Positions 1 through 53,681 of a stretch of DNA of 53,681 nucleotides are shown in pieces; position 1 is the stretch's first letter, and each line of letters opens with the position of its first letter. Source of the stretch: an uncultured Chryseobacterium sp. (GTDB lineage Bacteria > Bacteroidota > Bacteroidia > Flavobacteriales > Weeksellaceae); NCBI GenBank assembly GCA_913778085.1, contig CAJYXJ010000029.1, positions 1 through 53,681 of the forward strand. The letters run 5' to 3'. The translations under genes and the position numbers were made by a program. The notes under the pieces were generated by a model. The model worked only from the letters and a program-made list of their open reading frames with translations, did not search any database and had not been told where the DNA came from.

Positions 1-430
1 TGATCGGCTGAAGAAGGTGAATGTTTTTTTAGATTGAGCGGGTAAAATATCTGTAATTTAATTTATGCAGGAAACCCATTTCAGCCTTCTCCGTAAAAAT
101 CGATTCACTCAGGGAATAAAATATCCCCCAACGAATGGGTAATTTACCGGATAATTTTTAACTTTACCCTCCGACGAATTAAAACAAATCGCTTTATCTT
201 TAGGCCATTAAAAGTTTAGAATTTTTGTCGTGTATTTTGATCATTATTACAGATTTAATTTTTAGCCGCATGTAAATTCTATTTGTTAGTTCTTTTAAAT
301 ATTTCTACGAGTATAAGACACTTTTTCCAAAAAAATGAAAAATCCATTAACATTCTTACTTATTTTTTGAGTATAAGATCTATTAAATTTTGTCTCAAAA
401 AAGTAGCAACTCCAAGATCAATTGAATAAG
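1..430. other. AT-rich intergenic region, no gene seen
   Basis: No convincing coding region. The first 37 bases could be read as the end of a plus-strand frame (DRLKKVNVFLD, stop at 35-37), but this is too short to support. The rest is AT-rich. It holds a 9-bp perfect inverted repeat, TTTTTTGAG at 363-371 and CTCAAAAAA at 394-402 with a 22-base spacer, and the words 'gagtataaga' near 308 and 369. No promoter is clear. Confidence 0.5.
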
Positions 431-458
431 AAAAAAACACCGCCAAAAGCGGTGTTTT
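431..458 (-). terminator. Rho-independent terminator of the RHS operon
   Basis: A perfect 10-bp stem (434-443 with 449-458, sequence AAAACACCGC/GCGGTGTTTT) with a 5-base loop. Read on the minus strand it is followed by a run of seven T (431-437 complement). It lies just after the stop codon of the last gene of the minus-strand operon. It could also work on the plus strand (TTTT at 455-458), but no plus gene precedes it. Confidence 0.85.
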
Positions 459-467
459 AATTAATAA

Positions 468-806
468 TTACTGTCTACTATCTCTCAAATCAAAATGAAA
501 TATAGAATCTTTTCTGATCACTTTTAATTTCAAGCTGTCTTTTTCTTTGATCAGGCTATCCCCTACGTTGATATAGTAATAGAGATCTGATTTAGGAAGT
601 ACATATTTTGTTCCATTGCTTAAATCAAATACTCCTACACCATGATTATTATGGTCTCTATATTTATTTTTCAAAGTGGTTTTGAAAAATATTTGTGACT
701 GTTGCTCATCATGGTACTTTGGTGATGACACTTTTTTTATAAAAAGGTACATACTAACAGCAAATAAAATAAGTCCTGATACAAGAACGATATTATGTTT
801 TTTCAT
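468..806 (-). CDS. Small membrane-anchored protein following an RHS gene
   Basis: 112 residues, family not recognised. Residues about 6-24 form one hydrophobic helix (IVLVSGLILFAVSMYLF) after a KKH start, so the protein is probably an N-terminally anchored membrane or exported protein. The remaining ~85 residues are polar and lysine/aspartate-rich, with a DLSNGTKYVLPKSDLYYYINVGDSL stretch split by turns that looks beta-rich. Its ATG lies two bases after the RHS stop codon, so translation is probably coupled, and a terminator follows. In polymorphic-toxin loci this position is usually held by an immunity protein, so a role as partner of the RHS tip is possible. That is inferred from position only, since nothing in the sequence proves it. 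Confidence 0.75.
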   Translation of the reverse strand: MKKHNIVLVSGLILFAVSMYLFIKKVSSPKYHDEQQSQIFFKTTLKNKYRDHNNHGVGVFDLSNGTKYVLPKSDLYYYINVGDSLIKEKDSLKLKVIRKDSIFHFDLRDSRQ

Positions 807-808
807 TG

Positions 809-3800
809 TTAGTTTTTACTATGAGTCAAGACAAAAGTAGTTCCATATTGCATTGAAGCCCCTATAGGCGATTTTATCCCTGTCGGGATACCATAAGCTC
901 CGGAATGTGAACGAGTTGTATATCCGCTTCCATAATTTTTGATTCCCGCCCCCGGCACATTATTTAAATTTCCACCCCAGCTTTCAGAATAACCCATCGT
1001 TTTTATAAAAGGTACGGAAACTCCTACCTGACCATTATAATAATCCCCTTTCATGCTATTATCTCCATCGGGATTTATTACCAAAGGACCTGCATTAGGA
1101 TTAACATTATACGTAGTATAATTAAGCCCTACCCCTGCATTTAGTCCAAAACCTCCTGAAACATTAGCATAGAAACCGCTATCATAATTGCCACTAAAAT
1201 ATCCAATTTCAGCAGAACCACCTACTACTGCTGTCAATTCTGCAGAGAATGATATTGACCATGGATCTCCAAAAACTTGAACTCCCCAATTACGATTAGG
1301 CTCCAGATAATTTGTAAAATATTGGGTTCGTTGTTCCTCAGGACCATTAAAGCTATGATATACAAGATTATTCATATCAGTCATATTAGTCCATGAACCA
1401 TCAGAAAATAAATGTATTTTTCCTATTTCTTCTTGACCAAACATAACTTTCCTGGTTCCTCCCTTACCAATGTAATACCCATTTACAAGTCCCATTTTTT
1501 TCAGATTATCAAACTGAGCCTCCGAAGTAAGGGATTTATCATAAACATATGCACTTTTAGAACTATCCCAGAACCAGTCATATGGTCTTCTTCCATCAGG
1601 ATCTATAAAATTTACAGGATTACTGAATGCATAGTTGTAAGGTGAATATCTTGTCATTTTCTCTGCTAGAGGATCAATAGCACTCCATTTTCCGATATCC
1701 GACATATACATTCTCGCACCAAAATCATAGCCTCCCCAAGCAACTTCTTTTCCATTGAATTTAAAATTATAAGGGAATCCAGTATTGGCAAAATACGAAC
1801 CATCATTATATCCGCTGTGCTGCATCCCGAAAGGATAAAAATTATTCTGTTCCAGAATCTGGATTCCACCTCCTTCTGCCGCCGCATATACCATTCTTAC
1901 ACTTCCTAAATGATCCGTATAGTTATATACATACTGATTAGTCATAAAATTATAAAATCCTTCTGTAGTCGGAAAGAATTTCAAATTGCCGCTTTCATAA
2001 TGGAACTCATCTAGATAATCAGTTTCAGTAGTAAAATTTCCAAAAGATATCCATTCTGTTTTCTTCAATTTTGTTCCGTCTGCTCTGTATTTATAAGTAC
2101 CGGTAGCATATCCTGCCGAATCAAAAAAGCTTGGTAAATTTAAGTAATTATATTTGATTACCGACAAGCTCCTATCTGTAAAATTTATCATATTTCCATT
2201 TAAATCGTATCCTATTGTATTCCCTCCTCCCGGATAACCACTTGTATTGGTTGAATTATCCGTAATTTTCATCAGTCTGTTGGAATAGTTAGCTGCATCA
2301 TACTCATAGGTTAGCTCATCGATATGCATGCCCGGTCCTGGTGTCCATGCTATTCTTCCATATCTGTCTAATGTTTTGATATTCCCGTTGATATCATAAG
2401 TAACTGATTCATCATAATAATGATTCTGAGTATTAGATGCAAGATCCGGAGTAAGATAAATACCTTCTGTAAGCCTATTTAGATTATCATATTTGTATGC
2501 ATATCTTCTTAAAATCCCATCTGTTCCCTGAGATGTAGTTTTCCAATCGATTTCAGAGATATTCCCATTATATCTTGCAATACCGTAATTCGGATCCTGA
2601 GGATTCTGATACTTAATTTTCATGGCAAAAAGATCGGACCCTAAATTAACTGGATCATTAATACCTGTTAACCAACCCCTTATGTTATATGAATAATTAA
2701 TTGATTGTAGAGGATTGCCATCGTCATCGCGCCCTACTTTTTTGTTAGATAACTGCCCAAGTTCATTATATGTATTAATCGCTAAGGGTTCTTCTGTATG
2801 ATTATCAACTTTATGTTTATGTGCTAATAAACGGTTTTGTTTATCATACTCAAATGTTTCTTCAATAACAATTTCGGTATCACTCTGTGTCCTTTTATGA
2901 TATGCATAAGACTTCTGAACTAAACCCGTAAAGTCTAATAAAGATTCTTTTTTAGTATACCCTCCCAAATAATTGATGGAATGAGTGCCTATTAATCTTC
3001 CTTTTACATCATACCATTTAAAACTTTTTGTCCAGTTATCATCATCTATATTCTTTGCATAGGAAGCCAATGGCAGATTTTTAGTATTGACTGAACTGAC
3101 CAAATCCTGTGATAATACAGTTTGTCCCAAAATCTGCGTGGGAATCGCTGGTGCTCCTATAGGATAGGTATCATAATAATTAACTGTTAAAATGATCATA
3201 CTTCCTGTCGGAAAAGCATTTTTTGTGTAATATATATCCAATCCATTCAGGGTAAAAGGAGTTGTACTTCTCAACTCATTATTGCCTGGGTTGGCGGCCA
3301 TACTGTTGATAGCAGTCTGCATAGAAGCCCGGGTTGCATTATTCAGAAAAAAACCGGTATAAACAACTCTCCCGAACTGATCATATTTAGTAAACTGCCA
3401 TCCTTTTTTTCCAAAATTATTAATCGTTGTTCCTTGCATCGCATCCTGAGATAAAACCAGCCTGTCCTGTTTATCATACACCATAAATTCCCAACCTTTG
3501 CCCGGAACCTTTTTCTCTACTATTCTTCCCTTATTATCGTAATGGTATTGATAGCATAGATTATTTAAGGTAATATCATCTGTACCGCCAGCAGCAACCG
3601 CCAAAGGAGGAATGACGTAAGCCAGCTGCCCATATTCATTATAAACATAATATGTATCTGCATTTTCTGATGCTGTGATTACTTTTCTCAATAAAATAGT
3701 CCTTCCTTCTCCATCTACAAATTCAATAGTTTCGTTATTATCTTCATCGAATTTAAGGTTTTTATATAGCTGACTATTCCCATAAGTTCCTGACAAAATC

Positions 3801-4348
3801 AATGATGAAGACGTTGCTCCGTTGACCCAGGAGGTTGTAGCAACATACTTATTTACTTCTCCGGAAAAATTCCTGTTATAACCATATTGCACAGGTTTAT
3901 TTGCCCAATTAGTTCCTACATGAATTTGCTGTTGAATCCTGTCTAATGGCGAAATTTGTAAAATCTTTTCAGAATAAATCTTCTCGGATCCATAAATATC
4001 AGGTTGAGTAGCATTATCCAAGGGATTATTATAAATAGCTCCAGCTTGGCTTCCGGTTTGCGGAACAGGCAGATATTCTTTCAACTGCCTTCCATATCTA
4101 TCATATTCTGCATGACTTACCATATCCCTTCCCAAAGGAGTCGACTTTACATTGATTGTCTGTTTCACTCTCCCCAATCCATCAAAATACTGAATAGTCC
4201 GTAATGGCTGTTTTGAGAGTGTGTCAGCTCCTTTTGATAAATAATTTTTAACGGAGATATAATTCTCTGTCTGAGTAAGTCCCGTATTTTGAGCATAATA
4301 TAAATTACTCAGAATACACATTATTAATATTAATTTATAAGATTTCAT
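809..4348 (-). CDS. RHS repeat-associated core protein with unique C-terminal tip
   Basis: 1179 residues. An N-terminal signal peptide (MKSYKLILIMCILSNLYYAQ) predicts export. After it comes a DUF6443-like region (RTIQYFDGLGRVKQT, DRYGRQLKEYLPVP), then many YD-type repeats (YDKQNRLLA, YDLNGNMINF, YRADGTKLKK) and an RHS core at about residues 810-920 (DHLGSVRM, NFYPFGM, FNGKE, YDFGARMYMSDIGKWSAIDPLAE, YSPYNYAFSNPVNFIDPDGR). About 255 residues follow the core. This tip is glycine-, tyrosine- and asparagine-rich with beta-strand patterns, and I recognise no toxin family in it. RHS proteins form shells that carry a C-terminal effector, so the tip is the candidate functional part. It is the third gene of a tightly packed four-gene operon and starts 3 bases after the upstream stop codon. 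The region is AT-rich compared with the housekeeping genes. Confidence 0.9.
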   Translation of the reverse strand: MKSYKLILIMCILSNLYYAQNTGLTQTENYISVKNYLSKGADTLSKQPLRTIQYFDGLGRVKQTINVKSTPLGRDMVSHAEYDRYGRQLKEYLPVPQTGSQAGAIYNNPLDNATQPDIYGSEKIYSEKILQISPLDRIQQQIHVGTNWANKPVQYGYNRNFSGEVNKYVATTSWVNGATSSSLILSGTYGNSQLYKNLKFDEDNNETIEFVDGEGRTILLRKVITASENADTYYVYNEYGQLAYVIPPLAVAAGGTDDITLNNLCYQYHYDNKGRIVEKKVPGKGWEFMVYDKQDRLVLSQDAMQGTTINNFGKKGWQFTKYDQFGRVVYTGFFLNNATRASMQTAINSMAANPGNNELRSTTPFTLNGLDIYYTKNAFPTGSMIILTVNYYDTYPIGAPAIPTQILGQTVLSQDLVSSVNTKNLPLASYAKNIDDDNWTKSFKWYDVKGRLIGTHSINYLGGYTKKESLLDFTGLVQKSYAYHKRTQSDTEIVIEETFEYDKQNRLLAHKHKVDNHTEEPLAINTYNELGQLSNKKVGRDDDGNPLQSINYSYNIRGWLTGINDPVNLGSDLFAMKIKYQNPQDPNYGIARYNGNISEIDWKTTSQGTDGILRRYAYKYDNLNRLTEGIYLTPDLASNTQNHYYDESVTYDINGNIKTLDRYGRIAWTPGPGMHIDELTYEYDAANYSNRLMKITDNSTNTSGYPGGGNTIGYDLNGNMINFTDRSLSVIKYNYLNLPSFFDSAGYATGTYKYRADGTKLKKTEWISFGNFTTETDYLDEFHYESGNLKFFPTTEGFYNFMTNQYVYNYTDHLGSVRMVYAAAEGGGIQILEQNNFYPFGMQHSGYNDGSYFANTGFPYNFKFNGKEVAWGGYDFGARMYMSDIGKWSAIDPLAEKMTRYSPYNYAFSNPVNFIDPDGRRPYDWFWDSSKSAYVYDKSLTSEAQFDNLKKMGLVNGYYIGKGGTRKVMFGQEEIGKIHLFSDGSWTNMTDMNNLVYHSFNGPEEQRTQYFTNYLEPNRNWGVQVFGDPWSISFSAELTAVVGGSAEIGYFSGNYDSGFYANVSGGFGLNAGVGLNYTTYNVNPNAGPLVINPDGDNSMKGDYYNGQVGVSVPFIKTMGYSESWGGNLNNVPGAGIKNYGSGYTTRSHSGAYGIPTGIKSPIGASMQYGTTFVLTHSKN

Positions 4349-4351
4349 TGA

Positions 4352-7300
4352 TTATTTATAATATAGAAAATCGAATTTTAAAGGGTTGGCAGAATTATTT
4401 CCAACCGATCCGGATAATAATTTAACATATACTTTGCCTGTAACATCTACTCTTAGGCTCCATGTTCTGTTTGCAGGTGTATCTCCAAAGGACCCACCAG
4501 GAGGTTCTACATAATTGTTGAAAGTCCTTTCTACATGAGGAGTACAAGAGCCACTTATCTGTCCGATATAAATCTCGTTGTTCCAATAACTTGTATTAAT
4601 AGGATAACCTCTTACAGAAACCTTAAAAAACACCTGATCGTTATTCGTTATATTATACACCGTCGAATTGGATAATACCGTAATATTATTACCTGTAAAA
4701 GGACATGAAACTATCGCATAACATTGTCCGTTCAAGTTGGCTTCGTTTTGACCATTTGCATTTGCATCATTTTCAGCCATTTGATCTGCATCTGCTTGGC
4801 TTATGGTAGAGAAATATGTATTTTCAAGAACGCCATATAAATACGGACTACCCACATAACCAGGTTGGCAGTTATTTCTTGTAAATGCTTTAACAAAATA
4901 TGCATTATAATATTTTCTTGGGGCGAAGTTATAATCATAAACTTTTACCGGATCTCCATTTATATCCAATATCTTTTTAGGTCTGTTCAATCCGTCATAT
5001 TTATATACCTCTTTTGTTCCGTTTAATGCAGTAACCGTTTTAACACCAATAAGCGGATCATATACATAGGTAGAAATATGGAAATCCTTAAGTTCAGGCT
5101 TTAATCTGAAGTTATCCAATGCTGAGATCAAATTAGATTCTGCAGATTCACTCACGTCAACATTTGATTTATTAACAATGTCTAACTGTAAATAGGAGGT
5201 ATTGCTGTTCGGATCCAGGTTATAAGCCTGCATAACCTGTGCATAGGTTGCTCCTGTAATTTCTGCAATAGGTAAGGTCTGTCTGTATCCGTAGATAACC
5301 GTTGTGGATATTCCATTATTATTCTTTGATTGCAATAAATTGCCCAGATTATCATAGAGCTGATAGATATCTTTTTCTTCAACTGTTGCAGAAGATGGGG
5401 TATCCAGAGTAAAAGTGGAGTTCAGTAAAGACTGTCTATGTTTTCCCATCTTCAACAGGTTTCCAGTTGTGGCATCTTTAGAATACACATTTTCAGTTAA
5501 TGAAATTTTATTATCCTTGTTCAGCTTTTCTTCAATCACGGGTGCAATAATACTATTATCTGCCATATATTTATAGATGGAAAACTTTCCTCCTACAAGA
5601 TCATTATCTGTCGGACAATTTCCGGTAATACACGATGAATTACTGCGGATCAGATCCTGAGGATAAATGGTCCTTGTAATAATCTTTCCATTGTAAACCG
5701 GAGGGTTACCGGGAAGCGGCCATTCGTAAGGCAGATAATCAGTGGTTTCTATGGCGTATGGATGCCAGTACAAATAAGCAGTATTATACTTAAAGAATTT
5801 TTGGCTATCAAATATCTGGCCTGCTATATAATTCCCATTAATAGTCTGGGATTCTATTTGCTCTGTGGTTTTAATTGAAATAGGCAGATAGGGTAATACC
5901 GGCTGATATTGGTAAAAACCTACATAATAAGATTGTTGACCGTTGATGTTAGGTGAAAAGTAAGCCTTCTTAGCTTCAATATAATACCTATCATCACTTA
6001 TTTTACAGTTCGCACAGGTGTTTGATATTTCATTGATGGGATTGGCATTATTTAAAAAATTTGAATATTTAATTGTTTTTGTAGATACTGCAAGCATATT
6101 GGGAGTAAATCTAACAATCTTATACAATTTACCTCGCTCATTTGCTTTAGAAACTTTCAATGCAAGCCTGTCATTTAATGCATTATTTAAGTTCAGATTC
6201 AGATTATTTGTATATTTTTTAATTGCAATAGAATCAGGATTTGTAACCAGATCTGTGAAGTAATAGTCATTTTTTTCTTTACCTACCACTTCTTCTGTGA
6301 CCTTACTATATCTAATATTTTCATCATAGCTTGACCTGTAGCTCATACTGGTGGTTACTGAAGAATAACTCGGATCCGAAGATCCTCCTATAGGAGAGGC
6401 CGCACGTTTTGAAGTAATTCCGGATGAAGTTCCGTCATCATTGATATAAGAATATTTTTTATACAAAGGTAGAGTAGCATGAACACTTTCGTAGGTGAAA
6501 ATTTCTTTCAGCCTCTGTCCTGTTGTTAAGGTCGTATTTACGTTAACAAGAGTATTGGTTTCAATAGAGCCATTATTTGAAATTTGGTTAAGTTTCGACA
6601 CATCATTTTGTTCATATATAAACTCTTCCCATCCCTGAGTCGGATAAAATATTTTTTTCAGTAAGCCGGCATTCGTATCAAGGCTACCGCTCGGATAATC
6701 ATAATATTCAAATCTGTATTTTTCATTATTCGAAACCAGAGACTCTAAAAAAACACGGCTACTGACTATATTGTAGTTAAAGTCTATATCTTTAACAATT
6801 TTATTATAGCTTTTCAACTGTATTTTCTTTAAAAAAGGTTTGGTATAAGCATTATTAAGCTGATCATATGAAAAGCTTAATGTTCCATAATCAGAAATTT
6901 TTACGGAATCTATGATGGCCAGTTTAGCATAGATATCGGTCTTTGAAATACCCATACTTGATGAGTTATTGGAAGAAGATTCACTAATAAAACTGAAAGC
7001 ACCAGCATCATTGATGCCCAGAAAAATATTATTAGCCAGCAATGTGCTTTTTGGTGGCATATTATAGCTGTAGTCTGCGTTGATGTTCAGCCCTCCGTTG
7101 GTAAAAGGATCAAGAACAGACCTATTGGCATTTTTATAAAAATATTCTATGGTTCTGCTATTTGCAGATTTTACCTTCTTCAGATAAAAGGTTGATAAAT
7201 AATTTATATGCTTATTGGTGATCAGATCCGTAAAATGGGTAAAAGTTCCGTCATCGGTAAAGCCGTGAAACTCATACTTGTTTTTGGAATAATAAACATC

Positions 7301-7969
7301 CATTGAATTATAGTCCCCTCCGAAATAGTATTCGTTTCCTTTACTGTCTTTCATTACAATTTCCGGAAATGAATTAATGGGCTGGTATATATCATGACAT
7401 TTAAGACCGTTATAAGTAACGGTAAATGTTTCGTCTTCAGAATACACTAAAAAATTACCAATATTGTCACAAATAAAATACCCTTTATGTCCCAGAAAAT
7501 CGAAATAAAATATATTCGGATCAAAAGAAGACAGATAGGTATTCGGATTATTTAAAATCTGTTTTTTTGAAACACTGCTGTTGGTCTGCGGAATCAAACA
7601 ATTATCAAATCCGTATGAATGGAATCCATCAGGAGACCACTGAATGGTTTGTGGGGAGTGCATTATCCCCGGATTACTATAAGCAATAACAATCTTTCCG
7701 CCCACATTTGCCCCCCAGTTCGTTCCTGTTATTCCGGGTTCTTCATTTTTAGGAGTCTCCTGTTGATAGTCTAAGTTTCCATTCAGTGATAGATTACCTA
7801 AATCAATATCATATAATGGAACCGACAAGCTGAGCTTCCCCACATTAAAATTATTCGAGACGTTGACTTTCTTAGCTAAACTGTAATCTTCAACAGTTTT
7901 TCCCTGTGCATTTATTATCTGATACAGTATGACTAGTACACCTATCAGATATAGTCTAAATTTATTCAT
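4352..7969 (-). CDS. Giant secreted YD-repeat protein with DUF5977 domain
   Basis: 1205 residues with a signal peptide (MNKFRLYLIGVLVILYQIINAQ). The N-terminal half is beta-rich (KLSLSVPLYDIDLGNLSLNGNLDY, repeated 'F.YDQLN' and 'YFYK' strands) and resembles the YD-rich surface proteins of Chryseobacterium that precede RHS genes. YD-like units appear late (YDNLGNLLQ, YDGLNRPKKI). A DUF5977-type module sits at about residues 1030-1080 (RNNCQPGYVGS, SQADADQMAENDANANGQ, NLNGQC), and about 120 beta-rich residues follow. Function is unknown. It may form a surface or shell structure that works with the RHS protein encoded 3 bases downstream. It has no recognisable T9SS sorting domain. Confidence 0.8.
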   Translation of the reverse strand: MNKFRLYLIGVLVILYQIINAQGKTVEDYSLAKKVNVSNNFNVGKLSLSVPLYDIDLGNLSLNGNLDYQQETPKNEEPGITGTNWGANVGGKIVIAYSNPGIMHSPQTIQWSPDGFHSYGFDNCLIPQTNSSVSKKQILNNPNTYLSSFDPNIFYFDFLGHKGYFICDNIGNFLVYSEDETFTVTYNGLKCHDIYQPINSFPEIVMKDSKGNEYYFGGDYNSMDVYYSKNKYEFHGFTDDGTFTHFTDLITNKHINYLSTFYLKKVKSANSRTIEYFYKNANRSVLDPFTNGGLNINADYSYNMPPKSTLLANNIFLGINDAGAFSFISESSSNNSSSMGISKTDIYAKLAIIDSVKISDYGTLSFSYDQLNNAYTKPFLKKIQLKSYNKIVKDIDFNYNIVSSRVFLESLVSNNEKYRFEYYDYPSGSLDTNAGLLKKIFYPTQGWEEFIYEQNDVSKLNQISNNGSIETNTLVNVNTTLTTGQRLKEIFTYESVHATLPLYKKYSYINDDGTSSGITSKRAASPIGGSSDPSYSSVTTSMSYRSSYDENIRYSKVTEEVVGKEKNDYYFTDLVTNPDSIAIKKYTNNLNLNLNNALNDRLALKVSKANERGKLYKIVRFTPNMLAVSTKTIKYSNFLNNANPINEISNTCANCKISDDRYYIEAKKAYFSPNINGQQSYYVGFYQYQPVLPYLPISIKTTEQIESQTINGNYIAGQIFDSQKFFKYNTAYLYWHPYAIETTDYLPYEWPLPGNPPVYNGKIITRTIYPQDLIRSNSSCITGNCPTDNDLVGGKFSIYKYMADNSIIAPVIEEKLNKDNKISLTENVYSKDATTGNLLKMGKHRQSLLNSTFTLDTPSSATVEEKDIYQLYDNLGNLLQSKNNNGISTTVIYGYRQTLPIAEITGATYAQVMQAYNLDPNSNTSYLQLDIVNKSNVDVSESAESNLISALDNFRLKPELKDFHISTYVYDPLIGVKTVTALNGTKEVYKYDGLNRPKKILDINGDPVKVYDYNFAPRKYYNAYFVKAFTRNNCQPGYVGSPYLYGVLENTYFSTISQADADQMAENDANANGQNEANLNGQCYAIVSCPFTGNNITVLSNSTVYNITNNDQVFFKVSVRGYPINTSYWNNEIYIGQISGSCTPHVERTFNNYVEPPGGSFGDTPANRTWSLRVDVTGKVYVKLLSGSVGNNSANPLKFDFLYYK

Positions 7970-7979
7970 TAAATAGTTA

Positions 7980-9521
7980 TTATTTTTTAATCAGTTTTGC
8001 ACTAGCAGTTTTATTCGTATCAGTTTTAATCGTAATCAGATAAGCTCCCTGAATTAAATTCTGGGTGTTCATCTTAGTTACTTTATTTTTTGTTTTCAAA
8101 CTTTGTAATTGTCTTCCTCCCATATCATATAATATTATATCAGCATCTTTAAAATCAAATCCGATTTCCACATAAGTATAATCAGATACAGGATTCGGAT
8201 AAATCTTGATGTCTTGTTTTTCGATTAGCTGATCAATCTGCTTGTCTCCCAGCTTTACAATCTTCCAGTTCTCGTTGCCAAGCTGCTCCGCGCTGATGCC
8301 CGCTAAAATAATAGAACCGTCTCTGTTTAATTTAATATCAGATAACCTTTCTTCTCTTTTTCTAGATTTTCCTTTTACATATTTTCTCCACTGTTCATTT
8401 CCATTGTAATCCAGATACAGCATCCAGAAAGTCTCATCATCATTTTCAATTCTTACTTCTGCTTGAGTGTATCCGCCTAATAAAATTCCTTTCGAAGACT
8501 TTTCATCCGAAGAATGTAAAACACTCATTCCCATTAAAACATCTCTGTTCTTTAAATTATAAGATTTCTGCCAGATCTCTTCTCCTCTTTCATTGAGTGA
8601 AACTATCCATAAGTCTGTTCCTTCTTCGATTCCGACAGATTTACTTCCTGACTGTTCAGACCGTGATTCCCCACCAATCAAATATCCAGTTGAAGCCAAA
8701 GAAAGTGTTTTCAGATGATCATCACTTTTGCCTCCAAAACTCTTCTCCCATTCTACTTTTCCATCTTTATTTAACTTGATAATCCAATAATCGCCTTCTC
8801 CGAAATTCTCTGTTTTCTTAGTCCCTCCGGCATTGCTTCTTGAATAAGATCCTAGTAGAACTCCGCCATCTTTTGTTGGAATCATTTTCTCTACTTCATC
8901 AAGTCCTTTTCCTCCCAAAACTAATTGAGATAGTTCTTTTCCGTTTTTGTCCAATCTTACGATCAAAATATCTTTAGAACCATAGCCTTTTAAAGAGTTT
9001 TGAACATTTCCAGCTACAAAAAATCCTAAATCTGTAGTTTGAATGACAGATCTTGCTTCTTCATCGGAAGTTTCACCAATGGTTTTCTGCCAAAGTTCGT
9101 CCCCGGATTCATTAATTCTCACAATCCAAATGTCTGAGCCTCCCTTACATTCTTCTTTTTTATCTAAGCCTTTTCCTGAGTAGGAAGTACCAGCCAATAA
9201 AAATCCTCCTTCTTGAGTACTTATTGTAGTTGATAGAAAATCATGATTTCGCCCTGAGAAATATTTTTCCCAGACTTCATCACCGTGTTGATTTAATTTA
9301 ACTAAGTGAAAATCATAGCCATTGTTTTGTTTGTTTTCATTAGAAAGTTTTTTTGGTTGAATTGAACTACCTGATACCAAATATTGCTGATCAATCGTTG
9401 TAGTTACTTGCGAAAGAAAATCCTGTGTATAGGATTTAATATCCTTTTGCCAAAGAATTTCTTGAGCGGAAAGACTTGAGGCAATGCATATGAATAATGC
9501 ACTCATGTAGAATTGTTTCAT
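7980..9521 (-). CDS. T9SS type A sorting domain protein with propeller-like repeats
   Basis: 513 residues. The signal peptide is MKQFYMSALFICIASSLSAQ. The body holds about seven copies of a ~50-residue unit of the kind 'GGFLLAGTSYSG..DIWIVRINESGDELWQKTIG', typical of delta-60/beta-propeller-like repeat proteins. The last ~75 residues are a T9SS type A domain (IYPNPVSDYTYVEIGF, ADIILYDMGGRQLQSL, LIQGAYLITIKTD, ending KLIKK). The protein should therefore cross the outer membrane through the type IX system and stay at the cell surface or be released. It is the first gene of the RHS operon, with a TAAATTTG promoter element just upstream. The substrate or partner is unknown. Its place before two giant YD/RHS proteins suggests a shared surface function. 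Confidence 0.85.
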   Translation of the reverse strand: MKQFYMSALFICIASSLSAQEILWQKDIKSYTQDFLSQVTTTIDQQYLVSGSSIQPKKLSNENKQNNGYDFHLVKLNQHGDEVWEKYFSGRNHDFLSTTISTQEGGFLLAGTSYSGKGLDKKEECKGGSDIWIVRINESGDELWQKTIGETSDEEARSVIQTTDLGFFVAGNVQNSLKGYGSKDILIVRLDKNGKELSQLVLGGKGLDEVEKMIPTKDGGVLLGSYSRSNAGGTKKTENFGEGDYWIIKLNKDGKVEWEKSFGGKSDDHLKTLSLASTGYLIGGESRSEQSGSKSVGIEEGTDLWIVSLNERGEEIWQKSYNLKNRDVLMGMSVLHSSDEKSSKGILLGGYTQAEVRIENDDETFWMLYLDYNGNEQWRKYVKGKSRKREERLSDIKLNRDGSIILAGISAEQLGNENWKIVKLGDKQIDQLIEKQDIKIYPNPVSDYTYVEIGFDFKDADIILYDMGGRQLQSLKTKNKVTKMNTQNLIQGAYLITIKTDTNKTASAKLIKK

Positions 9522-9546
9522 GTGGAATTATTAATTTAACAATGTG

Positions 9547-9554
9547 CAAATTTA
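9547..9554 (-). promoter_or_regulatory. Predicted -7 promoter element of the RHS operon
   Basis: Read on the minus strand this is TAAATTTG, a full match to the Bacteroidota -7 consensus TAnnTTTG. It lies 25 bases upstream of the ATG at 9521. No TTTG -33 element is seen at the usual spacing. A perfect 14-base palindrome lies where a -33 box or operator would be (9577-9590). Confidence 0.5.
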
Positions 9555-9576
9555 ACTTTTTTTATTAAATTAATAT

Positions 9577-9590
9577 TCTCATTAATGAGA
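9577..9590. promoter_or_regulatory. Palindromic operator candidate upstream of RHS operon
   Basis: The 14-base sequence TCTCATTAATGAGA is a perfect palindrome. It lies about 23 bases upstream of the -7 element of the RHS operon on the minus strand, a good position for a dimeric regulator. No regulator gene is adjacent, so the binding protein is unknown. Confidence 0.35.
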
Positions 9591-9632
9591 GTTAATATGA
9601 ATTTCATCATGCATTGTAAAAGTAATGCTTAC

Positions 9633-9653
9633 TTACGACAATACTTGTCGTAA
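9633..9653. repeat. Inverted repeat TTACGACAA-N3-TTGTCGTAA
   Basis: Two perfect 9-base arms separated by three bases. There is no T-run on either side, so a terminator is unlikely. A protein-binding site or a short repeat is more likely. It lies in the 350-base gap between the RHS operon and the IS remnant, which is otherwise AT-rich and holds no gene I can support (9555-9874). Confidence 0.5.
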
Positions 9654-9874
9654 AATAATTAATAATTAATGTCAGAAATTTTAGTTAACTTATAAAAAAC
9701 AGCATATGTAAAAGTCAATTCTTTATTTTAAACAAAAGCCTTTTTATATCAAATAGGAAGTATAGAAAACACATGAAATTGATTTTTAAATTTCTTAAAA
9801 AAAGTAAACAATTACTTAGAGCGTGTTTAAATAAGATTTGTACTATTTATTCGATTCTAAGTACTAGGTCACAA

Positions 9875-10740
9875 TTAGGTTGCATTAAATTTAGAGAAAC
9901 AGATATTTAAATGTTTTCCTATATTTGTCATGCATCTGTTTACGGAATAGAATAAAGTATCTTTTTCAAAATAATCTTCAGGATATAGCCATTCTGTTTT
10001 TCAGCTTGGGCTAGAGAGTTTCTGCAATATTCAAGTGAGGGGAATAAGGTGGCAGAAAGAAGATAAATAACCCTTTCTATTCCCAACGGGCTCTATTCTG
10101 CTTTACTAATTTCGAACGGTAAAAAGAAGCGTTATCCAAAAGTCACTACCGTCTTTTTCTATATTTAAAAGATAAATCTTCCAGGAAATTGACCACAAAT
10201 TCACTGTTGATGTTTTGCTCGCTCATTTTCCAATGGCATACATTGGAGCGGTTGATCATTCCAAAGATGTTTGTTTTATAGCCTTCTTCCATATAAACAT
10301 TCCATATAAACAGCCACTTTTTCACCGGGGAACTGCCATCCGTAAGGAACATATCCCTGGCTGTTTACATGACTTTCATCTGCGTAAAACAGATCAATCA
10401 ATCCCAGATTTTCAAGGTTTTCCAATTCCTGTAAATCTAACTTTTTGCAGGCATACAGCTCTGCACTACACTTGCCTTTCGGACGTTTTCTTATCCGTTT
10501 TATCTTCCACCAATCTTATTAAACATCGCCTGAACGTTTTTTCGCTCGCTTTTTTCCACTTACCAACTCCCATTCTGCAGGGGCTGAACACATCTTTTAA
10601 TGATGCTTTTATAGATTCCAAAAACTATTCCCTATCTTCTTTCAAATTCAATAAGGATTGCTTTCCTCTGTCCGGCTTAATAGACAAACTGTGGTGTAAT
10701 ACAAAGTTCCGACTGACCGGCTTATTTTACAAATTATTTC
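9875..10740 (-). pseudogene. Decayed IS630-type DDE transposase
   Basis: No open frame survives, but minus-strand fragments in different frames follow the order of an IS630-family transposase. Near 10700: 'HHSLSIKPDRGK' (helix-turn-helix region). Near 10600: 'LKEDRE*FLESIKASLKDVFSP'. At about 10330-10450: 'LGLIDLFYADESHV' then 'SQGYVPYGWQFPGEKV' (first catalytic Asp region). At about 10190-10260: 'NIFGMINRSN' and 'INSEFVVNFLEDL'. Near 10130: remnants of the second Asp segment. At about 9940-10060: 'FFLPPYSPHLNIAETL' only after a frameshift, with a stop in place of the expected Trp, ending at a TAA at 9875-9877. Several stops and frameshifts mean it cannot be active. Terminal inverted repeats were not identified. 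It sits beside a tRNA gene. Confidence 0.8.
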
Positions 10741-10828
10741 TAATTTTCTTTTTTAAACAAACTCTTATTCTATTCGCATCTAACAAGAGCTTATTTCAAC
10801 TAATTAAGAAATCTTACAACGAAATAAA

Positions 10829-10856
10829 AAAAGCACCTACAACTGTAAGTGCTTTT
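10829..10856 (-). terminator. Terminator downstream of the tRNA gene
   Basis: An 8-bp stem (AAAAGCAC 10829-10836 with GTGCTTTT 10849-10856), one mismatch, and an inner TACA/TGTA extension. On the minus strand it is followed by a T-run (complement of A 10826-10832). It lies just 3' of the minus-strand tRNA. Confidence 0.75.
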
Positions 10857-10861
10857 CAATG

Positions 10862-10935
10862 TGGTCCCACTTGGGCTCGAACCAAGGACAACCTGATTAT
10901 GAGTCAGGGACTCTAACCAACTGAGCTATAGGACC
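10862..10935 (-). tRNA. tRNA with CAT anticodon (Met or Ile2)
   Basis: 74 bases on the minus strand. The acceptor stem GGTCCTA pairs with TGGGACC. D-arm (AGCTCAGTTGGTTAGAGT) and T-arm (GGTTCGAGCC) are canonical, and the anticodon loop CTCATAA gives CAT. CCA is not encoded, since the discriminator A is followed by CA. CAT may be elongator Met or, if lysidine-modified, Ile reading ATA. Sequence alone does not settle this for me, although the GACTCATAATC arm is seen in Ile2 tRNAs as well as Met tRNAs. A promoter-like pair of boxes lies upstream and a terminator downstream. Confidence 0.9.
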
Positions 10936-10963
10936 TCAAAAATTTGGTTAAATTTTGTGATTG

Positions 10964-10994
10964 CAAAAATAGTAAAATTTCTGTTTCTACAAAA
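10964..10994 (-). promoter_or_regulatory. Predicted promoter of the tRNA gene
   Basis: On the minus strand TTTTG (10990-10994) is followed after 18 bases by TATTTTTG (10964-10971), a good match to the Bacteroidota -33 TTTG / -7 TAnnTTTG pattern. The tRNA 5' end lies 28 bases further on. The promoter sits between mce and the tRNA. Confidence 0.6.
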
Positions 10995-10998
10995 TTAT

Positions 10999-11397
10999 TT
11001 AGGGTTTTTCTTGGCACAATTCTACGAGGACGCCGTTGGTGGATTTCGGGTGAAGGAAGACAACGAGTTTATTATCAGCACCTTCTTTGGGTTCTTCGGA
11101 GATAAATTCGAAGCCTTCTTTTTTCAGTCTTTGCACTTCGGCGGCGATATCATCTACTCCGAATGCCAGATGGTGGATGCCCTCCCCTTTTTTGCTGATG
11201 AATTTGGAAACGGGACTGTCTTCCCGGCTCGCTTCCAGAAGCTCGATTTTGCTTTCGCCGGCGGCATAGAAGGAAGTCGTCACGCCTTCCCGCTCTACCG
11301 ATTCTTTTTTATAGGATTCCTTTCCCAGCAGCTTGGCAAAAAGTTCGTCGGAAACCCCTAAGGATTGTACGGCAATACCGATATGTTCTAATTTCAT
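10999..11397 (-). CDS. mce: Methylmalonyl-CoA epimerase
   Basis: 132 residues, one VOC/glyoxalase-fold unit pair. MKLEHIGIAV at the start carries the first metal-binding His (H5). GIHHLAFGVDDI in the middle carries the second His, and VLVELCQ at the C-terminus carries the metal-binding Glu. The enzyme interconverts (2S)- and (2R)-methylmalonyl-CoA in the propionate/succinate pathway, in the cytosol. Its length is normal for the family. It is transcribed divergently from rbfA, with 90 bases between them. Codon use and GC are like the housekeeping genes downstream and unlike the AT-rich RHS region. Confidence 0.92.
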   Translation of the reverse strand: MKLEHIGIAVQSLGVSDELFAKLLGKESYKKESVEREGVTTSFYAAGESKIELLEASREDSPVSKFISKKGEGIHHLAFGVDDIAAEVQRLKKEGFEFISEEPKEGADNKLVVFLHPKSTNGVLVELCQEKP

Positions 11398-11462
11398 AAA
11401 AAATAAAATAAATTAAGTCGTAATTTTGAAAGAGCCGCCGGATTTCGGGGCAGCAATTCAAA

Positions 11463-11479
11463 CAAAAGTACTAAATTTG
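11463..11479. promoter_or_regulatory. Back-to-back -7 elements for mce and rbfA
   Basis: TAAATTTG at 11472-11479 on the plus strand lies 8 bases before the rbfA ATG. TACTTTTG read on the minus strand covers 11463-11470 and points toward mce. Both match TAnnTTTG. Clear -33 boxes are not seen, so the exact start sites are uncertain. The very short leader for rbfA fits many flavobacterial mRNAs. Confidence 0.4.
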
Positions 11480-11487
11480 CAGAAATT

Positions 11488-11847
11488 ATGGAAAGTAACA
11501 GACAAAGAAAAGTAGCCCAAATTATACAGGAAGATTTCGCAGAACTTTTCCGCAAGCAGGCCTCGGAAAGCAAACAAAGCATTCTGGTAACGGTTTCGGA
11601 TGTAAAGGTGACGCCGGATCTCAGCATTGCCAAGATTTATTTAAGCATCTTCCCGCAGGAACACCGCAAGGCGGTGATGAAGGAGATCGAGGAAAACAAG
11701 GCGCAGTACCGCAATTTCATCGGCCAGAAAATGGCAAAGCAGGTGCGCGTGATCCCGAATCTTAATTTTTACCTGGACACCACGCTGGACGATGTGGAAA
11801 AACTGGAGCGCGAACTGAGAGGCGAAGGCGATAACCCGATTCTGTAA
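11488..11847 (+). CDS. rbfA: 30S ribosome-binding factor A
   Basis: 119 residues, the usual size. The RbfA KH-type fold is visible from the start MESNRQRKVAQIIQEDFAEL, the strand LVTVSDVKVTPDLSIAKIYLSIF, and the C-terminal VRVIPNLNFYLDTTLDDVEKLERE. RbfA binds the pre-30S subunit and helps mature the 16S rRNA 5' end. It helps growth in the cold. The gene is followed 3 bases later by a LolC/E-like permease starting with TTG, a gene pair that I believe is common in flavobacteria. Confidence 0.93.
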   Translation: MESNRQRKVAQIIQEDFAELFRKQASESKQSILVTVSDVKVTPDLSIAKIYLSIFPQEHRKAVMKEIEENKAQYRNFIGQKMAKQVRVIPNLNFYLDTTLDDVEKLERELRGEGDNPIL

Positions 11848-11850
11848 ACT

Positions 11851-13089
11851 TTGAAAAACATTGCTTTTTATATTGCTTCCCGTTACCTTTTGTCAAAAAA
11901 AGGAAGCACGGCCGTGACCTTTATTACCTGGTTGGCGGTGGGTGCGATGACGGTAGCGGTAACGGCAATGTTTGTCATCATCTCCGTTTTTTCAGGGCTT
12001 GAAGACCTCAACAAAGACCTGATCTCCAACCTTCACGCCGACCTGACCATCAAAAACACGTCCGGCAAAACCCTGAAAGACCTGGACCGGATCACCTCCG
12101 TTCTGAAAAAAAACAAGGAGATCAGCCATTTTTCAAGGGTGATCGAGGAAAAAGTATACATCAGCTTCAACGGCAAAGGCGACATTGCTTACCTGCGTGG
12201 CGTTGATTCGGCGTATATTGAAGTAAATCCGATCAACAGAGAAGTTTTCTACGGGGCGTATCCCAGCTTTCGGTATTCCAATGAAGTACTGATGGAAAAT
12301 TCGCTGGACATCCGACTGTCGGTTCCTGTAGCCACAGAAAACGGCTATGCCACGGTATTCATGCCAAAGCCCGGAACCGGGATCATTAATAAGGAAGAAG
12401 ACATTTACAACAAGAAAGATATTCTGGTTACCGGACTTTTCCCCGGCAAGGACCAGCTGGACAATTACATCATTGCCCCGATCGAGCTGACGGAGGAATT
12501 ACTGAGTTTGCCCAAAAACTCCGCTTATCAGATCGTTATCAAATTAAAAAATCCTGAAAATGCCGATGCGGTAAAACAGCAGCTTACCACTTCCCTCGGC
12601 GGCAGCCTTAAAGGCGAAAAAATGCCTGCAGGAAAGCAGATTGAGATCAAAACCAAACAGGAAGAGAATGCCGCGTTCTGGAAGATGATCAATACCGAAA
12701 AGCTGTTTATTTATTTAATCTTCGCTTTGGTTATTTTCATTACCACCTTCAATCTCGCAGGAGCCATTATCATCCTTCAGCTGGACAAAAAAGAACAGGC
12801 CAAATCCCTGGTTTCTTTGGGCTTCCCATTAAGCCATCTGCGGCAGGTCTATTTTTATACCGGGATCCTGATCGTCGTCCTGGGAATCATCTCCGGACTC
12901 ATCCTGGGAACAGGCCTCTGCTATTTCCAGCAGTACACCGAATTTTTCAAGGCCAATGAAAGCCTTCCTTTCCCCGTAAAGATCGTTGGCAAAAATTATC
13001 TGATCGTTGCCCTGACTGCATCTTTATTCGGATTTGCTATTTCGTGGGTATTTTCAAAAATAAGCAAGGAGTATATTACTAAAAATTAA
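11851..13089 (+). CDS. LolC/LolE-like ABC transporter permease (FtsX family)
   Basis: 412 residues starting at TTG, which lies 3 bases after rbfA. Four membrane helices are seen, at about residues 20-48, 284-310, 334-356 and 380-402. A ~230-residue periplasmic domain lies between the first and second helices. This MacB-core/FtsX layout and the opening 'IASRYLLSKKGSTAVTFITWLAVGAM' (split: IASRYLL, SKKGSTAV) are those of lipoprotein-releasing permeases. The expected role is extraction of lipoproteins from the inner membrane with a LolD-type ATPase, which is not in this window. No terminator separates it from rbfA, so they are probably one operon. Confidence 0.85.
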   Translation: MKNIAFYIASRYLLSKKGSTAVTFITWLAVGAMTVAVTAMFVIISVFSGLEDLNKDLISNLHADLTIKNTSGKTLKDLDRITSVLKKNKEISHFSRVIEEKVYISFNGKGDIAYLRGVDSAYIEVNPINREVFYGAYPSFRYSNEVLMENSLDIRLSVPVATENGYATVFMPKPGTGIINKEEDIYNKKDILVTGLFPGKDQLDNYIIAPIELTEELLSLPKNSAYQIVIKLKNPENADAVKQQLTTSLGGSLKGEKMPAGKQIEIKTKQEENAAFWKMINTEKLFIYLIFALVIFITTFNLAGAIIILQLDKKEQAKSLVSLGFPLSHLRQVYFYTGILIVVLGIISGLILGTGLCYFQQYTEFFKANESLPFPVKIVGKNYLIVALTASLFGFAISWVFSKISKEYITKN

Positions 13090-13137
13090 CACGTTCAGCG
13101 TTCATTTTTTTGTACCTTTACGCCCCAATTTTTAAAA

Positions 13138-14931
13138 ATGAAACGAATTCTATTCCCCTTTTTACTGATTTTTGCGTTTGCCAGCACGTTTGCGCAGATT
13201 CCGACAGGTTATTACGACGGAACTACAGGCCTTACCGGAGCGGCTTTAAAAACCAAACTTAAACAGATCATTACCAACGGTCATATCGACAATGGCTACA
13301 ACGGTCTCTGGGCCGGCTATCAGACCACGGACCGCGACAACATCGCCATGCCGGGCTACGAAAACGATAATACCATCCTGGATATCTACTCCGAAAATCC
13401 GAACGGTACAGACCCTTACACTTATAATTATTCAAGCGGACAATGCAGTGGAAACAGCGGACCGGAAGGACTTTGCTACAACAGAGAGCACGTCGTTCCT
13501 CAAAGTCTATTCAGCAGTAATGCACCGATGGTTTCCGATATTAATTTCATCAGGCCTACGGACGGCAAAGTAAACGGAATGCGGTCAAACTTTCCGTATG
13601 GCAAAGTAGGTTCCGCCTCTTTTACTTCCCTGAACGGATCAAAATTAGGGACTTCGATTTCTCCGGGATATTCCGGAACGGTCTTTGAACCGATCGACGC
13701 TTTTAAAGGAGACATCGCCCGGATGATCCTGTATTTTGTAACAAGATACGAATCCCAGCTTTCCGGCTTCGGAACGGGAAATATGCTCGGAGGTTCGGCT
13801 TTTCCCGGATTACAGACCTGGGAACTGAACCAGCTGTTGGCATGGCATGTGGCAGATCCGGTTTCCGCGACTGAAATTTCAAGAAACAATGCATCATACG
13901 TTTACCAGGGAAACCGGAATCCGTACATCGATCATCCTGAATATGTAGCTCAAATCTGGGGAACGCCGGTGGCCGATACCCAGGCGCCGACCGCACCTAC
14001 CAACCTGGCAACCAACAGCCCGTCTTCAAATTCCATTTCCTTAAGCTGGACGGCTTCTACAGATAATGTGGGCGTCGTGGCATATGATATTTATAAAGAC
14101 GGAACATTCTATGCAACAGTGACGGGCACCACGGCGACTGTTTCCGGATTGAATCCGTCCACTACTTATAATTTTTATGTTATTGCAAAAGACGCAGCAG
14201 GAAACTCGTCTACGGCAAGCAATACCGCACAGGGAACTACCCTCGCAGGCGGACAGCCGGGCGGAAGCTGCGGAACGGAAGACTTTTCAAACATTCCGGC
14301 AGCATCCTCTTCATATGCAACACAGAACTGGACTGGCAATAACATCACTTGGACAGCCACCGATGCAAGAACAGACCAGACAATCAACGGTAAAGCCATT
14401 ACCATCAGAAACGGGAACCTTACAAGTTCTACCATTTCAGGAGGGATCGGCTCTTTAACGGTTACCACCAAACTTCCTTTCTCGGATACCTCAGGAAACC
14501 TTACCTTACAGATCAACGGAAACAATGTGGGTACAATTCCTTTCGGGACTTCAGCTGCCACAACTACGATTAACAACATCAATGTTGCCGGCAATATTGT
14601 GATTAAAATCATCAATTCCGAAACAGGAAAGAGAATTTCCATCGATGATCTGAGCTGGACCTGCTACAGTGTACTGGGAACGGCGGAAACGGCGAAAGAC
14701 AAGAATGCATTCAGCATTTATCCTAACCCTGTAAAAAACAACGAGCTGTTCGTAAAAGGAGAAAACCTGGACAGAATTTCAAAAGCACAGATCTACGATT
14801 TCTCAGGAAAGCTGATCGATACCATTGAAAATCCTTTTAAACACTCAAACAAAATTATTCTTAAAGGCCTGGTTAAAGGGAATTACATCCTGAAGACCGA
14901 TACTTTCTCTACGAAATTCATCGTAGACTAA
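13138..14931 (+). CDS. Secreted endonuclease I with FN3 and T9SS domains
   Basis: 597 residues. Signal peptide MKRILFPFLLIFAFASTFAQ. Residues about 20-280 are an endonuclease I (EndA/NucM) domain with the His-metal segment YNREHVVPQSLF at about 113-124 and DINFIRPTDGKVNGMRSNFPYG after it. A fibronectin type III domain follows at about 285-370 (APTAPTNLATNS, SISLSWTAS, AYDIYKDGTFYATV, YNFYVIAKDAAGNSS). A ~140-residue beta domain comes next, and a T9SS type A domain ends the protein (FSIYPNPVKNNELFVKG, YILKTDTFSTKFIVD). The enzyme should cut extracellular DNA for nutrient scavenging or biofilm turnover. A single-gene unit is likely: TACCTTTA lies 18 bases upstream and a terminator follows. Confidence 0.92.
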   Translation: MKRILFPFLLIFAFASTFAQIPTGYYDGTTGLTGAALKTKLKQIITNGHIDNGYNGLWAGYQTTDRDNIAMPGYENDNTILDIYSENPNGTDPYTYNYSSGQCSGNSGPEGLCYNREHVVPQSLFSSNAPMVSDINFIRPTDGKVNGMRSNFPYGKVGSASFTSLNGSKLGTSISPGYSGTVFEPIDAFKGDIARMILYFVTRYESQLSGFGTGNMLGGSAFPGLQTWELNQLLAWHVADPVSATEISRNNASYVYQGNRNPYIDHPEYVAQIWGTPVADTQAPTAPTNLATNSPSSNSISLSWTASTDNVGVVAYDIYKDGTFYATVTGTTATVSGLNPSTTYNFYVIAKDAAGNSSTASNTAQGTTLAGGQPGGSCGTEDFSNIPAASSSYATQNWTGNNITWTATDARTDQTINGKAITIRNGNLTSSTISGGIGSLTVTTKLPFSDTSGNLTLQINGNNVGTIPFGTSAATTTINNINVAGNIVIKIINSETGKRISIDDLSWTCYSVLGTAETAKDKNAFSIYPNPVKNNELFVKGENLDRISKAQIYDFSGKLIDTIENPFKHSNKIILKGLVKGNYILKTDTFSTKFIVD

Positions 14932-14954
14932 GATTAAAAAAATATTTCATTCTG

Positions 14955-14984
14955 AAGACCGGTTTTATCCGGTCTTTTTTTTAT
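14955..14984 (+). terminator. Terminator after the endonuclease gene
   Basis: Perfect 8-bp stem AAGACCGG (14955-14962) / CCGGTCTT (14969-14976), loop TTTTAT, followed by a run of T. It ends ten bases before aroE. Confidence 0.85.
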
Positions 14985-14993
14985 TTTTATAGG

Positions 14994-15731
14994 ATGGATT
15001 CCAATAAAAAACTAGGGCTTATCGGGAAAAACATTTCCTATTCCTTTTCAAAAAAGTACTTTGAAGACAAATTCCAGAAGCTGATGCTGAAAGGCTATTC
15101 ATACAGCATCTTCGATCTTCCGGAACTCCATGCGGTAGAGGATATTTTTTCCAGTCCGGAAATGCTGGGATTCAATGTCACGATCCCGTACAAGGAAAAA
15201 ATCATCAGCTATCTGGATGAATTGAGCGATGAAGCAAAGGAAATCGGTGCCGTCAACTGTGTACTGATCGAGAACGGCAAAAAAAGAGGTTATAATACGG
15301 ATGCGTTCGGATTTGAAAAAACACTGATGATCCACAAAAAGCCACACCAGCATTCGGCGATCATTCTGGGGAACGGCGGAGCAGCCAAAGCTGTAAAATA
15401 TGCATTGGATAAACACCGCATCCCTTCCATTACCGTTTCAAGGACTACGGAAATAAATTATGAAAATCTTGATCCGGGAACAGTTGGACAGCACAAAATC
15501 ATTATTCAGTGCACACCGGTAGGAACATTTCCCAACGTGGAAGACTGCCTGAAATTCCCATTTGAAGCCCTCACCAGTGACCACCTGGTCATTGACCTGA
15601 TTTATAACCCGAATTACACGAAATTCATCATCAATGCATCGGAAAAAGGGGCTAAAACCGTGAATGGCTATTATATGCTCGAGCAGCAGGCAGAAAAAGC
15701 CTGGGAAATTTGGAATTTTCAAAAAAAATAA
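14994..15731 (+). CDS. aroE: Shikimate dehydrogenase
   Basis: 245 residues. Substrate-binding ISYSFSKKYF near the start, catalytic Lys in NVTIPYKEK (K67), GAVNCV (85-90), catalytic Asp in YNTDAFGF (D103), nucleotide-binding loop ILGNGGAAKAVKYAL (124-138), and C-terminal NGYYMLEQQA. It reduces 3-dehydroshikimate to shikimate with NADPH in aromatic amino-acid synthesis. It is short compared with E. coli AroE (about 270), which is usual in this group. The gene stands alone after a terminator, and a DUF349 gene follows 78 bases later. Confidence 0.95.
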   Translation: MDSNKKLGLIGKNISYSFSKKYFEDKFQKLMLKGYSYSIFDLPELHAVEDIFSSPEMLGFNVTIPYKEKIISYLDELSDEAKEIGAVNCVLIENGKKRGYNTDAFGFEKTLMIHKKPHQHSAIILGNGGAAKAVKYALDKHRIPSITVSRTTEINYENLDPGTVGQHKIIIQCTPVGTFPNVEDCLKFPFEALTSDHLVIDLIYNPNYTKFIINASEKGAKTVNGYYMLEQQAEKAWEIWNFQKK

Positions 15732-15809
15732 CTTAACTTAGTATTGTATTTGGCTTTTTAGCCATATATTTAGAGGATATTATAATGCCACTCACATAAA
15801 CGATTTGCT

Positions 15810-17615
15810 ATGATTACAGAAAACAATCTTTCTGAAAACGGGGAAAATAAGAACGATCAGGAAATTCCTCAGGAAAAAACATCAGAAAATGCCGCATCTC
15901 AGGATGACAACATTCCGCATGAAGAAGCCGAACATGAAGAAGAGCACGAAGAGGTAGACATTACCCTTGCTGATGCGCTGAAAGAAATGGAAAAAATCAT
16001 CAATGCGCCTAATGCCGGTGAAGATTTCAAAAAATTCAATCAGCTGAAGGAGAAAGCAAGTCACTATATCCATGATGAAGTGGAAGACAAAAAGCATGAA
16101 TACGTAGAGGCCGGAAATGCCCCTGAAAACTTCAGTTACGAGCATCCTTCCCAGGCGAGGTTCTCCGCTTTGGTGAATATCTTCAGAGAAAAGCACGATG
16201 ATTACCAGAAAGGTCAGGAAGAGGAGCAGAAGAAAAATCTCGATCACCGCCAGGGTATCATTGAAAGGCTGAAAAACCTTTATACCAATTCCGAGCCGGG
16301 AACCAATCTATTCAAATCCATCCGTGAAATCAAGGAAGACTGGTCCAATGCCGGGCAGGTGGCCAAATCGGAATTCAGGATCCTGAACAACAACTATTTC
16401 CACCACCTGAACCAATTCTATCAGATGCTGGATCTGAATAAAGAATTCCTGGAACAGGAATACAGCCATAACCTGGAAAAGAGACAGCACATCATCGAGC
16501 GTGCCAAGCAGCTTGAACATGAACCGGTGATCCAGAAAGCCCTGAACGAACTTCAATATCTTCACAAGCTGTGGAAAGAGGAAGCAGAGCCGGTGGCAGA
16601 AGAGTTCCGCGAAAAGACGTGGGAAGAATTTAAGGAAATCTCCAACAAGATCCACGAAAGGAAATCCGAGCTTTCAGCTGCCATCGAAACCGAACAGGCC
16701 GGTAATCTCGAAAAGAAAAACCAGATTATTGCCGAAATTAAAAAACTGTCTGAGCCGGCAGAAAGCCCAAACCACAATTACTGGCAGAACGCCATCAGAA
16801 AAGTGGAAGACCTCCGTACGGAATTTTTAAAGACAGGAAGTGTGCCGAGAAAACTTTCCAACCAGAACTGGAATGATTTCAAAACCACACTCAGAAATTT
16901 CAATACAACAAAAAACACCTATTATAAGTCGTTAAAGGGTTCCCAACAGGCCAACTTGGAAGAAAAATTAAAGCTCATCCAGACAGCAAAAGACAACCAG
17001 AATAACGAAGAATGGGACATTGCCGTTCCCCTGTTTAAAAAGCTTCAGGAAGACTGGAAGAAAATCGGACATGTTCCGAAGAGCATGACCAATAAAATCT
17101 GGGACGAGTTCCGGGATGCCTGCAATGCTTTTTTCAACAACTACCGTGAAAAGAGCAATGCCTCTACCGATAATTGGAAAGAAAATTACAAGCAGAAAAA
17201 AGCCATTCTCGAAGAGCTGAAAACCGTAACCAACGAAGACGGCAGCATCGAAAGGATTGAGGCCATTAAAACCGCATGGAATAACATCGGGAAAGTACCA
17301 AGGGATAAAATTTCCATTAATACCGAATTCAACAAGACCTTGAGGGAAAAACTGAAGCTTAACAAGATCAATGAATTCGAGCTGAAAGAAGAAGGACTTT
17401 CTGAAAACCAATTGACCGATAAAGCAAGAAAGATGAAGAGCCAGATCTCCGATCTTGAAGCGGAGATCGTAAAACTGGAGAACAACCTGGCCTTCTTCAA
17501 AAACCCATCCAGGGAAAATCCGCTGTTGAAAGATACGTATGATTCAATAGACGAGAAAAAAGCACATCTGGAAAGCTTGAAGCAGAATCTCCATAACATT
17601 ATTGCCGGAGAATAA
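15810..17615 (+). CDS. DUF349 domain protein, coiled-coil rich
   Basis: 601 residues, almost wholly alpha-helical and highly charged. The first ~60 residues are acidic and low complexity (EEAEHEEEHEEVDI). The rest holds at least four DUF349-like units, each with a W-K-x-x-G-x-V/A pattern (DWSNAGQVAKSEF, EFLKTGSVPRKL, DWKKIGHVPKSM, AWNNIGKVPRDK). A coiled coil sits at the C-terminus (ARKMKSQISDLEAEIVKLENNL). No enzyme motif is seen. DUF349 proteins occur widely in Bacteroidota and have no settled role. It has its own terminator and is probably monocistronic. Confidence 0.85.
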   Translation: MITENNLSENGENKNDQEIPQEKTSENAASQDDNIPHEEAEHEEEHEEVDITLADALKEMEKIINAPNAGEDFKKFNQLKEKASHYIHDEVEDKKHEYVEAGNAPENFSYEHPSQARFSALVNIFREKHDDYQKGQEEEQKKNLDHRQGIIERLKNLYTNSEPGTNLFKSIREIKEDWSNAGQVAKSEFRILNNNYFHHLNQFYQMLDLNKEFLEQEYSHNLEKRQHIIERAKQLEHEPVIQKALNELQYLHKLWKEEAEPVAEEFREKTWEEFKEISNKIHERKSELSAAIETEQAGNLEKKNQIIAEIKKLSEPAESPNHNYWQNAIRKVEDLRTEFLKTGSVPRKLSNQNWNDFKTTLRNFNTTKNTYYKSLKGSQQANLEEKLKLIQTAKDNQNNEEWDIAVPLFKKLQEDWKKIGHVPKSMTNKIWDEFRDACNAFFNNYREKSNASTDNWKENYKQKKAILEELKTVTNEDGSIERIEAIKTAWNNIGKVPRDKISINTEFNKTLREKLKLNKINEFELKEEGLSENQLTDKARKMKSQISDLEAEIVKLENNLAFFKNPSRENPLLKDTYDSIDEKKAHLESLKQNLHNIIAGE

Positions 17616-17633
17616 AAAATAATCTTAAATCTT

Positions 17634-17668
17634 AAAAGCGGAGCCAACCATTTGACTTCGCTTTTTTT
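17634..17668 (+). terminator. Terminator after the DUF349 gene
   Basis: Stem AAAAGCGGAG (17634-17643) with CTTCGCTTTT (17656-17665), ten pairs including one G-T, loop of 12 bases, then T-run to 17668. It ends eight bases before the ribD ATG, so ribD probably has a promoter within or just upstream of this short gap. Confidence 0.65.
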
Positions 17669-17675
17669 ATGAAAT

Positions 17676-18707
17676 ATGGAGCACGAATTATATCTTAAAA
17701 GAGGAATTGAATTAGCTAAAAAAGCCTTGGGAAAGACTTATCCCAACCCTTTTGTCGGAAGTGTTATCGTACATAACGGCAAGATCATCGGAGAAGGCTA
17801 TCACCGCAAAGCCGGAGAAAACCACGCGGAAATCAACGCCATCGAATCAGTGGAAGACAAATCCCTGATTCCGGAATCTACAATTTATGTTACGCTGGAG
17901 CCCTGCGCGCATTACGGAAAAACGCCTCCGTGCGCTCTAAAGATAAAAGAACTAGGCTTCCGGAAAGTCGTGATCGGAGCCATGGATTCCCACGACAAAG
18001 TAAACGGAAAAGGAAAAAAAATCATCCAGGATGCCGGAATCGAAGTAATATCGGGAATTTTAGCGAAAGAATGCATTGATCTTAACAAACGTTTTTTTAC
18101 CTATCATGAAAAAAAACGGCCTTATATCATCCTGAAGTGGGCACAATCAGCCGACGGTTTTCTTGATAAGGATTTTAAGCCAACGGCAATTTCAAATGCA
18201 TTGGTCAATCAATTCGTACATCAATTGAGAGCCGATGAACATGCTATTCTTGTAGGTACCCAAACCGCGTTGAATGACGACCCTTCCCTTACGGTAAGAA
18301 ATGGGGAAGGCGTAAATCCGGTAAGAATACTGATTGATCTTGATCTGAAAGTTCCTTCGGATTTCAAAATTTACAATACCGAAGCCAAGACCATTGTTAT
18401 CAATTCCTTGAAGGAAGAAATCCGGGAGCATATTCATTTTATTAAAATTAAAAAAGGCAATTTCATTCAGGAACTGATGGACGCTTTGTATAGGGAGCAG
18501 ATCCAGTCGGTAATTATAGAGGGTGGACGGTTTACCCTTCAGCAGTTTATCGACGGGAATCTATGGGATGAAGCCCTCATTATTAAAAATGAAAACCTGA
18601 AGCTTGAAAACGGAACTGAAGCGCCAGAGTTACCAGGCAGAAAGCCTTTAAGGACGGATAAATTCAGGGACAACAGCATTGAATTTTACCAGGCAGACGT
18701 AACATAA
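17676..18707 (+). CDS. ribD: Riboflavin biosynthesis deaminase/reductase
   Basis: 343 residues, the full two-domain RibD. The N-terminal zinc deaminase domain (about 1-145) has TYPNPFVGSV, the H-x-E motif H50/E52 in NHAEINAIE, and PCAHYGKTPPC with C77 and C86. The C-terminal reductase domain (about 150-343) has ILKWAQSADGFL, HAILVGTQTALNDDPSLTVR, and IEGGRFTLQQFI. It carries out deamination and then NADPH reduction of the ribosylamino-pyrimidine in riboflavin synthesis. The flavin product is relevant to FMN-dependent NuoF further on, but the genes are not linked in an operon. No FMN riboswitch is seen upstream. Confidence 0.95.
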   Translation: MEHELYLKRGIELAKKALGKTYPNPFVGSVIVHNGKIIGEGYHRKAGENHAEINAIESVEDKSLIPESTIYVTLEPCAHYGKTPPCALKIKELGFRKVVIGAMDSHDKVNGKGKKIIQDAGIEVISGILAKECIDLNKRFFTYHEKKRPYIILKWAQSADGFLDKDFKPTAISNALVNQFVHQLRADEHAILVGTQTALNDDPSLTVRNGEGVNPVRILIDLDLKVPSDFKIYNTEAKTIVINSLKEEIREHIHFIKIKKGNFIQELMDALYREQIQSVIIEGGRFTLQQFIDGNLWDEALIIKNENLKLENGTEAPELPGRKPLRTDKFRDNSIEFYQADVT

Positions 18708-18808
18708 AACATGCACTATCAAAACTTAATATGGTCAATTTCTTAGAATTTATCACTACCCTTTGAAATTAATTTCGTAAATTCATCATTCATTTAAACC
18801 AATACATC

Positions 18809-18961
18809 ATGAAAAATTTAAGAAAATTATCAAAAAAAGAATTAAAATCCGTGAACGGTGGAATTCAAACTTGCGATCAAAATTGTTTAACAGGATTTTA
18901 TAGATGCTGTATCCCACGCCAGGAATATTATTGCGCTCCCGTTGGCAGCCCATGCAGATAG
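18809..18961 (+). CDS. Double-glycine leader peptide, bacteriocin-like
   Basis: 50 residues. The leader MKNLRKLSKKELKSVNGG ends in GG at 17-18 and has the L-x-x-x-E-L-x-x-I/V-x-GG pattern recognised by C39 peptidase transporters. The 32-residue remainder starts IQTCDQNCLTG and holds six cysteines (C22, C26, C33, C34, C42, C49), enough for three disulfides. Peptides with this leader are frequent in Chryseobacterium and are annotated as bacteriocin-like. No transporter, modification enzyme or immunity gene is adjacent. A strong terminator follows at 19024, so it is a stand-alone transcript. Whether it is an antimicrobial or some other exported peptide is not known. Confidence 0.85.
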   Translation: MKNLRKLSKKELKSVNGGIQTCDQNCLTGFYRCCIPRQEYYCAPVGSPCR

Positions 18962-19023
18962 ACTGGATACTGGGCTGATTCTATGGAACCAACTTGAATG
19001 AGCTTAAAAAAAAATGAAAAATT

Positions 19024-19056
19024 ACAAAAAGAGAGCTTTAACAGTTCTCTTTTTGT
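19024..19056 (+). terminator. Terminator after the double-glycine peptide gene
   Basis: Perfect 11-bp stem ACAAAAAGAGA (19024-19034) / TCTCTTTTTGT (19046-19056), with an inner G-T and C-G pair. The T-rich arm serves as the T tract. It overlaps the promoter predicted for the next gene. Confidence 0.75.
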
Positions 19057-19082
19057 TTAGACCTCTAAAAATTTTACCTTTG
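19052..19082 (+). promoter_or_regulatory. Predicted promoter of the YigZ-family gene
   Basis: TTTG at 19052-19055 and TACCTTTG at 19075-19082 with a 19-base spacer match the Bacteroidota -33/-7 consensus almost exactly. The ATG lies 47 bases downstream. The -33 box is inside the preceding terminator stem. Confidence 0.7.
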
Positions 19083-19129
19083 GAAAATAATCTTAAAAAA
19101 CCAGGCAGCATTATCCTTACCAATTCCCT

Positions 19130-19732
19130 ATGTTCAGTTTTAAAACGATAGAATCTCCGGTTGAAAATACCTTATTAAAAGAAAAAGGCAGCAAATTCCT
19201 GGGCTTTGCCTTTCCGGTCAACAATGAAGAAGAACTGAAAAGTGCACTGGAAAAGATCCGCTCCGAACACCCGAAAGCAACCCATCATTGTTATGCTTTC
19301 AGAATGGGCCTCAACGGAGAAAACTACCGAGCCAATGACGACGGTGAGCCTTCGGGAAGTGCCGGTCTTCCGATCTACAATCAGCTTCTTGCTAACGAAA
19401 TTACCAATGTTCTTGTGATTTCCGTTCGATATTACGGCGGAACCAAACTGGGCGTTTCCGGTTTGGTAAAAGCTTATAAGGAATCGGCGAAAATAACACT
19501 GGAAGAAGCCCATATCATTACCCGGGAGTTGGAGACGACCATCGAGATCCGGTTTAATTTTAACCAACAGAATCTCATTTTTACCTTACTTTCGAAATAT
19601 GATGCTAAAGTTTTACAATTTGATGCCCACGAGAATTGTATTGTAAATGCCTCTCTAAAGATTTCCCAAAAAGAAAGCATCTCGGAAAAGCTTTCCGAGA
19701 TGCAGTATGTTTCGTTTGAATTTAAAAATTAA
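19130..19732 (+). CDS. YigZ/IMPACT family protein
   Basis: 200 residues, normal for the family. The N-terminal UPF0029/IMPACT domain shows KEKGSKFLGFAFPV, HPKATHHCYAFRMG, NDDGEPSGSAGLPI and VISVRYYGGTKLGVSGLVKAYKESA. The C-terminal ~70 residues form the small second domain. Members bind nucleic acids or ribosomes, and the eukaryotic relative IMPACT regulates GCN2. The bacterial role is not established. Its stop codon overlaps the end of the convergent zinc peptidase gene by four bases (19729-19732). Confidence 0.92.
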   Translation: MFSFKTIESPVENTLLKEKGSKFLGFAFPVNNEEELKSALEKIRSEHPKATHHCYAFRMGLNGENYRANDDGEPSGSAGLPIYNQLLANEITNVLVISVRYYGGTKLGVSGLVKAYKESAKITLEEAHIITRELETTIEIRFNFNQQNLIFTLLSKYDAKVLQFDAHENCIVNASLKISQKESISEKLSEMQYVSFEFKN

Positions 19733-20418
19733 TCCCTTCGTCCACCCATCAAAAGGGAAACAAAGTACAGCAGCTGAACGAGGGAGCCGATGGCCGCCAC
19801 GACATAAGTTCGTGCTGCCCATTTCAAACTGTCTTTCACACCTACATATTCTTCTGTAGTTACGGTTCCGGTATCTCTGAGCCATTTCATCGCACGGTTA
19901 CTGGCATCATATTCTACAGGAAGCGTTACAAAGGCAAAAAGTGTAGTCAGTGCAAACATAATGACTCCTATCGTCAGGATCAGCTTGTTTCCGCTCATGG
20001 CCATGACCAGAATACCACCCATGATAACAAACTGCATTAAATTTGAACTGATGCTTACTACCGGTACCAGTTTTGAACGAAGCTGAAGCATGGAATATCC
20101 TACCTTATGCTGTACGGCATGACCGCATTCGTGTGCAGCAACAGCCGCAGCCGCTGCATTCCGCTGCATATATACCGCTTCGGAAAGATTTACCGTTTTA
20201 TTTTCAGGATTGTAATGATCGGTCAGCTGCCCCGGAACAGACATTACCTGAACGTCATTGATCCCGTTGTCTCTCAACATTTTTTCAGCTACTTCCTTAC
20301 CCGACATCCCATTGCGGAGATGCACATGGGAGTAATGTTCGAATTTCGATTTCAGCCGCCACGAGACAAACCAGCTTACGGCCATCGAAAGTATAATAAT
20401 TATATAATATCCACTCAT
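19729..20418 (-). CDS. Zinc membrane metallopeptidase (YugP-like)
   Basis: 229 residues. One N-terminal membrane helix (YYIIIILSMAVSWFVSW), a segment 'MSVPGQLTDHYNPENKTVNLS', the zinc site AHECGHAVQH (H96, E97, H100), and two or three further helices (about 120-165 and 205-225) match the DUF2227/YugP zinc metallopeptidase family. It should cleave membrane or periplasmic proteins. The substrates are unknown. It is convergent with the YigZ-family gene and divergent from the GNAT-like gene (103 bases between). A single-gene unit is likely. Confidence 0.88.
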   Translation of the reverse strand: MSGYYIIIILSMAVSWFVSWRLKSKFEHYSHVHLRNGMSGKEVAEKMLRDNGINDVQVMSVPGQLTDHYNPENKTVNLSEAVYMQRNAAAAAVAAHECGHAVQHKVGYSMLQLRSKLVPVVSISSNLMQFVIMGGILVMAMSGNKLILTIGVIMFALTTLFAFVTLPVEYDASNRAMKWLRDTGTVTTEEYVGVKDSLKWAARTYVVAAIGSLVQLLYFVSLLMGGRRD

Positions 20419-20491
20419 TTAATAACCTTGTAATATATTTTTTCATACGGAATGATGTAAAAACTGTGCCAAAGTATTGTATTAATTTATT

Positions 20492-20499
20492 TATATTTG
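20492..20499 (+). promoter_or_regulatory. Predicted -7 element of the GNAT-like gene
   Basis: TATATTTG matches TAnnTTTG and lies 22 bases before the ATG at 20522. No good -33 element is seen at 19 bases. Confidence 0.45.
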
Positions 20500-20521
20500 T
20501 TCAATAATTCGCATAGAAATC

Positions 20522-21649
20522 ATGTCAGAAATTTCCGTTATTGAAGTAAAAAATGCCGATCAGCTCAAACAGTTCGTAAGGTTTCCGATGGATCTTTATA
20601 AAGACAATCCCTATTATGTACCTTCTTTTATAAATGAGGAAATCAATATCTGGAATCCGGCTGAAAATCCGGCCCTTCAATATTCGGAGGCCAAACAGTT
20701 CCTGGCATTTAAAAACAATACGGTTGTCGGGAGGATAGCACTGATGATCAACCACAAGGAAGAACGTGAACTAGGGATCAGAAAAGTGCGTTTCGGATGG
20801 ATCGATTTTATTGATGATGAAAATGTTTCCCGCGCAATTATTCAAAAAGCCATCGATTACGCCAAAGAAAAAAATATCGAGAAAATTGAAGGACCAATGG
20901 GCTTTACCAATCTTGATAAAGCCGGAATGCTGACGATGGGCTTCGACAAGCTGGCTACGATGATCGGGATTTATAACCACGCCTATTATCCGAAGCATCT
21001 GGAAAAGCTGGGCCTGACCAAAGAAAAGGAATGGGTGGAATTCGAGCTGCAGTTTCCGGAAGTGCTGCCGGATAAAATTCACAAGTTCAATGAACTGATT
21101 TCCCAGAAATACAAGCTGAAGGTCTTGAATTTCAGATCGAAAGAAGAAATCATCGAATATGTGGATCCTATGTTCGACCTGTTGGATGAAACTTATAAGC
21201 ATCTTTCAACGTATACTCCCATTTCTGACGAACAGCGTAAGACCTACAAAGAAAAATATTTTAAACTGATCGATAAAGATTATATCGTCTGTGTCGCCGA
21301 TGATGCCAATCAGCTGGTTGCTTTTGCCATTACGATGCCTTCCTATTCCAGAGCCTTACAGAAATCGAAAGGAAAACTACTCCCTTTCGGATGGTGGCAT
21401 TTCCTGAGAGCCGGTAAGAAAAACGACAGGGCCAATTTTTACCTGATCGGGATCCACCCGGATTATCAGAGAAGAGGCGTTACCTCAATTATTTTTAAGG
21501 AAATCTGGAAACTTTTCAGGCAGAAAGGAGTAAAATATCTGGAAACCAATCCTGAGCTTGAAGAAAACAAGAGTGTTCAGCTTCTTTGGCAGGACTATAA
21601 TCCAGTGAATCATAAGAGACGAAGAACCTATTCCATGGAAATTAAATAA
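20522..21649 (+). CDS. GNAT-fold acetyltransferase-like protein
   Basis: 375 residues. The C-terminal third shows the acetyl-CoA binding pattern of GNAT enzymes (FYLIGIHPDYQRRGVTSIIFKEIWKLF, R-R-G-V-T as the pyrophosphate loop). The N-terminal part has a second, degenerate GNAT-like unit (FLAFKNNTVVGRIALMIN, IEKIEGPMGFTN). Homologues in flavobacteria carry names such as GNAT family or GTP cyclohydrolase. I see no cyclohydrolase zinc motif and prefer GNAT-like. The substrate is unknown. It is divergent from the zinc peptidase. A small membrane protein gene follows 40 bases later and may be co-transcribed. Confidence 0.75.
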   Translation: MSEISVIEVKNADQLKQFVRFPMDLYKDNPYYVPSFINEEINIWNPAENPALQYSEAKQFLAFKNNTVVGRIALMINHKEERELGIRKVRFGWIDFIDDENVSRAIIQKAIDYAKEKNIEKIEGPMGFTNLDKAGMLTMGFDKLATMIGIYNHAYYPKHLEKLGLTKEKEWVEFELQFPEVLPDKIHKFNELISQKYKLKVLNFRSKEEIIEYVDPMFDLLDETYKHLSTYTPISDEQRKTYKEKYFKLIDKDYIVCVADDANQLVAFAITMPSYSRALQKSKGKLLPFGWWHFLRAGKKNDRANFYLIGIHPDYQRRGVTSIIFKEIWKLFRQKGVKYLETNPELEENKSVQLLWQDYNPVNHKRRRTYSMEIK

Positions 21650-21689
21650 TTCCTTCCTCAAAAAGTAGACTTATCAGAAATTTTAAGAT

Positions 21690-21866
21690 ATGAAACCACA
21701 CCTTATCGTTTTCGGGATTTTAATTGCCGGATTTATTGCTTACAACTTATTTCTCCAGGCAGCGGACGAAAGAACGAATACGGCCGTCAACATCATTTAC
21801 GCCAGTGTGCTTTTTGCCTACATTTCATTTATGGCCTACTCGCTCCTCAGAAAAATGAAGAAATAA
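21690..21866 (+). CDS. Small two-helix membrane protein
   Basis: 58 residues, MKPHLIVFGILIAGFIAY at the start and KMKK at the end. Two hydrophobic stretches (about 5-22 and 34-53) flank a charged turn (ADERTNTA). The family is not recognised. It starts 40 bases after the GNAT-like gene, and nuoA follows 121 bases later with its own promoter-like box. The frame is open, begins with ATG, and codon use resembles the neighbours, so I take it as a real small gene. Confidence 0.6.
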   Translation: MKPHLIVFGILIAGFIAYNLFLQAADERTNTAVNIIYASVLFAYISFMAYSLLRKMKK

Positions 21867-21956
21867 ACGTTATTTTTACTGATTCTAAATTATACGTTTC
21901 ATCCATTTTCAAGCCACTTTTAACCTCATAAATTTCATGCTTTCTTGTTTATTCGC

Positions 21957-21964
21957 TAAATTTG
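21957..21964 (+). promoter_or_regulatory. Predicted -7 element of the nuo operon
   Basis: TAAATTTG matches TAnnTTTG and lies 23 bases upstream of the nuoA ATG. At 20 bases further upstream is TTTC (21933-21936), a weak -33 match. No other full match was noticed in front of the later nuo genes, so transcription of nuoA-N and of the inserted genes may start here. Confidence 0.5.
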
Positions 21965-21987
21965 CAAATTGAGATAATAATGCAAAA

Positions 21988-22359
21988 ATGAATTTACCTG
22001 AAAGTTATATTCCAATCCTTTTACAGGCAGGTGTTGCGATAGGTTTCGTAGCCATTTCTTTGCTTGGAGCGCATTTTTTAGGCCCAAAACAGAAAAAAGG
22101 AAATTCTGTGAAGAACCAGAGCTGGGAATGTGGAGTCCCGGTAGAAGGAAATGCAAGAACACCGTTTTCCATCAAATATTTCTTAACTGCGGTACTGTTC
22201 GTACTATTCGATATTGAAATCGTGTTTTTCTATCCGTATGCCGTTAACTTCAGAGAGTTCGGTATGGAAGGCTTCCTTGCGGTACTTACCTTTGTAGCAA
22301 TCTTTTTCATGGCATTTTTCTATGTCTGGAAAAGAGGGGCTTTGGATTGGGATAAGTAA
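21988..22359 (+). CDS. nuoA: NADH-quinone oxidoreductase subunit A
   Basis: 123 residues with three membrane helices (about 8-30, 67-86, 92-112). NQSWECGVPVEGNARTPFSIKYFLTAVLF carries the conserved ECG loop and the FDIEIVFFYPYAV segment (Asp/Glu in helix 2). It is a membrane-arm subunit near the quinone site of complex I. It is the first gene of the nuo cluster. The 102-base gap to nuoB is AT-rich and holds no gene. Confidence 0.96.
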   Translation: MNLPESYIPILLQAGVAIGFVAISLLGAHFLGPKQKKGNSVKNQSWECGVPVEGNARTPFSIKYFLTAVLFVLFDIEIVFFYPYAVNFREFGMEGFLAVLTFVAIFFMAFFYVWKRGALDWDK

Positions 22360-22461
22360 AGGAATAGAAATTTTAAATGACTGTTTTAGATGATACAACT
22401 GAGGTTTAAAGCTAACATTAATACCCTTTTGCGATCTAAATTAAAATCTTAAATCAATCAA

Positions 22462-23022
22462 ATGTCAGATAACAAACCAGTAATAAGAACAGATGCACCG
22501 GCTCCGGAAGGATTTGAAGGAGAAGGCTTTTTCGCAACGAAACTGAGCAGTGTAATCGGGATGGCCAGAAAATTCTCTCTATGGCCGCTGCCTTTTGCAA
22601 CCTCTTGCTGCGGCATCGAGTTTATGGCAACCCTGAACCCAACGTATGACGCTTCAAGATTCGGGATGGAAAGAAACTCTTTCTCCCCGAGACAGGCAGA
22701 CTTACTGATGGTTTGCGGAACCATATCCAAGAAATTAGGACCGGTCCTAAAAGAAGTATACACCCAGATGGCTGAGCCGAAATGGGTAGTTGCCGTAGGT
22801 GCTTGCGCATGCAGCGGTGGTATTTTTGACACGTATTCCGTATTGCAGGGAATCGATAAAATAATTCCTGTGGATGTATACGTTCCGGGATGCCCTCCCC
22901 GACCTGAGCAGATCATCGAAGGGGTAATGCAGGTTCAGGCTCTTGCAGAAAGCGAAAGCATCAGAAGAAGAGATACGCCTGAATACCAGAAACTATTAGA
23001 TTCTTACAATATTAGCAACTAA
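22462..23022 (+). CDS. nuoB: NADH-quinone oxidoreductase subunit B
   Basis: 186 residues. Ligands of the terminal [4Fe-4S] cluster N2 are present: C49 and C50 in TSCCGIEFMA, C115 in GACACSGG, C144 in VPGCPPRPE. It passes electrons to the quinone. The length is a little shorter than in E. coli (220). It is followed five bases later by nuoC. Confidence 0.97.
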   Translation: MSDNKPVIRTDAPAPEGFEGEGFFATKLSSVIGMARKFSLWPLPFATSCCGIEFMATLNPTYDASRFGMERNSFSPRQADLLMVCGTISKKLGPVLKEVYTQMAEPKWVVAVGACACSGGIFDTYSVLQGIDKIIPVDVYVPGCPPRPEQIIEGVMQVQALAESESIRRRDTPEYQKLLDSYNISN

Positions 23023-23027
23023 CGGAA

Positions 23028-23522
23028 ATGACCAACGAATTTGTATTAGAAGCCATCACAAGAGAATTTCCGGAATCCGTTATCGCAAGTTCGGAACCTT
23101 ACGGGATGCTGACGGTTGAGGTAAAAAAAGAAGACCTGAAAAAAATCGTTCATTACCTGAAAGATTCTTCGCTGGAAATCAATTTCCTGACGGATGTATG
23201 CGGCATCCACTACCCGGAGTTTCCGGATAAGGAAATCGGAGTAGTTTACCACCTGCAAAATATGATGGCCAATTTCAGGCTGCGTCTGAAAATCTTTATG
23301 TCCAGAGAAAATGTAGAAGTGGATTCTTTAGTGGATCTGTATGCAGGAGCCAACTGGATGGAAAGGGAAACCTATGATTTCTTCGGAATTAAATTTAAAG
23401 GACACCCGGACCTCAGACCTATCCTGAATATGGAAGACCTGGGCTACCATCCGATGCTGAAGGAATATCGTCTGGAAGACGGGACAAGGACTGACAAGAA
23501 CGATGATATGTTCGGAAGATAA
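23028..23522 (+). CDS. nuoC: NADH-quinone oxidoreductase subunit C
   Basis: 164 residues, the 30-kDa subunit. VCGIHYPEF, ETYDFFGIKFKGHPDLRPILNMEDLGYHPMLKEY is the signature region (about 118-155). It is separate from NuoD, unlike the fused NuoCD of enterobacteria. The 62-base spacer to nuoD consists of iterated short words (see findings). Confidence 0.96.
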   Translation: MTNEFVLEAITREFPESVIASSEPYGMLTVEVKKEDLKKIVHYLKDSSLEINFLTDVCGIHYPEFPDKEIGVVYHLQNMMANFRLRLKIFMSRENVEVDSLVDLYAGANWMERETYDFFGIKFKGHPDLRPILNMEDLGYHPMLKEYRLEDGTRTDKNDDMFGR

Positions 23523-23584
23523 AAAAGCGAATGGCGAATGGCAGCTAGTCAATAGCCAGAAGCAAATAGCTAAAAGCAATCATT

Positions 23585-24808
23585 ATGAAAGATAACTCAT
23601 TATCTAATATACTTAACCAATACGAAAGTAAGGAACAGATTGACGGACAACTGTATACCCTCAATCTAGGACCTACCCACCCTGCTACCCACGGTATTTT
23701 TCAGAATATCTTAACGATGGACGGAGAAAGAATCCTTCACGCAGAGCAGACCGTGGGATATATCCACAGAGCATTTGAGAAAATTTCCGAAAGAAGGAAT
23801 TATTCTCAGATCACTACCCTTACCGACCGTATGAATTACTGTTCTGCGCCGATCAATAACCTGGGTTGGCATATGACGGTTGAAAAACTGATTGGGGTTG
23901 AAGTTCCGAAGCGCGTGGATTATATGCGTGTCATTTTAATGGAACTTGCCAGAATCGGTGACCACCTGATCTGCAACGGGGTAACCGGGATGGATTCAGG
24001 AGCGATTACAGGACTTACCTATATGTTCATCGAAAGAGAACGTATTTACGATATGTACGAGCAGATTTGCGGGGCAAGGATGACCACCAATATGGGAAGA
24101 ATCGGAGGTTTTGAAAGAGATTTCACTCCGAAGTTCCATGAGCTGATCAAGGATTTCCTTAAAACCTTCCCTCCTAGATTTAAAGAATTCTGTACGCTTC
24201 TTGAGAGAAACAGAATCTTTATGGACAGAACCATCGGTGCAGGAGGCATTTCTGCAGAAAGAGCATTAAGCTACGGGTTTACCGGTCCGAATTTACGTGC
24301 AACAGGGGTTGACTATGACGTGAGAGTCGCACAGCCTTATTCTTCTTACCAGGATTTCGACTTTATCATCCCTGTGGGGACATCCGGAGATACTTACGAC
24401 CGTTTCATGGTCCGTCAGCAGGAGATCTGGGAATCGATCAAAATTATCAAACAAGCATACGAAAATCTTCCTGAAGGACCGTTCCACGCGGACGTTCCGG
24501 ATTTCTACCTACCAGAAAAAGCAGATGTATACCAGAAAATGGAAGCATTGATCTACCACTTCAAAATCGTAATGGGAGAAACCGATGTACCGAAAGGTGA
24601 AGTTTACCATGCGGTAGAAGGAGGAAACGGAGAATTAGGATTCTATCTCGTAAGCGACGGCGGAAGAAGCCCTTACCGACTGCACTTCAGAAGACCATGC
24701 TTCATCTACTACCAGGCGTATCCTGAAATGATTACAGGTTCTGTAATTTCTGATGCGATTGTTACCATGTGTAGTATGAATATCATTGCGGGAGAATTAG
24801 ACGCATAA
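23585..24808 (+). CDS. nuoD: NADH-quinone oxidoreductase subunit D
   Basis: 407 residues, the 49-kDa subunit. LGPTHPATHGIF near the start (quinone-site His), YIHRAFEKISERRNY, DRMNYCSAPINNLGW, GARMTTNMGRIGGF and C-terminal SDGGRSPYRLHFRRPCF are all conserved. It forms the quinone cavity together with NuoB. The 101-base spacer to nuoE is low complexity. Confidence 0.97.
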   Translation: MKDNSLSNILNQYESKEQIDGQLYTLNLGPTHPATHGIFQNILTMDGERILHAEQTVGYIHRAFEKISERRNYSQITTLTDRMNYCSAPINNLGWHMTVEKLIGVEVPKRVDYMRVILMELARIGDHLICNGVTGMDSGAITGLTYMFIERERIYDMYEQICGARMTTNMGRIGGFERDFTPKFHELIKDFLKTFPPRFKEFCTLLERNRIFMDRTIGAGGISAERALSYGFTGPNLRATGVDYDVRVAQPYSSYQDFDFIIPVGTSGDTYDRFMVRQQEIWESIKIIKQAYENLPEGPFHADVPDFYLPEKADVYQKMEALIYHFKIVMGETDVPKGEVYHAVEGGNGELGFYLVSDGGRSPYRLHFRRPCFIYYQAYPEMITGSVISDAIVTMCSMNIIAGELDA

Positions 24809-24909
24809 AACGTTAAAAAGTACAGTGTATCATGTGCAGTGTACTTAACAATATAAAAAGATAATAATACTTTGTACTTTGTACAATGTACATTTTACAA
24901 CAAAATAAA

Positions 24910-25419
24910 ATGAGCGAAACAATAGCTTTTAAACCGGAAAGTTTAGCACAGGTGCACAAAATGATGGCAAGATATCCCGAGGGAAGACAGAAATCTGCCC
25001 TTATTCCTGTACTTCACCTGGCACAGAAAGAATTCGGAGGATGGTTGGATGTTCCGGTAATGGATTATGTGGCAGAACTTCTGAGCATCAAGCCGATCGA
25101 AGTCTATGAAGTGGCTACTTTCTATACCATGTTCAACATGAAGCCGGTAGGTAAATATGTGCTGGAAGTATGCCGAACGGGACCTTGTATGGTTTCGGGA
25201 AGCGAAAAGATCCTGAACCACATCAGAACCAAACTGAACATCAGGGATGGAGAGACGACGGAGGACGGAATGTTCACCCTAAAGCCGGCCGAATGTCTGG
25301 GTGCCTGCGGATATGCTCCGATGATGCAGCTGGGAAAATTCTTCCACGAAAATTTAACGATCGAAAAAGTAGACGAAATCCTGGATCTTTGCAGAGAAGG
25401 GCAGCTTGCTTTGGATTAA
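24910..25419 (+). CDS. nuoE: NADH-quinone oxidoreductase subunit E
   Basis: 169 residues from MSETIAF. An in-frame ATG 24 bases upstream exists (24886), but it lies inside the low-complexity spacer and the family normally starts near MSE, so I chose 24910. The [2Fe-2S] ligands are C88 and C93 (CRTGPC) and C129 and C133 (CLGAC). It is the 24-kDa subunit next to NuoF. Its normal partner gene nuoF is displaced by 1.7 kb of inserted DNA. Confidence 0.94.
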   Translation: MSETIAFKPESLAQVHKMMARYPEGRQKSALIPVLHLAQKEFGGWLDVPVMDYVAELLSIKPIEVYEVATFYTMFNMKPVGKYVLEVCRTGPCMVSGSEKILNHIRTKLNIRDGETTEDGMFTLKPAECLGACGYAPMMQLGKFFHENLTIEKVDEILDLCREGQLALD

Positions 25420-25428
25420 TTGAATAGT

Positions 25429-26463
25429 ATGGAAAACCAACATCTCACCTATTTTAAAGTAGAAAACTTCAAGAAATTTGACTCTCTTGAAGTGAAAGAT
25501 ATTGGGCAGTTTAATTTAATTGTTGGAGATAATAATGTAGGAAAAACATGTTTTTTGGAAGCGTTATTATTTGATAAAACTAAAACCTTTTTTGCAATTA
25601 ATATTTTAGATTCTTTACGAAGAAGAGGTCTCTTGGAATATAAAACTTCAGAGGACAATAACATTCTTATCACAAGTTCATTAAATGAGCGGAAAATAAA
25701 AAATAGAATTCTAAAAAATGCTAACGAAGGTGTTGCGATTTTTAGTTATATAGATGAAAAGGATCAAAATTTATTAAATAAAATTATTCTGAAATCAAGT
25801 TTTTATTCTTCAACCAGAATAGATAATAATTTAGATTTTTTTCACAACAACATATCCTTTGATGATATTAAAAATGTTTCTAAATATTTAAATATAACTC
25901 CATTTATCGGTTTTAATTCTTTATTTACTGAAGATATTTATTCTTTGTATAACAACATTAAAACCAAAAGCGATAAAGAGAATTTAATAAGAACTATACA
26001 AGTAATTGATAATAATATAATTGATGTTGAATTAAGACAGAAATTTGAGGATTTAAATTTAGTTTTTTTACTGAGCTTTAAAAATAAAGATGAATTTATT
26101 CCTGTTAATTATTTAGGAGATGGATTTAAAAGGATTTTTTATATTATTTTAAAAATATTGTCTCTTAAGGGAAAAAGGATAATGATTGATGAAATTGAAA
26201 CAGGTATTCATTATAGCAGACAAAAAGATTTTTGGTCGAACATTCTTAAAATTTGCAATGAATTAGATGTACAATTATTTGCTAGTACTCATTCTAAAGA
26301 GTGCATTCAAGCATTTTACGAAGCTAGCAAAGAATTAAATGAACAAAAAGATATAAGATTAATTAGCCTTCAAGAAGGAGAGCAAGATAGAATTTATAGT
26401 ACAACTTATAATTTTAAAAATATAGAAGCAGGACTATATTCCGACATAGAATTAAGAGCATAA
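25429..26463 (+). CDS. AAA/ABC-type ATPase, first inserted pair in nuo operon
   Basis: 344 residues from ATG (an in-frame TTG nine bases earlier touches the nuoE stop). OLD/RecF-like ATPase: start YFKVENFKKF, Walker A GDNNVGKT at 33-40, ABC signature-like YLGDGFKR, Walker B RIMIDEIETG at about 250-259, and switch histidine ASTHS at about 284-288. The middle (~60-210) is a helical insert, asparagine- and isoleucine-rich. The stop overlaps the ATG of the next gene (TAATG), so the two proteins are probably made together. A hand count of 25681-25740 gives 17 G/C in 60, against 36 in 60 in nuoF (27241-27300), a clear sign of foreign origin. ATPases of this kind drive OLD, Gabija, PARIS and AbiL defence systems. 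Assignment to one of them is not possible by eye. Confidence 0.85.
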   Translation: MENQHLTYFKVENFKKFDSLEVKDIGQFNLIVGDNNVGKTCFLEALLFDKTKTFFAINILDSLRRRGLLEYKTSEDNNILITSSLNERKIKNRILKNANEGVAIFSYIDEKDQNLLNKIILKSSFYSSTRIDNNLDFFHNNISFDDIKNVSKYLNITPFIGFNSLFTEDIYSLYNNIKTKSDKENLIRTIQVIDNNIIDVELRQKFEDLNLVFLLSFKNKDEFIPVNYLGDGFKRIFYIILKILSLKGKRIMIDEIETGIHYSRQKDFWSNILKICNELDVQLFASTHSKECIQAFYEASKELNEQKDIRLISLQEGEQDRIYSTTYNFKNIEAGLYSDIELRA

Positions 26464-27098
26464 TGAAAGAATATGGTCTAAATAAAATATTTGTAGAGGG
26501 AGAATCTGATAAAAAATTCATAGATTTTCTACTTTTGCAATTCTTTGGGATTAACAATCCTGAATTAGTTATAGATGTTAAGGGTAAAGACAAATTGAAA
26601 GATAATCCTTTATTGATTAACGAGAGAAGACGTTCTGAAAAAGCGAAAAATTTGATAATATTTGACACCGATTTTAATAATTCTGTTTCAAAAGGAGGGA
26701 GAGAAAAAAGGTTAGGTGAATATGAAGCAATAGGTCATGACTTAAATATTCAGCTATCAATATTTCTTTTACCATTTAACGATCAAAACGAAGGTCTCTT
26801 AGAAGATCTTTTAAATACTTGTTTGAAAGAAGAGTTTAATTTCTTTGATAACTGTTGGAATAAAATGATTGAGTGTGCTAAAGCATCAAATGTTGATAAA
26901 ATTAATTTACCTGCTCAAAAAGCATTTCTATTTTCTAAAATAGACTTATTTAAAGAACATAGAAGTGAAGAGTGGAATTACAAGTCTTCTTCAAAGTACC
27001 AATATGATGACAACGGTATTTGGGTATTTGAAAGAAATAAAAACGAAAATTTAGATAAACTTTTAAAGTTTATAGAAGATAATTTATTTAAAAATTAA
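26463..27098 (+). CDS. TOPRIM-like protein, partner of inserted ATPase
   Basis: 211 residues. The N-terminus KIFVEGESDKKFIDFLL with E12, followed by NLIIFDTDFNN with D68 and D70, is the E...DxD pattern of a TOPRIM fold, as in DUF3226-type and OLD nuclease domains. The rest is helical with NEGLLEDLLNTC and a C-terminal lysine-rich helix. It overlaps the ATPase stop by one base and ends one base before the nuoF ATG, so it is wedged seamlessly into the operon. The predicted role is a metal-dependent nuclease or nucleotide-binding effector controlled by the ATPase. This is inferred from family architecture and not shown. Confidence 0.75.
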   Translation: MKEYGLNKIFVEGESDKKFIDFLLLQFFGINNPELVIDVKGKDKLKDNPLLINERRRSEKAKNLIIFDTDFNNSVSKGGREKRLGEYEAIGHDLNIQLSIFLLPFNDQNEGLLEDLLNTCLKEEFNFFDNCWNKMIECAKASNVDKINLPAQKAFLFSKIDLFKEHRSEEWNYKSSSKYQYDDNGIWVFERNKNENLDKLLKFIEDNLFKN

Positions 27099-27099
27099 A

Positions 27100-28458
27100 A
27101 TGAGTAAAAAACTTTTACTTAAAGACGCACATATCGAAGGCATCCGCTACTTTGAGACCTACCGTAAACAAGGAGGTTACAGAGCTGCAGAGAAAGCCCT
27201 TAAAATGACACCGGATGAAATCCTGGAAGAAGTGAAAGCTTCTGGACTTCGCGGACGTGGAGGAGCCGGATTCCCCACTGGGATGAAATGGAGCTTCCTG
27301 GCAAAACCGGAAGGCGTTCCGAGACACCTGGTGGTGAATGCCGACGAATCGGAGCCGGGAACTTTCAAAGACCGGTATCTGATGGAATTCCTTCCCCACT
27401 TACTGATCGAAGGAATGCTGATTTCATCTTACTGTTTAGGTTCCAATACTTCTTACATCTATATCCGTGGAGAATATTCGTGGATTCCTGATATTCTTGA
27501 AGAAGCGATTGAAGAAGCCAAAGCAGCCGGATTTTTAGGTAAAAATATTTTAGGAAGAGGTTTCGATTGCGAAATTTACGTTCAGAGAGGTGGTGGAGCC
27601 TACATCTGTGGTGAAGAAACGGCACTGCTCGAATCCCTTGAAGGGAAAAGAGGAAACCCAAGACTGAAACCGCCGTTCCCGGCCGTAAAAGGACTTTGGG
27701 AAAGACCGACGGTTGTAAACAATGTTGAATCTATTGCTGCCATCGTTCCGATTATCGATATCACCGGAGCGGAATATGCCAAAATCGGTGTAGGAAGATC
27801 TACCGGTACGAAATTAATTTCTGCCTGCGGAAACATCAACAAGCCGGGCGTTTATGAAATCGACATGACGATTACCGTTGAAGAATTCATTTATTCGGAC
27901 GAATACTGTGGCGGAATTAAGGACGGAAAAAAACTGAAAGCCTGTATTCCGGGCGGAAGCTCCGTTCCGATCGTTCCTGCCAATTTATTATTGAAAACCG
28001 TAAACGGCGAACCTAGATATATGAACTACGAATCTTTGGCCGACGGTGGTTTTGCTACCGGAACCATGATGGGTTCAGGAGGGTTCATCGTGCTGGATGA
28101 AGACCAGTGCGTGGTGGAACATACCATGACCCTGGCAAGATTCTACAACCACGAAAGCTGTGGACAATGCACCCCTTGCCGTGAAGGTACGGGATGGATG
28201 TACAAGATTCTTAAGAAAATCGAGAACGGAGAAGGAAAAATGGAAGATATCGATCTGCTTTGGGACATCCAGAGAAAGATCGAAGGAAACACCATCTGCC
28301 CGTTGGGTGATGCCGCGGCATGGCCGGTGGCAGCTGCAATCCGTCACTTCAGAGACGAGTTTGAATGGCACGTGAAAAATCCTGAGTTGTGTAAAACCCA
28401 GAATTACGGACTGGCCCATTATGCAGATCCAATCCCTGTGGTTGAAAACAATGCTTAA
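27100..28458 (+). CDS. nuoF: NADH-quinone oxidoreductase subunit F
   Basis: 452 residues, the 51-kDa subunit that oxidises NADH. GLRGRGGAGFPTGMKW (FMN/NADH-binding), NADESEPGTFKDR, YICGEETALLESLEGKRGNPR, and the N3 [4Fe-4S] ligands C354, C357 and C360 (SCGQCTPC) with C400 (NTICPLG). The ATG follows the inserted TOPRIM gene by one base. GC and codon use return at once to those of the other nuo genes. Confidence 0.97.
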   Translation: MSKKLLLKDAHIEGIRYFETYRKQGGYRAAEKALKMTPDEILEEVKASGLRGRGGAGFPTGMKWSFLAKPEGVPRHLVVNADESEPGTFKDRYLMEFLPHLLIEGMLISSYCLGSNTSYIYIRGEYSWIPDILEEAIEEAKAAGFLGKNILGRGFDCEIYVQRGGGAYICGEETALLESLEGKRGNPRLKPPFPAVKGLWERPTVVNNVESIAAIVPIIDITGAEYAKIGVGRSTGTKLISACGNINKPGVYEIDMTITVEEFIYSDEYCGGIKDGKKLKACIPGGSSVPIVPANLLLKTVNGEPRYMNYESLADGGFATGTMMGSGGFIVLDEDQCVVEHTMTLARFYNHESCGQCTPCREGTGWMYKILKKIENGEGKMEDIDLLWDIQRKIEGNTICPLGDAAAWPVAAAIRHFRDEFEWHVKNPELCKTQNYGLAHYADPIPVVENNA

Positions 28459-28459
28459 G

Positions 28460-29353
28460 ATGAAGAGTTTATTGGTTGCCGGATTAATGATGTCGGGGTT
28501 TTTTTTTGGACAGATTGAAAAAGATACGATAACAGAATCACGTCTTGAAGAAGTCGTTGATGCATTTCCCAGAGAAATTATTAATAATAAGGAAAAGCCT
28601 CTGCCGTTAAGCAAAAAAGGACAGATGTTCGCTTTCTTCGGATGGAACAGAGGGGCTTTCAGCAACTCGGATATCCATTTTACCGGAAACGGTTACGATT
28701 TTCAGCTGAATAATGTATCAGCGAGAGACAGGCCTACGAAATTGGGAATTGTATATATTGACCCTTCATGGTTCACCGTGGTTCAGTATAATTTCAGAGC
28801 AGGGTATTTTATTAAAGACAATTTAGCTTTGGTTTTAGGAATCGACCACATGAAATATGTGATGAACCAAAACCAGACCGTCGGTTTTTCAGGAACGATC
28901 TCCGATCCGAAATATGCAGCCATGGTACAGAACGGACAGGTGAATTTATCTGATGAGCAGTTCCTTACTTTTGAACATACGGATGGTCTCAATTATGAAA
29001 ATGTAGGCCTTGAAAAATATAAGAATCTTGTTCACAAGAAAAATATAGACCTGGTATGGTCTTACGGAGCCGGTCTCGGGTTCATGTTTCCGAAGAGCAA
29101 CGTCAAGCTTTTTGGTAATGAAAGAAGCGACCGTTTCCACGTAGCGGGAATGGGAACCGATCTGAGATCGAGCCTAAACCTGGTTTTCTGGAACCACTGG
29201 ATGATCCGGGCAGAAGCCAAAGCCGGGTACATCAACATGTGGGACATCAAAACCACGTTGAACAACAAACCGGATAAAGCCCGTCAGGATTTTGTTTTTG
29301 GACAGGTGCTGGCAGGAATAGGGTATACATTTAATACGAAAAAGTATAATTAA
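28460..29353 (+). CDS. Outer-membrane beta-barrel protein encoded within nuo operon
   Basis: 297 residues from the ATG one base after the nuoF stop. An ATG nine bases earlier overlaps nuoF, but MKSLLVAGLMMSGFFFGQ gives the cleaner signal peptide. The mature protein has alternating aromatic and polar strands (NGYDFQLNNVSARD, WFTVVQYNFRAGYFI, NLALVLGIDHMKYVM, FGQVLAGIGYTF at the C-terminus), typical of an OmpW/porin-like barrel of 8-10 strands. GC is like the nuo genes, so it seems native to the operon and not part of the inserted cassettes. Its role alongside complex I is unknown. Specific ligand residues are not recognised. Confidence 0.8.
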   Translation: MKSLLVAGLMMSGFFFGQIEKDTITESRLEEVVDAFPREIINNKEKPLPLSKKGQMFAFFGWNRGAFSNSDIHFTGNGYDFQLNNVSARDRPTKLGIVYIDPSWFTVVQYNFRAGYFIKDNLALVLGIDHMKYVMNQNQTVGFSGTISDPKYAAMVQNGQVNLSDEQFLTFEHTDGLNYENVGLEKYKNLVHKKNIDLVWSYGAGLGFMFPKSNVKLFGNERSDRFHVAGMGTDLRSSLNLVFWNHWMIRAEAKAGYINMWDIKTTLNNKPDKARQDFVFGQVLAGIGYTFNTKKYN

Positions 29354-29358
29354 ACAGA

Positions 29359-30360
29359 GTGAATCAACATATTCAGAATATTGAAATTTCCAATTTCAAA
29401 TCCATAAGGGATCTGAAAATAGACGGCTGCAAGAAGATAAATATTTTTGCGGGAAAGCCGAATGCCGGGAAAAGTAATATTTTGGAGGCTATAGGTAGTT
29501 ATCAAATTTTAAAAAATCAGAGTCATAAAAGAGCAATTGATTTAATAGATCTTTTAAAAGATTTTATTCGATTTGAAGATTTGCAAGATATTTTTTATGA
29601 AAATAACATTTTCGATAACATTTCAATAAAGATTAATCAAACTAGTTTAAGTTTTGATTATACTGATCTATTTGAAAATGATTTACATGAAATTAGCATT
29701 GAATCTCAAATAGAAAAAGAAGGAAAAGACCTAATAGATCACATTAAATATTCTGAACATATTAAGTATTATAAATTTAAGCTATCCAATCGTAATAAAA
29801 AGAATTATTTAAAATATTTAGATTATCCATTTGGAGAAAATATAGCTAATATTATTTCCCAATATTCTGAAATAAGAATTTTTGTTAATAAATTCTTAGC
29901 ATTTAATAAACTTAAACTGTTAATTGAAAAAAGTACGAATGATCTAAAAATATTTAAAGAATATGAGGATGGGACAGTATTTTCTCTTCCATACAACATG
30001 ATTGCAGATACTCTTCAAAGATTAATTTTTTATAAAACAGCAATCATGAGCAATCAGGATTCTGTTTTACTTTTTGAAGAACCTGAAGCGCATTGTTTTG
30101 AGCCCTACATATTAGAGTTTACCAATGAAATAAAATACAATGAAAATAATAACCAGTTTTTCATGGTTACTCAAAGTGACTTTATTATTCAAGAATTTAT
30201 AAGAGATGAGGACAGTAAGAAGAATACTCAGATTTATCTAGTAAATAATGTAGATGGAAAAACGGAAGTAAAAAAATTAGATGCTGAAAGGAATGATGAT
30301 GTTTATGACTATGGAATGAATGTATTTTTCAACTTCGACAACCTTTGGGAAAATAATTAA
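29359..30360 (+). CDS. AAA-type ATPase, second inserted pair in nuo operon
   Basis: 333 residues starting at GTG, five bases after the barrel gene. IQNIEISNFKSIRDL, Walker A GKPNAGKS at 32-39, helical insert, PYNMIADTLQRLIFYKTAI in the signature position, Walker B SVLLFEEPEAHCFEPYI, and MVTQSDF where THS is usual (His replaced by Gln). The overall layout is that of AAA_15/AAA_21 ATPases in abortive-infection modules. It differs from the first inserted ATPase in almost every motif (GKPNAGKS versus GDNNVGKT, EEPEAH versus DEIETG), so it is no recent duplicate. Very AT-rich: 11 G/C in the 60 bases at 29581-29640. The next gene starts two bases later. Confidence 0.83.
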   Translation: MNQHIQNIEISNFKSIRDLKIDGCKKINIFAGKPNAGKSNILEAIGSYQILKNQSHKRAIDLIDLLKDFIRFEDLQDIFYENNIFDNISIKINQTSLSFDYTDLFENDLHEISIESQIEKEGKDLIDHIKYSEHIKYYKFKLSNRNKKNYLKYLDYPFGENIANIISQYSEIRIFVNKFLAFNKLKLLIEKSTNDLKIFKEYEDGTVFSLPYNMIADTLQRLIFYKTAIMSNQDSVLLFEEPEAHCFEPYILEFTNEIKYNENNNQFFMVTQSDFIIQEFIRDEDSKKNTQIYLVNNVDGKTEVKKLDAERNDDVYDYGMNVFFNFDNLWENN

Positions 30361-30362
30361 TT

Positions 30363-30905
30363 ATGGAAAGGGTTATTGCTGTTGAATGTTTTGCAGATAA
30401 ATATTTTTTCGGAAAATTATTACAAAATGAGAAACGGATCCGTAAAGAAAAAAATAAAAATGAAGTCATTAAAGCATTTGAAAAAGTAAAAGGTGCATTT
30501 CTGATCGGAATTGTAGATGAAGATCGGAAAGAACTTTTGTTAGATCCAAATTTAAAAAGCTTTGAAAAAATAAAAGAAGGAAGAAGTTTCAAAATTTATA
30601 AGGATAAAACAAAATATCACTTTATTTTTGCACTTTGTCCTAAAGCGTTTGAAGATTGGATTTATCAGTTTTTAAAATGTCAAAATAAAGAATTGAGTGA
30701 ATTCGGTTATATCAATTTTGAATCATTCATGAAAGAAACGAAAAGCGAACAGATTGATAAGGAAATTAAGTATAAAAATCTGGTAAAACACGTCATTCAG
30801 ACGTATCCGGATTCTGATAATCACATTAAGGAATTTAAAATTCATATCGATTATCTCCTTACTGAAACCTATCAGTTTAATTTAGAGAAATTTAAAAATT
30901 TATAG
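30363..30905 (+). CDS. Small acidic-motif partner of second ATPase (TOPRIM-like?)
   Basis: 180 residues. The start RVIAVECFADKYFFGKLL carries E8, and FLIGIVDEDRKE carries a DxD pair at about 53-55. This is the E...DxD spacing of TOPRIM-like proteins such as those paired with AAA ATPases. PKAFEDWIYQFL lies in the middle. The family is not recognised with certainty. Two bases separate it from the ATPase and 28 from nuoG. It is AT-rich like its partner. The likely role is the effector of a two-gene module, by analogy with the first pair and with known ATPase/nuclease pairs. Confidence 0.65.
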   Translation: MERVIAVECFADKYFFGKLLQNEKRIRKEKNKNEVIKAFEKVKGAFLIGIVDEDRKELLLDPNLKSFEKIKEGRSFKIYKDKTKYHFIFALCPKAFEDWIYQFLKCQNKELSEFGYINFESFMKETKSEQIDKEIKYKNLVKHVIQTYPDSDNHIKEFKIHIDYLLTETYQFNLEKFKNL

Positions 30906-30933
30906 CTTACTTATTAAGCGAAAAGCATAGAAT

Positions 30934-31932
30934 ATGAGCGAAGAGGTTAAAAAATTTAAAATAACTATAGACGGACAGACCACCGAAGTTTTGCCTGGAA
31001 CTTCTATCCTGGAAGCTGCCAGACAGATCGGCGGAAAATCCGTACCTCCGGCAATGTGCTATTACAGCAAATTGGAAACCAGCGGAGGAAGATGCAGAAC
31101 TTGCTTAGTGGAAGTTTCCAAAGGATCTGAAGCAGATCCGCGTCCTATGCCGAAATTGGTGGCAAGCTGCAGAACCAATGTCATGGACGGGATGGAAGTG
31201 AAAAATCTTTCTTCCGAAAAGGCACAGGAAGGCAGAAAAGCCGTAACTGAGTTTTTACTCTTGAACCACCCGTTAGACTGCCCGATCTGTGACCAGGCGG
31301 GAGAATGCCACCTTCAGGATCTTGGCTATGAGCACGGCGTGGAAAACACCAGAACGGAATTCGAAAGAAATACCTATGATGCCGATGACTTAGGTCCTCA
31401 CATCAAACTGAATATGAACCGTTGCATCCTGTGTGCCAGATGCGTACTGGCTGCCAATCAGCTGACGGGCGAAAGAGAACACGGAATCCTTTTCAGAGGA
31501 GACCATGCTGAAATTTCGACCTATCTGAATAAAGCCCTGGACAATGACTTCATCGGAAATGTAATCGACGTTTGTCCGGTAGGTGCATTAACGGACAGAA
31601 CCGCACGTTTTGCGAGCAGAGTATGGTTTACCAAGCCGATGAACGCTTCATGCAACTGCGGAAAATGTTCCGGAAAAGCAGTGGTTTGGATGAAAGGTGA
31701 CGAAATTGTAAGGGTAACGGCCCGAAAAGACCAGTGGGGTGAAGTAGAAGAATTCATCTGCGATACCTGCCGTTTTGAAAGAAAGAGCTTAAGCGACTGG
31801 AACATCGAAGGTCCTAGACATATCGACAGACATTCGGTGATTTCACTGAACCATTACGAGAAGCCTAAGGACGAATTGAGAGTCCTAGACAATCCGATGG
31901 CGAAAGAGATCAGCGAAAAAGACGAAAAATAA
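30934..31932 (+). CDS. nuoG: NADH-quinone oxidoreductase subunit G, short form
   Basis: 332 residues. All iron-sulfur ligands of the N-terminal part are present: [2Fe-2S] N1b C42, C54, C57, C79; N5 H112, C116, C119, C125; N4 C164, C167, C170, C214. A Mo-Fe4S4-like segment follows with C240, C242, C245, C276 and C279. The protein then ends, so the ~500-residue molybdopterin-like domain of E. coli NuoG is missing. To my knowledge the short form is usual in Flavobacteriia. The reading frame ends cleanly with acidic, lysine-rich residues and no decayed downstream frame, so it is not a truncation by mutation. Confidence 0.95.
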   Translation: MSEEVKKFKITIDGQTTEVLPGTSILEAARQIGGKSVPPAMCYYSKLETSGGRCRTCLVEVSKGSEADPRPMPKLVASCRTNVMDGMEVKNLSSEKAQEGRKAVTEFLLLNHPLDCPICDQAGECHLQDLGYEHGVENTRTEFERNTYDADDLGPHIKLNMNRCILCARCVLAANQLTGEREHGILFRGDHAEISTYLNKALDNDFIGNVIDVCPVGALTDRTARFASRVWFTKPMNASCNCGKCSGKAVVWMKGDEIVRVTARKDQWGEVEEFICDTCRFERKSLSDWNIEGPRHIDRHSVISLNHYEKPKDELRVLDNPMAKEISEKDEK

Positions 31933-32099
31933 AAAAGTTGGATGCTGGAAGAAGGAAGCTGGAAGTTTAAAATTTATCCTTCGCTTTCAACATCAGCCAT
32001 TTAAAAATATAAAAAATTGGTAATGTGATGATGAGTTGATGCCACGATGTACTGAACATCCGGCTTCCGGCTCTCATCTTCAAAACATTTAAATAAAAA

Positions 32100-33164
32100 A
32101 TGGATTTAATTACATTTAAACTTATACTTGTATTAGCACTTTTCCTGCTTTCGCTGACGATTGCAGCCTACTCTACCTGGGCGGAAAGAAAAGTAGCGTC
32201 TATTATGCAGGACAGGATCGGGCCGAACAGAGCAGGACCTTTCGGGTTGCTGCAGCCTCTTGCGGATGGTGGAAAGTTTTTCTTTAAAGAAGACTTTACG
32301 CCTGCCAATGCGGAAAAATTCCTTTTCGTATTGGGTCCGGCATTAGTGATGTTTATTTCATTGATTACCGGAGCAGTTATTCCTTGGGGTAAAAGTTTAA
32401 ATATCGCCGGTACTTCTTACGATCTTCAGGTGGCTAACATCGACGTGGGAGTTCTTTTCATTATCGGAATGGCTTCTATCGGGGTTTACGGGATTATGAT
32501 CGGAGGCTGGGCTTCCAACAACAAATATTCATTACTTGGGGCCATCCGTGCTTCTTCACAGATGATCTCCTATGAACTGGCGATGGGATTGGCTTTGCTT
32601 TCCATCATTATGATGACGGGAAGTCTTGATCTTAAAGAGATTACGGCCAGCCAGACCAACGGAAAATTGTGGGGCTTTATTCCATGGGTTTCCGGACTGA
32701 ACTGGAATATCTTTTATCAGCCGATCGCTTTCCTTGTTTTCTTCGTTGCTGCTTTGGCAGAAACCAACAGACACCCTTTCGATTTACCTGAGTGTGAATC
32801 CGAACTGGTAACCGGATATTCTACGGAATATTCTTCAATGAAATTAGGATTGTACATGTTCGGTGAATATGTGAATATGTTTATCTCCAATGCTTTCATG
32901 GTCGTTCTTTTCTTCGGAGGATACAATTATCCGGGAATTGAATGGGTAACACAGCACTGGGGTGAAAATACCGCAGGAATTTTAAGTGTTGTGGCATTTT
33001 TAATCAAGACGGTAATCGGAATCCTGATCTTCATGTGGATCAGATGGACGCTGCCGAGATTCAGATACGATCAGTTAATGCACCTAGGATGGAAAACGCT
33101 GATCCCGATGGCATTGGTGAATTTATTAATTACAGGAGCCGTAATCTTAGCTTTTGCCAATTAA
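32100..33164 (+). CDS. nuoH: NADH-quinone oxidoreductase subunit H
   Basis: 354 residues with eight membrane helices. ERKVASIMQDRIGPNRAGPFGLLQPLADGGKFFFKED is the conserved first loop (split: ERKVASIMQDRIGPN, GPFGLLQPLADGGK), and AETNRHPFDLPECESELVTGY is the quinone-site loop. It joins the peripheral and membrane arms. It is preceded by a 167-base spacer made of iterated words and followed by a related 111-base spacer. Confidence 0.97.
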   Translation: MDLITFKLILVLALFLLSLTIAAYSTWAERKVASIMQDRIGPNRAGPFGLLQPLADGGKFFFKEDFTPANAEKFLFVLGPALVMFISLITGAVIPWGKSLNIAGTSYDLQVANIDVGVLFIIGMASIGVYGIMIGGWASNNKYSLLGAIRASSQMISYELAMGLALLSIIMMTGSLDLKEITASQTNGKLWGFIPWVSGLNWNIFYQPIAFLVFFVAALAETNRHPFDLPECESELVTGYSTEYSSMKLGLYMFGEYVNMFISNAFMVVLFFGGYNYPGIEWVTQHWGENTAGILSVVAFLIKTVIGILIFMWIRWTLPRFRYDQLMHLGWKTLIPMALVNLLITGAVILAFAN

Positions 33165-33275
33165 TCATCTGAAATAAATTAATTTGAAAATTTGATAATG
33201 TGACGATGAGCTGCTGTGACGATGAAATTTCCATCTCTCCGCCTCCATCTTCTAACATTTAATAATAAAAAATAA

Positions 33276-33833
33276 ATGAAACTTACAAACAGATCAAAAG
33301 TTGTTTCCAATAAAGAAATGACCCTTGCTGAAAAAATCTACCTGCCTGCAATCTTTACGGGGATGGGGATTACCTTTAAGCATGCTGTAAGAACCGTACT
33401 GAAAGGAGCTCCCGCTGTATATGCGTATCCGGAAGTACAGAAGCCGAGAGCAGAAATCTGGAGAGGCCAGCACGTTTTGAAAAGAGACGAAGAAGGCAGA
33501 GAAAGATGTACCGCCTGCGGACTTTGTGCGGTGGCATGCCCTGCAGAGGCCATTACCATGACGGCTGCTGAAAGAACAAAAGAGGAAAAGCACCTGTACC
33601 GGGAAGAAAAATATGCATCGGTATATGAAATCAATATGCTAAGATGTATCTTCTGCGGGATGTGCGAAGAAGCCTGCCCGAAATCTGCGATCTATCTTAC
33701 CGACCGTTTGGTGGACGTGGAAACAAACAGAGGTTCTTTCATTTACGGAAAAGACAAATTGGTGGAAAAAATAAATGAAAGGATTGACATCACTGAAAGA
33801 CAGTCCGAGAAACAAAAAAATGCGGTAAAATAA
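33276..33833 (+). CDS. nuoI: NADH-quinone oxidoreductase subunit I
   Basis: 185 residues. Two [4Fe-4S] ferredoxin motifs: C78, C81, C84, C88 (CTACGLCAVACP) and C124, C127, C130, C134 (CIFCGMCEEACP), which hold clusters N6a and N6b. Its last base is also the first base of the nuoJ ATG (TAATG), so translation is coupled. Confidence 0.97.
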   Translation: MKLTNRSKVVSNKEMTLAEKIYLPAIFTGMGITFKHAVRTVLKGAPAVYAYPEVQKPRAEIWRGQHVLKRDEEGRERCTACGLCAVACPAEAITMTAAERTKEEKHLYREEKYASVYEINMLRCIFCGMCEEACPKSAIYLTDRLVDVETNRGSFIYGKDKLVEKINERIDITERQSEKQKNAVK

Positions 33834-34330
33834 TGGATCAGTTTTTATTTTTCTTGGTGGCGTTTTTAGCAGTGGCAAGTGCGGTTTATTTCGTATTTGC
33901 AAGAAATCCTCTCTATGCTATTTTGTCATTAATCGTTACAATGTTTTCGATTGCGGGTATGTACATTCTTCTGAATGCACAGTTCCTTGCGATTATCCAG
34001 ATTATAGTATATGCCGGGGCGATCATGGTATTGTTCCTGTACATCCTGATGATGCTCAACCTTAATAAGCAAGACGAAAGTAAGAAGAACAATACTTTAA
34101 AGTTTGCCGGTGTTTTTACGGCAGGTCTTCTGTTAATTGGGGTTTTGGGAGTATTCAGAGGCGTACAGCAGAATCATGTGGCTGTAGCAGATGCTGATGG
34201 AAGCATCGGGCTTACCAAAAATCTGGGCAGACTTTTGTTTAATGAATATGTTTTACCGTTTGAGCTTGCATCCATCCTTATTCTGGCAGGTATTGTAGGT
34301 GCGGTATTAATCGGTAAAAAAGATTTATAA
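33833..34330 (+). CDS. nuoJ: NADH-quinone oxidoreductase subunit J
   Basis: 165 residues, five membrane helices. NPLYAILSLIVTMFSIAGMYILLNAQFLAIIQIIVYAGAIMVLFLYILMMLN contains the conserved pi-bulge helix (VYAGAIMVLF). It forms part of the proton path near the quinone module. Four bases separate it from nuoK. Confidence 0.96.
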   Translation: MDQFLFFLVAFLAVASAVYFVFARNPLYAILSLIVTMFSIAGMYILLNAQFLAIIQIIVYAGAIMVLFLYILMMLNLNKQDESKKNNTLKFAGVFTAGLLLIGVLGVFRGVQQNHVAVADADGSIGLTKNLGRLLFNEYVLPFELASILILAGIVGAVLIGKKDL

Positions 34331-34334
34331 AATT

Positions 34335-34664
34335 ATGGGAGAAGTAAATACATTTATACAAAGTGTTCCTCTGAACTACTTCATCATCCTTTCGTCAGTA
34401 TTATTCTGTCTGGGAGTGTTGGGCGTATTGCTGAGAAAAAATGCTATTGTTATCTTGGGTTGTGTAGAGCTTATGCTGAATTCGGTAAACCTTTTACTCG
34501 CTGCATTTTCGGCGTACAAAGGAAACGGCGACGGACAACTTTTAGTGTTCTTCATTATGGTGGTGGCTGCTGCGGAAGTGGCAGTAGGTCTGGCAATTAT
34601 TGCTATGCTTTATAGAAATACCCGTTCTGTTGATGTAAGTATATTTAATAAATTAAGAGGATAA
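34335..34664 (+). CDS. nuoK: NADH-quinone oxidoreductase subunit K
   Basis: 109 residues, three membrane helices with conserved Glu residues in GCVELMLNSVNLLL (helix 2) and AAAEVAVGLAI (helix 3), both used in proton transfer. Two bases separate it from nuoL. Confidence 0.97.
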   Translation: MGEVNTFIQSVPLNYFIILSSVLFCLGVLGVLLRKNAIVILGCVELMLNSVNLLLAAFSAYKGNGDGQLLVFFIMVVAAAEVAVGLAIIAMLYRNTRSVDVSIFNKLRG

Positions 34665-34666
34665 GA

Positions 34667-36580
34667 ATGGAAAATTTAGTGTATGCAATAATACTTTTAC
34701 CACTTTTAGGTTTTCTTATTAACGGGTTATTCGGAAAAAATCTTCCAAAAATTGTTGTAGGAAGTTTGGCTACGGCAATGGTTTTTGCCTCTTTCTGCAT
34801 CGCAGTAAGTATTTTCCTGGGTTTCAATTCTGAAAGCCAGCCTGTAATTGTAAAAGCTTTTGAATGGTTCAGGGTAAATGGGATTCAGATCAATTTCGGA
34901 TTCCAGATCGATCAGCTGTCTTTAATTATGGTAATGATCATCACAGGAATCGGTTCTTTGATTCATCTCTACTCTATCGGATATATGAGCCACGATAAAG
35001 GTTTCTATAAGTTTTTCACTTATCTGAACTTATTTATCTTCTCCATGTTGCTTTTGGTAATGGGAAGCAACTACCTGATCCTGTTCATCGGATGGGAAGG
35101 CGTAGGATTGTGTTCTTATTTACTGATTGGGTTTTGGTATACCAACGAAGAATATGGTAAAGCAGCAAGAAAAGCATTCATCATGAACAGAATCGGTGAC
35201 CTGGCGTTGCTGATCGGGATTTTCATGCTGGCTTCTCAGACCAATGCTGTCGATTATCTTACCATTAGAGAAAATGCAGGAAAATTTGAACTGGACGGAA
35301 GCGTAATCATCTTTATTACGGCAAGTTTATTTATCGGTGCTACCGGTAAATCGGCTCAGGTTCCTCTATATACATGGCTTCCGGATGCGATGGCCGGCCC
35401 TACTCCTGTTTCTGCGTTAATTCACGCGGCGACGATGGTAACGGCGGGGATTTACCTGGTGGTTCGTTCAAACTTCTTATTTACCCTTGCACCGAGCGTT
35501 CAGGATATTATTTTATTCATCGGGTTTGCGACGGCTGCACTGGCAGGATTCTACGCCCTGCGTCAGAATGACATCAAAAAAGTACTGGCGTACTCTACCG
35601 TTTCCCAGCTTGGATTCATGTTCATTGCATTAGGGTTGGGTGCTTATACTACGGCGATGTTCCACGTCATGACGCACGCTTTCTTTAAAGCTTTATTGTT
35701 CTTAGGTGCAGGTTCTGTAATCCACGCGATGAGCAATGAACAGGATATGCGTTTCATGGGAGGATTGAAAAAATACATTCCTCTTACGCATGCTACTTTC
35801 CTGATCGGAACCTTAGCTATTTCAGGATTTCCTCTTTTATCGGGGATGATCTCAAAAGACGAAATTCTTGTAGCTGCTTTTTCTAAAAACCCGATCTATT
35901 GGGTCATGTTATTCATCTTGGCAGCAGTTACGGCAACTTATATGTTCAGACTATATTACCTGACGTTCCACGGAACATTCAGAGGTACGGAAGAACAGAA
36001 ACACCACCTGCACGAAAGCCCGTCGAATATGACGCTGCCGTTGATCGTGCTGGCCATCCTTTCCGTAGTCGGCGGTTTCATCAACCTTCCGCATTTTATC
36101 GGACACGGCCACTACGCCAAATTAATGGAATGGCTGAAGCCGGTGCTTACCGAGGAAAGCTACAACCAGATGGAAGCTACCCTTTCGGGAGTTCCTTTCG
36201 GTACTGAAATGATCCTTTTAGGCGCAACGGTTTTAATGTTCTTCTGTGTTTGGTTCCTTGTTAAAAATACATACGTCAACAAGAAAAAGCAGGCCTTGCC
36301 GGAAGAAATGTACACCGGATGGGAGAAGCTTTCTGCCAAGAAATTATATGTTGACGAACTTTACAATGCAATTGTTGTAAAAACTGTTGAAGGATTAGGA
36401 CGCGGAGGAAGAATGTTTGATAAAGGAATTCTTGACCGTTTTGTAGACTTCGTAGGGGACGGCGCTGAAGACAGCGGAAGAGCCATGAAGCGTATCCAGA
36501 ACGGAAATGTGGAGAACTATATTCTTATCATGTCTTTAGCGGTGGGAATTATATTAATTGTTAACTTTTTATTACAATAA
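34667..36580 (+). CDS. nuoL: NADH-quinone oxidoreductase subunit L
   Basis: 637 residues, 14-16 membrane helices, an antiporter-like proton pump. Conserved WEGVGLCSYLLIGFW (Glu), LPDAMAGPTPVSALIHAATMVTAG (Lys/His region), KKVLAYSTVSQLGFM. The C-terminal lateral helix is present (VDELYNAIVVKTVEGLGRG to the end). Two bases separate it from nuoM. Confidence 0.97.
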   Translation: MENLVYAIILLPLLGFLINGLFGKNLPKIVVGSLATAMVFASFCIAVSIFLGFNSESQPVIVKAFEWFRVNGIQINFGFQIDQLSLIMVMIITGIGSLIHLYSIGYMSHDKGFYKFFTYLNLFIFSMLLLVMGSNYLILFIGWEGVGLCSYLLIGFWYTNEEYGKAARKAFIMNRIGDLALLIGIFMLASQTNAVDYLTIRENAGKFELDGSVIIFITASLFIGATGKSAQVPLYTWLPDAMAGPTPVSALIHAATMVTAGIYLVVRSNFLFTLAPSVQDIILFIGFATAALAGFYALRQNDIKKVLAYSTVSQLGFMFIALGLGAYTTAMFHVMTHAFFKALLFLGAGSVIHAMSNEQDMRFMGGLKKYIPLTHATFLIGTLAISGFPLLSGMISKDEILVAAFSKNPIYWVMLFILAAVTATYMFRLYYLTFHGTFRGTEEQKHHLHESPSNMTLPLIVLAILSVVGGFINLPHFIGHGHYAKLMEWLKPVLTEESYNQMEATLSGVPFGTEMILLGATVLMFFCVWFLVKNTYVNKKKQALPEEMYTGWEKLSAKKLYVDELYNAIVVKTVEGLGRGGRMFDKGILDRFVDFVGDGAEDSGRAMKRIQNGNVENYILIMSLAVGIILIVNFLLQ

Positions 36581-36582
36581 TA

Positions 36583-38076
36583 ATGTCGGGTTTGTTATTA
36601 ACATTATTGCTATTACCTCTGGTAGGTTCGGGATTAGTTTTTGCCTGGAAAAACAATTCCAGCAAATATTTGGCACTGGGAATTGCGTTGGTACAGATGC
36701 TCGTTACCTTCTACATTGCAGCGGATTTTGATTTTAATCCGACGGTAGACAGTGTATTGCAGCACGAGATCAATTATCCTTGGTCACAGTTCATGAAGAG
36801 CTCTCTTCACTTCGGAATCGATGGGATGAGCCTTCTTCTTTTATTGCTGACGAATATTTTAACGCCGATTATTATTCTATCTTCTTTCAATGAAAATGTA
36901 AGCTACAGAAATACTTTCTACGGACTGATTCTGATGATGCAGTTCGGTTTGGTAGGTGTTTTCACATCGCTGGACGGATTGCTGTTCTACATTTTCTGGG
37001 AAGTAACCTTGATTCCGATCTGGTTTATTGCCGGGCTTTGGGGTCAGGAAAATAAAAGACTTGAATTCACAACGAAGTTCTTCGTCTATACTTTTGTAGG
37101 ATCATTATTTATGTTAGCCGGATTGATCTATGTGTACAACCACTCTGCATCATTCGCGCTGACGGATTTATATAATGCCCAGCTGAACGAAACGCAGCAA
37201 ACGGTGGTATTCTGGTTTATCTTCTTTGCTTTTGCAGTGAAGTTACCGGTATTTCCTTTCCACACCTGGCAGCCGGATACCTATACGTATTCACCAACTC
37301 AGGGATCGATGCTTCTATCGGGGATCATGCTGAAAATGGCGATCTATGGGGTAATGCGTTATTTACTGCCGATCACACCGCTTCCTATTGCTGGGATTTC
37401 GGGACAGATCGTAATTATTCTGGCTATCGTAGGAATTGTTCACGGTGCTTTAATCGCGATCATCCAGACCGATATGAAGAAGATCATTGCTTACTCTTCT
37501 TTCTCTCACGTAGGACTGATGGTAGCAGGTATTTTCGCTTCTGCCGTGATTTCTTTAAAAGGAACCTTCAATATCGAAGGAGCTGAAGGGGCTTTGGTAC
37601 AGACTTTTGCCCACGGGATCAATGTGGTGGGTCTGTTCTACTGCTGTGATATTTTATATAAAAGATTTAAATCCAGAGACATCCGACAGATGGGAGGGCT
37701 TGCAAAAGTAGCACCGAAGTTTGCCGTGTTGTTCCTGATCATCATCTTGGGTTCGATGGGTGTTCCATTGACCAACGGATTTATCGGAGAATTTATCTTA
37801 TTGAAATCTGTGTATGATTTTAACGGGTTGGCAGCAGTAATCGCCGGTCTTACGGTAATCCTTGCCGCAGTCTATCTGTTGAGATTTTATGGAAAGGCCA
37901 TGTTCGGACAAGGTGATGAAGCCGTATTGAGTACAGCAAAAGACCTTTCGGCAGTAGAATTCTCGGTATTGGCCAGTTTAGCGGTTTTTGTGATCGTATT
38001 CGGTATTTTCCCGCAGCCGATCATCGAGATGGTGAATAGTTCGTTGAAGTTTATCTACCAATCAATGGTAAGCTAA
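36583..38076 (+). CDS. nuoM: NADH-quinone oxidoreductase subunit M
   Basis: 497 residues, antiporter-like. Conserved FWEVTLIPIWFIAGLWG (proton Glu), KLPVFPFHTWQPDTYTYSPTQGSMLLSG, KKIIAYSSFSHVGLM. Its size and motif order are normal. Sixteen bases separate it from nuoN. Confidence 0.97.
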   Translation: MSGLLLTLLLLPLVGSGLVFAWKNNSSKYLALGIALVQMLVTFYIAADFDFNPTVDSVLQHEINYPWSQFMKSSLHFGIDGMSLLLLLLTNILTPIIILSSFNENVSYRNTFYGLILMMQFGLVGVFTSLDGLLFYIFWEVTLIPIWFIAGLWGQENKRLEFTTKFFVYTFVGSLFMLAGLIYVYNHSASFALTDLYNAQLNETQQTVVFWFIFFAFAVKLPVFPFHTWQPDTYTYSPTQGSMLLSGIMLKMAIYGVMRYLLPITPLPIAGISGQIVIILAIVGIVHGALIAIIQTDMKKIIAYSSFSHVGLMVAGIFASAVISLKGTFNIEGAEGALVQTFAHGINVVGLFYCCDILYKRFKSRDIRQMGGLAKVAPKFAVLFLIIILGSMGVPLTNGFIGEFILLKSVYDFNGLAAVIAGLTVILAAVYLLRFYGKAMFGQGDEAVLSTAKDLSAVEFSVLASLAVFVIVFGIFPQPIIEMVNSSLKFIYQSMVS

Positions 38077-38092
38077 TTTGATATTTTAAAAA

Positions 38093-39478
38093 ATGAGTGT
38101 TTTAATTATTGTTTTCCTAACGGCAGTTGTTGCGTTATTTTCAGGAGTTTTTGAACAAGGGAAATTCGCAAGGTACATTGGGATTTTGGGATTAATCATC
38201 GCATTATGGGTAAGTTTCATGCCGGAACTTTCGTTCTTCGGACAGTACAGGCATATGTATGACTATACCGAAAATACGGCGCTGTTCACTAAAATATCAA
38301 TCGTAACGACTTTATTGTTGTTCTTTTTGGGAGGATTTGCCTTCAGCAACCACAGAAGCCACCAATCGGAACTGTATGCTTTGATGCTTTTTGCGCTTTG
38401 CGGCGGGATCATCCTTTTCGGATACCAGAATATGGTAACCTTATTCCTTGGAGTTGAAATCCTGTCTATTCCATTATACGTAATGGCCGGAGCTAACAAA
38501 ACAGATCTGAGATCCAACGAAGCTTCGATTAAATATTTTCTGATGGGTGCATTCGCAACAGGTTTCTTACTGTTCGGGATTGCATTTATCTACGGAAGTA
38601 CAGGAAGTTTCGATCTATATAAAATCCAGGATTTCGGAGTTTCGAATCCTAAAGACGTGATGTTCATTCTTGGGGTATTGCTTATTCTTTGTGCCCTGGC
38701 ATTTAAGGTGGCATTGGCACCTTTCCACATGTGGAGCCCGGATGTGTATTACGGAGCACCTTCACTGATCACAGCCTTTATGGCAAGTGTGGTGAAGATC
38801 TCAGGATTCTTTGCCTTGTTCAGACTGATGACCATCGGATTTGGAGGGGTTACAGCGGAATGGATCAACGTATTCGGGGTATTCCTGATCATTACTTTAT
38901 TGTTGGCAAACGTGATGGGTCTTGCCCAAACCAATGCCAAAAGAATGCTGGCCTACTCTTCCGTTTCCCACGCAGGATACATCGGATTGGTATTCTTCGG
39001 GATGACCAGCCTTTCCACTTATAATCTGGCATTCTATCTTTTCGCGTACGCTTTATCAACCGTAGGCGTTTTCATGTGCCTGATCTATGTAGAAAAACTG
39101 AAAAGAGAAACGTCTTTCGGAGCTTTTAAAGGACTCGCAAAAACGGAGCCTTTACTGGCAACGGCAGCAGCGATTTCTATGCTTTCTATGGCGGGGATTC
39201 CGTTAACGGCAGGATTTATGGGAAAATTTGCCTTATTCTCCCAGGCGATGAACTCAAAGCACGGAGTATTCCTGGTATTAGTCGCTGTATTGGGATCTGC
39301 GGTTTCCATCGCTTACTACTTGAGACTGATTATTTCCATGTTCTTCTTTAAAGAGAGCACATTCAAATCTTCTGAGAAGGTAACCGTTACTTATAATATA
39401 GTTGGCGTATTCATTATTGCTTCAATAGTGGTTCTGGGCGTTTTCCCTGACTTATTTGCGAGATTGTTCGGACTGTAA
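38093..39478 (+). CDS. nuoN: NADH-quinone oxidoreductase subunit N
   Basis: 461 residues, antiporter-like. Conserved LFLGVEILSIPLYVMAG (Glu), KVALAPFHMWSPDVYYGAPSLITAF, KRMLAYSSVSHAGYIG. It is the last nuo gene and is followed after 20 bases by a strong terminator, which marks the operon end. Confidence 0.97.
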   Translation: MSVLIIVFLTAVVALFSGVFEQGKFARYIGILGLIIALWVSFMPELSFFGQYRHMYDYTENTALFTKISIVTTLLLFFLGGFAFSNHRSHQSELYALMLFALCGGIILFGYQNMVTLFLGVEILSIPLYVMAGANKTDLRSNEASIKYFLMGAFATGFLLFGIAFIYGSTGSFDLYKIQDFGVSNPKDVMFILGVLLILCALAFKVALAPFHMWSPDVYYGAPSLITAFMASVVKISGFFALFRLMTIGFGGVTAEWINVFGVFLIITLLLANVMGLAQTNAKRMLAYSSVSHAGYIGLVFFGMTSLSTYNLAFYLFAYALSTVGVFMCLIYVEKLKRETSFGAFKGLAKTEPLLATAAAISMLSMAGIPLTAGFMGKFALFSQAMNSKHGVFLVLVAVLGSAVSIAYYLRLIISMFFFKESTFKSSEKVTVTYNIVGVFIIASIVVLGVFPDLFARLFGL

Positions 39479-39498
39479 AAAGCCACAATTAAAATATT

Positions 39499-39535
39499 AA
39501 ACCACAACATCAATGTTGTGGTTTTTGTTTTTTAG
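39499..39535 (+). terminator. Terminator of the nuo operon
   Basis: Perfect 12-base inverted repeat AAACCACAACAT (39499-39510) / ATGTTGTGGTTT (39513-39524) with a two-base centre (so in practice an 11-bp stem with a 4-base loop), followed by a T-rich tract to about 39535. Confidence 0.88.
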
Positions 39536-39676
39536 CGCATGGGTTTATTAATTTCTTCTCAATTATTTTTATATCTTAAAACCAAGATTACAACGGTTTC
39601 TTATCCTGAAAATCTACCTGGTTTATCCTTTCAGACTTCTCGAGTGAATCAGGGAAAAATTTGAAACAGATAATTT

Positions 39677-40183
39677 ATGAAAGCACAGATCATTTCAGTC
39701 ATTTTCATTACCTTATTTACGACAGCGTGTAAAAAAGAAGTAACAGAGAAAAATATCAGCCTTCTATGCGATACTGTACATAGTAAGAATAAGGCAGCCC
39801 TACCTGATAATAATTTGGGAACCATACGGTTAATTAAAAAATCTGACAGCATTCAGAATAATGGCATTGATGAATGGTATGGATATTATGAAGGTCATTT
39901 TTTAAGATTAGAAGGCGAATCTGGAGATCCCCGGGGTTGGGCCCGTGTTACATTGAATATCCATAAAGATTCTGTAATTTTTGATATTTTCAGTTATGTG
40001 GAAAAGGAAACATTTAAATTAAAATTCATAAAATCAGATGATAAGACCATAGAGTTTAAAGCTGCACCTGACGAAAGTATACAGCTGATAAAAAAAGACA
40101 GACAAAACTATATTCTTAAAAGTAAATACATCGATAGCCGGAACGCAGAAAAAAACGAAGTAAAACTATCCAGAGAAGAATAA
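39677..40183 (+). CDS. Predicted lipoprotein
   Basis: 168 residues. The signal peptide MKAQIISVIFITLFTTAC ends in a lipobox with Cys18, followed by KKEVTEKN. The mature protein is polar with a 'GIDEWYGYYEGHFLRLEGE' centre (split: GIDEWYGYYEG, HFLRLEGE) and beta-strand patterns. The family is not recognised. It stands between the nuo terminator and the GAF protein. Forty bases separate it from the next gene, with TACCTTTA in the gap, so they may be separate transcripts. Confidence 0.75.
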   Translation: MKAQIISVIFITLFTTACKKEVTEKNISLLCDTVHSKNKAALPDNNLGTIRLIKKSDSIQNNGIDEWYGYYEGHFLRLEGESGDPRGWARVTLNIHKDSVIFDIFSYVEKETFKLKFIKSDDKTIEFKAAPDESIQLIKKDRQNYILKSKYIDSRNAEKNEVKLSREE

Positions 40184-40199
40184 AATCCCGCTTTTTTTT

Positions 40200-40207
40200 T
40201 ACCTTTA
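40200..40207 (+). promoter_or_regulatory. Predicted -7 element of the GAF-protein gene
   Basis: TACCTTTA differs from TAnnTTTG only in the last base and lies 16 bases before the TTG start at 40223. The T-rich run just before it (40190-40199) might also serve as a weak terminator region for the lipoprotein gene, but no stem is seen. Confidence 0.35.
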
Positions 40208-40222
40208 CTCTAAATTTCAGCT

Positions 40223-42526
40223 TTGTCGGACCTCTCTAAAAAAGACACCCCTTTTCAGGTTTTTATTTCATTCAAAAAATATTTGGATGTGCTGGAACAT
40301 ATCCGTTATAATGACCGCCTTGAGTACCGCGTCAATTATGCTGAATCGCTTATTGAAAAGACAAAAAATTTTCGGGAGTTCAGGGATGGCTTTCAGGATA
40401 CTTCTCTGCTGGAAAAAAATGAAGACCTCATCCGTCTCTTGCTTGCGGATCTTTTCCCTACCGGTCTTACCAACAATGAAATAAAAGCGGCCGGGATTCC
40501 GCTCTCCAATATTACATTTAATTATACCGAACGGTTTAAATCGATACTAAAAGATGCCGGAAAAGATTTTGAAATTGAGCTGAGGAATATTGATGATGAT
40601 GAATTTTATGTATTCTGCTGCTGCCTGATCCTCCAGACCTATTTTAAAAGGGATATTAAGAGTACGCTTCCACTCTATTATGATATTCCTAACAGGCAGG
40701 GCATTATGAAGCATTACAAAATTTCGGTGAATGCCGATTTTACAGAGATATACCCTACGGAAGATGCGCGGATCCCGTCGGATGAAGTCATCGATATGCT
40801 GTTGGAAAATCTCGATGATTTCAAACTGTGGAAAAAATATTTCCCCTCTAAATCATGGATTCTGAATGGCTTTTCTATTATTTCCCTGGTCGACTGTACT
40901 TCTGAAGTGGCTCTTTCAGATCTTAAATCCAGCATGATCCGGATCGATCCGGAAAATATAAAGCCGGATGAAAACCTGAAAGAAATTTTTAAATCTTATT
41001 TCGATGTGGCCCAGCTCAGCTTCGGACTGATGCTTTTTAACGGAAAAGACCAGCGGCTGGAAAAGCTGCCGATTTACGAAAATGTTTTCACGAACCATAT
41101 CCTGGATTTCTGGATCAATACATTTGACGCGGAAACCAGAAAGAAGACGTTTACCAACCTAAACTATAATTCCAAGCCCATCGTCGTTTCCAATATTGAA
41201 AATCTGGACAGTCATATCAAATCTCTGCCGTCGTTCAGTATTTTAAGAAACAACAGCATCAACAGCTTCATGGTGATCCCTATCATGAAAGATGGCGAAC
41301 TGATGGCTATGATGGAGTTTACCTCCCCGATTGCCAACAGCTTTAATGGTTTGAAGCTTAAGAAAATGGAGTTTTTTACGGACATGATTCTCTTTTCCCT
41401 GAACCGGTTCAGCTTTGAAAAGAATTACCAGATCGAAGCCATCATTCAACGCGAATACACAACGATCCACGACAGTGTGGTGTGGAAATTCAGAAACGAA
41501 GCCGAGAGATATTTTAATGCGTCACTGGGTAAAAAGATCTATACGTTAAAACAGATTTCATTTAAAAATTTAACTCCGCTTTTCGGATTTTCGGACATCC
41601 GCTCGTCTTCGGAAAAGCGTTATCAGCTGATGCTGGAAGATCTTAATGGGCAGATCCACTGCCTTCAGAGGATTTTTTCATTACTCAATTCAGATTCGGA
41701 AAAGTATCTGTTGGCACTGGAGGTATTTGAAAATGAACTGAACCGTGAAATTAAAGCAGATACCGAACAGCGTTTTCAACGGTTATTGCGCGACGAGATC
41801 CATCCCTATCTGCAAGGTAAACTTGAAATAAAATCTTCCAGTGAAGTAAAAGCAAAAATTAAAGATTACTTTGCTCTGGTTTTAACGCAAAGCGGGCTTT
41901 TCTATACCAATAGAAAAAGCCTGGACGACTCCATTACTTTGGTGAACCGAAAGTTGGCAGACGTCCTGGATGAAGCCCAGACCAAAGCCCAGCAGATCTT
42001 TCCGCATTACTATGAAAGATTCAAATCCGACGGCATCGAGCATACGCTGTATATCGGACAGAATATCGCCCCCGATCTGCATTATTCTTCCAAAATTGTT
42101 CATAAGCTAAGATATTGGCAGCTTAAGACCATCTGCAACATGGAACTTGAATTCCGCAACTTCAAAAAGGACCTTCCGATCGATCTTGAAATTGCCTCCC
42201 TCATTTTTGTATACAATGAAAAAATCGATATCCGTTTCAGGATGGATGAAAAGCGGTTTGATGTAGACGGAGCCTATAATTCCTACTATGAGATCATTAA
42301 AAAACGCCTGGATAAAGCCCACGTGAAAGATTCCGAAGAACGCATTACCTGCCCCGGAAAGATCACCGTGGTCTATTTTGGACTGGAAAACCAACGGGAA
42401 TACCTCGATTACATCAGCAGGCTGCAGAAAAAAGGAATGCTGCGGAATGATATTGAGTTCCTGAAAGTGGAAGACCTGCAGGGTATTACAGGCCTTTTGG
42501 CATTAAGAGTTTCTTTAGCACAGTAA
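40223..42526 (+). CDS. Large GAF-domain protein
   Basis: 767 residues from a TTG start. No in-frame ATG lies near, and the residues right after the TTG (SDLSKKDTPFQVFISFKKYLDVLEH) look coding from the beginning. A GAF-like segment is seen at about residues 270-400 (LDSHIKSLPSFSILRNNSINSFMVIPIMKDGELMAMMEFTSP, FTDMILFSLNRFSFEKNY). N- and C-terminal regions of about 260 and 360 residues are helical with no recognised catalytic motif. There is no signal peptide or membrane helix, so it is cytosolic. Similar orphan GAF proteins occur in Chryseobacterium. A sensory role is suggested by the domain only. Confidence 0.8.
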   Translation: MSDLSKKDTPFQVFISFKKYLDVLEHIRYNDRLEYRVNYAESLIEKTKNFREFRDGFQDTSLLEKNEDLIRLLLADLFPTGLTNNEIKAAGIPLSNITFNYTERFKSILKDAGKDFEIELRNIDDDEFYVFCCCLILQTYFKRDIKSTLPLYYDIPNRQGIMKHYKISVNADFTEIYPTEDARIPSDEVIDMLLENLDDFKLWKKYFPSKSWILNGFSIISLVDCTSEVALSDLKSSMIRIDPENIKPDENLKEIFKSYFDVAQLSFGLMLFNGKDQRLEKLPIYENVFTNHILDFWINTFDAETRKKTFTNLNYNSKPIVVSNIENLDSHIKSLPSFSILRNNSINSFMVIPIMKDGELMAMMEFTSPIANSFNGLKLKKMEFFTDMILFSLNRFSFEKNYQIEAIIQREYTTIHDSVVWKFRNEAERYFNASLGKKIYTLKQISFKNLTPLFGFSDIRSSSEKRYQLMLEDLNGQIHCLQRIFSLLNSDSEKYLLALEVFENELNREIKADTEQRFQRLLRDEIHPYLQGKLEIKSSSEVKAKIKDYFALVLTQSGLFYTNRKSLDDSITLVNRKLADVLDEAQTKAQQIFPHYYERFKSDGIEHTLYIGQNIAPDLHYSSKIVHKLRYWQLKTICNMELEFRNFKKDLPIDLEIASLIFVYNEKIDIRFRMDEKRFDVDGAYNSYYEIIKKRLDKAHVKDSEERITCPGKITVVYFGLENQREYLDYISRLQKKGMLRNDIEFLKVEDLQGITGLLALRVSLAQ

Positions 42527-42824
42527 AAATCCATGATCTTCCATAGATATACGCAGATTTTCGCTGTTGATTACGCTTTGATCTTAACATATAAGTCATA
42601 AAGAGAATATTTATTGGCCTGAAAATATTTTTTAGACCACACTGGAGAAAAATCAAACTTCTTTTATTCAGCATGAATATCTTTTTGTGACTTTTGAAAG
42701 GTACAGAGAGGTGTTCTGCTTATAAAAGACCAATAAGTTTCGCTACAAAGCAACTAATCAGCTTTCCGGACGGTCGTTCCTTAACCATGGACTACAAGAT
42801 AACATCTACAGAAATCACCACAAC

Positions 42825-42894
42825 GTTTGTCATTCCCGCAGGGAATCTAGACGTGAATCTTTTTATGTTTAGATTCCCTGCGGGAATGACAAAC
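42825..42894. repeat. 24-base perfect inverted repeat (REP/MITE-like)
   Basis: Left arm 42825-42848 and right arm 42871-42894 are exact reverse complements, separated by 22 bases. Each arm contains ATTCCCGCAGGGAAT or its complement, itself a near-perfect palindrome. The cruciform would be very stable. No T-run follows, so a simple terminator is unlikely, though it could end transcription of the GAF gene or protect mRNA ends. Repeats built on CATTCCCGCAGGGAAT are known as dispersed intergenic elements in bacteria. Confidence 0.85.
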
Positions 42895-42909
42895 CACTTG
42901 CTATTCTAA

Positions 42910-43037
42910 TGTTCTATGAAAATCTTTGATTTTCTTCTTCTATGCTCTGAAATATAGGCAAAGCTTTATCTTTAAATCTTATATTTTTGATGTGTTAATA
43001 GCTTTTGTGACTTTTGCGGTAAAATACTCCCACGGAT
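42910..43037. repeat. Diverged intergenic repeat, copy A
   Basis: The unit starts with gAAAATCTTTGATTTT, continues with TGCTCTGAAATATAGGC, AATCTTATATTT, TGTGTTAATAGCTTTTGTGA and ends CTCCCACGGATT. The same order of words occurs in copy B at 43123-43300. It is not coding in any frame. Confidence 0.65.
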
Positions 43038-43122
43038 TGCACAGGTTTTCACAGATGATTGCGTGGCTTTAAGGCCCTCAGCCACCGGAGCATTGAATCT
43101 CAACTATCAGCGGGACAAACCC

Positions 43123-43300
43123 ATTGAAAATCTTTGATTTTGCCTCAGGTATTTTTATTATTTAATAAATGAATCGGCGAACCTCTTCGAGGTTTCATCT
43201 TTTGTGCTCTAAAATATGCGTATAACAATAAACTTAAATCTAATGTGTCTCATATGTTAGAGGCTTTTGTAATTTTTGTGGTTAAACTTTCCCACGAATT
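43123..43300. repeat. Diverged intergenic repeat, copy B
   Basis: It has the same order of words as copy A (gAAAATCTTTGATTTT, TGCTCTAAAATATGCG, AATCTAATGTGT, ATGTTAGAGGCTTTTGTAA, TTCCCACGAATT). An extra ~50 bases contain the palindrome AACCTCTTCGAGGTT. Confidence 0.65.
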
Positions 43301-43343
43301 ACCTTGCTTCTTCTTAACTACCGGTTATTAGCTTTTCCGGACT

Positions 43344-44510
43344 CTACAGACTCAGGAAGGCATATCCGAAAGACAGCACGGAAATAATAATCCCGGCCAT
43401 AAAAATCTGATAAGTGATCGATAGCAGCCTGTACTTCCGGTCCAGCACTTTTCCCAGATAATACAGATCCTTTACCATGGAATCGTAGATATAATCACGG
43501 TCTTTGATCAGGATATTCATCGCTGAATGATAATCATCAAACATCATCCGGTTAAAATTTCCGAAGAATAAGAGATTAACCTTCCGGTCGGCAACATCCT
43601 GGGCGGTAAACCTTACCTTTGTTACATTCGGCTTGGTCGATAAAATGGCAAAAATGATCGTTAGTACACTTGACACCAGGAGGATAAAGCTCGGAATAAT
43701 AAGATGTGAATTTTTAGGTGCATCCAGTTTTGGAACCAATACGGAAAGGCAGACCGAAATGATAATCGCATTCACCGATAAAAGGATATTCGCTTTGCTG
43801 TCGGCAATATCGCTCAGCCGGGTATGATTGCCCAGGGTAACCCGGAATAAGGTATCTACGCTACGGTCGGACTTCGGTTCTTTTTCTTTTTTGCTTTCGG
43901 CAGATTCTTTCCTGTCATCATCCTTATCAAGCTTTTTTTTGATTTTCTTAATGTTTTTTTCTTTCAGGGGCTGCCAGTGCTGCTTCGCATAATCCGTGTA
44001 AAACCGATGTCTGTTTTTCAGCATATCGAGATTACCGGCATTCCATTCGTCGTTGGAATAGCACCGTACATTTGTCAGCTCCCACTCTTTTCGCAGTGCA
44101 TCGGAAATATCATTGTAATCACGGCTTGCAAAATGGCTGTAATCGGCATCTTTTACGATTTCTTCCAGAAGATTTTTGGGTTCATAGGTAATTTTGGTAG
44201 CCAGGATCAGCTGTGAAACCTCAGCAATATCATCTTCAGGATACCCTTCATTTTGAAGAAAGTCTTTTGCAATTTTTACTCCCGCTTCCTCATGGTCTTT
44301 AGCACATTCTATATACCCCGTATCATGGAACCACATCGCCAGCAGCACTTTCTCCTGATCTTTCTCCGAAACTTCCGTATTCCTGAGGATCTCCTCTGCT
44401 TTATTTACTGTGAACGTAGTATGTATGAAATTATGGTAAAAATATACCGAAGATAGTTTATCTTTGAATAGGCTTTCCACATAATCTTTGGCCTTGTGTA
44501 AAATATTCAT
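43344..44510 (-). CDS. HD-domain protein fused to Pycsar-type TM effector (DUF5706)
   Basis: 388 residues from ATG at 44510 (a GTG sits one codon upstream; numbering here counts that GTG as 1). The N-terminal HD phosphohydrolase domain has H27/H31 (YHNFIHT), the HD pair 63-64 (WFHDTGYIE), H74-E75, and KDAD at 122-125. A lysine/glutamate-rich linker lies at about 180-220. The C-terminal part (about 225-389) matches the Pycsar effector TM domain: RVTLGNHTRLSDIADSKANILLSVNAIII, then a second helix, a 'KVNLLFFGNF' segment and a final helix pair. In Pycsar systems such TM proteins sense cyclic CMP/UMP and damage the membrane. No uridylate or cytidylate cyclase gene is adjacent. It is divergent from the next gene with only 27 bases between. 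Confidence 0.85.
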   Translation of the reverse strand: MNILHKAKDYVESLFKDKLSSVYFYHNFIHTTFTVNKAEEILRNTEVSEKDQEKVLLAMWFHDTGYIECAKDHEEAGVKIAKDFLQNEGYPEDDIAEVSQLILATKITYEPKNLLEEIVKDADYSHFASRDYNDISDALRKEWELTNVRCYSNDEWNAGNLDMLKNRHRFYTDYAKQHWQPLKEKNIKKIKKKLDKDDDRKESAESKKEKEPKSDRSVDTLFRVTLGNHTRLSDIADSKANILLSVNAIIISVCLSVLVPKLDAPKNSHLIIPSFILLVSSVLTIIFAILSTKPNVTKVRFTAQDVADRKVNLLFFGNFNRMMFDDYHSAMNILIKDRDYIYDSMVKDLYYLGKVLDRKYRLLSITYQIFMAGIIISVLSFGYAFLSL

Positions 44511-44537
44511 CACCGATGATTTTATTAATGTAAATTT

Positions 44538-47500
44538 ATGAATTTATACTTGAAAACGCATCTAAAAAATACTTCCGTTGCTCTCAGGCTTTTTTTGTCT
44601 GCCGGAGTTCTGTATTCATGCGCAACATATAACGTAAAAAAAGGCAAAAACTTATCCGAGGTAAGCCGCTCCGGAATTCGGTCCGGAAACGATTATAAGC
44701 TTTTCCTCGTGGGTGATGCGGGCAATTCGGACGGCCCTCAGGGACAACGGACCCTGGAGATGCTGAAACACCAGCTGGACAGTGCCGGCACGAATTCCAT
44801 ACTGATTTTCCTGGGTGATAACATTTACCCGAAAGGAATGCCGGAAAAATCCGACAAGAACTATGAAACGGCTAAAAAGAAACTGGAAGCCCAGCTGGCC
44901 ATCACAAAGAACTTCAAAGGGAGAACCCTGGTGATTCCCGGGAACCACGACTGGTACAGCGGGCTTGAAGGCATCAAAGCACAGGAAGATTTCGTAAAAG
45001 ATTATCTGAATGACAAAAAGGCTTTTCTTCCTAAAAATTCCTGCCCGATTGATGACATCAGCTTAACCAAAGACATCAAACTGATCGTAATCGATTCGGA
45101 ATGGGCACTTTTGAACTGGGATAAATACCCCGGCATCAACAAAGACTGTGACATCAAAACCCGCGAAGACCTTTTCGTGGAGTTCAAAGACTTAATCAAT
45201 AAAAACCAGGATAAAAGGATTATCGTTGCGATGCACCATCCGCTGATCAGCAGCGGAACCCATGCAGGATTCACGTCTGCACGATCCAATCTCTATCCTT
45301 TCAGAAGCAGAATTCCGGCACCCGGCGTCGCCAGTCTTCTGAATGTGGCAAGAAGCGCTTCAGGAGCCAGCCCGGAGGACATCAACAGTCAGCATTATGC
45401 AAATCTGGCCGGTCGCATCCGAAGCATCGTCCAGGATAAGGAAAACATCATCTTTGTTTCAGGACACGACCACAACCTGCAGTATCATAAAAGCCGCAAC
45501 ATCCGGCAGATCGTCAGCGGTGCCGGATCTAAAGTAGACCCGGCTTCAATAAGGGAAAACACCGACTTTTCTTACGGCGGCAGCGGTTTTGCCGTATTAA
45601 ACCTCAGGAAAGACCAAAGCTCCGATGTGGAATATTTTTCGACCAAAGACAGTATCCTGCAAAGCCTTTCCCATATCCAGGTGATGGACAAGCCTAAAGA
45701 TTTTGTAAACAATTATCCCGATTCCTTTCCTGCCACCGTTACCTCTACCATTTATCCTGATCGATTAACCCAAAAAGGAAAGTTCTATACCTGGCTATGG
45801 GGCAAACATTACCGGAAATACTACAGCCTGCCGGTTGAAGCGCCGACGGCCGATATTTCCACGCTGGACGGCGGCTATACGCCTTTCCGCGAAGGCGGCG
45901 GGAACCAGTCGAACAGCTTAAGGCTGAAAGCGAAGGACGGACAGGAATTCGTGATGCGCGGCGTAAAGAAAAGTGCCGTCCGCTTCCTCAACAACATGGC
46001 GTTTAGGAAAAGTACTTTCGGAAATGAGCTGGACAATACCTTTCCGGAAAGGTTCCTGCTTGATTTCTATACCACCAACCATCCTTTTACTCCTTTTGCC
46101 GTCGGGAATATGGCCGACAAGATCGATCTTTATCACAGCAATCCCAGGTTATTCTACATTCCCAAGCAGAAGGCTTTAGGAGAATACAACCAGCACTACG
46201 GTGATGAGCTGTACATGATCGAAGAACGCTTTTCATCCGACCCGAAAACACTGGCCTCCCTAGATAACGCAAAAGACATTGTCTCTACAGACGACGTCCT
46301 GAAAAATTTCAATAAAAGCTATAAATATTCCGTTGATCAGGAAACCTATATCCGCGCGCGGATCTTTGATATGCTGATTGGCGACTGGGACCGGCATGCC
46401 GACCAGTGGAAATGGGCAGAATACAAAGACGGCGACAAAGTCCTGTACAAACCGATTCCGAGAGACCGGGACCAGGCTTTCAGTAATTACGATGGAACAG
46501 CCTTTAAGGTGATCATGAACATCCCGGCGATCCGCCACATGAAGACTTTTAAGGACGACCTTAAAAACGTAAAATGGTTTTCCATGGAACCCTACCCGCT
46601 GGATCTGGTTTTCCTGAAGGGTGCTACCGAAGCGGACTGGGCGGCACAGGCGAAATATATCCAGGAGCATCTTACGGATCAGGATATCGATGAAGCCTTC
46701 AAAAATTTACCGAAAGAAGTGCAGGATGAAACCCTTGCCGGTATTCAGCAAAAATTAAAATCAAGAAAAGCAAAACTCGGGACTTATGCTTCCCAATATT
46801 ATGATGTGCTCCAGAAAAAAGTACCGTTGGCAGGAACGGTTCATCCCGATAAATTCGTGATCACAAAAACCGGGAATACCGTTAATGTAAAGCAGTACAA
46901 ATTAGATAAAAAGAAAGAAAATCCGGAATTGGTTTTCGAAAAGACCTACGACGATTCCAAAACCAAAGAACTCTGGATCTACGGACTTGAAGATGATGAT
47001 ATCTACGAAGTTTCCGGTGACGGCAGACCGAAGATGAATATCCGCCTGATCGGGGGCTACAATCATGATACTTACAATATAGCAGACGGCAGCAAGGTAA
47101 AGATTTACGATTTTAAATCCCAGAAAAACACCTACCATACCCAAGGTGCCTCCAAGCATATTTCTGATGATTACAACGTCAATACCTACGATTATAAGCA
47201 TCCGAAATACAATTTCTTTGCCGGCTACCCGAATGCCAACTTCAATCCGGACGACGGCGTGATTCTGGGTGTGGTGGCCAACTATACGGTAAATAATTTC
47301 ATCCGCGATCCGTTTACGCAGAAACATACCCTAAGGGCAAATATGTATACGGCAACAGGCGGATTCAATGTCGGATATAAAGGCGTCTTTAAGAAAGCCA
47401 TCGGAGGCTGGGATGCCGGAATCGATGCTTCCTATACCACTCCGTTTTTTGCAAGAACCTTTTTCGGGCTGGGCAATGAAACCGTATATGACGAAGAAGC

Positions 47501-48254
47501 GGTGGACCGCGATTACAACCGGGTAAGGATTTCACAGTTCAAATTTGCGCCTTCCGTTTCCACCACCGGCTGGAACGGATTGAGACACCAGTTCCAGCTG
47601 AATTTCGAACAGGCAAAAGTACAGAGAAACGACGACCGTTTTATTGCCGTTTCCCCGGACGTGAACCCTGACGTTTTCAACGGGCAGAAGTTTGCCGGAG
47701 CCAATTATACCTTCGGATTCAGAAACATCGACAATACCGCCTTCCCTACCCTCGGGCTGGAGCTGTCCCTGAACGCAGGATGGAAAGCAAATGTATCGGA
47801 ATTCAAACAGAATTTCGCTTCGCTTCAGGGAACGCTGAATATCTTTCACCGGATCGATAAACGCGGAAAATTCGTTCTGGCCAATTCAGCCAATGCCATG
47901 ATCATCAACAACAATAATTTTGAATTCTACCAGGCCGCAGCCATCGGCGGAAACAACAAAATGCGGGCTTACCGGAACGAAAGGTTTGCCGGAAAATCCT
48001 ATGTCGTAAACAATACCGAAGTCCGTTGGGATTTCGGGCGCATCAGAAACAGGATCGCTCCTGCAAACATGGGGATCCTGATCGGCTATGACCTCGGAAG
48101 GGTCTGGATGGACCGCGAATCATCCGATAAATGGCATCAGGGCGTAGGTGCCGGATTCTGGCTCAACATCCTGGAAATGTTCTCCGCAAGGGTGGATTAT
48201 TTTACAGGAGAAGACGGCGGCAGGATTTCAGGCGGTGTAGGGCTGGCATTTTGA
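44538..48254 (+). CDS. Metallophosphoesterase fused to outer-membrane barrel, lipoprotein
   Basis: 1238 residues. N-terminal signal with a lipobox (VLYSC, Cys28). A calcineurin-like phosphoesterase domain covers about 50-380 with all five motifs: LVGDAGN (D60), FLGDNIYPKG, IPGNHDWYSG, MHHPLISSG, SGHDHNLQYH. A middle region (about 440-860) has DMLIGDWDRHADQWKW and PRDRDQAFSNYDG, like GWT/kinase-like secreted modules. From about 890 the sequence is a beta barrel (YTVNNFIRDPFTQKHTLRANMYTATGGFNVGYKGVF, split: NFIRDPFTQK, HTLRANMY) ending GGVGLAF, as in D15/surface-antigen barrels. It would place a phosphatase at the outer membrane. The likely substrates are phosphoesters from outside the cell. 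Confidence 0.88.
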   Translation: MNLYLKTHLKNTSVALRLFLSAGVLYSCATYNVKKGKNLSEVSRSGIRSGNDYKLFLVGDAGNSDGPQGQRTLEMLKHQLDSAGTNSILIFLGDNIYPKGMPEKSDKNYETAKKKLEAQLAITKNFKGRTLVIPGNHDWYSGLEGIKAQEDFVKDYLNDKKAFLPKNSCPIDDISLTKDIKLIVIDSEWALLNWDKYPGINKDCDIKTREDLFVEFKDLINKNQDKRIIVAMHHPLISSGTHAGFTSARSNLYPFRSRIPAPGVASLLNVARSASGASPEDINSQHYANLAGRIRSIVQDKENIIFVSGHDHNLQYHKSRNIRQIVSGAGSKVDPASIRENTDFSYGGSGFAVLNLRKDQSSDVEYFSTKDSILQSLSHIQVMDKPKDFVNNYPDSFPATVTSTIYPDRLTQKGKFYTWLWGKHYRKYYSLPVEAPTADISTLDGGYTPFREGGGNQSNSLRLKAKDGQEFVMRGVKKSAVRFLNNMAFRKSTFGNELDNTFPERFLLDFYTTNHPFTPFAVGNMADKIDLYHSNPRLFYIPKQKALGEYNQHYGDELYMIEERFSSDPKTLASLDNAKDIVSTDDVLKNFNKSYKYSVDQETYIRARIFDMLIGDWDRHADQWKWAEYKDGDKVLYKPIPRDRDQAFSNYDGTAFKVIMNIPAIRHMKTFKDDLKNVKWFSMEPYPLDLVFLKGATEADWAAQAKYIQEHLTDQDIDEAFKNLPKEVQDETLAGIQQKLKSRKAKLGTYASQYYDVLQKKVPLAGTVHPDKFVITKTGNTVNVKQYKLDKKKENPELVFEKTYDDSKTKELWIYGLEDDDIYEVSGDGRPKMNIRLIGGYNHDTYNIADGSKVKIYDFKSQKNTYHTQGASKHISDDYNVNTYDYKHPKYNFFAGYPNANFNPDDGVILGVVANYTVNNFIRDPFTQKHTLRANMYTATGGFNVGYKGVFKKAIGGWDAGIDASYTTPFFARTFFGLGNETVYDEEAVDRDYNRVRISQFKFAPSVSTTGWNGLRHQFQLNFEQAKVQRNDDRFIAVSPDVNPDVFNGQKFAGANYTFGFRNIDNTAFPTLGLELSLNAGWKANVSEFKQNFASLQGTLNIFHRIDKRGKFVLANSANAMIINNNNFEFYQAAAIGGNNKMRAYRNERFAGKSYVVNNTEVRWDFGRIRNRIAPANMGILIGYDLGRVWMDRESSDKWHQGVGAGFWLNILEMFSARVDYFTGEDGGRISGGVGLAF

Positions 48255-48258
48255 TTTA

Positions 48259-48300
48259 TTAGCAATTAGCAATTAGCAATTAGCAATTAGCAATTAGCAA
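48259..48300. repeat. Six perfect tandem copies of TTAGCAA
   Basis: 42 bases made of exactly six TTAGCAA units, starting five bases after the stop codon of the metallophosphoesterase gene. Copy number would be expected to vary between strains by slippage. The unit resembles the words found in the nuoC-nuoD spacer. Confidence 0.95.
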
Positions 48301-48392
48301 AATTAATTTATGGCAGGGTAAAAAAATAACCTTGCTATATTTTTATGTTAAAATTCAGACAAACAAAAACTGCAAAATCAGTGTGAGATTTA

Positions 48393-48550
48393 TTTAACGC
48401 AAAGCTTTTATCCTTCAGGATGAATATTCTAAGGCGGCAAAGAAGGAATCAGCAAGCTGATTGATGAAGGTTACGTCTGCTTCGCGCAGCAGACTTGTCT
48501 GCCTTTGCTCCCTAAAATCAGCGGTATGACACTTCCATCTTTGCGTTAAA
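48393..48550. repeat. 158-base element bounded by 12-base inverted repeats
   Basis: TTTAACGCAAAG at 48393-48404 and its exact complement CTTTGCGTTAAA at 48539-48550. Inside is another hairpin (GTCTGCT / AGCAGAC near 48474-48493). The flanks share a direct repeat: GCAAAATCAGTGTGAG near 48372 and GCAAAATCTGCGTGAG near 48578. There is no coding frame. It looks like a miniature mobile element or a relic of one. The rest of 48301-48648 holds nothing else I recognise. Confidence 0.65.
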
Positions 48551-48648
48551 AAACCCACAAACAAATCTGTGCAATCTGCAAAATCTGCGTGAGGTATTTT
48601 TTTTGCGTTGAAAAATTTCTGCAGCCAAACGATGAGCCAGAGCTGATT

Positions 48649-49521
48649 TTATTTCAGATTAAACCGATACACATTTCCGCCGGTTTTCTTGTCCTTTTCA
48701 TCAGCGATCATCAAAGTATGGTCGTCAAAAAAGACAACGGCTTCTTTCTGGGAATTGTGGTTTAGTGATACGGTGCGGATCTTTGCTTTACTGAAATCAT
48801 CAGGGCTAAAACCAGTCAGCACCCGGATGTTTTTGTGGTTTAATAAAACGATCTGGTTTTTGGTGCTGTTGACAGCAGCGGAAGTAATGGCGGCATCGCT
48901 GTATCCGCCTTTCAGCTTCAGTTTTCCTACTAATTGAGCTTGAAAGTCGCCCGGCTGATTCGGAACTTTAAAAACGAGAAACGTTCCGTCGAAGCCTTTG
49001 CTCCGGTTTTTGGTAAACAGGTAAAAATTTCCGTCCATCTCTATAAAAGCTTCACAGTCGTACAGCAGGTTTGATTTTTTAGGTGGAAATTCCGTCTGTC
49101 CTTCATAATGGAATTTCGTTTCCTGGATCATCCGGGTTGATTTCTGATCAGCATTTTTAAGATCAATTTTTAGAATCGACAAGTTCTGCCGGTCGTTGTC
49201 ATTGTTGCCGAAATCGCCGATGTACAGGTTCCCCCGGGCATCTGCCGTAATATCTTCCCAGTCGTGGTTCTCTGCATTTTCCACCAATACATCTGCCACT
49301 AATTTTCCCTGCAGGTTTAAGCCATACACCACGTTTTTGTTTCCCTGGTCTTCAATGGTCCAAAGGGTTTTCTTATCCGGAGACAAGGCCATTCCGGAAA
49401 CTTCCTTCAGCTTTTTAGGCAAAGAAAATTTCACTTCCAATTCATCGGTTGCAGATGAATCCTGAGCTTTCGGGTTGCAGCTCCACAGGAAAAATGCAGA
49501 AACAATTACAGCACGCCACAT
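48649..49521 (-). CDS. Predicted lipoprotein, propeller-like
   Basis: 290 residues. Signal peptide MWRAVIVSAFFLWSC with lipobox Cys15. The mature part has repeated beta units such as EVSGMALSPDKKTLWTIEDQGN, WEDITADARGNLYIGDFGNND, and ITSAAVNSTKNQIVLLNHKN, like SdiA-regulated/SMP-30-type propellers. Function is unknown. It starts two bases after the FUSC gene stop, so it is the third gene of the mazG-FUSC operon. Confidence 0.75.
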   Translation of the reverse strand: MWRAVIVSAFFLWSCNPKAQDSSATDELEVKFSLPKKLKEVSGMALSPDKKTLWTIEDQGNKNVVYGLNLQGKLVADVLVENAENHDWEDITADARGNLYIGDFGNNDNDRQNLSILKIDLKNADQKSTRMIQETKFHYEGQTEFPPKKSNLLYDCEAFIEMDGNFYLFTKNRSKGFDGTFLVFKVPNQPGDFQAQLVGKLKLKGGYSDAAITSAAVNSTKNQIVLLNHKNIRVLTGFSPDDFSKAKIRTVSLNHNSQKEAVVFFDDHTLMIADEKDKKTGGNVYRFNLK

Positions 49522-49523
49522 AT

Positions 49524-50603
49524 TTATTTTTTTAATTTTTTAAACTGAAAATAAGAGAACCTTATATTTTTCTCTAAGTTATTAATAATCTGTTGATGGT
49601 GGAGGAAAAATCCTGCTGCGAGACCGATCAGGCTTCCAATGATGGTATCGATAAGCCGGGCCTGCATCAGGTTGCCGACGTTATGGGGCGCACCGCTAGC
49701 CGTTTCTGCCAGAAGAATCGTCAGCGGCGTTATAAAGATAACCGCCAGTCCGTAATTTCTTACTACTAAAAATTCGATAATAAACTGCAAGACCGTAATC
49801 AGGATGATCATCGTCATTTTATCGGGATTCAGTAAGAGAATCAGCCAGACCAGTCCGATGCCGATAAAAGTCCCCAGGATCCGGTGGGTATTCCGCTGCC
49901 TTACGTGTTCGAAATTCCGTCCCTGGACGATGGCCACGGCGGCAATGGAAATCCAGTAGGTGTTTTTAAATTCCAGCAGATGGCCGATGATCAGCGTCAG
50001 AGCCATAAAAAACCCGATGACGGTACTTTCCACGAATTTAGTATACCTCCTTTTGTTAAAGGTCCTCCGCGGAACCATGACGACTTCACTTTTTTCAACA
50101 AAAACGGAGTAGAGGAAGGCCAGTGAGCAGGACAGGATAGCTCCCATCGCCACAAGGCCGACCCTTAAAGGGATCAGTCCGGGATCAAACGGGTACGTAC
50201 TTGCCATTGCCGCTACCATGATAAAGAAAAAATTGCCGGGCGGCGGGATTTTAAAATAGGACGAAATAAAATGGGCCAGGAAAGAAATCACAGCCACCGA
50301 CAAAGCAGCAAAATAAATATTGAATCCGAAAAAGGAACTTACGGTAAATGAAAACACAATCCCGAAAGCACAGACCGTAAGATGGATCATCCGTTGAACC
50401 ATCGGGGCTGAAGTAAAATATAAGATCGTTAAAGCGCCCAGGCTGGAAAGTGCGCCGTAGTTCGGCTTTCCCAGGAAATAACCGATGAACAGGCAGCTGC
50501 CGATGCACAGTGCCGCAAGAAAAGGAAAGTGCCATTTCCTTTCCGTCTGTTTGATTTCCAGCAGGTACTGAAACCGGTGATGGAGCGGATTGTTCACTTT
50601 CAT
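49524..50603 (-). CDS. FUSC-family membrane protein
   Basis: 359 residues. About ten hydrophobic helices (for example WHFPFLAALCIGSCLFIGYFLG, YWISIAAVAIVQGRNFEHVRQRNTHRILGTFIGIG, IIGSLIGLAAGF). The 'R.RNTHRILGTFIG' segment is typical of FUSC/AaeB-like efflux proteins. It is shorter than the full fusaric-acid transporters (about 650). Its ATG directly follows the mazG TAA, so translation is coupled. It may export organic acids or similar compounds. Confidence 0.8.
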   Translation of the reverse strand: MKVNNPLHHRFQYLLEIKQTERKWHFPFLAALCIGSCLFIGYFLGKPNYGALSSLGALTILYFTSAPMVQRMIHLTVCAFGIVFSFTVSSFFGFNIYFAALSVAVISFLAHFISSYFKIPPPGNFFFIMVAAMASTYPFDPGLIPLRVGLVAMGAILSCSLAFLYSVFVEKSEVVMVPRRTFNKRRYTKFVESTVIGFFMALTLIIGHLLEFKNTYWISIAAVAIVQGRNFEHVRQRNTHRILGTFIGIGLVWLILLLNPDKMTMIILITVLQFIIEFLVVRNYGLAVIFITPLTILLAETASGAPHNVGNLMQARLIDTIIGSLIGLAAGFFLHHQQIINNLEKNIRFSYFQFKKLKK

Positions 50604-51371
50604 TTATTGCAGGTGTTTGGCTTGTTCCCAAAGGACATCCATTTCCTCCAGCGACAGATCCGCAAGATGGACCTCCTGCTCTGCAGCCAGGGTTTCCATT
50701 TTCTGAAATCTTGAAATGAATTTGAGATTGGTCCTTTCCAGTGCCGAATCCGGATTAATCCCTGAGATTCTCGCATAGTTGATCAATGAGAAAAAGACAT
50801 CGCCCAACTCCTGCTCTTTTTTAACAGGATCGGTTTCTTCATGAAATTCGCGGATTTCTTCATCCACTTTTTTCCAGGCATCTTCCGCATCATGGAACTC
50901 GAACCCGATGCCTTTCACCTTATCCTGGATGCGGTAAGCTTTTACCATACTTGGCAGGCTTTTCGGGACACCGCCCAGAATGGAGGTGTTGCCTTCTTTC
51001 AGCTTCAGCTTTTCCCAGTTCTGCTTTACCTCTTCTTCATCTTTCACCTCGGTATCCCCGTAGATGTGGGGATGCCTGAAAATTAACTTTTCGTTTAAGG
51101 CATTGATGACATCGGCAATATCAAAGCTTTCTTTTTCAGAACCGATTTTTGCATAGAAGACCAGGTGCAGCAGAACGTCGCCGAGTTCTTTTTTAATCTC
51201 CTGAAGATCGTTCTGTAAAATCGCATCCGAAAGTTCATAAGTTTCCTCCAGCGTCAGATGCCGGAGCGATTCCAGGGTCTGCTTTTGGTCCCACGGGCAC
51301 TTTTCTCGCAGATCGTCCATTATATCCAGTAGTCTTCCGAAAGCTTCCAGCTTTTCCTGTTTGGTATTCAT
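50604..51371 (-). CDS. mazG: Nucleoside triphosphate pyrophosphohydrolase
   Basis: 255 residues from MNTKQEK (a TTG start five codons upstream is less likely). Two MazG units: LREKCPWDQKQTLESLRHLTLEETYELSDAI with the metal-binding Glu and Asp residues, followed by KKELGDVLLHLVFYAKI, and a second unit at about 155-225 (KKVDEEIREFHEE, EQELGDVFFSLINYARI). It removes abnormal NTPs and takes part in stringent-response control. A TAAATTTG box lies 22 bases upstream. It is the first gene of a three-gene operon. Confidence 0.93.
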   Translation of the reverse strand: MNTKQEKLEAFGRLLDIMDDLREKCPWDQKQTLESLRHLTLEETYELSDAILQNDLQEIKKELGDVLLHLVFYAKIGSEKESFDIADVINALNEKLIFRHPHIYGDTEVKDEEEVKQNWEKLKLKEGNTSILGGVPKSLPSMVKAYRIQDKVKGIGFEFHDAEDAWKKVDEEIREFHEETDPVKKEQELGDVFFSLINYARISGINPDSALERTNLKFISRFQKMETLAAEQEVHLADLSLEEMDVLWEQAKHLQ

Positions 51372-51393
51372 AGTTTGGGAATTCAAAGTCGTA

Positions 51394-51401
51394 CAAATTT
51401 A
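51394..51401 (-). promoter_or_regulatory. Predicted -7 element of the mazG operon
   Basis: On the minus strand TAAATTTG, a full TAnnTTTG match, 22 bases before the ATG at 51371. No good -33 box is seen. Confidence 0.5.
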
Positions 51402-52067
51402 AGGTAAATATTCTGTTCCGTTCTTTTGTCCCGGAACAAAAAGAACGAAAAGATCAAACTAAAAAATACCCTGAAATTGCCATGAAGTATTCTGATCATG
51501 AAGTTTCCAACGCAGGTACAAAATCTGCTGTCTGAGGAAGGAAAATTGATTTTACAAAAAAACATCTATGATAATCAACAATTTATATTACTTTCAAATA
51601 TTTTAAAGAAGAAAATAGTGAATCTGGTTTCTTCAGACTGTCCTTTTTTTATCCTTTTTTATCAGATTCCTGTCCCAAAACTGTCCTTATTTTTTTGTAA
51701 TGCCTACCTGATAATTCATTTATTTGTATAAAAATATTTTACCTACATGATCATCTTAAATTCAAAGTTTTGGAGAGCTGTACGCATTTGTTTAAAAAAC
51801 AAAATTCCTCTGAAATTACAAGATATCAAATCTGTTATGGACACCATACATTGAACTGTACAACCTGAGCCGGCATGATAAGAAGATTCTGAAAACACGA
51901 AGCAGCCTGCAGAAATTAAATAAGAATAATTGAGCAGATATTCCTCATCAATAAACCTTTTATTTTTCATCAATACCCTAAAACAATCAACAGCCAGGCT
52001 TAGGTTTTTCATAACAGGCAAGAGAAAAAAGAAATATATACATTTTTATACAAGATAAAATTAGAAC
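51402..52067. other. AT-rich intergenic region, no supportable gene
   Basis: 666 bases. Near 51413-51446 there is an imperfect inverted repeat (GTTCCGTTCTTTTGT against ACAAAAAGAAC). Two short frames exist, plus 51498-51731 and minus 51743-52021, but neither has a recognisable domain, promoter or terminator. I see no RNA gene. Confidence 0.5.
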
Positions 52068-53513
52068 ATGAATAGAAAACTACACGTAATGGGAATATTT
52101 TTATTCTCCATTTCATGGGCAAACGCTCAGGTCGGCATTAACACCCAATCTCCTACAGCTGCCTTACACGTGGTAAGCAAAGGAAATACGGCTACCACCC
52201 AAGCCCTGAAAGTGCATAATTCTGATGGGACCAATCTTCTGACCATTAATGATGACGGTACGGTTACCGGTTCTGCCGTTTCCAATCTCGGCGGAACGGG
52301 CAGCGGAACAAACGGTAAAAATGCACTGGTAAAGACCACCCCCGAAGCAGCCGGAGCCAATTGCAGCACCGGAGGGATCAAAATAGAAAGCGGGCTGGAT
52401 AACAACAACAACGGAACTTTAGATGTTTCTGAAATTACCGATACCAAATATATCTGCAACGGAGCAGCAGGCGCAGCGGGATCAGATGGAAAATCCGTTT
52501 TAAACGGAACGGTAAATCCATCATCTTCCACAGGAAATAATGGCGATTTTTACATTAATACAGCTACGAATTTCTTATTCGGTCCAAAAGCGGGAGGCAA
52601 CTGGCCGGCAGGGGTTTCTCTTGTAGGTCCTGCAGGAGCTACCGGTGCTACGGGACCTGCAGGCATCGGATATGGCGGAACCTCCGCTTCAGCAAAAACC
52701 ATTAGCTTAGGCAGCAAAACGTTTGCAGTACCGGCAGGGCTGGCATATATCCCCGGCCAGCGTATCCGTTTTGTAGATCCCACCAATGCTGTGAATTTCC
52801 TGGAAGGAACGATTACGTCTTACAGCTCAACAAGCATGGTGGTGAACATCGACAATAATGGCGGTTCAGGCACGATAGCAAACTGGAACCTTACCGTAGG
52901 CGGAAACTTAGGATCGGCAGGAGTTGGCGTACCGACAGGAGGAACAACCGGGCAGGTATTGGCAAAAGTGGATGGAACCAACTATAATACACAATGGGTG
53001 ACGCCAAGTGGGGCAGCAAGCGTTTATCCAAATATTGAATTAGATATTAGAAACAATGTTTCTCAATCTATTACGACTTTAGGAAACGGAACTTCTTCAA
53101 ATTTGATTACTTTCTCTGGTAGTAATTCAGCAAATGCCTCTTTAACAGGAGGAAATACATGGAACGGAACAACCTTTACAGTAGGTTCAAACAGTGCTGG
53201 ATGGTATCAAATAAATGTACAAATAATTGGAACACAAACTGATGGAGTAAGCTCAAGTAATATTGGAATACCTTTTTATATGGATTTAAATAATACTGTT
53301 GGAAGTACAATGTCTAGCGCTATATTATATCGTTCAAATTATTCTTCAAACACTAATGCTTCTCATTTAAAAAACAACAATATGATAACCACTTTATTGT
53401 ATTTATCCGCTGGTAATACATTGAATTTTTATGGTTTTAGTGCGAGTAATACAGTAGCAGGTAATACAAGCAATAATGGTAGCACGTACTTGAATATTGT
53501 GAGGGTTAAATAA
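52068..53513 (+). CDS. Secreted collagen-like protein with AT-rich C-terminal head
   Basis: 481 residues with a signal peptide (MNRKLHVMGIFLFSISWANA). It starts QVGINTQSPTAALHVVSKGN, a pattern common in flavobacterial surface proteins. A DUF7151-like unit follows (GGIKIESGLDNNNNGTLD, DTKYICNG), then a collagen-like run (GPAGATGATGPAGIG) and a C-terminal ~150-residue beta domain of C1q-like character (WNGTTFTVGSNSAGWYQINVQI, LSAGNTLNFYGFSASN). From about base 53020 the DNA turns AT-rich: 36 G/C in the 60 bases at 52621-52680 against 17 at 53281-53340. No T9SS domain is seen. The head may be an exchanged adhesive domain. Confidence 0.78.
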   Translation: MNRKLHVMGIFLFSISWANAQVGINTQSPTAALHVVSKGNTATTQALKVHNSDGTNLLTINDDGTVTGSAVSNLGGTGSGTNGKNALVKTTPEAAGANCSTGGIKIESGLDNNNNGTLDVSEITDTKYICNGAAGAAGSDGKSVLNGTVNPSSSTGNNGDFYINTATNFLFGPKAGGNWPAGVSLVGPAGATGATGPAGIGYGGTSASAKTISLGSKTFAVPAGLAYIPGQRIRFVDPTNAVNFLEGTITSYSSTSMVVNIDNNGGSGTIANWNLTVGGNLGSAGVGVPTGGTTGQVLAKVDGTNYNTQWVTPSGAASVYPNIELDIRNNVSQSITTLGNGTSSNLITFSGSNSANASLTGGNTWNGTTFTVGSNSAGWYQINVQIIGTQTDGVSSSNIGIPFYMDLNNTVGSTMSSAILYRSNYSSNTNASHLKNNNMITTLLYLSAGNTLNFYGFSASNTVAGNTSNNGSTYLNIVRVK

Positions 53514-53681
53514 AAAAATTGAAATAAAAAACGAGGCGAAATCCTGAAAAGCCTATGTAATCTTCCCGTTCTTACTAACACTCAAAAGTAGAGTTTTTTG
53601 TTAATATTTCTGTTGTTGATGTTGGAAGATTTTGTTGAAATGTGGGAAACTCGTTGGCCTTAGCTTGGGCAAGTTTTCCAT
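53514..53681. other. Window-end intergenic sequence, no gene seen
   Basis: Within 168 bases there is only a weak hairpin (ACTC 53580-53583 / GAGT 53591-53594) followed by six T, which might terminate the preceding gene. The rest has no open frame of use. Confidence 0.4.

Follow-up and report, generated by a model that had tools for sequence, protein, structure and literature searches.

Two-gene ATPase/effector cassettes at fixed joints of the Chryseobacterium complex I operon as candidate immune modules

The nuo operon for respiratory complex I in an uncultured Chryseobacterium sp. carries two accessory two-gene cassettes, each of which sits at a fixed joint of the operon rather than being a scattered landing. 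Both lie in the window, the stretch of 53,681 nucleotides that was analyzed, and each pairs an ABC-type ATPase (A1, A2) with a TOPRIM-like effector candidate (B1, B2). They are probably immune modules similar to PARIS and AbiL, expressed from the operon and maintained at these joints as a series of recombining alleles. The features are as follows.

24886..25419, + strand: nuoE, left border of cassette 1 (PF01257 1.5e-55; TIGR01958 1.1e-51)
25429..26463, + strand: A1, AAA_15/AAA_21 ABC-type ATPase, PDC-M38A/AbiLi-like (AAA_15 6.7e-20; PDC-M38A 6.3e-50; AbiLi 1.2e-44)
26463..27098, + strand: B1, DUF3226 protein, TOPRIM-like effector candidate (E12, D16, D68, D70)
27100..28458, + strand: nuoF, right border of cassette 1 (TIGR01959 2.6e-173)
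28421..29353, + strand: gene X, unnamed, ancestral, between nuoF and nuoG (tblastn, 80/80 named relatives' loci)
29359..30360, + strand: A2, AAA_15 ABC-type ATPase of a second family, GTG start (AAA_15 6.6e-8; HEC-01A 1.2e-19; PDC-M38A 1.1e-17)
30363..30905, + strand: B2, no Pfam family, TOPRIM-like effector candidate (E8, D12, D52, D54)
30934..31932, + strand: nuoG, short form, right border of cassette 2 (PF22117/PF10588/PF13510)
39499..39524, + strand: terminator-like hairpin downstream of the final nuo gene

The original prediction held that nuoE and nuoF are split by an AT-rich two-gene cassette, that a second such cassette precedes nuoG, and that both run in operon orientation, their genes separated by 1-28 bases or overlapping in a codon; the ORF coordinates bear this out. 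In cassette 1, A1 starts 9 bp after nuoE, A1 and B1 overlap by 1 bp and 1 bp separates B1 from nuoF, and in cassette 2 the gaps are 5 bp (X-A2), 2 bp (A2-B2) and 28 bp (B2-nuoG). Both pairs fit without a scar, and their GC contents are 25.3% (A1-B1) and 26.2% (A2-B2) versus 46.8% for nuoF. The nuoF-nuoG interval also contains gene X, an addition to the earlier description. Its start codon is uncertain (it overlaps nuoF if the ATG at 28421 is used) and it matches no Pfam or NCBIfam family, but since it is ancestral, being found by tblastn in all 80 named relatives' loci, A2-B2 is the sole variable part of the interval. The 332-residue nuoG product aligns with its relatives over its full length, and was therefore not shortened by the insertion of A2-B2.

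Both ATPases match PADLOC defence-candidate models, in agreement with the proposal that the modules are defence-like. For A1, PDC-M38A and AbiLi rank above AriA, as do HEC-01A, PDC-M38A and AbiLi for A2. Alignments of either ATPase display conserved ends and a hypervariable middle, which in A1 spans approximately residues 50-190 of the conservation profile. TOPRIM-like acidic residues are kept in both partners: the four listed for B1 are invariant in 7/7 alignment rows and the four of B2 in 8/8; both proteins are putative nucleases. OLD TOPRIM regions gave the best VIA-align rows for B1 and B2, and PARIS 8ux9, Gabija and retron Eco2 were also among the rows listed for B2; Foldseek alone returned nothing at E<=0.001 for the B1 model, which is poor, or for the B2 model. 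In PADLOC, B1 matches PDC-M38B (2e-4, a partial match) and AbiLii (0.003) weakly, while B2 and its relatives in L016 and L118 matched no defence model. A single Cmr5 row for B2, at 0.017, was taken as chance. Elsewhere, the partner protein in L120 matches AbiLii at 1.8e-8, and other partners match PDC-M38B weakly.

The distribution of the cassettes is patchy: on a quick nuo tree of 88 rows, eight changes are needed to account for the eight X-nuoG carriers. At the cut-offs used, A1 is present in 4 of 174 genomes of the genus, always at nuoE-nuoF, and A2 in eight, always between X and nuoG, with a single match per carrier, at its own joint. Each of the two joints is empty in 77/80 named loci, and empty sites are seen in close relatives of carriers; without a cassette, the nuoE-nuoF gap is 15-127 bp and the nuoF-nuoG interval holds X alone. 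Of the close relatives C. mucoviscidosis and C. gambrini, one carries the pair and the other lacks it. As the sites are empty in most relatives, A1-B1 and A2-B2 are accessory modules and not ancestral parts of the operon, and the original view of them as cargo is upheld. The same prediction had proposed comparing these junctions among relatives; the comparison found empty sites, and the occupants proved to be limited to A1-B1 at nuoE-nuoF and A2-B2 at X-nuoG throughout the 80 named loci. The idea of an all-purpose landing site for foreign cassettes is not supported, in view of this restriction, of the one match per carrier and of the breadth of the A1-B1 joint, which is occupied by this pair in six genera of two families. 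A family-wide search with PDC-M38A gave 12 matches among 321 genomes, eight of them at nuoE-nuoF in five genera (one of the eight lies at the end of a contig that does not show nuoE), and G445, from another family, has the order nuoE-A1-B1-nuoF as well. Remoter relatives, that in G752 and four ATPases of 641-709 aa, are found at other places. Nor does low GC mark the pairs as foreign: it is 22-26% in all 16 cassettes measured, a constant property and thus not evidence of recent foreign origin.

Synonymous divergence shows that parts of the cassettes have been exchanged between species. Between the window and C. taeanense, dS is 0.29 for A1, 1.13 for B1 and 0.98-1.47 for nuoD/E/F/G; against Chryseobacterium sp. 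PMSZPI, it is 0.34 for B1, 1.28 for A1 and 0.86-1.58 for nuo. The sensor and effector trees are in strong conflict, the window grouping with C. taeanense over A1 residues 46-200 (alternatives, p-AU 8e-6) and with PMSZPI for B1 (alternatives, p-AU 1e-51). Exchange is not visible in every pair, as A2 of the window and of L115 differ by a dS of 2.07, above that of its flanks. The cassette genes read whole are intact, and dN/dS stays below 0.5 (0.05-0.47) in all cassette comparisons made.

Several other histories could be imagined for such elements. They could be ordinary defence genes in an operon that is nothing special, each site having received a single insertion that was then inherited and often lost. 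One old insertion would also explain why all carriers have a given family at one and the same joint, but we consider this account unlikely: the cassette dS is far below the flank dS for some distant pairs, cassette remnants gave 0 matches in 160 empty gaps, and the empty leader is the same in L024 and L025 and near those of L005, L007 and L009, which makes a gain in L023 likelier than losses in its relatives. The pairs could also be homing-type selfish elements, in which a joint without a cassette (nuoE-nuoF or X-nuoG) would be cut by the TOPRIM nuclease together with its ATPase, and the cassette would be copied in during repair. This would fit the single site per family in every carrier found, the insertion from start codon to stop codon with no other cargo, and the gains beside closely related empty species (L023/L024, L016/L063). 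Homing is nevertheless quite improbable, since occupancy of only 4 and 8 of 174 genomes is low for a driver, no co-converted flank was seen, the ATPase and its partner sort independently of each other, and variation lies in the ATPase middle, a pattern that fits sensing better than it fits a fixed target.

The pairs could instead be accessory regulators or guards of complex I that act on its NADH-input module (NuoE/F/G) and for this reason lie nowhere but around nuoF. Two different ATPase families do lie within the nuoEFG stretch, relatives of five query ATPases occur at no other place in the 80 named nuo loci, and the site is kept across two families. We give this idea little credence, as most species that have the same complex I lack the pairs, the ATPase middle is hypervariable, and other ATPase-effector pairs of the same genome, one of them Septu, adjoin unrelated genes (hemH, DoxX).

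Under the immune-module reading, the variable middle domain of the ABC/OLD-type ATPase probably recognizes an invader, possibly a phage, and the separate TOPRIM-type nuclease is probably released or activated by the ATPase, as in PARIS. With no evident promoter of their own, the modules would be made from the nuo transcript. Species would acquire them scarlessly as alleles at the two joints, and recombination within the cassette could swap the sensor part and the effector between two lineages that both have the pair. On the X side, the flanks of cassette 2 best match loci with an empty joint in 8/8 carriers, so there is no donor flank showing insertion by recombination in nuo. The claim that neither cassette contains a promoter is not contradicted. 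Sigma-70-like sites over 21700-39700 are not above expectation (41 versus 45.8 in shuffles), although ten of the 41 are on the + strand within the two AT-rich cassettes. Neither cassette matches a two-box promoter motif, which we take to be Bacteroidota-type, but the region upstream of nuoA does not match it either, leaving that scan without a positive control. The second box of the motif by itself is found before nuoA (21957) and at three places in the cassettes (26530, 29442, 30623). Separate terminators in the cassettes had been named as evidence against shared expression, and no + strand terminator-like site lies between about 23,931 and 32,690, hence none in either cassette. The sigma-70-like counts and the terminator scan are compatible with co-expression with nuo.

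Known systems resemble the cassettes in part. PARIS consists of the ATPase AriA and the TOPRIM protein AriB and has been proposed as Class 4 of the OLD proteins in the account of PMC10568477. AriA is not the best model for A1 or A2, the partners here are DUF3226 (B1) or unnamed (B2), and the hotspots of phages and satellites from which PMC9122126 describes PARIS differ from a core operon. OLD nucleases of Classes 1-3 combine ATPase and TOPRIM in one polypeptide, whereas each nuo cassette has two separate ORFs, and the UvrD-like helicase GajB that accompanies the ATPase in Gabija (Class 2 OLD) has no counterpart among the neighbors here, which are nuo genes, X and B1/B2. A1 is a PDC-M38-like ATPase and resembles AbiLi, with the L120 partner matching AbiLii; B1 of the window matches PDC-M38B and AbiLii weakly, and A2-B2 is more distant, A2 matching HEC-01A better than PDC-M38A. 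In Pseudomonas aeruginosa, at least 31 immune systems occur in the core defence hotspot cDHS1, whose length is 1-224 kb (median, 26 kb), and the authors of PMC10250203 raise transfer through recombination in conserved flanks. Variable immune genes between fixed core genes are common to both cases, but each nuo joint, within an operon, holds one family of two genes, together about 1.5-1.8 kb long, and not many systems at one site, in the 80 named loci.

Septu, also an ATPase-nuclease pair, differs in that its effector is an HNH nuclease and not TOPRIM-like. The window's genome has a Septu pair (L154, outside the window), with a PtuA ATPase (1.3e-185) and a PtuB HNH nuclease (1.2e-27; HNH 0.0013, 19.2 bits, slightly below the cut-off of 21.4), equally seamless between DUF1599 and DoxX genes, a joint that is empty in 15/17 relatives. 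Another ATPase pair precedes hemH. Four of the five ATPase-effector pairs examined in this genome are thus embedded at core joints (nuoE-nuoF, X-nuoG, nfu-hemH, DUF1599-DoxX), the fifth being at a contig end. Because the Septu and hemH pairs are embedded in the same genome, core-operon embedding may be general in this lineage. We tentatively propose that its core-operon joints could form a general, unrecognized immunity niche, in which promoterless ATPase-nuclease pairs would persist as scarless presence/absence alleles, borrowing operon expression and recombining sensor-effector combinations at a fixed address, like an allelic specificity locus.

Defence genes have mostly been sought in islands, prophages and hotspots. 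If such pairs live within housekeeping operons, island-based searches can miss them, and their expression would be set by metabolism. A fixed address would, if true, make an allelic locus of immunity, allowing its two halves, sensor and effector, to be compared from one species to the next. Some close relatives, such as C. mucoviscidosis and C. gambrini, differ in having or lacking the pair, and some species have one half in common but not the other; together they offer a natural experiment, and such comparisons can show which half determines phage specificity. These observations suggest that core operons can serve as a home for exchangeable immune genes.

The nuo operon of the window runs on the + strand. 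The window is one contig of an 82-contig genome of the Chryseobacterium group, and the nearest named relatives of its NuoE are likewise Chryseobacterium. The original prediction that two ATPase/partner cassettes lie within this operon, with nuoE split from nuoF, is borne out by the ORF positions: cassette 1 parts nuoE from nuoF and cassette 2 stands directly before nuoG.

25429-26463, +: A1, cassette 1, AAA_15/AAA_21 ATPase (Pfam); PADLOC defence models PDC-M38A (6e-50) and AbiLi (1e-44)
26463-27098, +: B1, cassette 1, DUF3226 protein (Pfam)
28421-29353, +: X, flanked by nuoF and A2; no hit in Pfam or NCBIfam
29359-30360, +: A2, cassette 2, AAA_15/AAA_21 ATPase (Pfam); PADLOC HEC-01A (1e-19) and PDC-M38A (1e-17)
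30363-30905, +: B2, cassette 2; no family in a Pfam search

Elsewhere in the window (809-7969), two large adjoining - strand ORFs (1179 and 1205 aa), presumably RHS-type repeat proteins by their appearance, occupy a lower-GC stretch.

When the junctions were compared across 80 named loci (L005-L084; 79 titled Chryseobacterium and one Weeksellaceae MAG, the window being additional), each was empty in 77. The nuoE-nuoF joint held a gap of 15-127 bp in 77 and A1-B1 in three; between nuoF and nuoG, X stood alone in 77 and with A2-B2 in three. Gene X is ancestral in the Chryseobacterium group, since it was matched in 80/80 named loci; it was also matched in L119 and L120, and no match was found in L121 and L122. 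A genus-wide whole-genome search (174 genomes including the window's, E<=1e-25, up to 12 candidates scored per genome) found A1 in four and A2 in eight, window counted; nuoF is present in 173 of the 174. Direct reading of the joints covered the 80 named loci plus the carriers, not all 174. Each ATPase was at its own joint in every carrier (4/4 for A1, 8/8 for A2), and the window is the sole genome common to both sets. On a quick tree (88 rows, six nuo genes), the eight carriers at the X-nuoG joint require eight changes; the seven nuoE-nuoF carriers require five, which should not be taken as the number of gains, because the outgroup genera are present as carriers only. In the same operon, an ORF for a 23S rRNA-intervening-sequence protein lies between nuoH and nuoI in three of the 80 loci (L075 10835-11305, PF05635 4.2e-28; L046 and L081, both with a broken frame).

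Cassette 1 extends beyond the genus. The PDC-M38A model, searched against 321 family genomes (E<=1e-15, five candidates scored per genome), gave 12 matches, of which eight, in five genera, are at nuoE-nuoF: the four known carriers plus G218, G176, G184 (whose contig stops inside A1, so that nuoE is unseen) and G192. The remaining four are proteins of 641-709 aa located elsewhere. An A1 profile gave five matches among 326 genomes of the order (E<=1e-30; the genome sets of these searches overlap), namely the four already known and G445, from another family, where the order nuoE-A1-B1-nuoF recurs. Among 299 genomes of that family (E<=1e-20) only G445 and G752 matched, the latter (1.3e-29) outside nuo. 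The A2 profile recovered only the same eight carriers from the 321 family genomes. A distant A1 relative (24% identity) is found on a 4-kb Klebsiella ColRNAI plasmid (NZ_CP070094.1), typed non-mobilizable; Klebsiella accounts for 132 of the 149 plasmid records with a match.

Cassette 2 runs from a GTG start to a stop codon, with the stop codon of X on one side and the nuoG leader on the other; in the same way, cassette 1 takes the place of the short spacer that otherwise parts nuoE and nuoF. For every carrier at the X-nuoG joint, the final 150 bp of X and the opening 150 bp of nuoG were matched against 86 other loci. At the X end, a locus with an empty X-nuoG joint came out best for 8/8 carriers (for example L023-L024 99.3%, L016-L066 98.0%, L117-L076 93.3%), and at the nuoG end for 7/8, ties counted, the exception being L118 (carrier L078 94.7%, next 94.0%). 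Since the best matches are mostly empty-joint loci, donor-like flanks were not seen in these 150-bp stretches. The filled locus of C. mucoviscidosis (L023) and the empty one of C. gambrini (L024) are 96-99% identical in their nuo DNA. Gain in the former is more likely than loss in the latter, because L024 and L025 have the same empty leader, and those of L005, L007 and L009 differ little from it. Among cassette-bearing leaders, a shortened form is common to most.

In both ATPases the ends are conserved and the middle varies. Averaged over stretches of 25 aa, the majority-residue values run from 98/89 through 55-60 to 88-96 in A1 (four Chryseobacterium rows) and from 94/85 through 45-52 to 86-94 in A2 (eight rows). 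Among the window, C. taeanense (L028), Chryseobacterium sp. PMSZPI (L081) and L119, A1 groups the window with L028 over residues 46-200 (100/100; alternatives p-AU 8e-6) and 201-344 (100/99; 0.004 and 0.0007), and B1 groups it with L081 (100/100; below 1e-50). Grouping was not resolved for A1 residues 1-45, nuoD or nuoE; nuoL supports window with L028 (97/97), and nuoF places L028 with L081 (85/94, not starred). Against L028, window dS is 0.29 for A1, 1.13 for B1 and 0.98-1.47 for four nuo genes; against L081 it is 0.34 for B1, 1.28 for A1 and 0.86-1.58 for nuo. Between the close relatives L116 and L117, A2 dS is 0.68 versus 0.14-0.24 for B2, X and nuo, so the ATPase was swapped in place. Exchange is not seen in every pair: between the window and L115, A2 dS (2.07) exceeds that of its flanks. 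Gene-averaged dN/dS was 0.05-0.47 in every cassette comparison made.

Promoter-like sites over the operon were not above shuffles, ten lie on the + strand inside the AT-rich cassettes, and no + strand terminator-like site was found within either cassette. The Bacteroidota promoter motif had no match anywhere in the operon, a scan that is powerless here since the region upstream of nuoA also lacks one. These scans are compatible with read-through.

An AAA_21 search of the window's genome gave 14 matches and is not exhaustive, as A2 was not listed. Surroundings were read for five (A1, three further ATPase pairs and a gene we take to be RecF-like); the other nine are mostly partial.

L154 6508-8390 (contig C68): Septu pair, PtuA 1.3e-185 and PtuB 1.2e-27, between DUF1599 and MauE/DoxX genes
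L152 6211-8140 (contig C15): AriA/PtuA-like ATPase and 288 aa partner (no Pfam match), between nfu and hemH
L163-L166, L168, L171 (other species), upstream of hemH: 174-177 aa ORFs at the nfu-hemH joint
L191 1089-1475 (another species): 128 aa ORF at the DUF1599-DoxX joint

The Septu pair is fitted with one 6-bp gap and two 4-bp overlaps, in a stretch upstream of what we assume to be a tpiA-like gene. DUF1599 and DoxX are <=36 bp apart in 15 of 17 relatives; in G048 the joint is filled by the same pair (93% DNA identity versus 87% for DoxX), in G218 by a different ORF. The L152 pair starts 28 bp past nfu, overlaps the hemH start by 8 bp and is carried by 0/17 relatives, which have a gap of 65-275 bp (ten), a 174-177 aa ORF (six) or a 151 aa ORF (one). 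Both joints thus accept differing genes, since other small ORFs occupy them in other species. The third pair (PDC-M31, L153) is at a contig end; four of the five ATPase pairs examined in this genome are embedded between core genes.

The original prediction is right as an observation. Its modules are variable and immune-like yet no scattered cargo: each is a recombining allele family kept at one joint. Family resemblance suggests a defence role for both cassettes. On the basis of one genome, and of 17 relatives at two further loci, core-operon joints may be a regular home for ATPase pairs.
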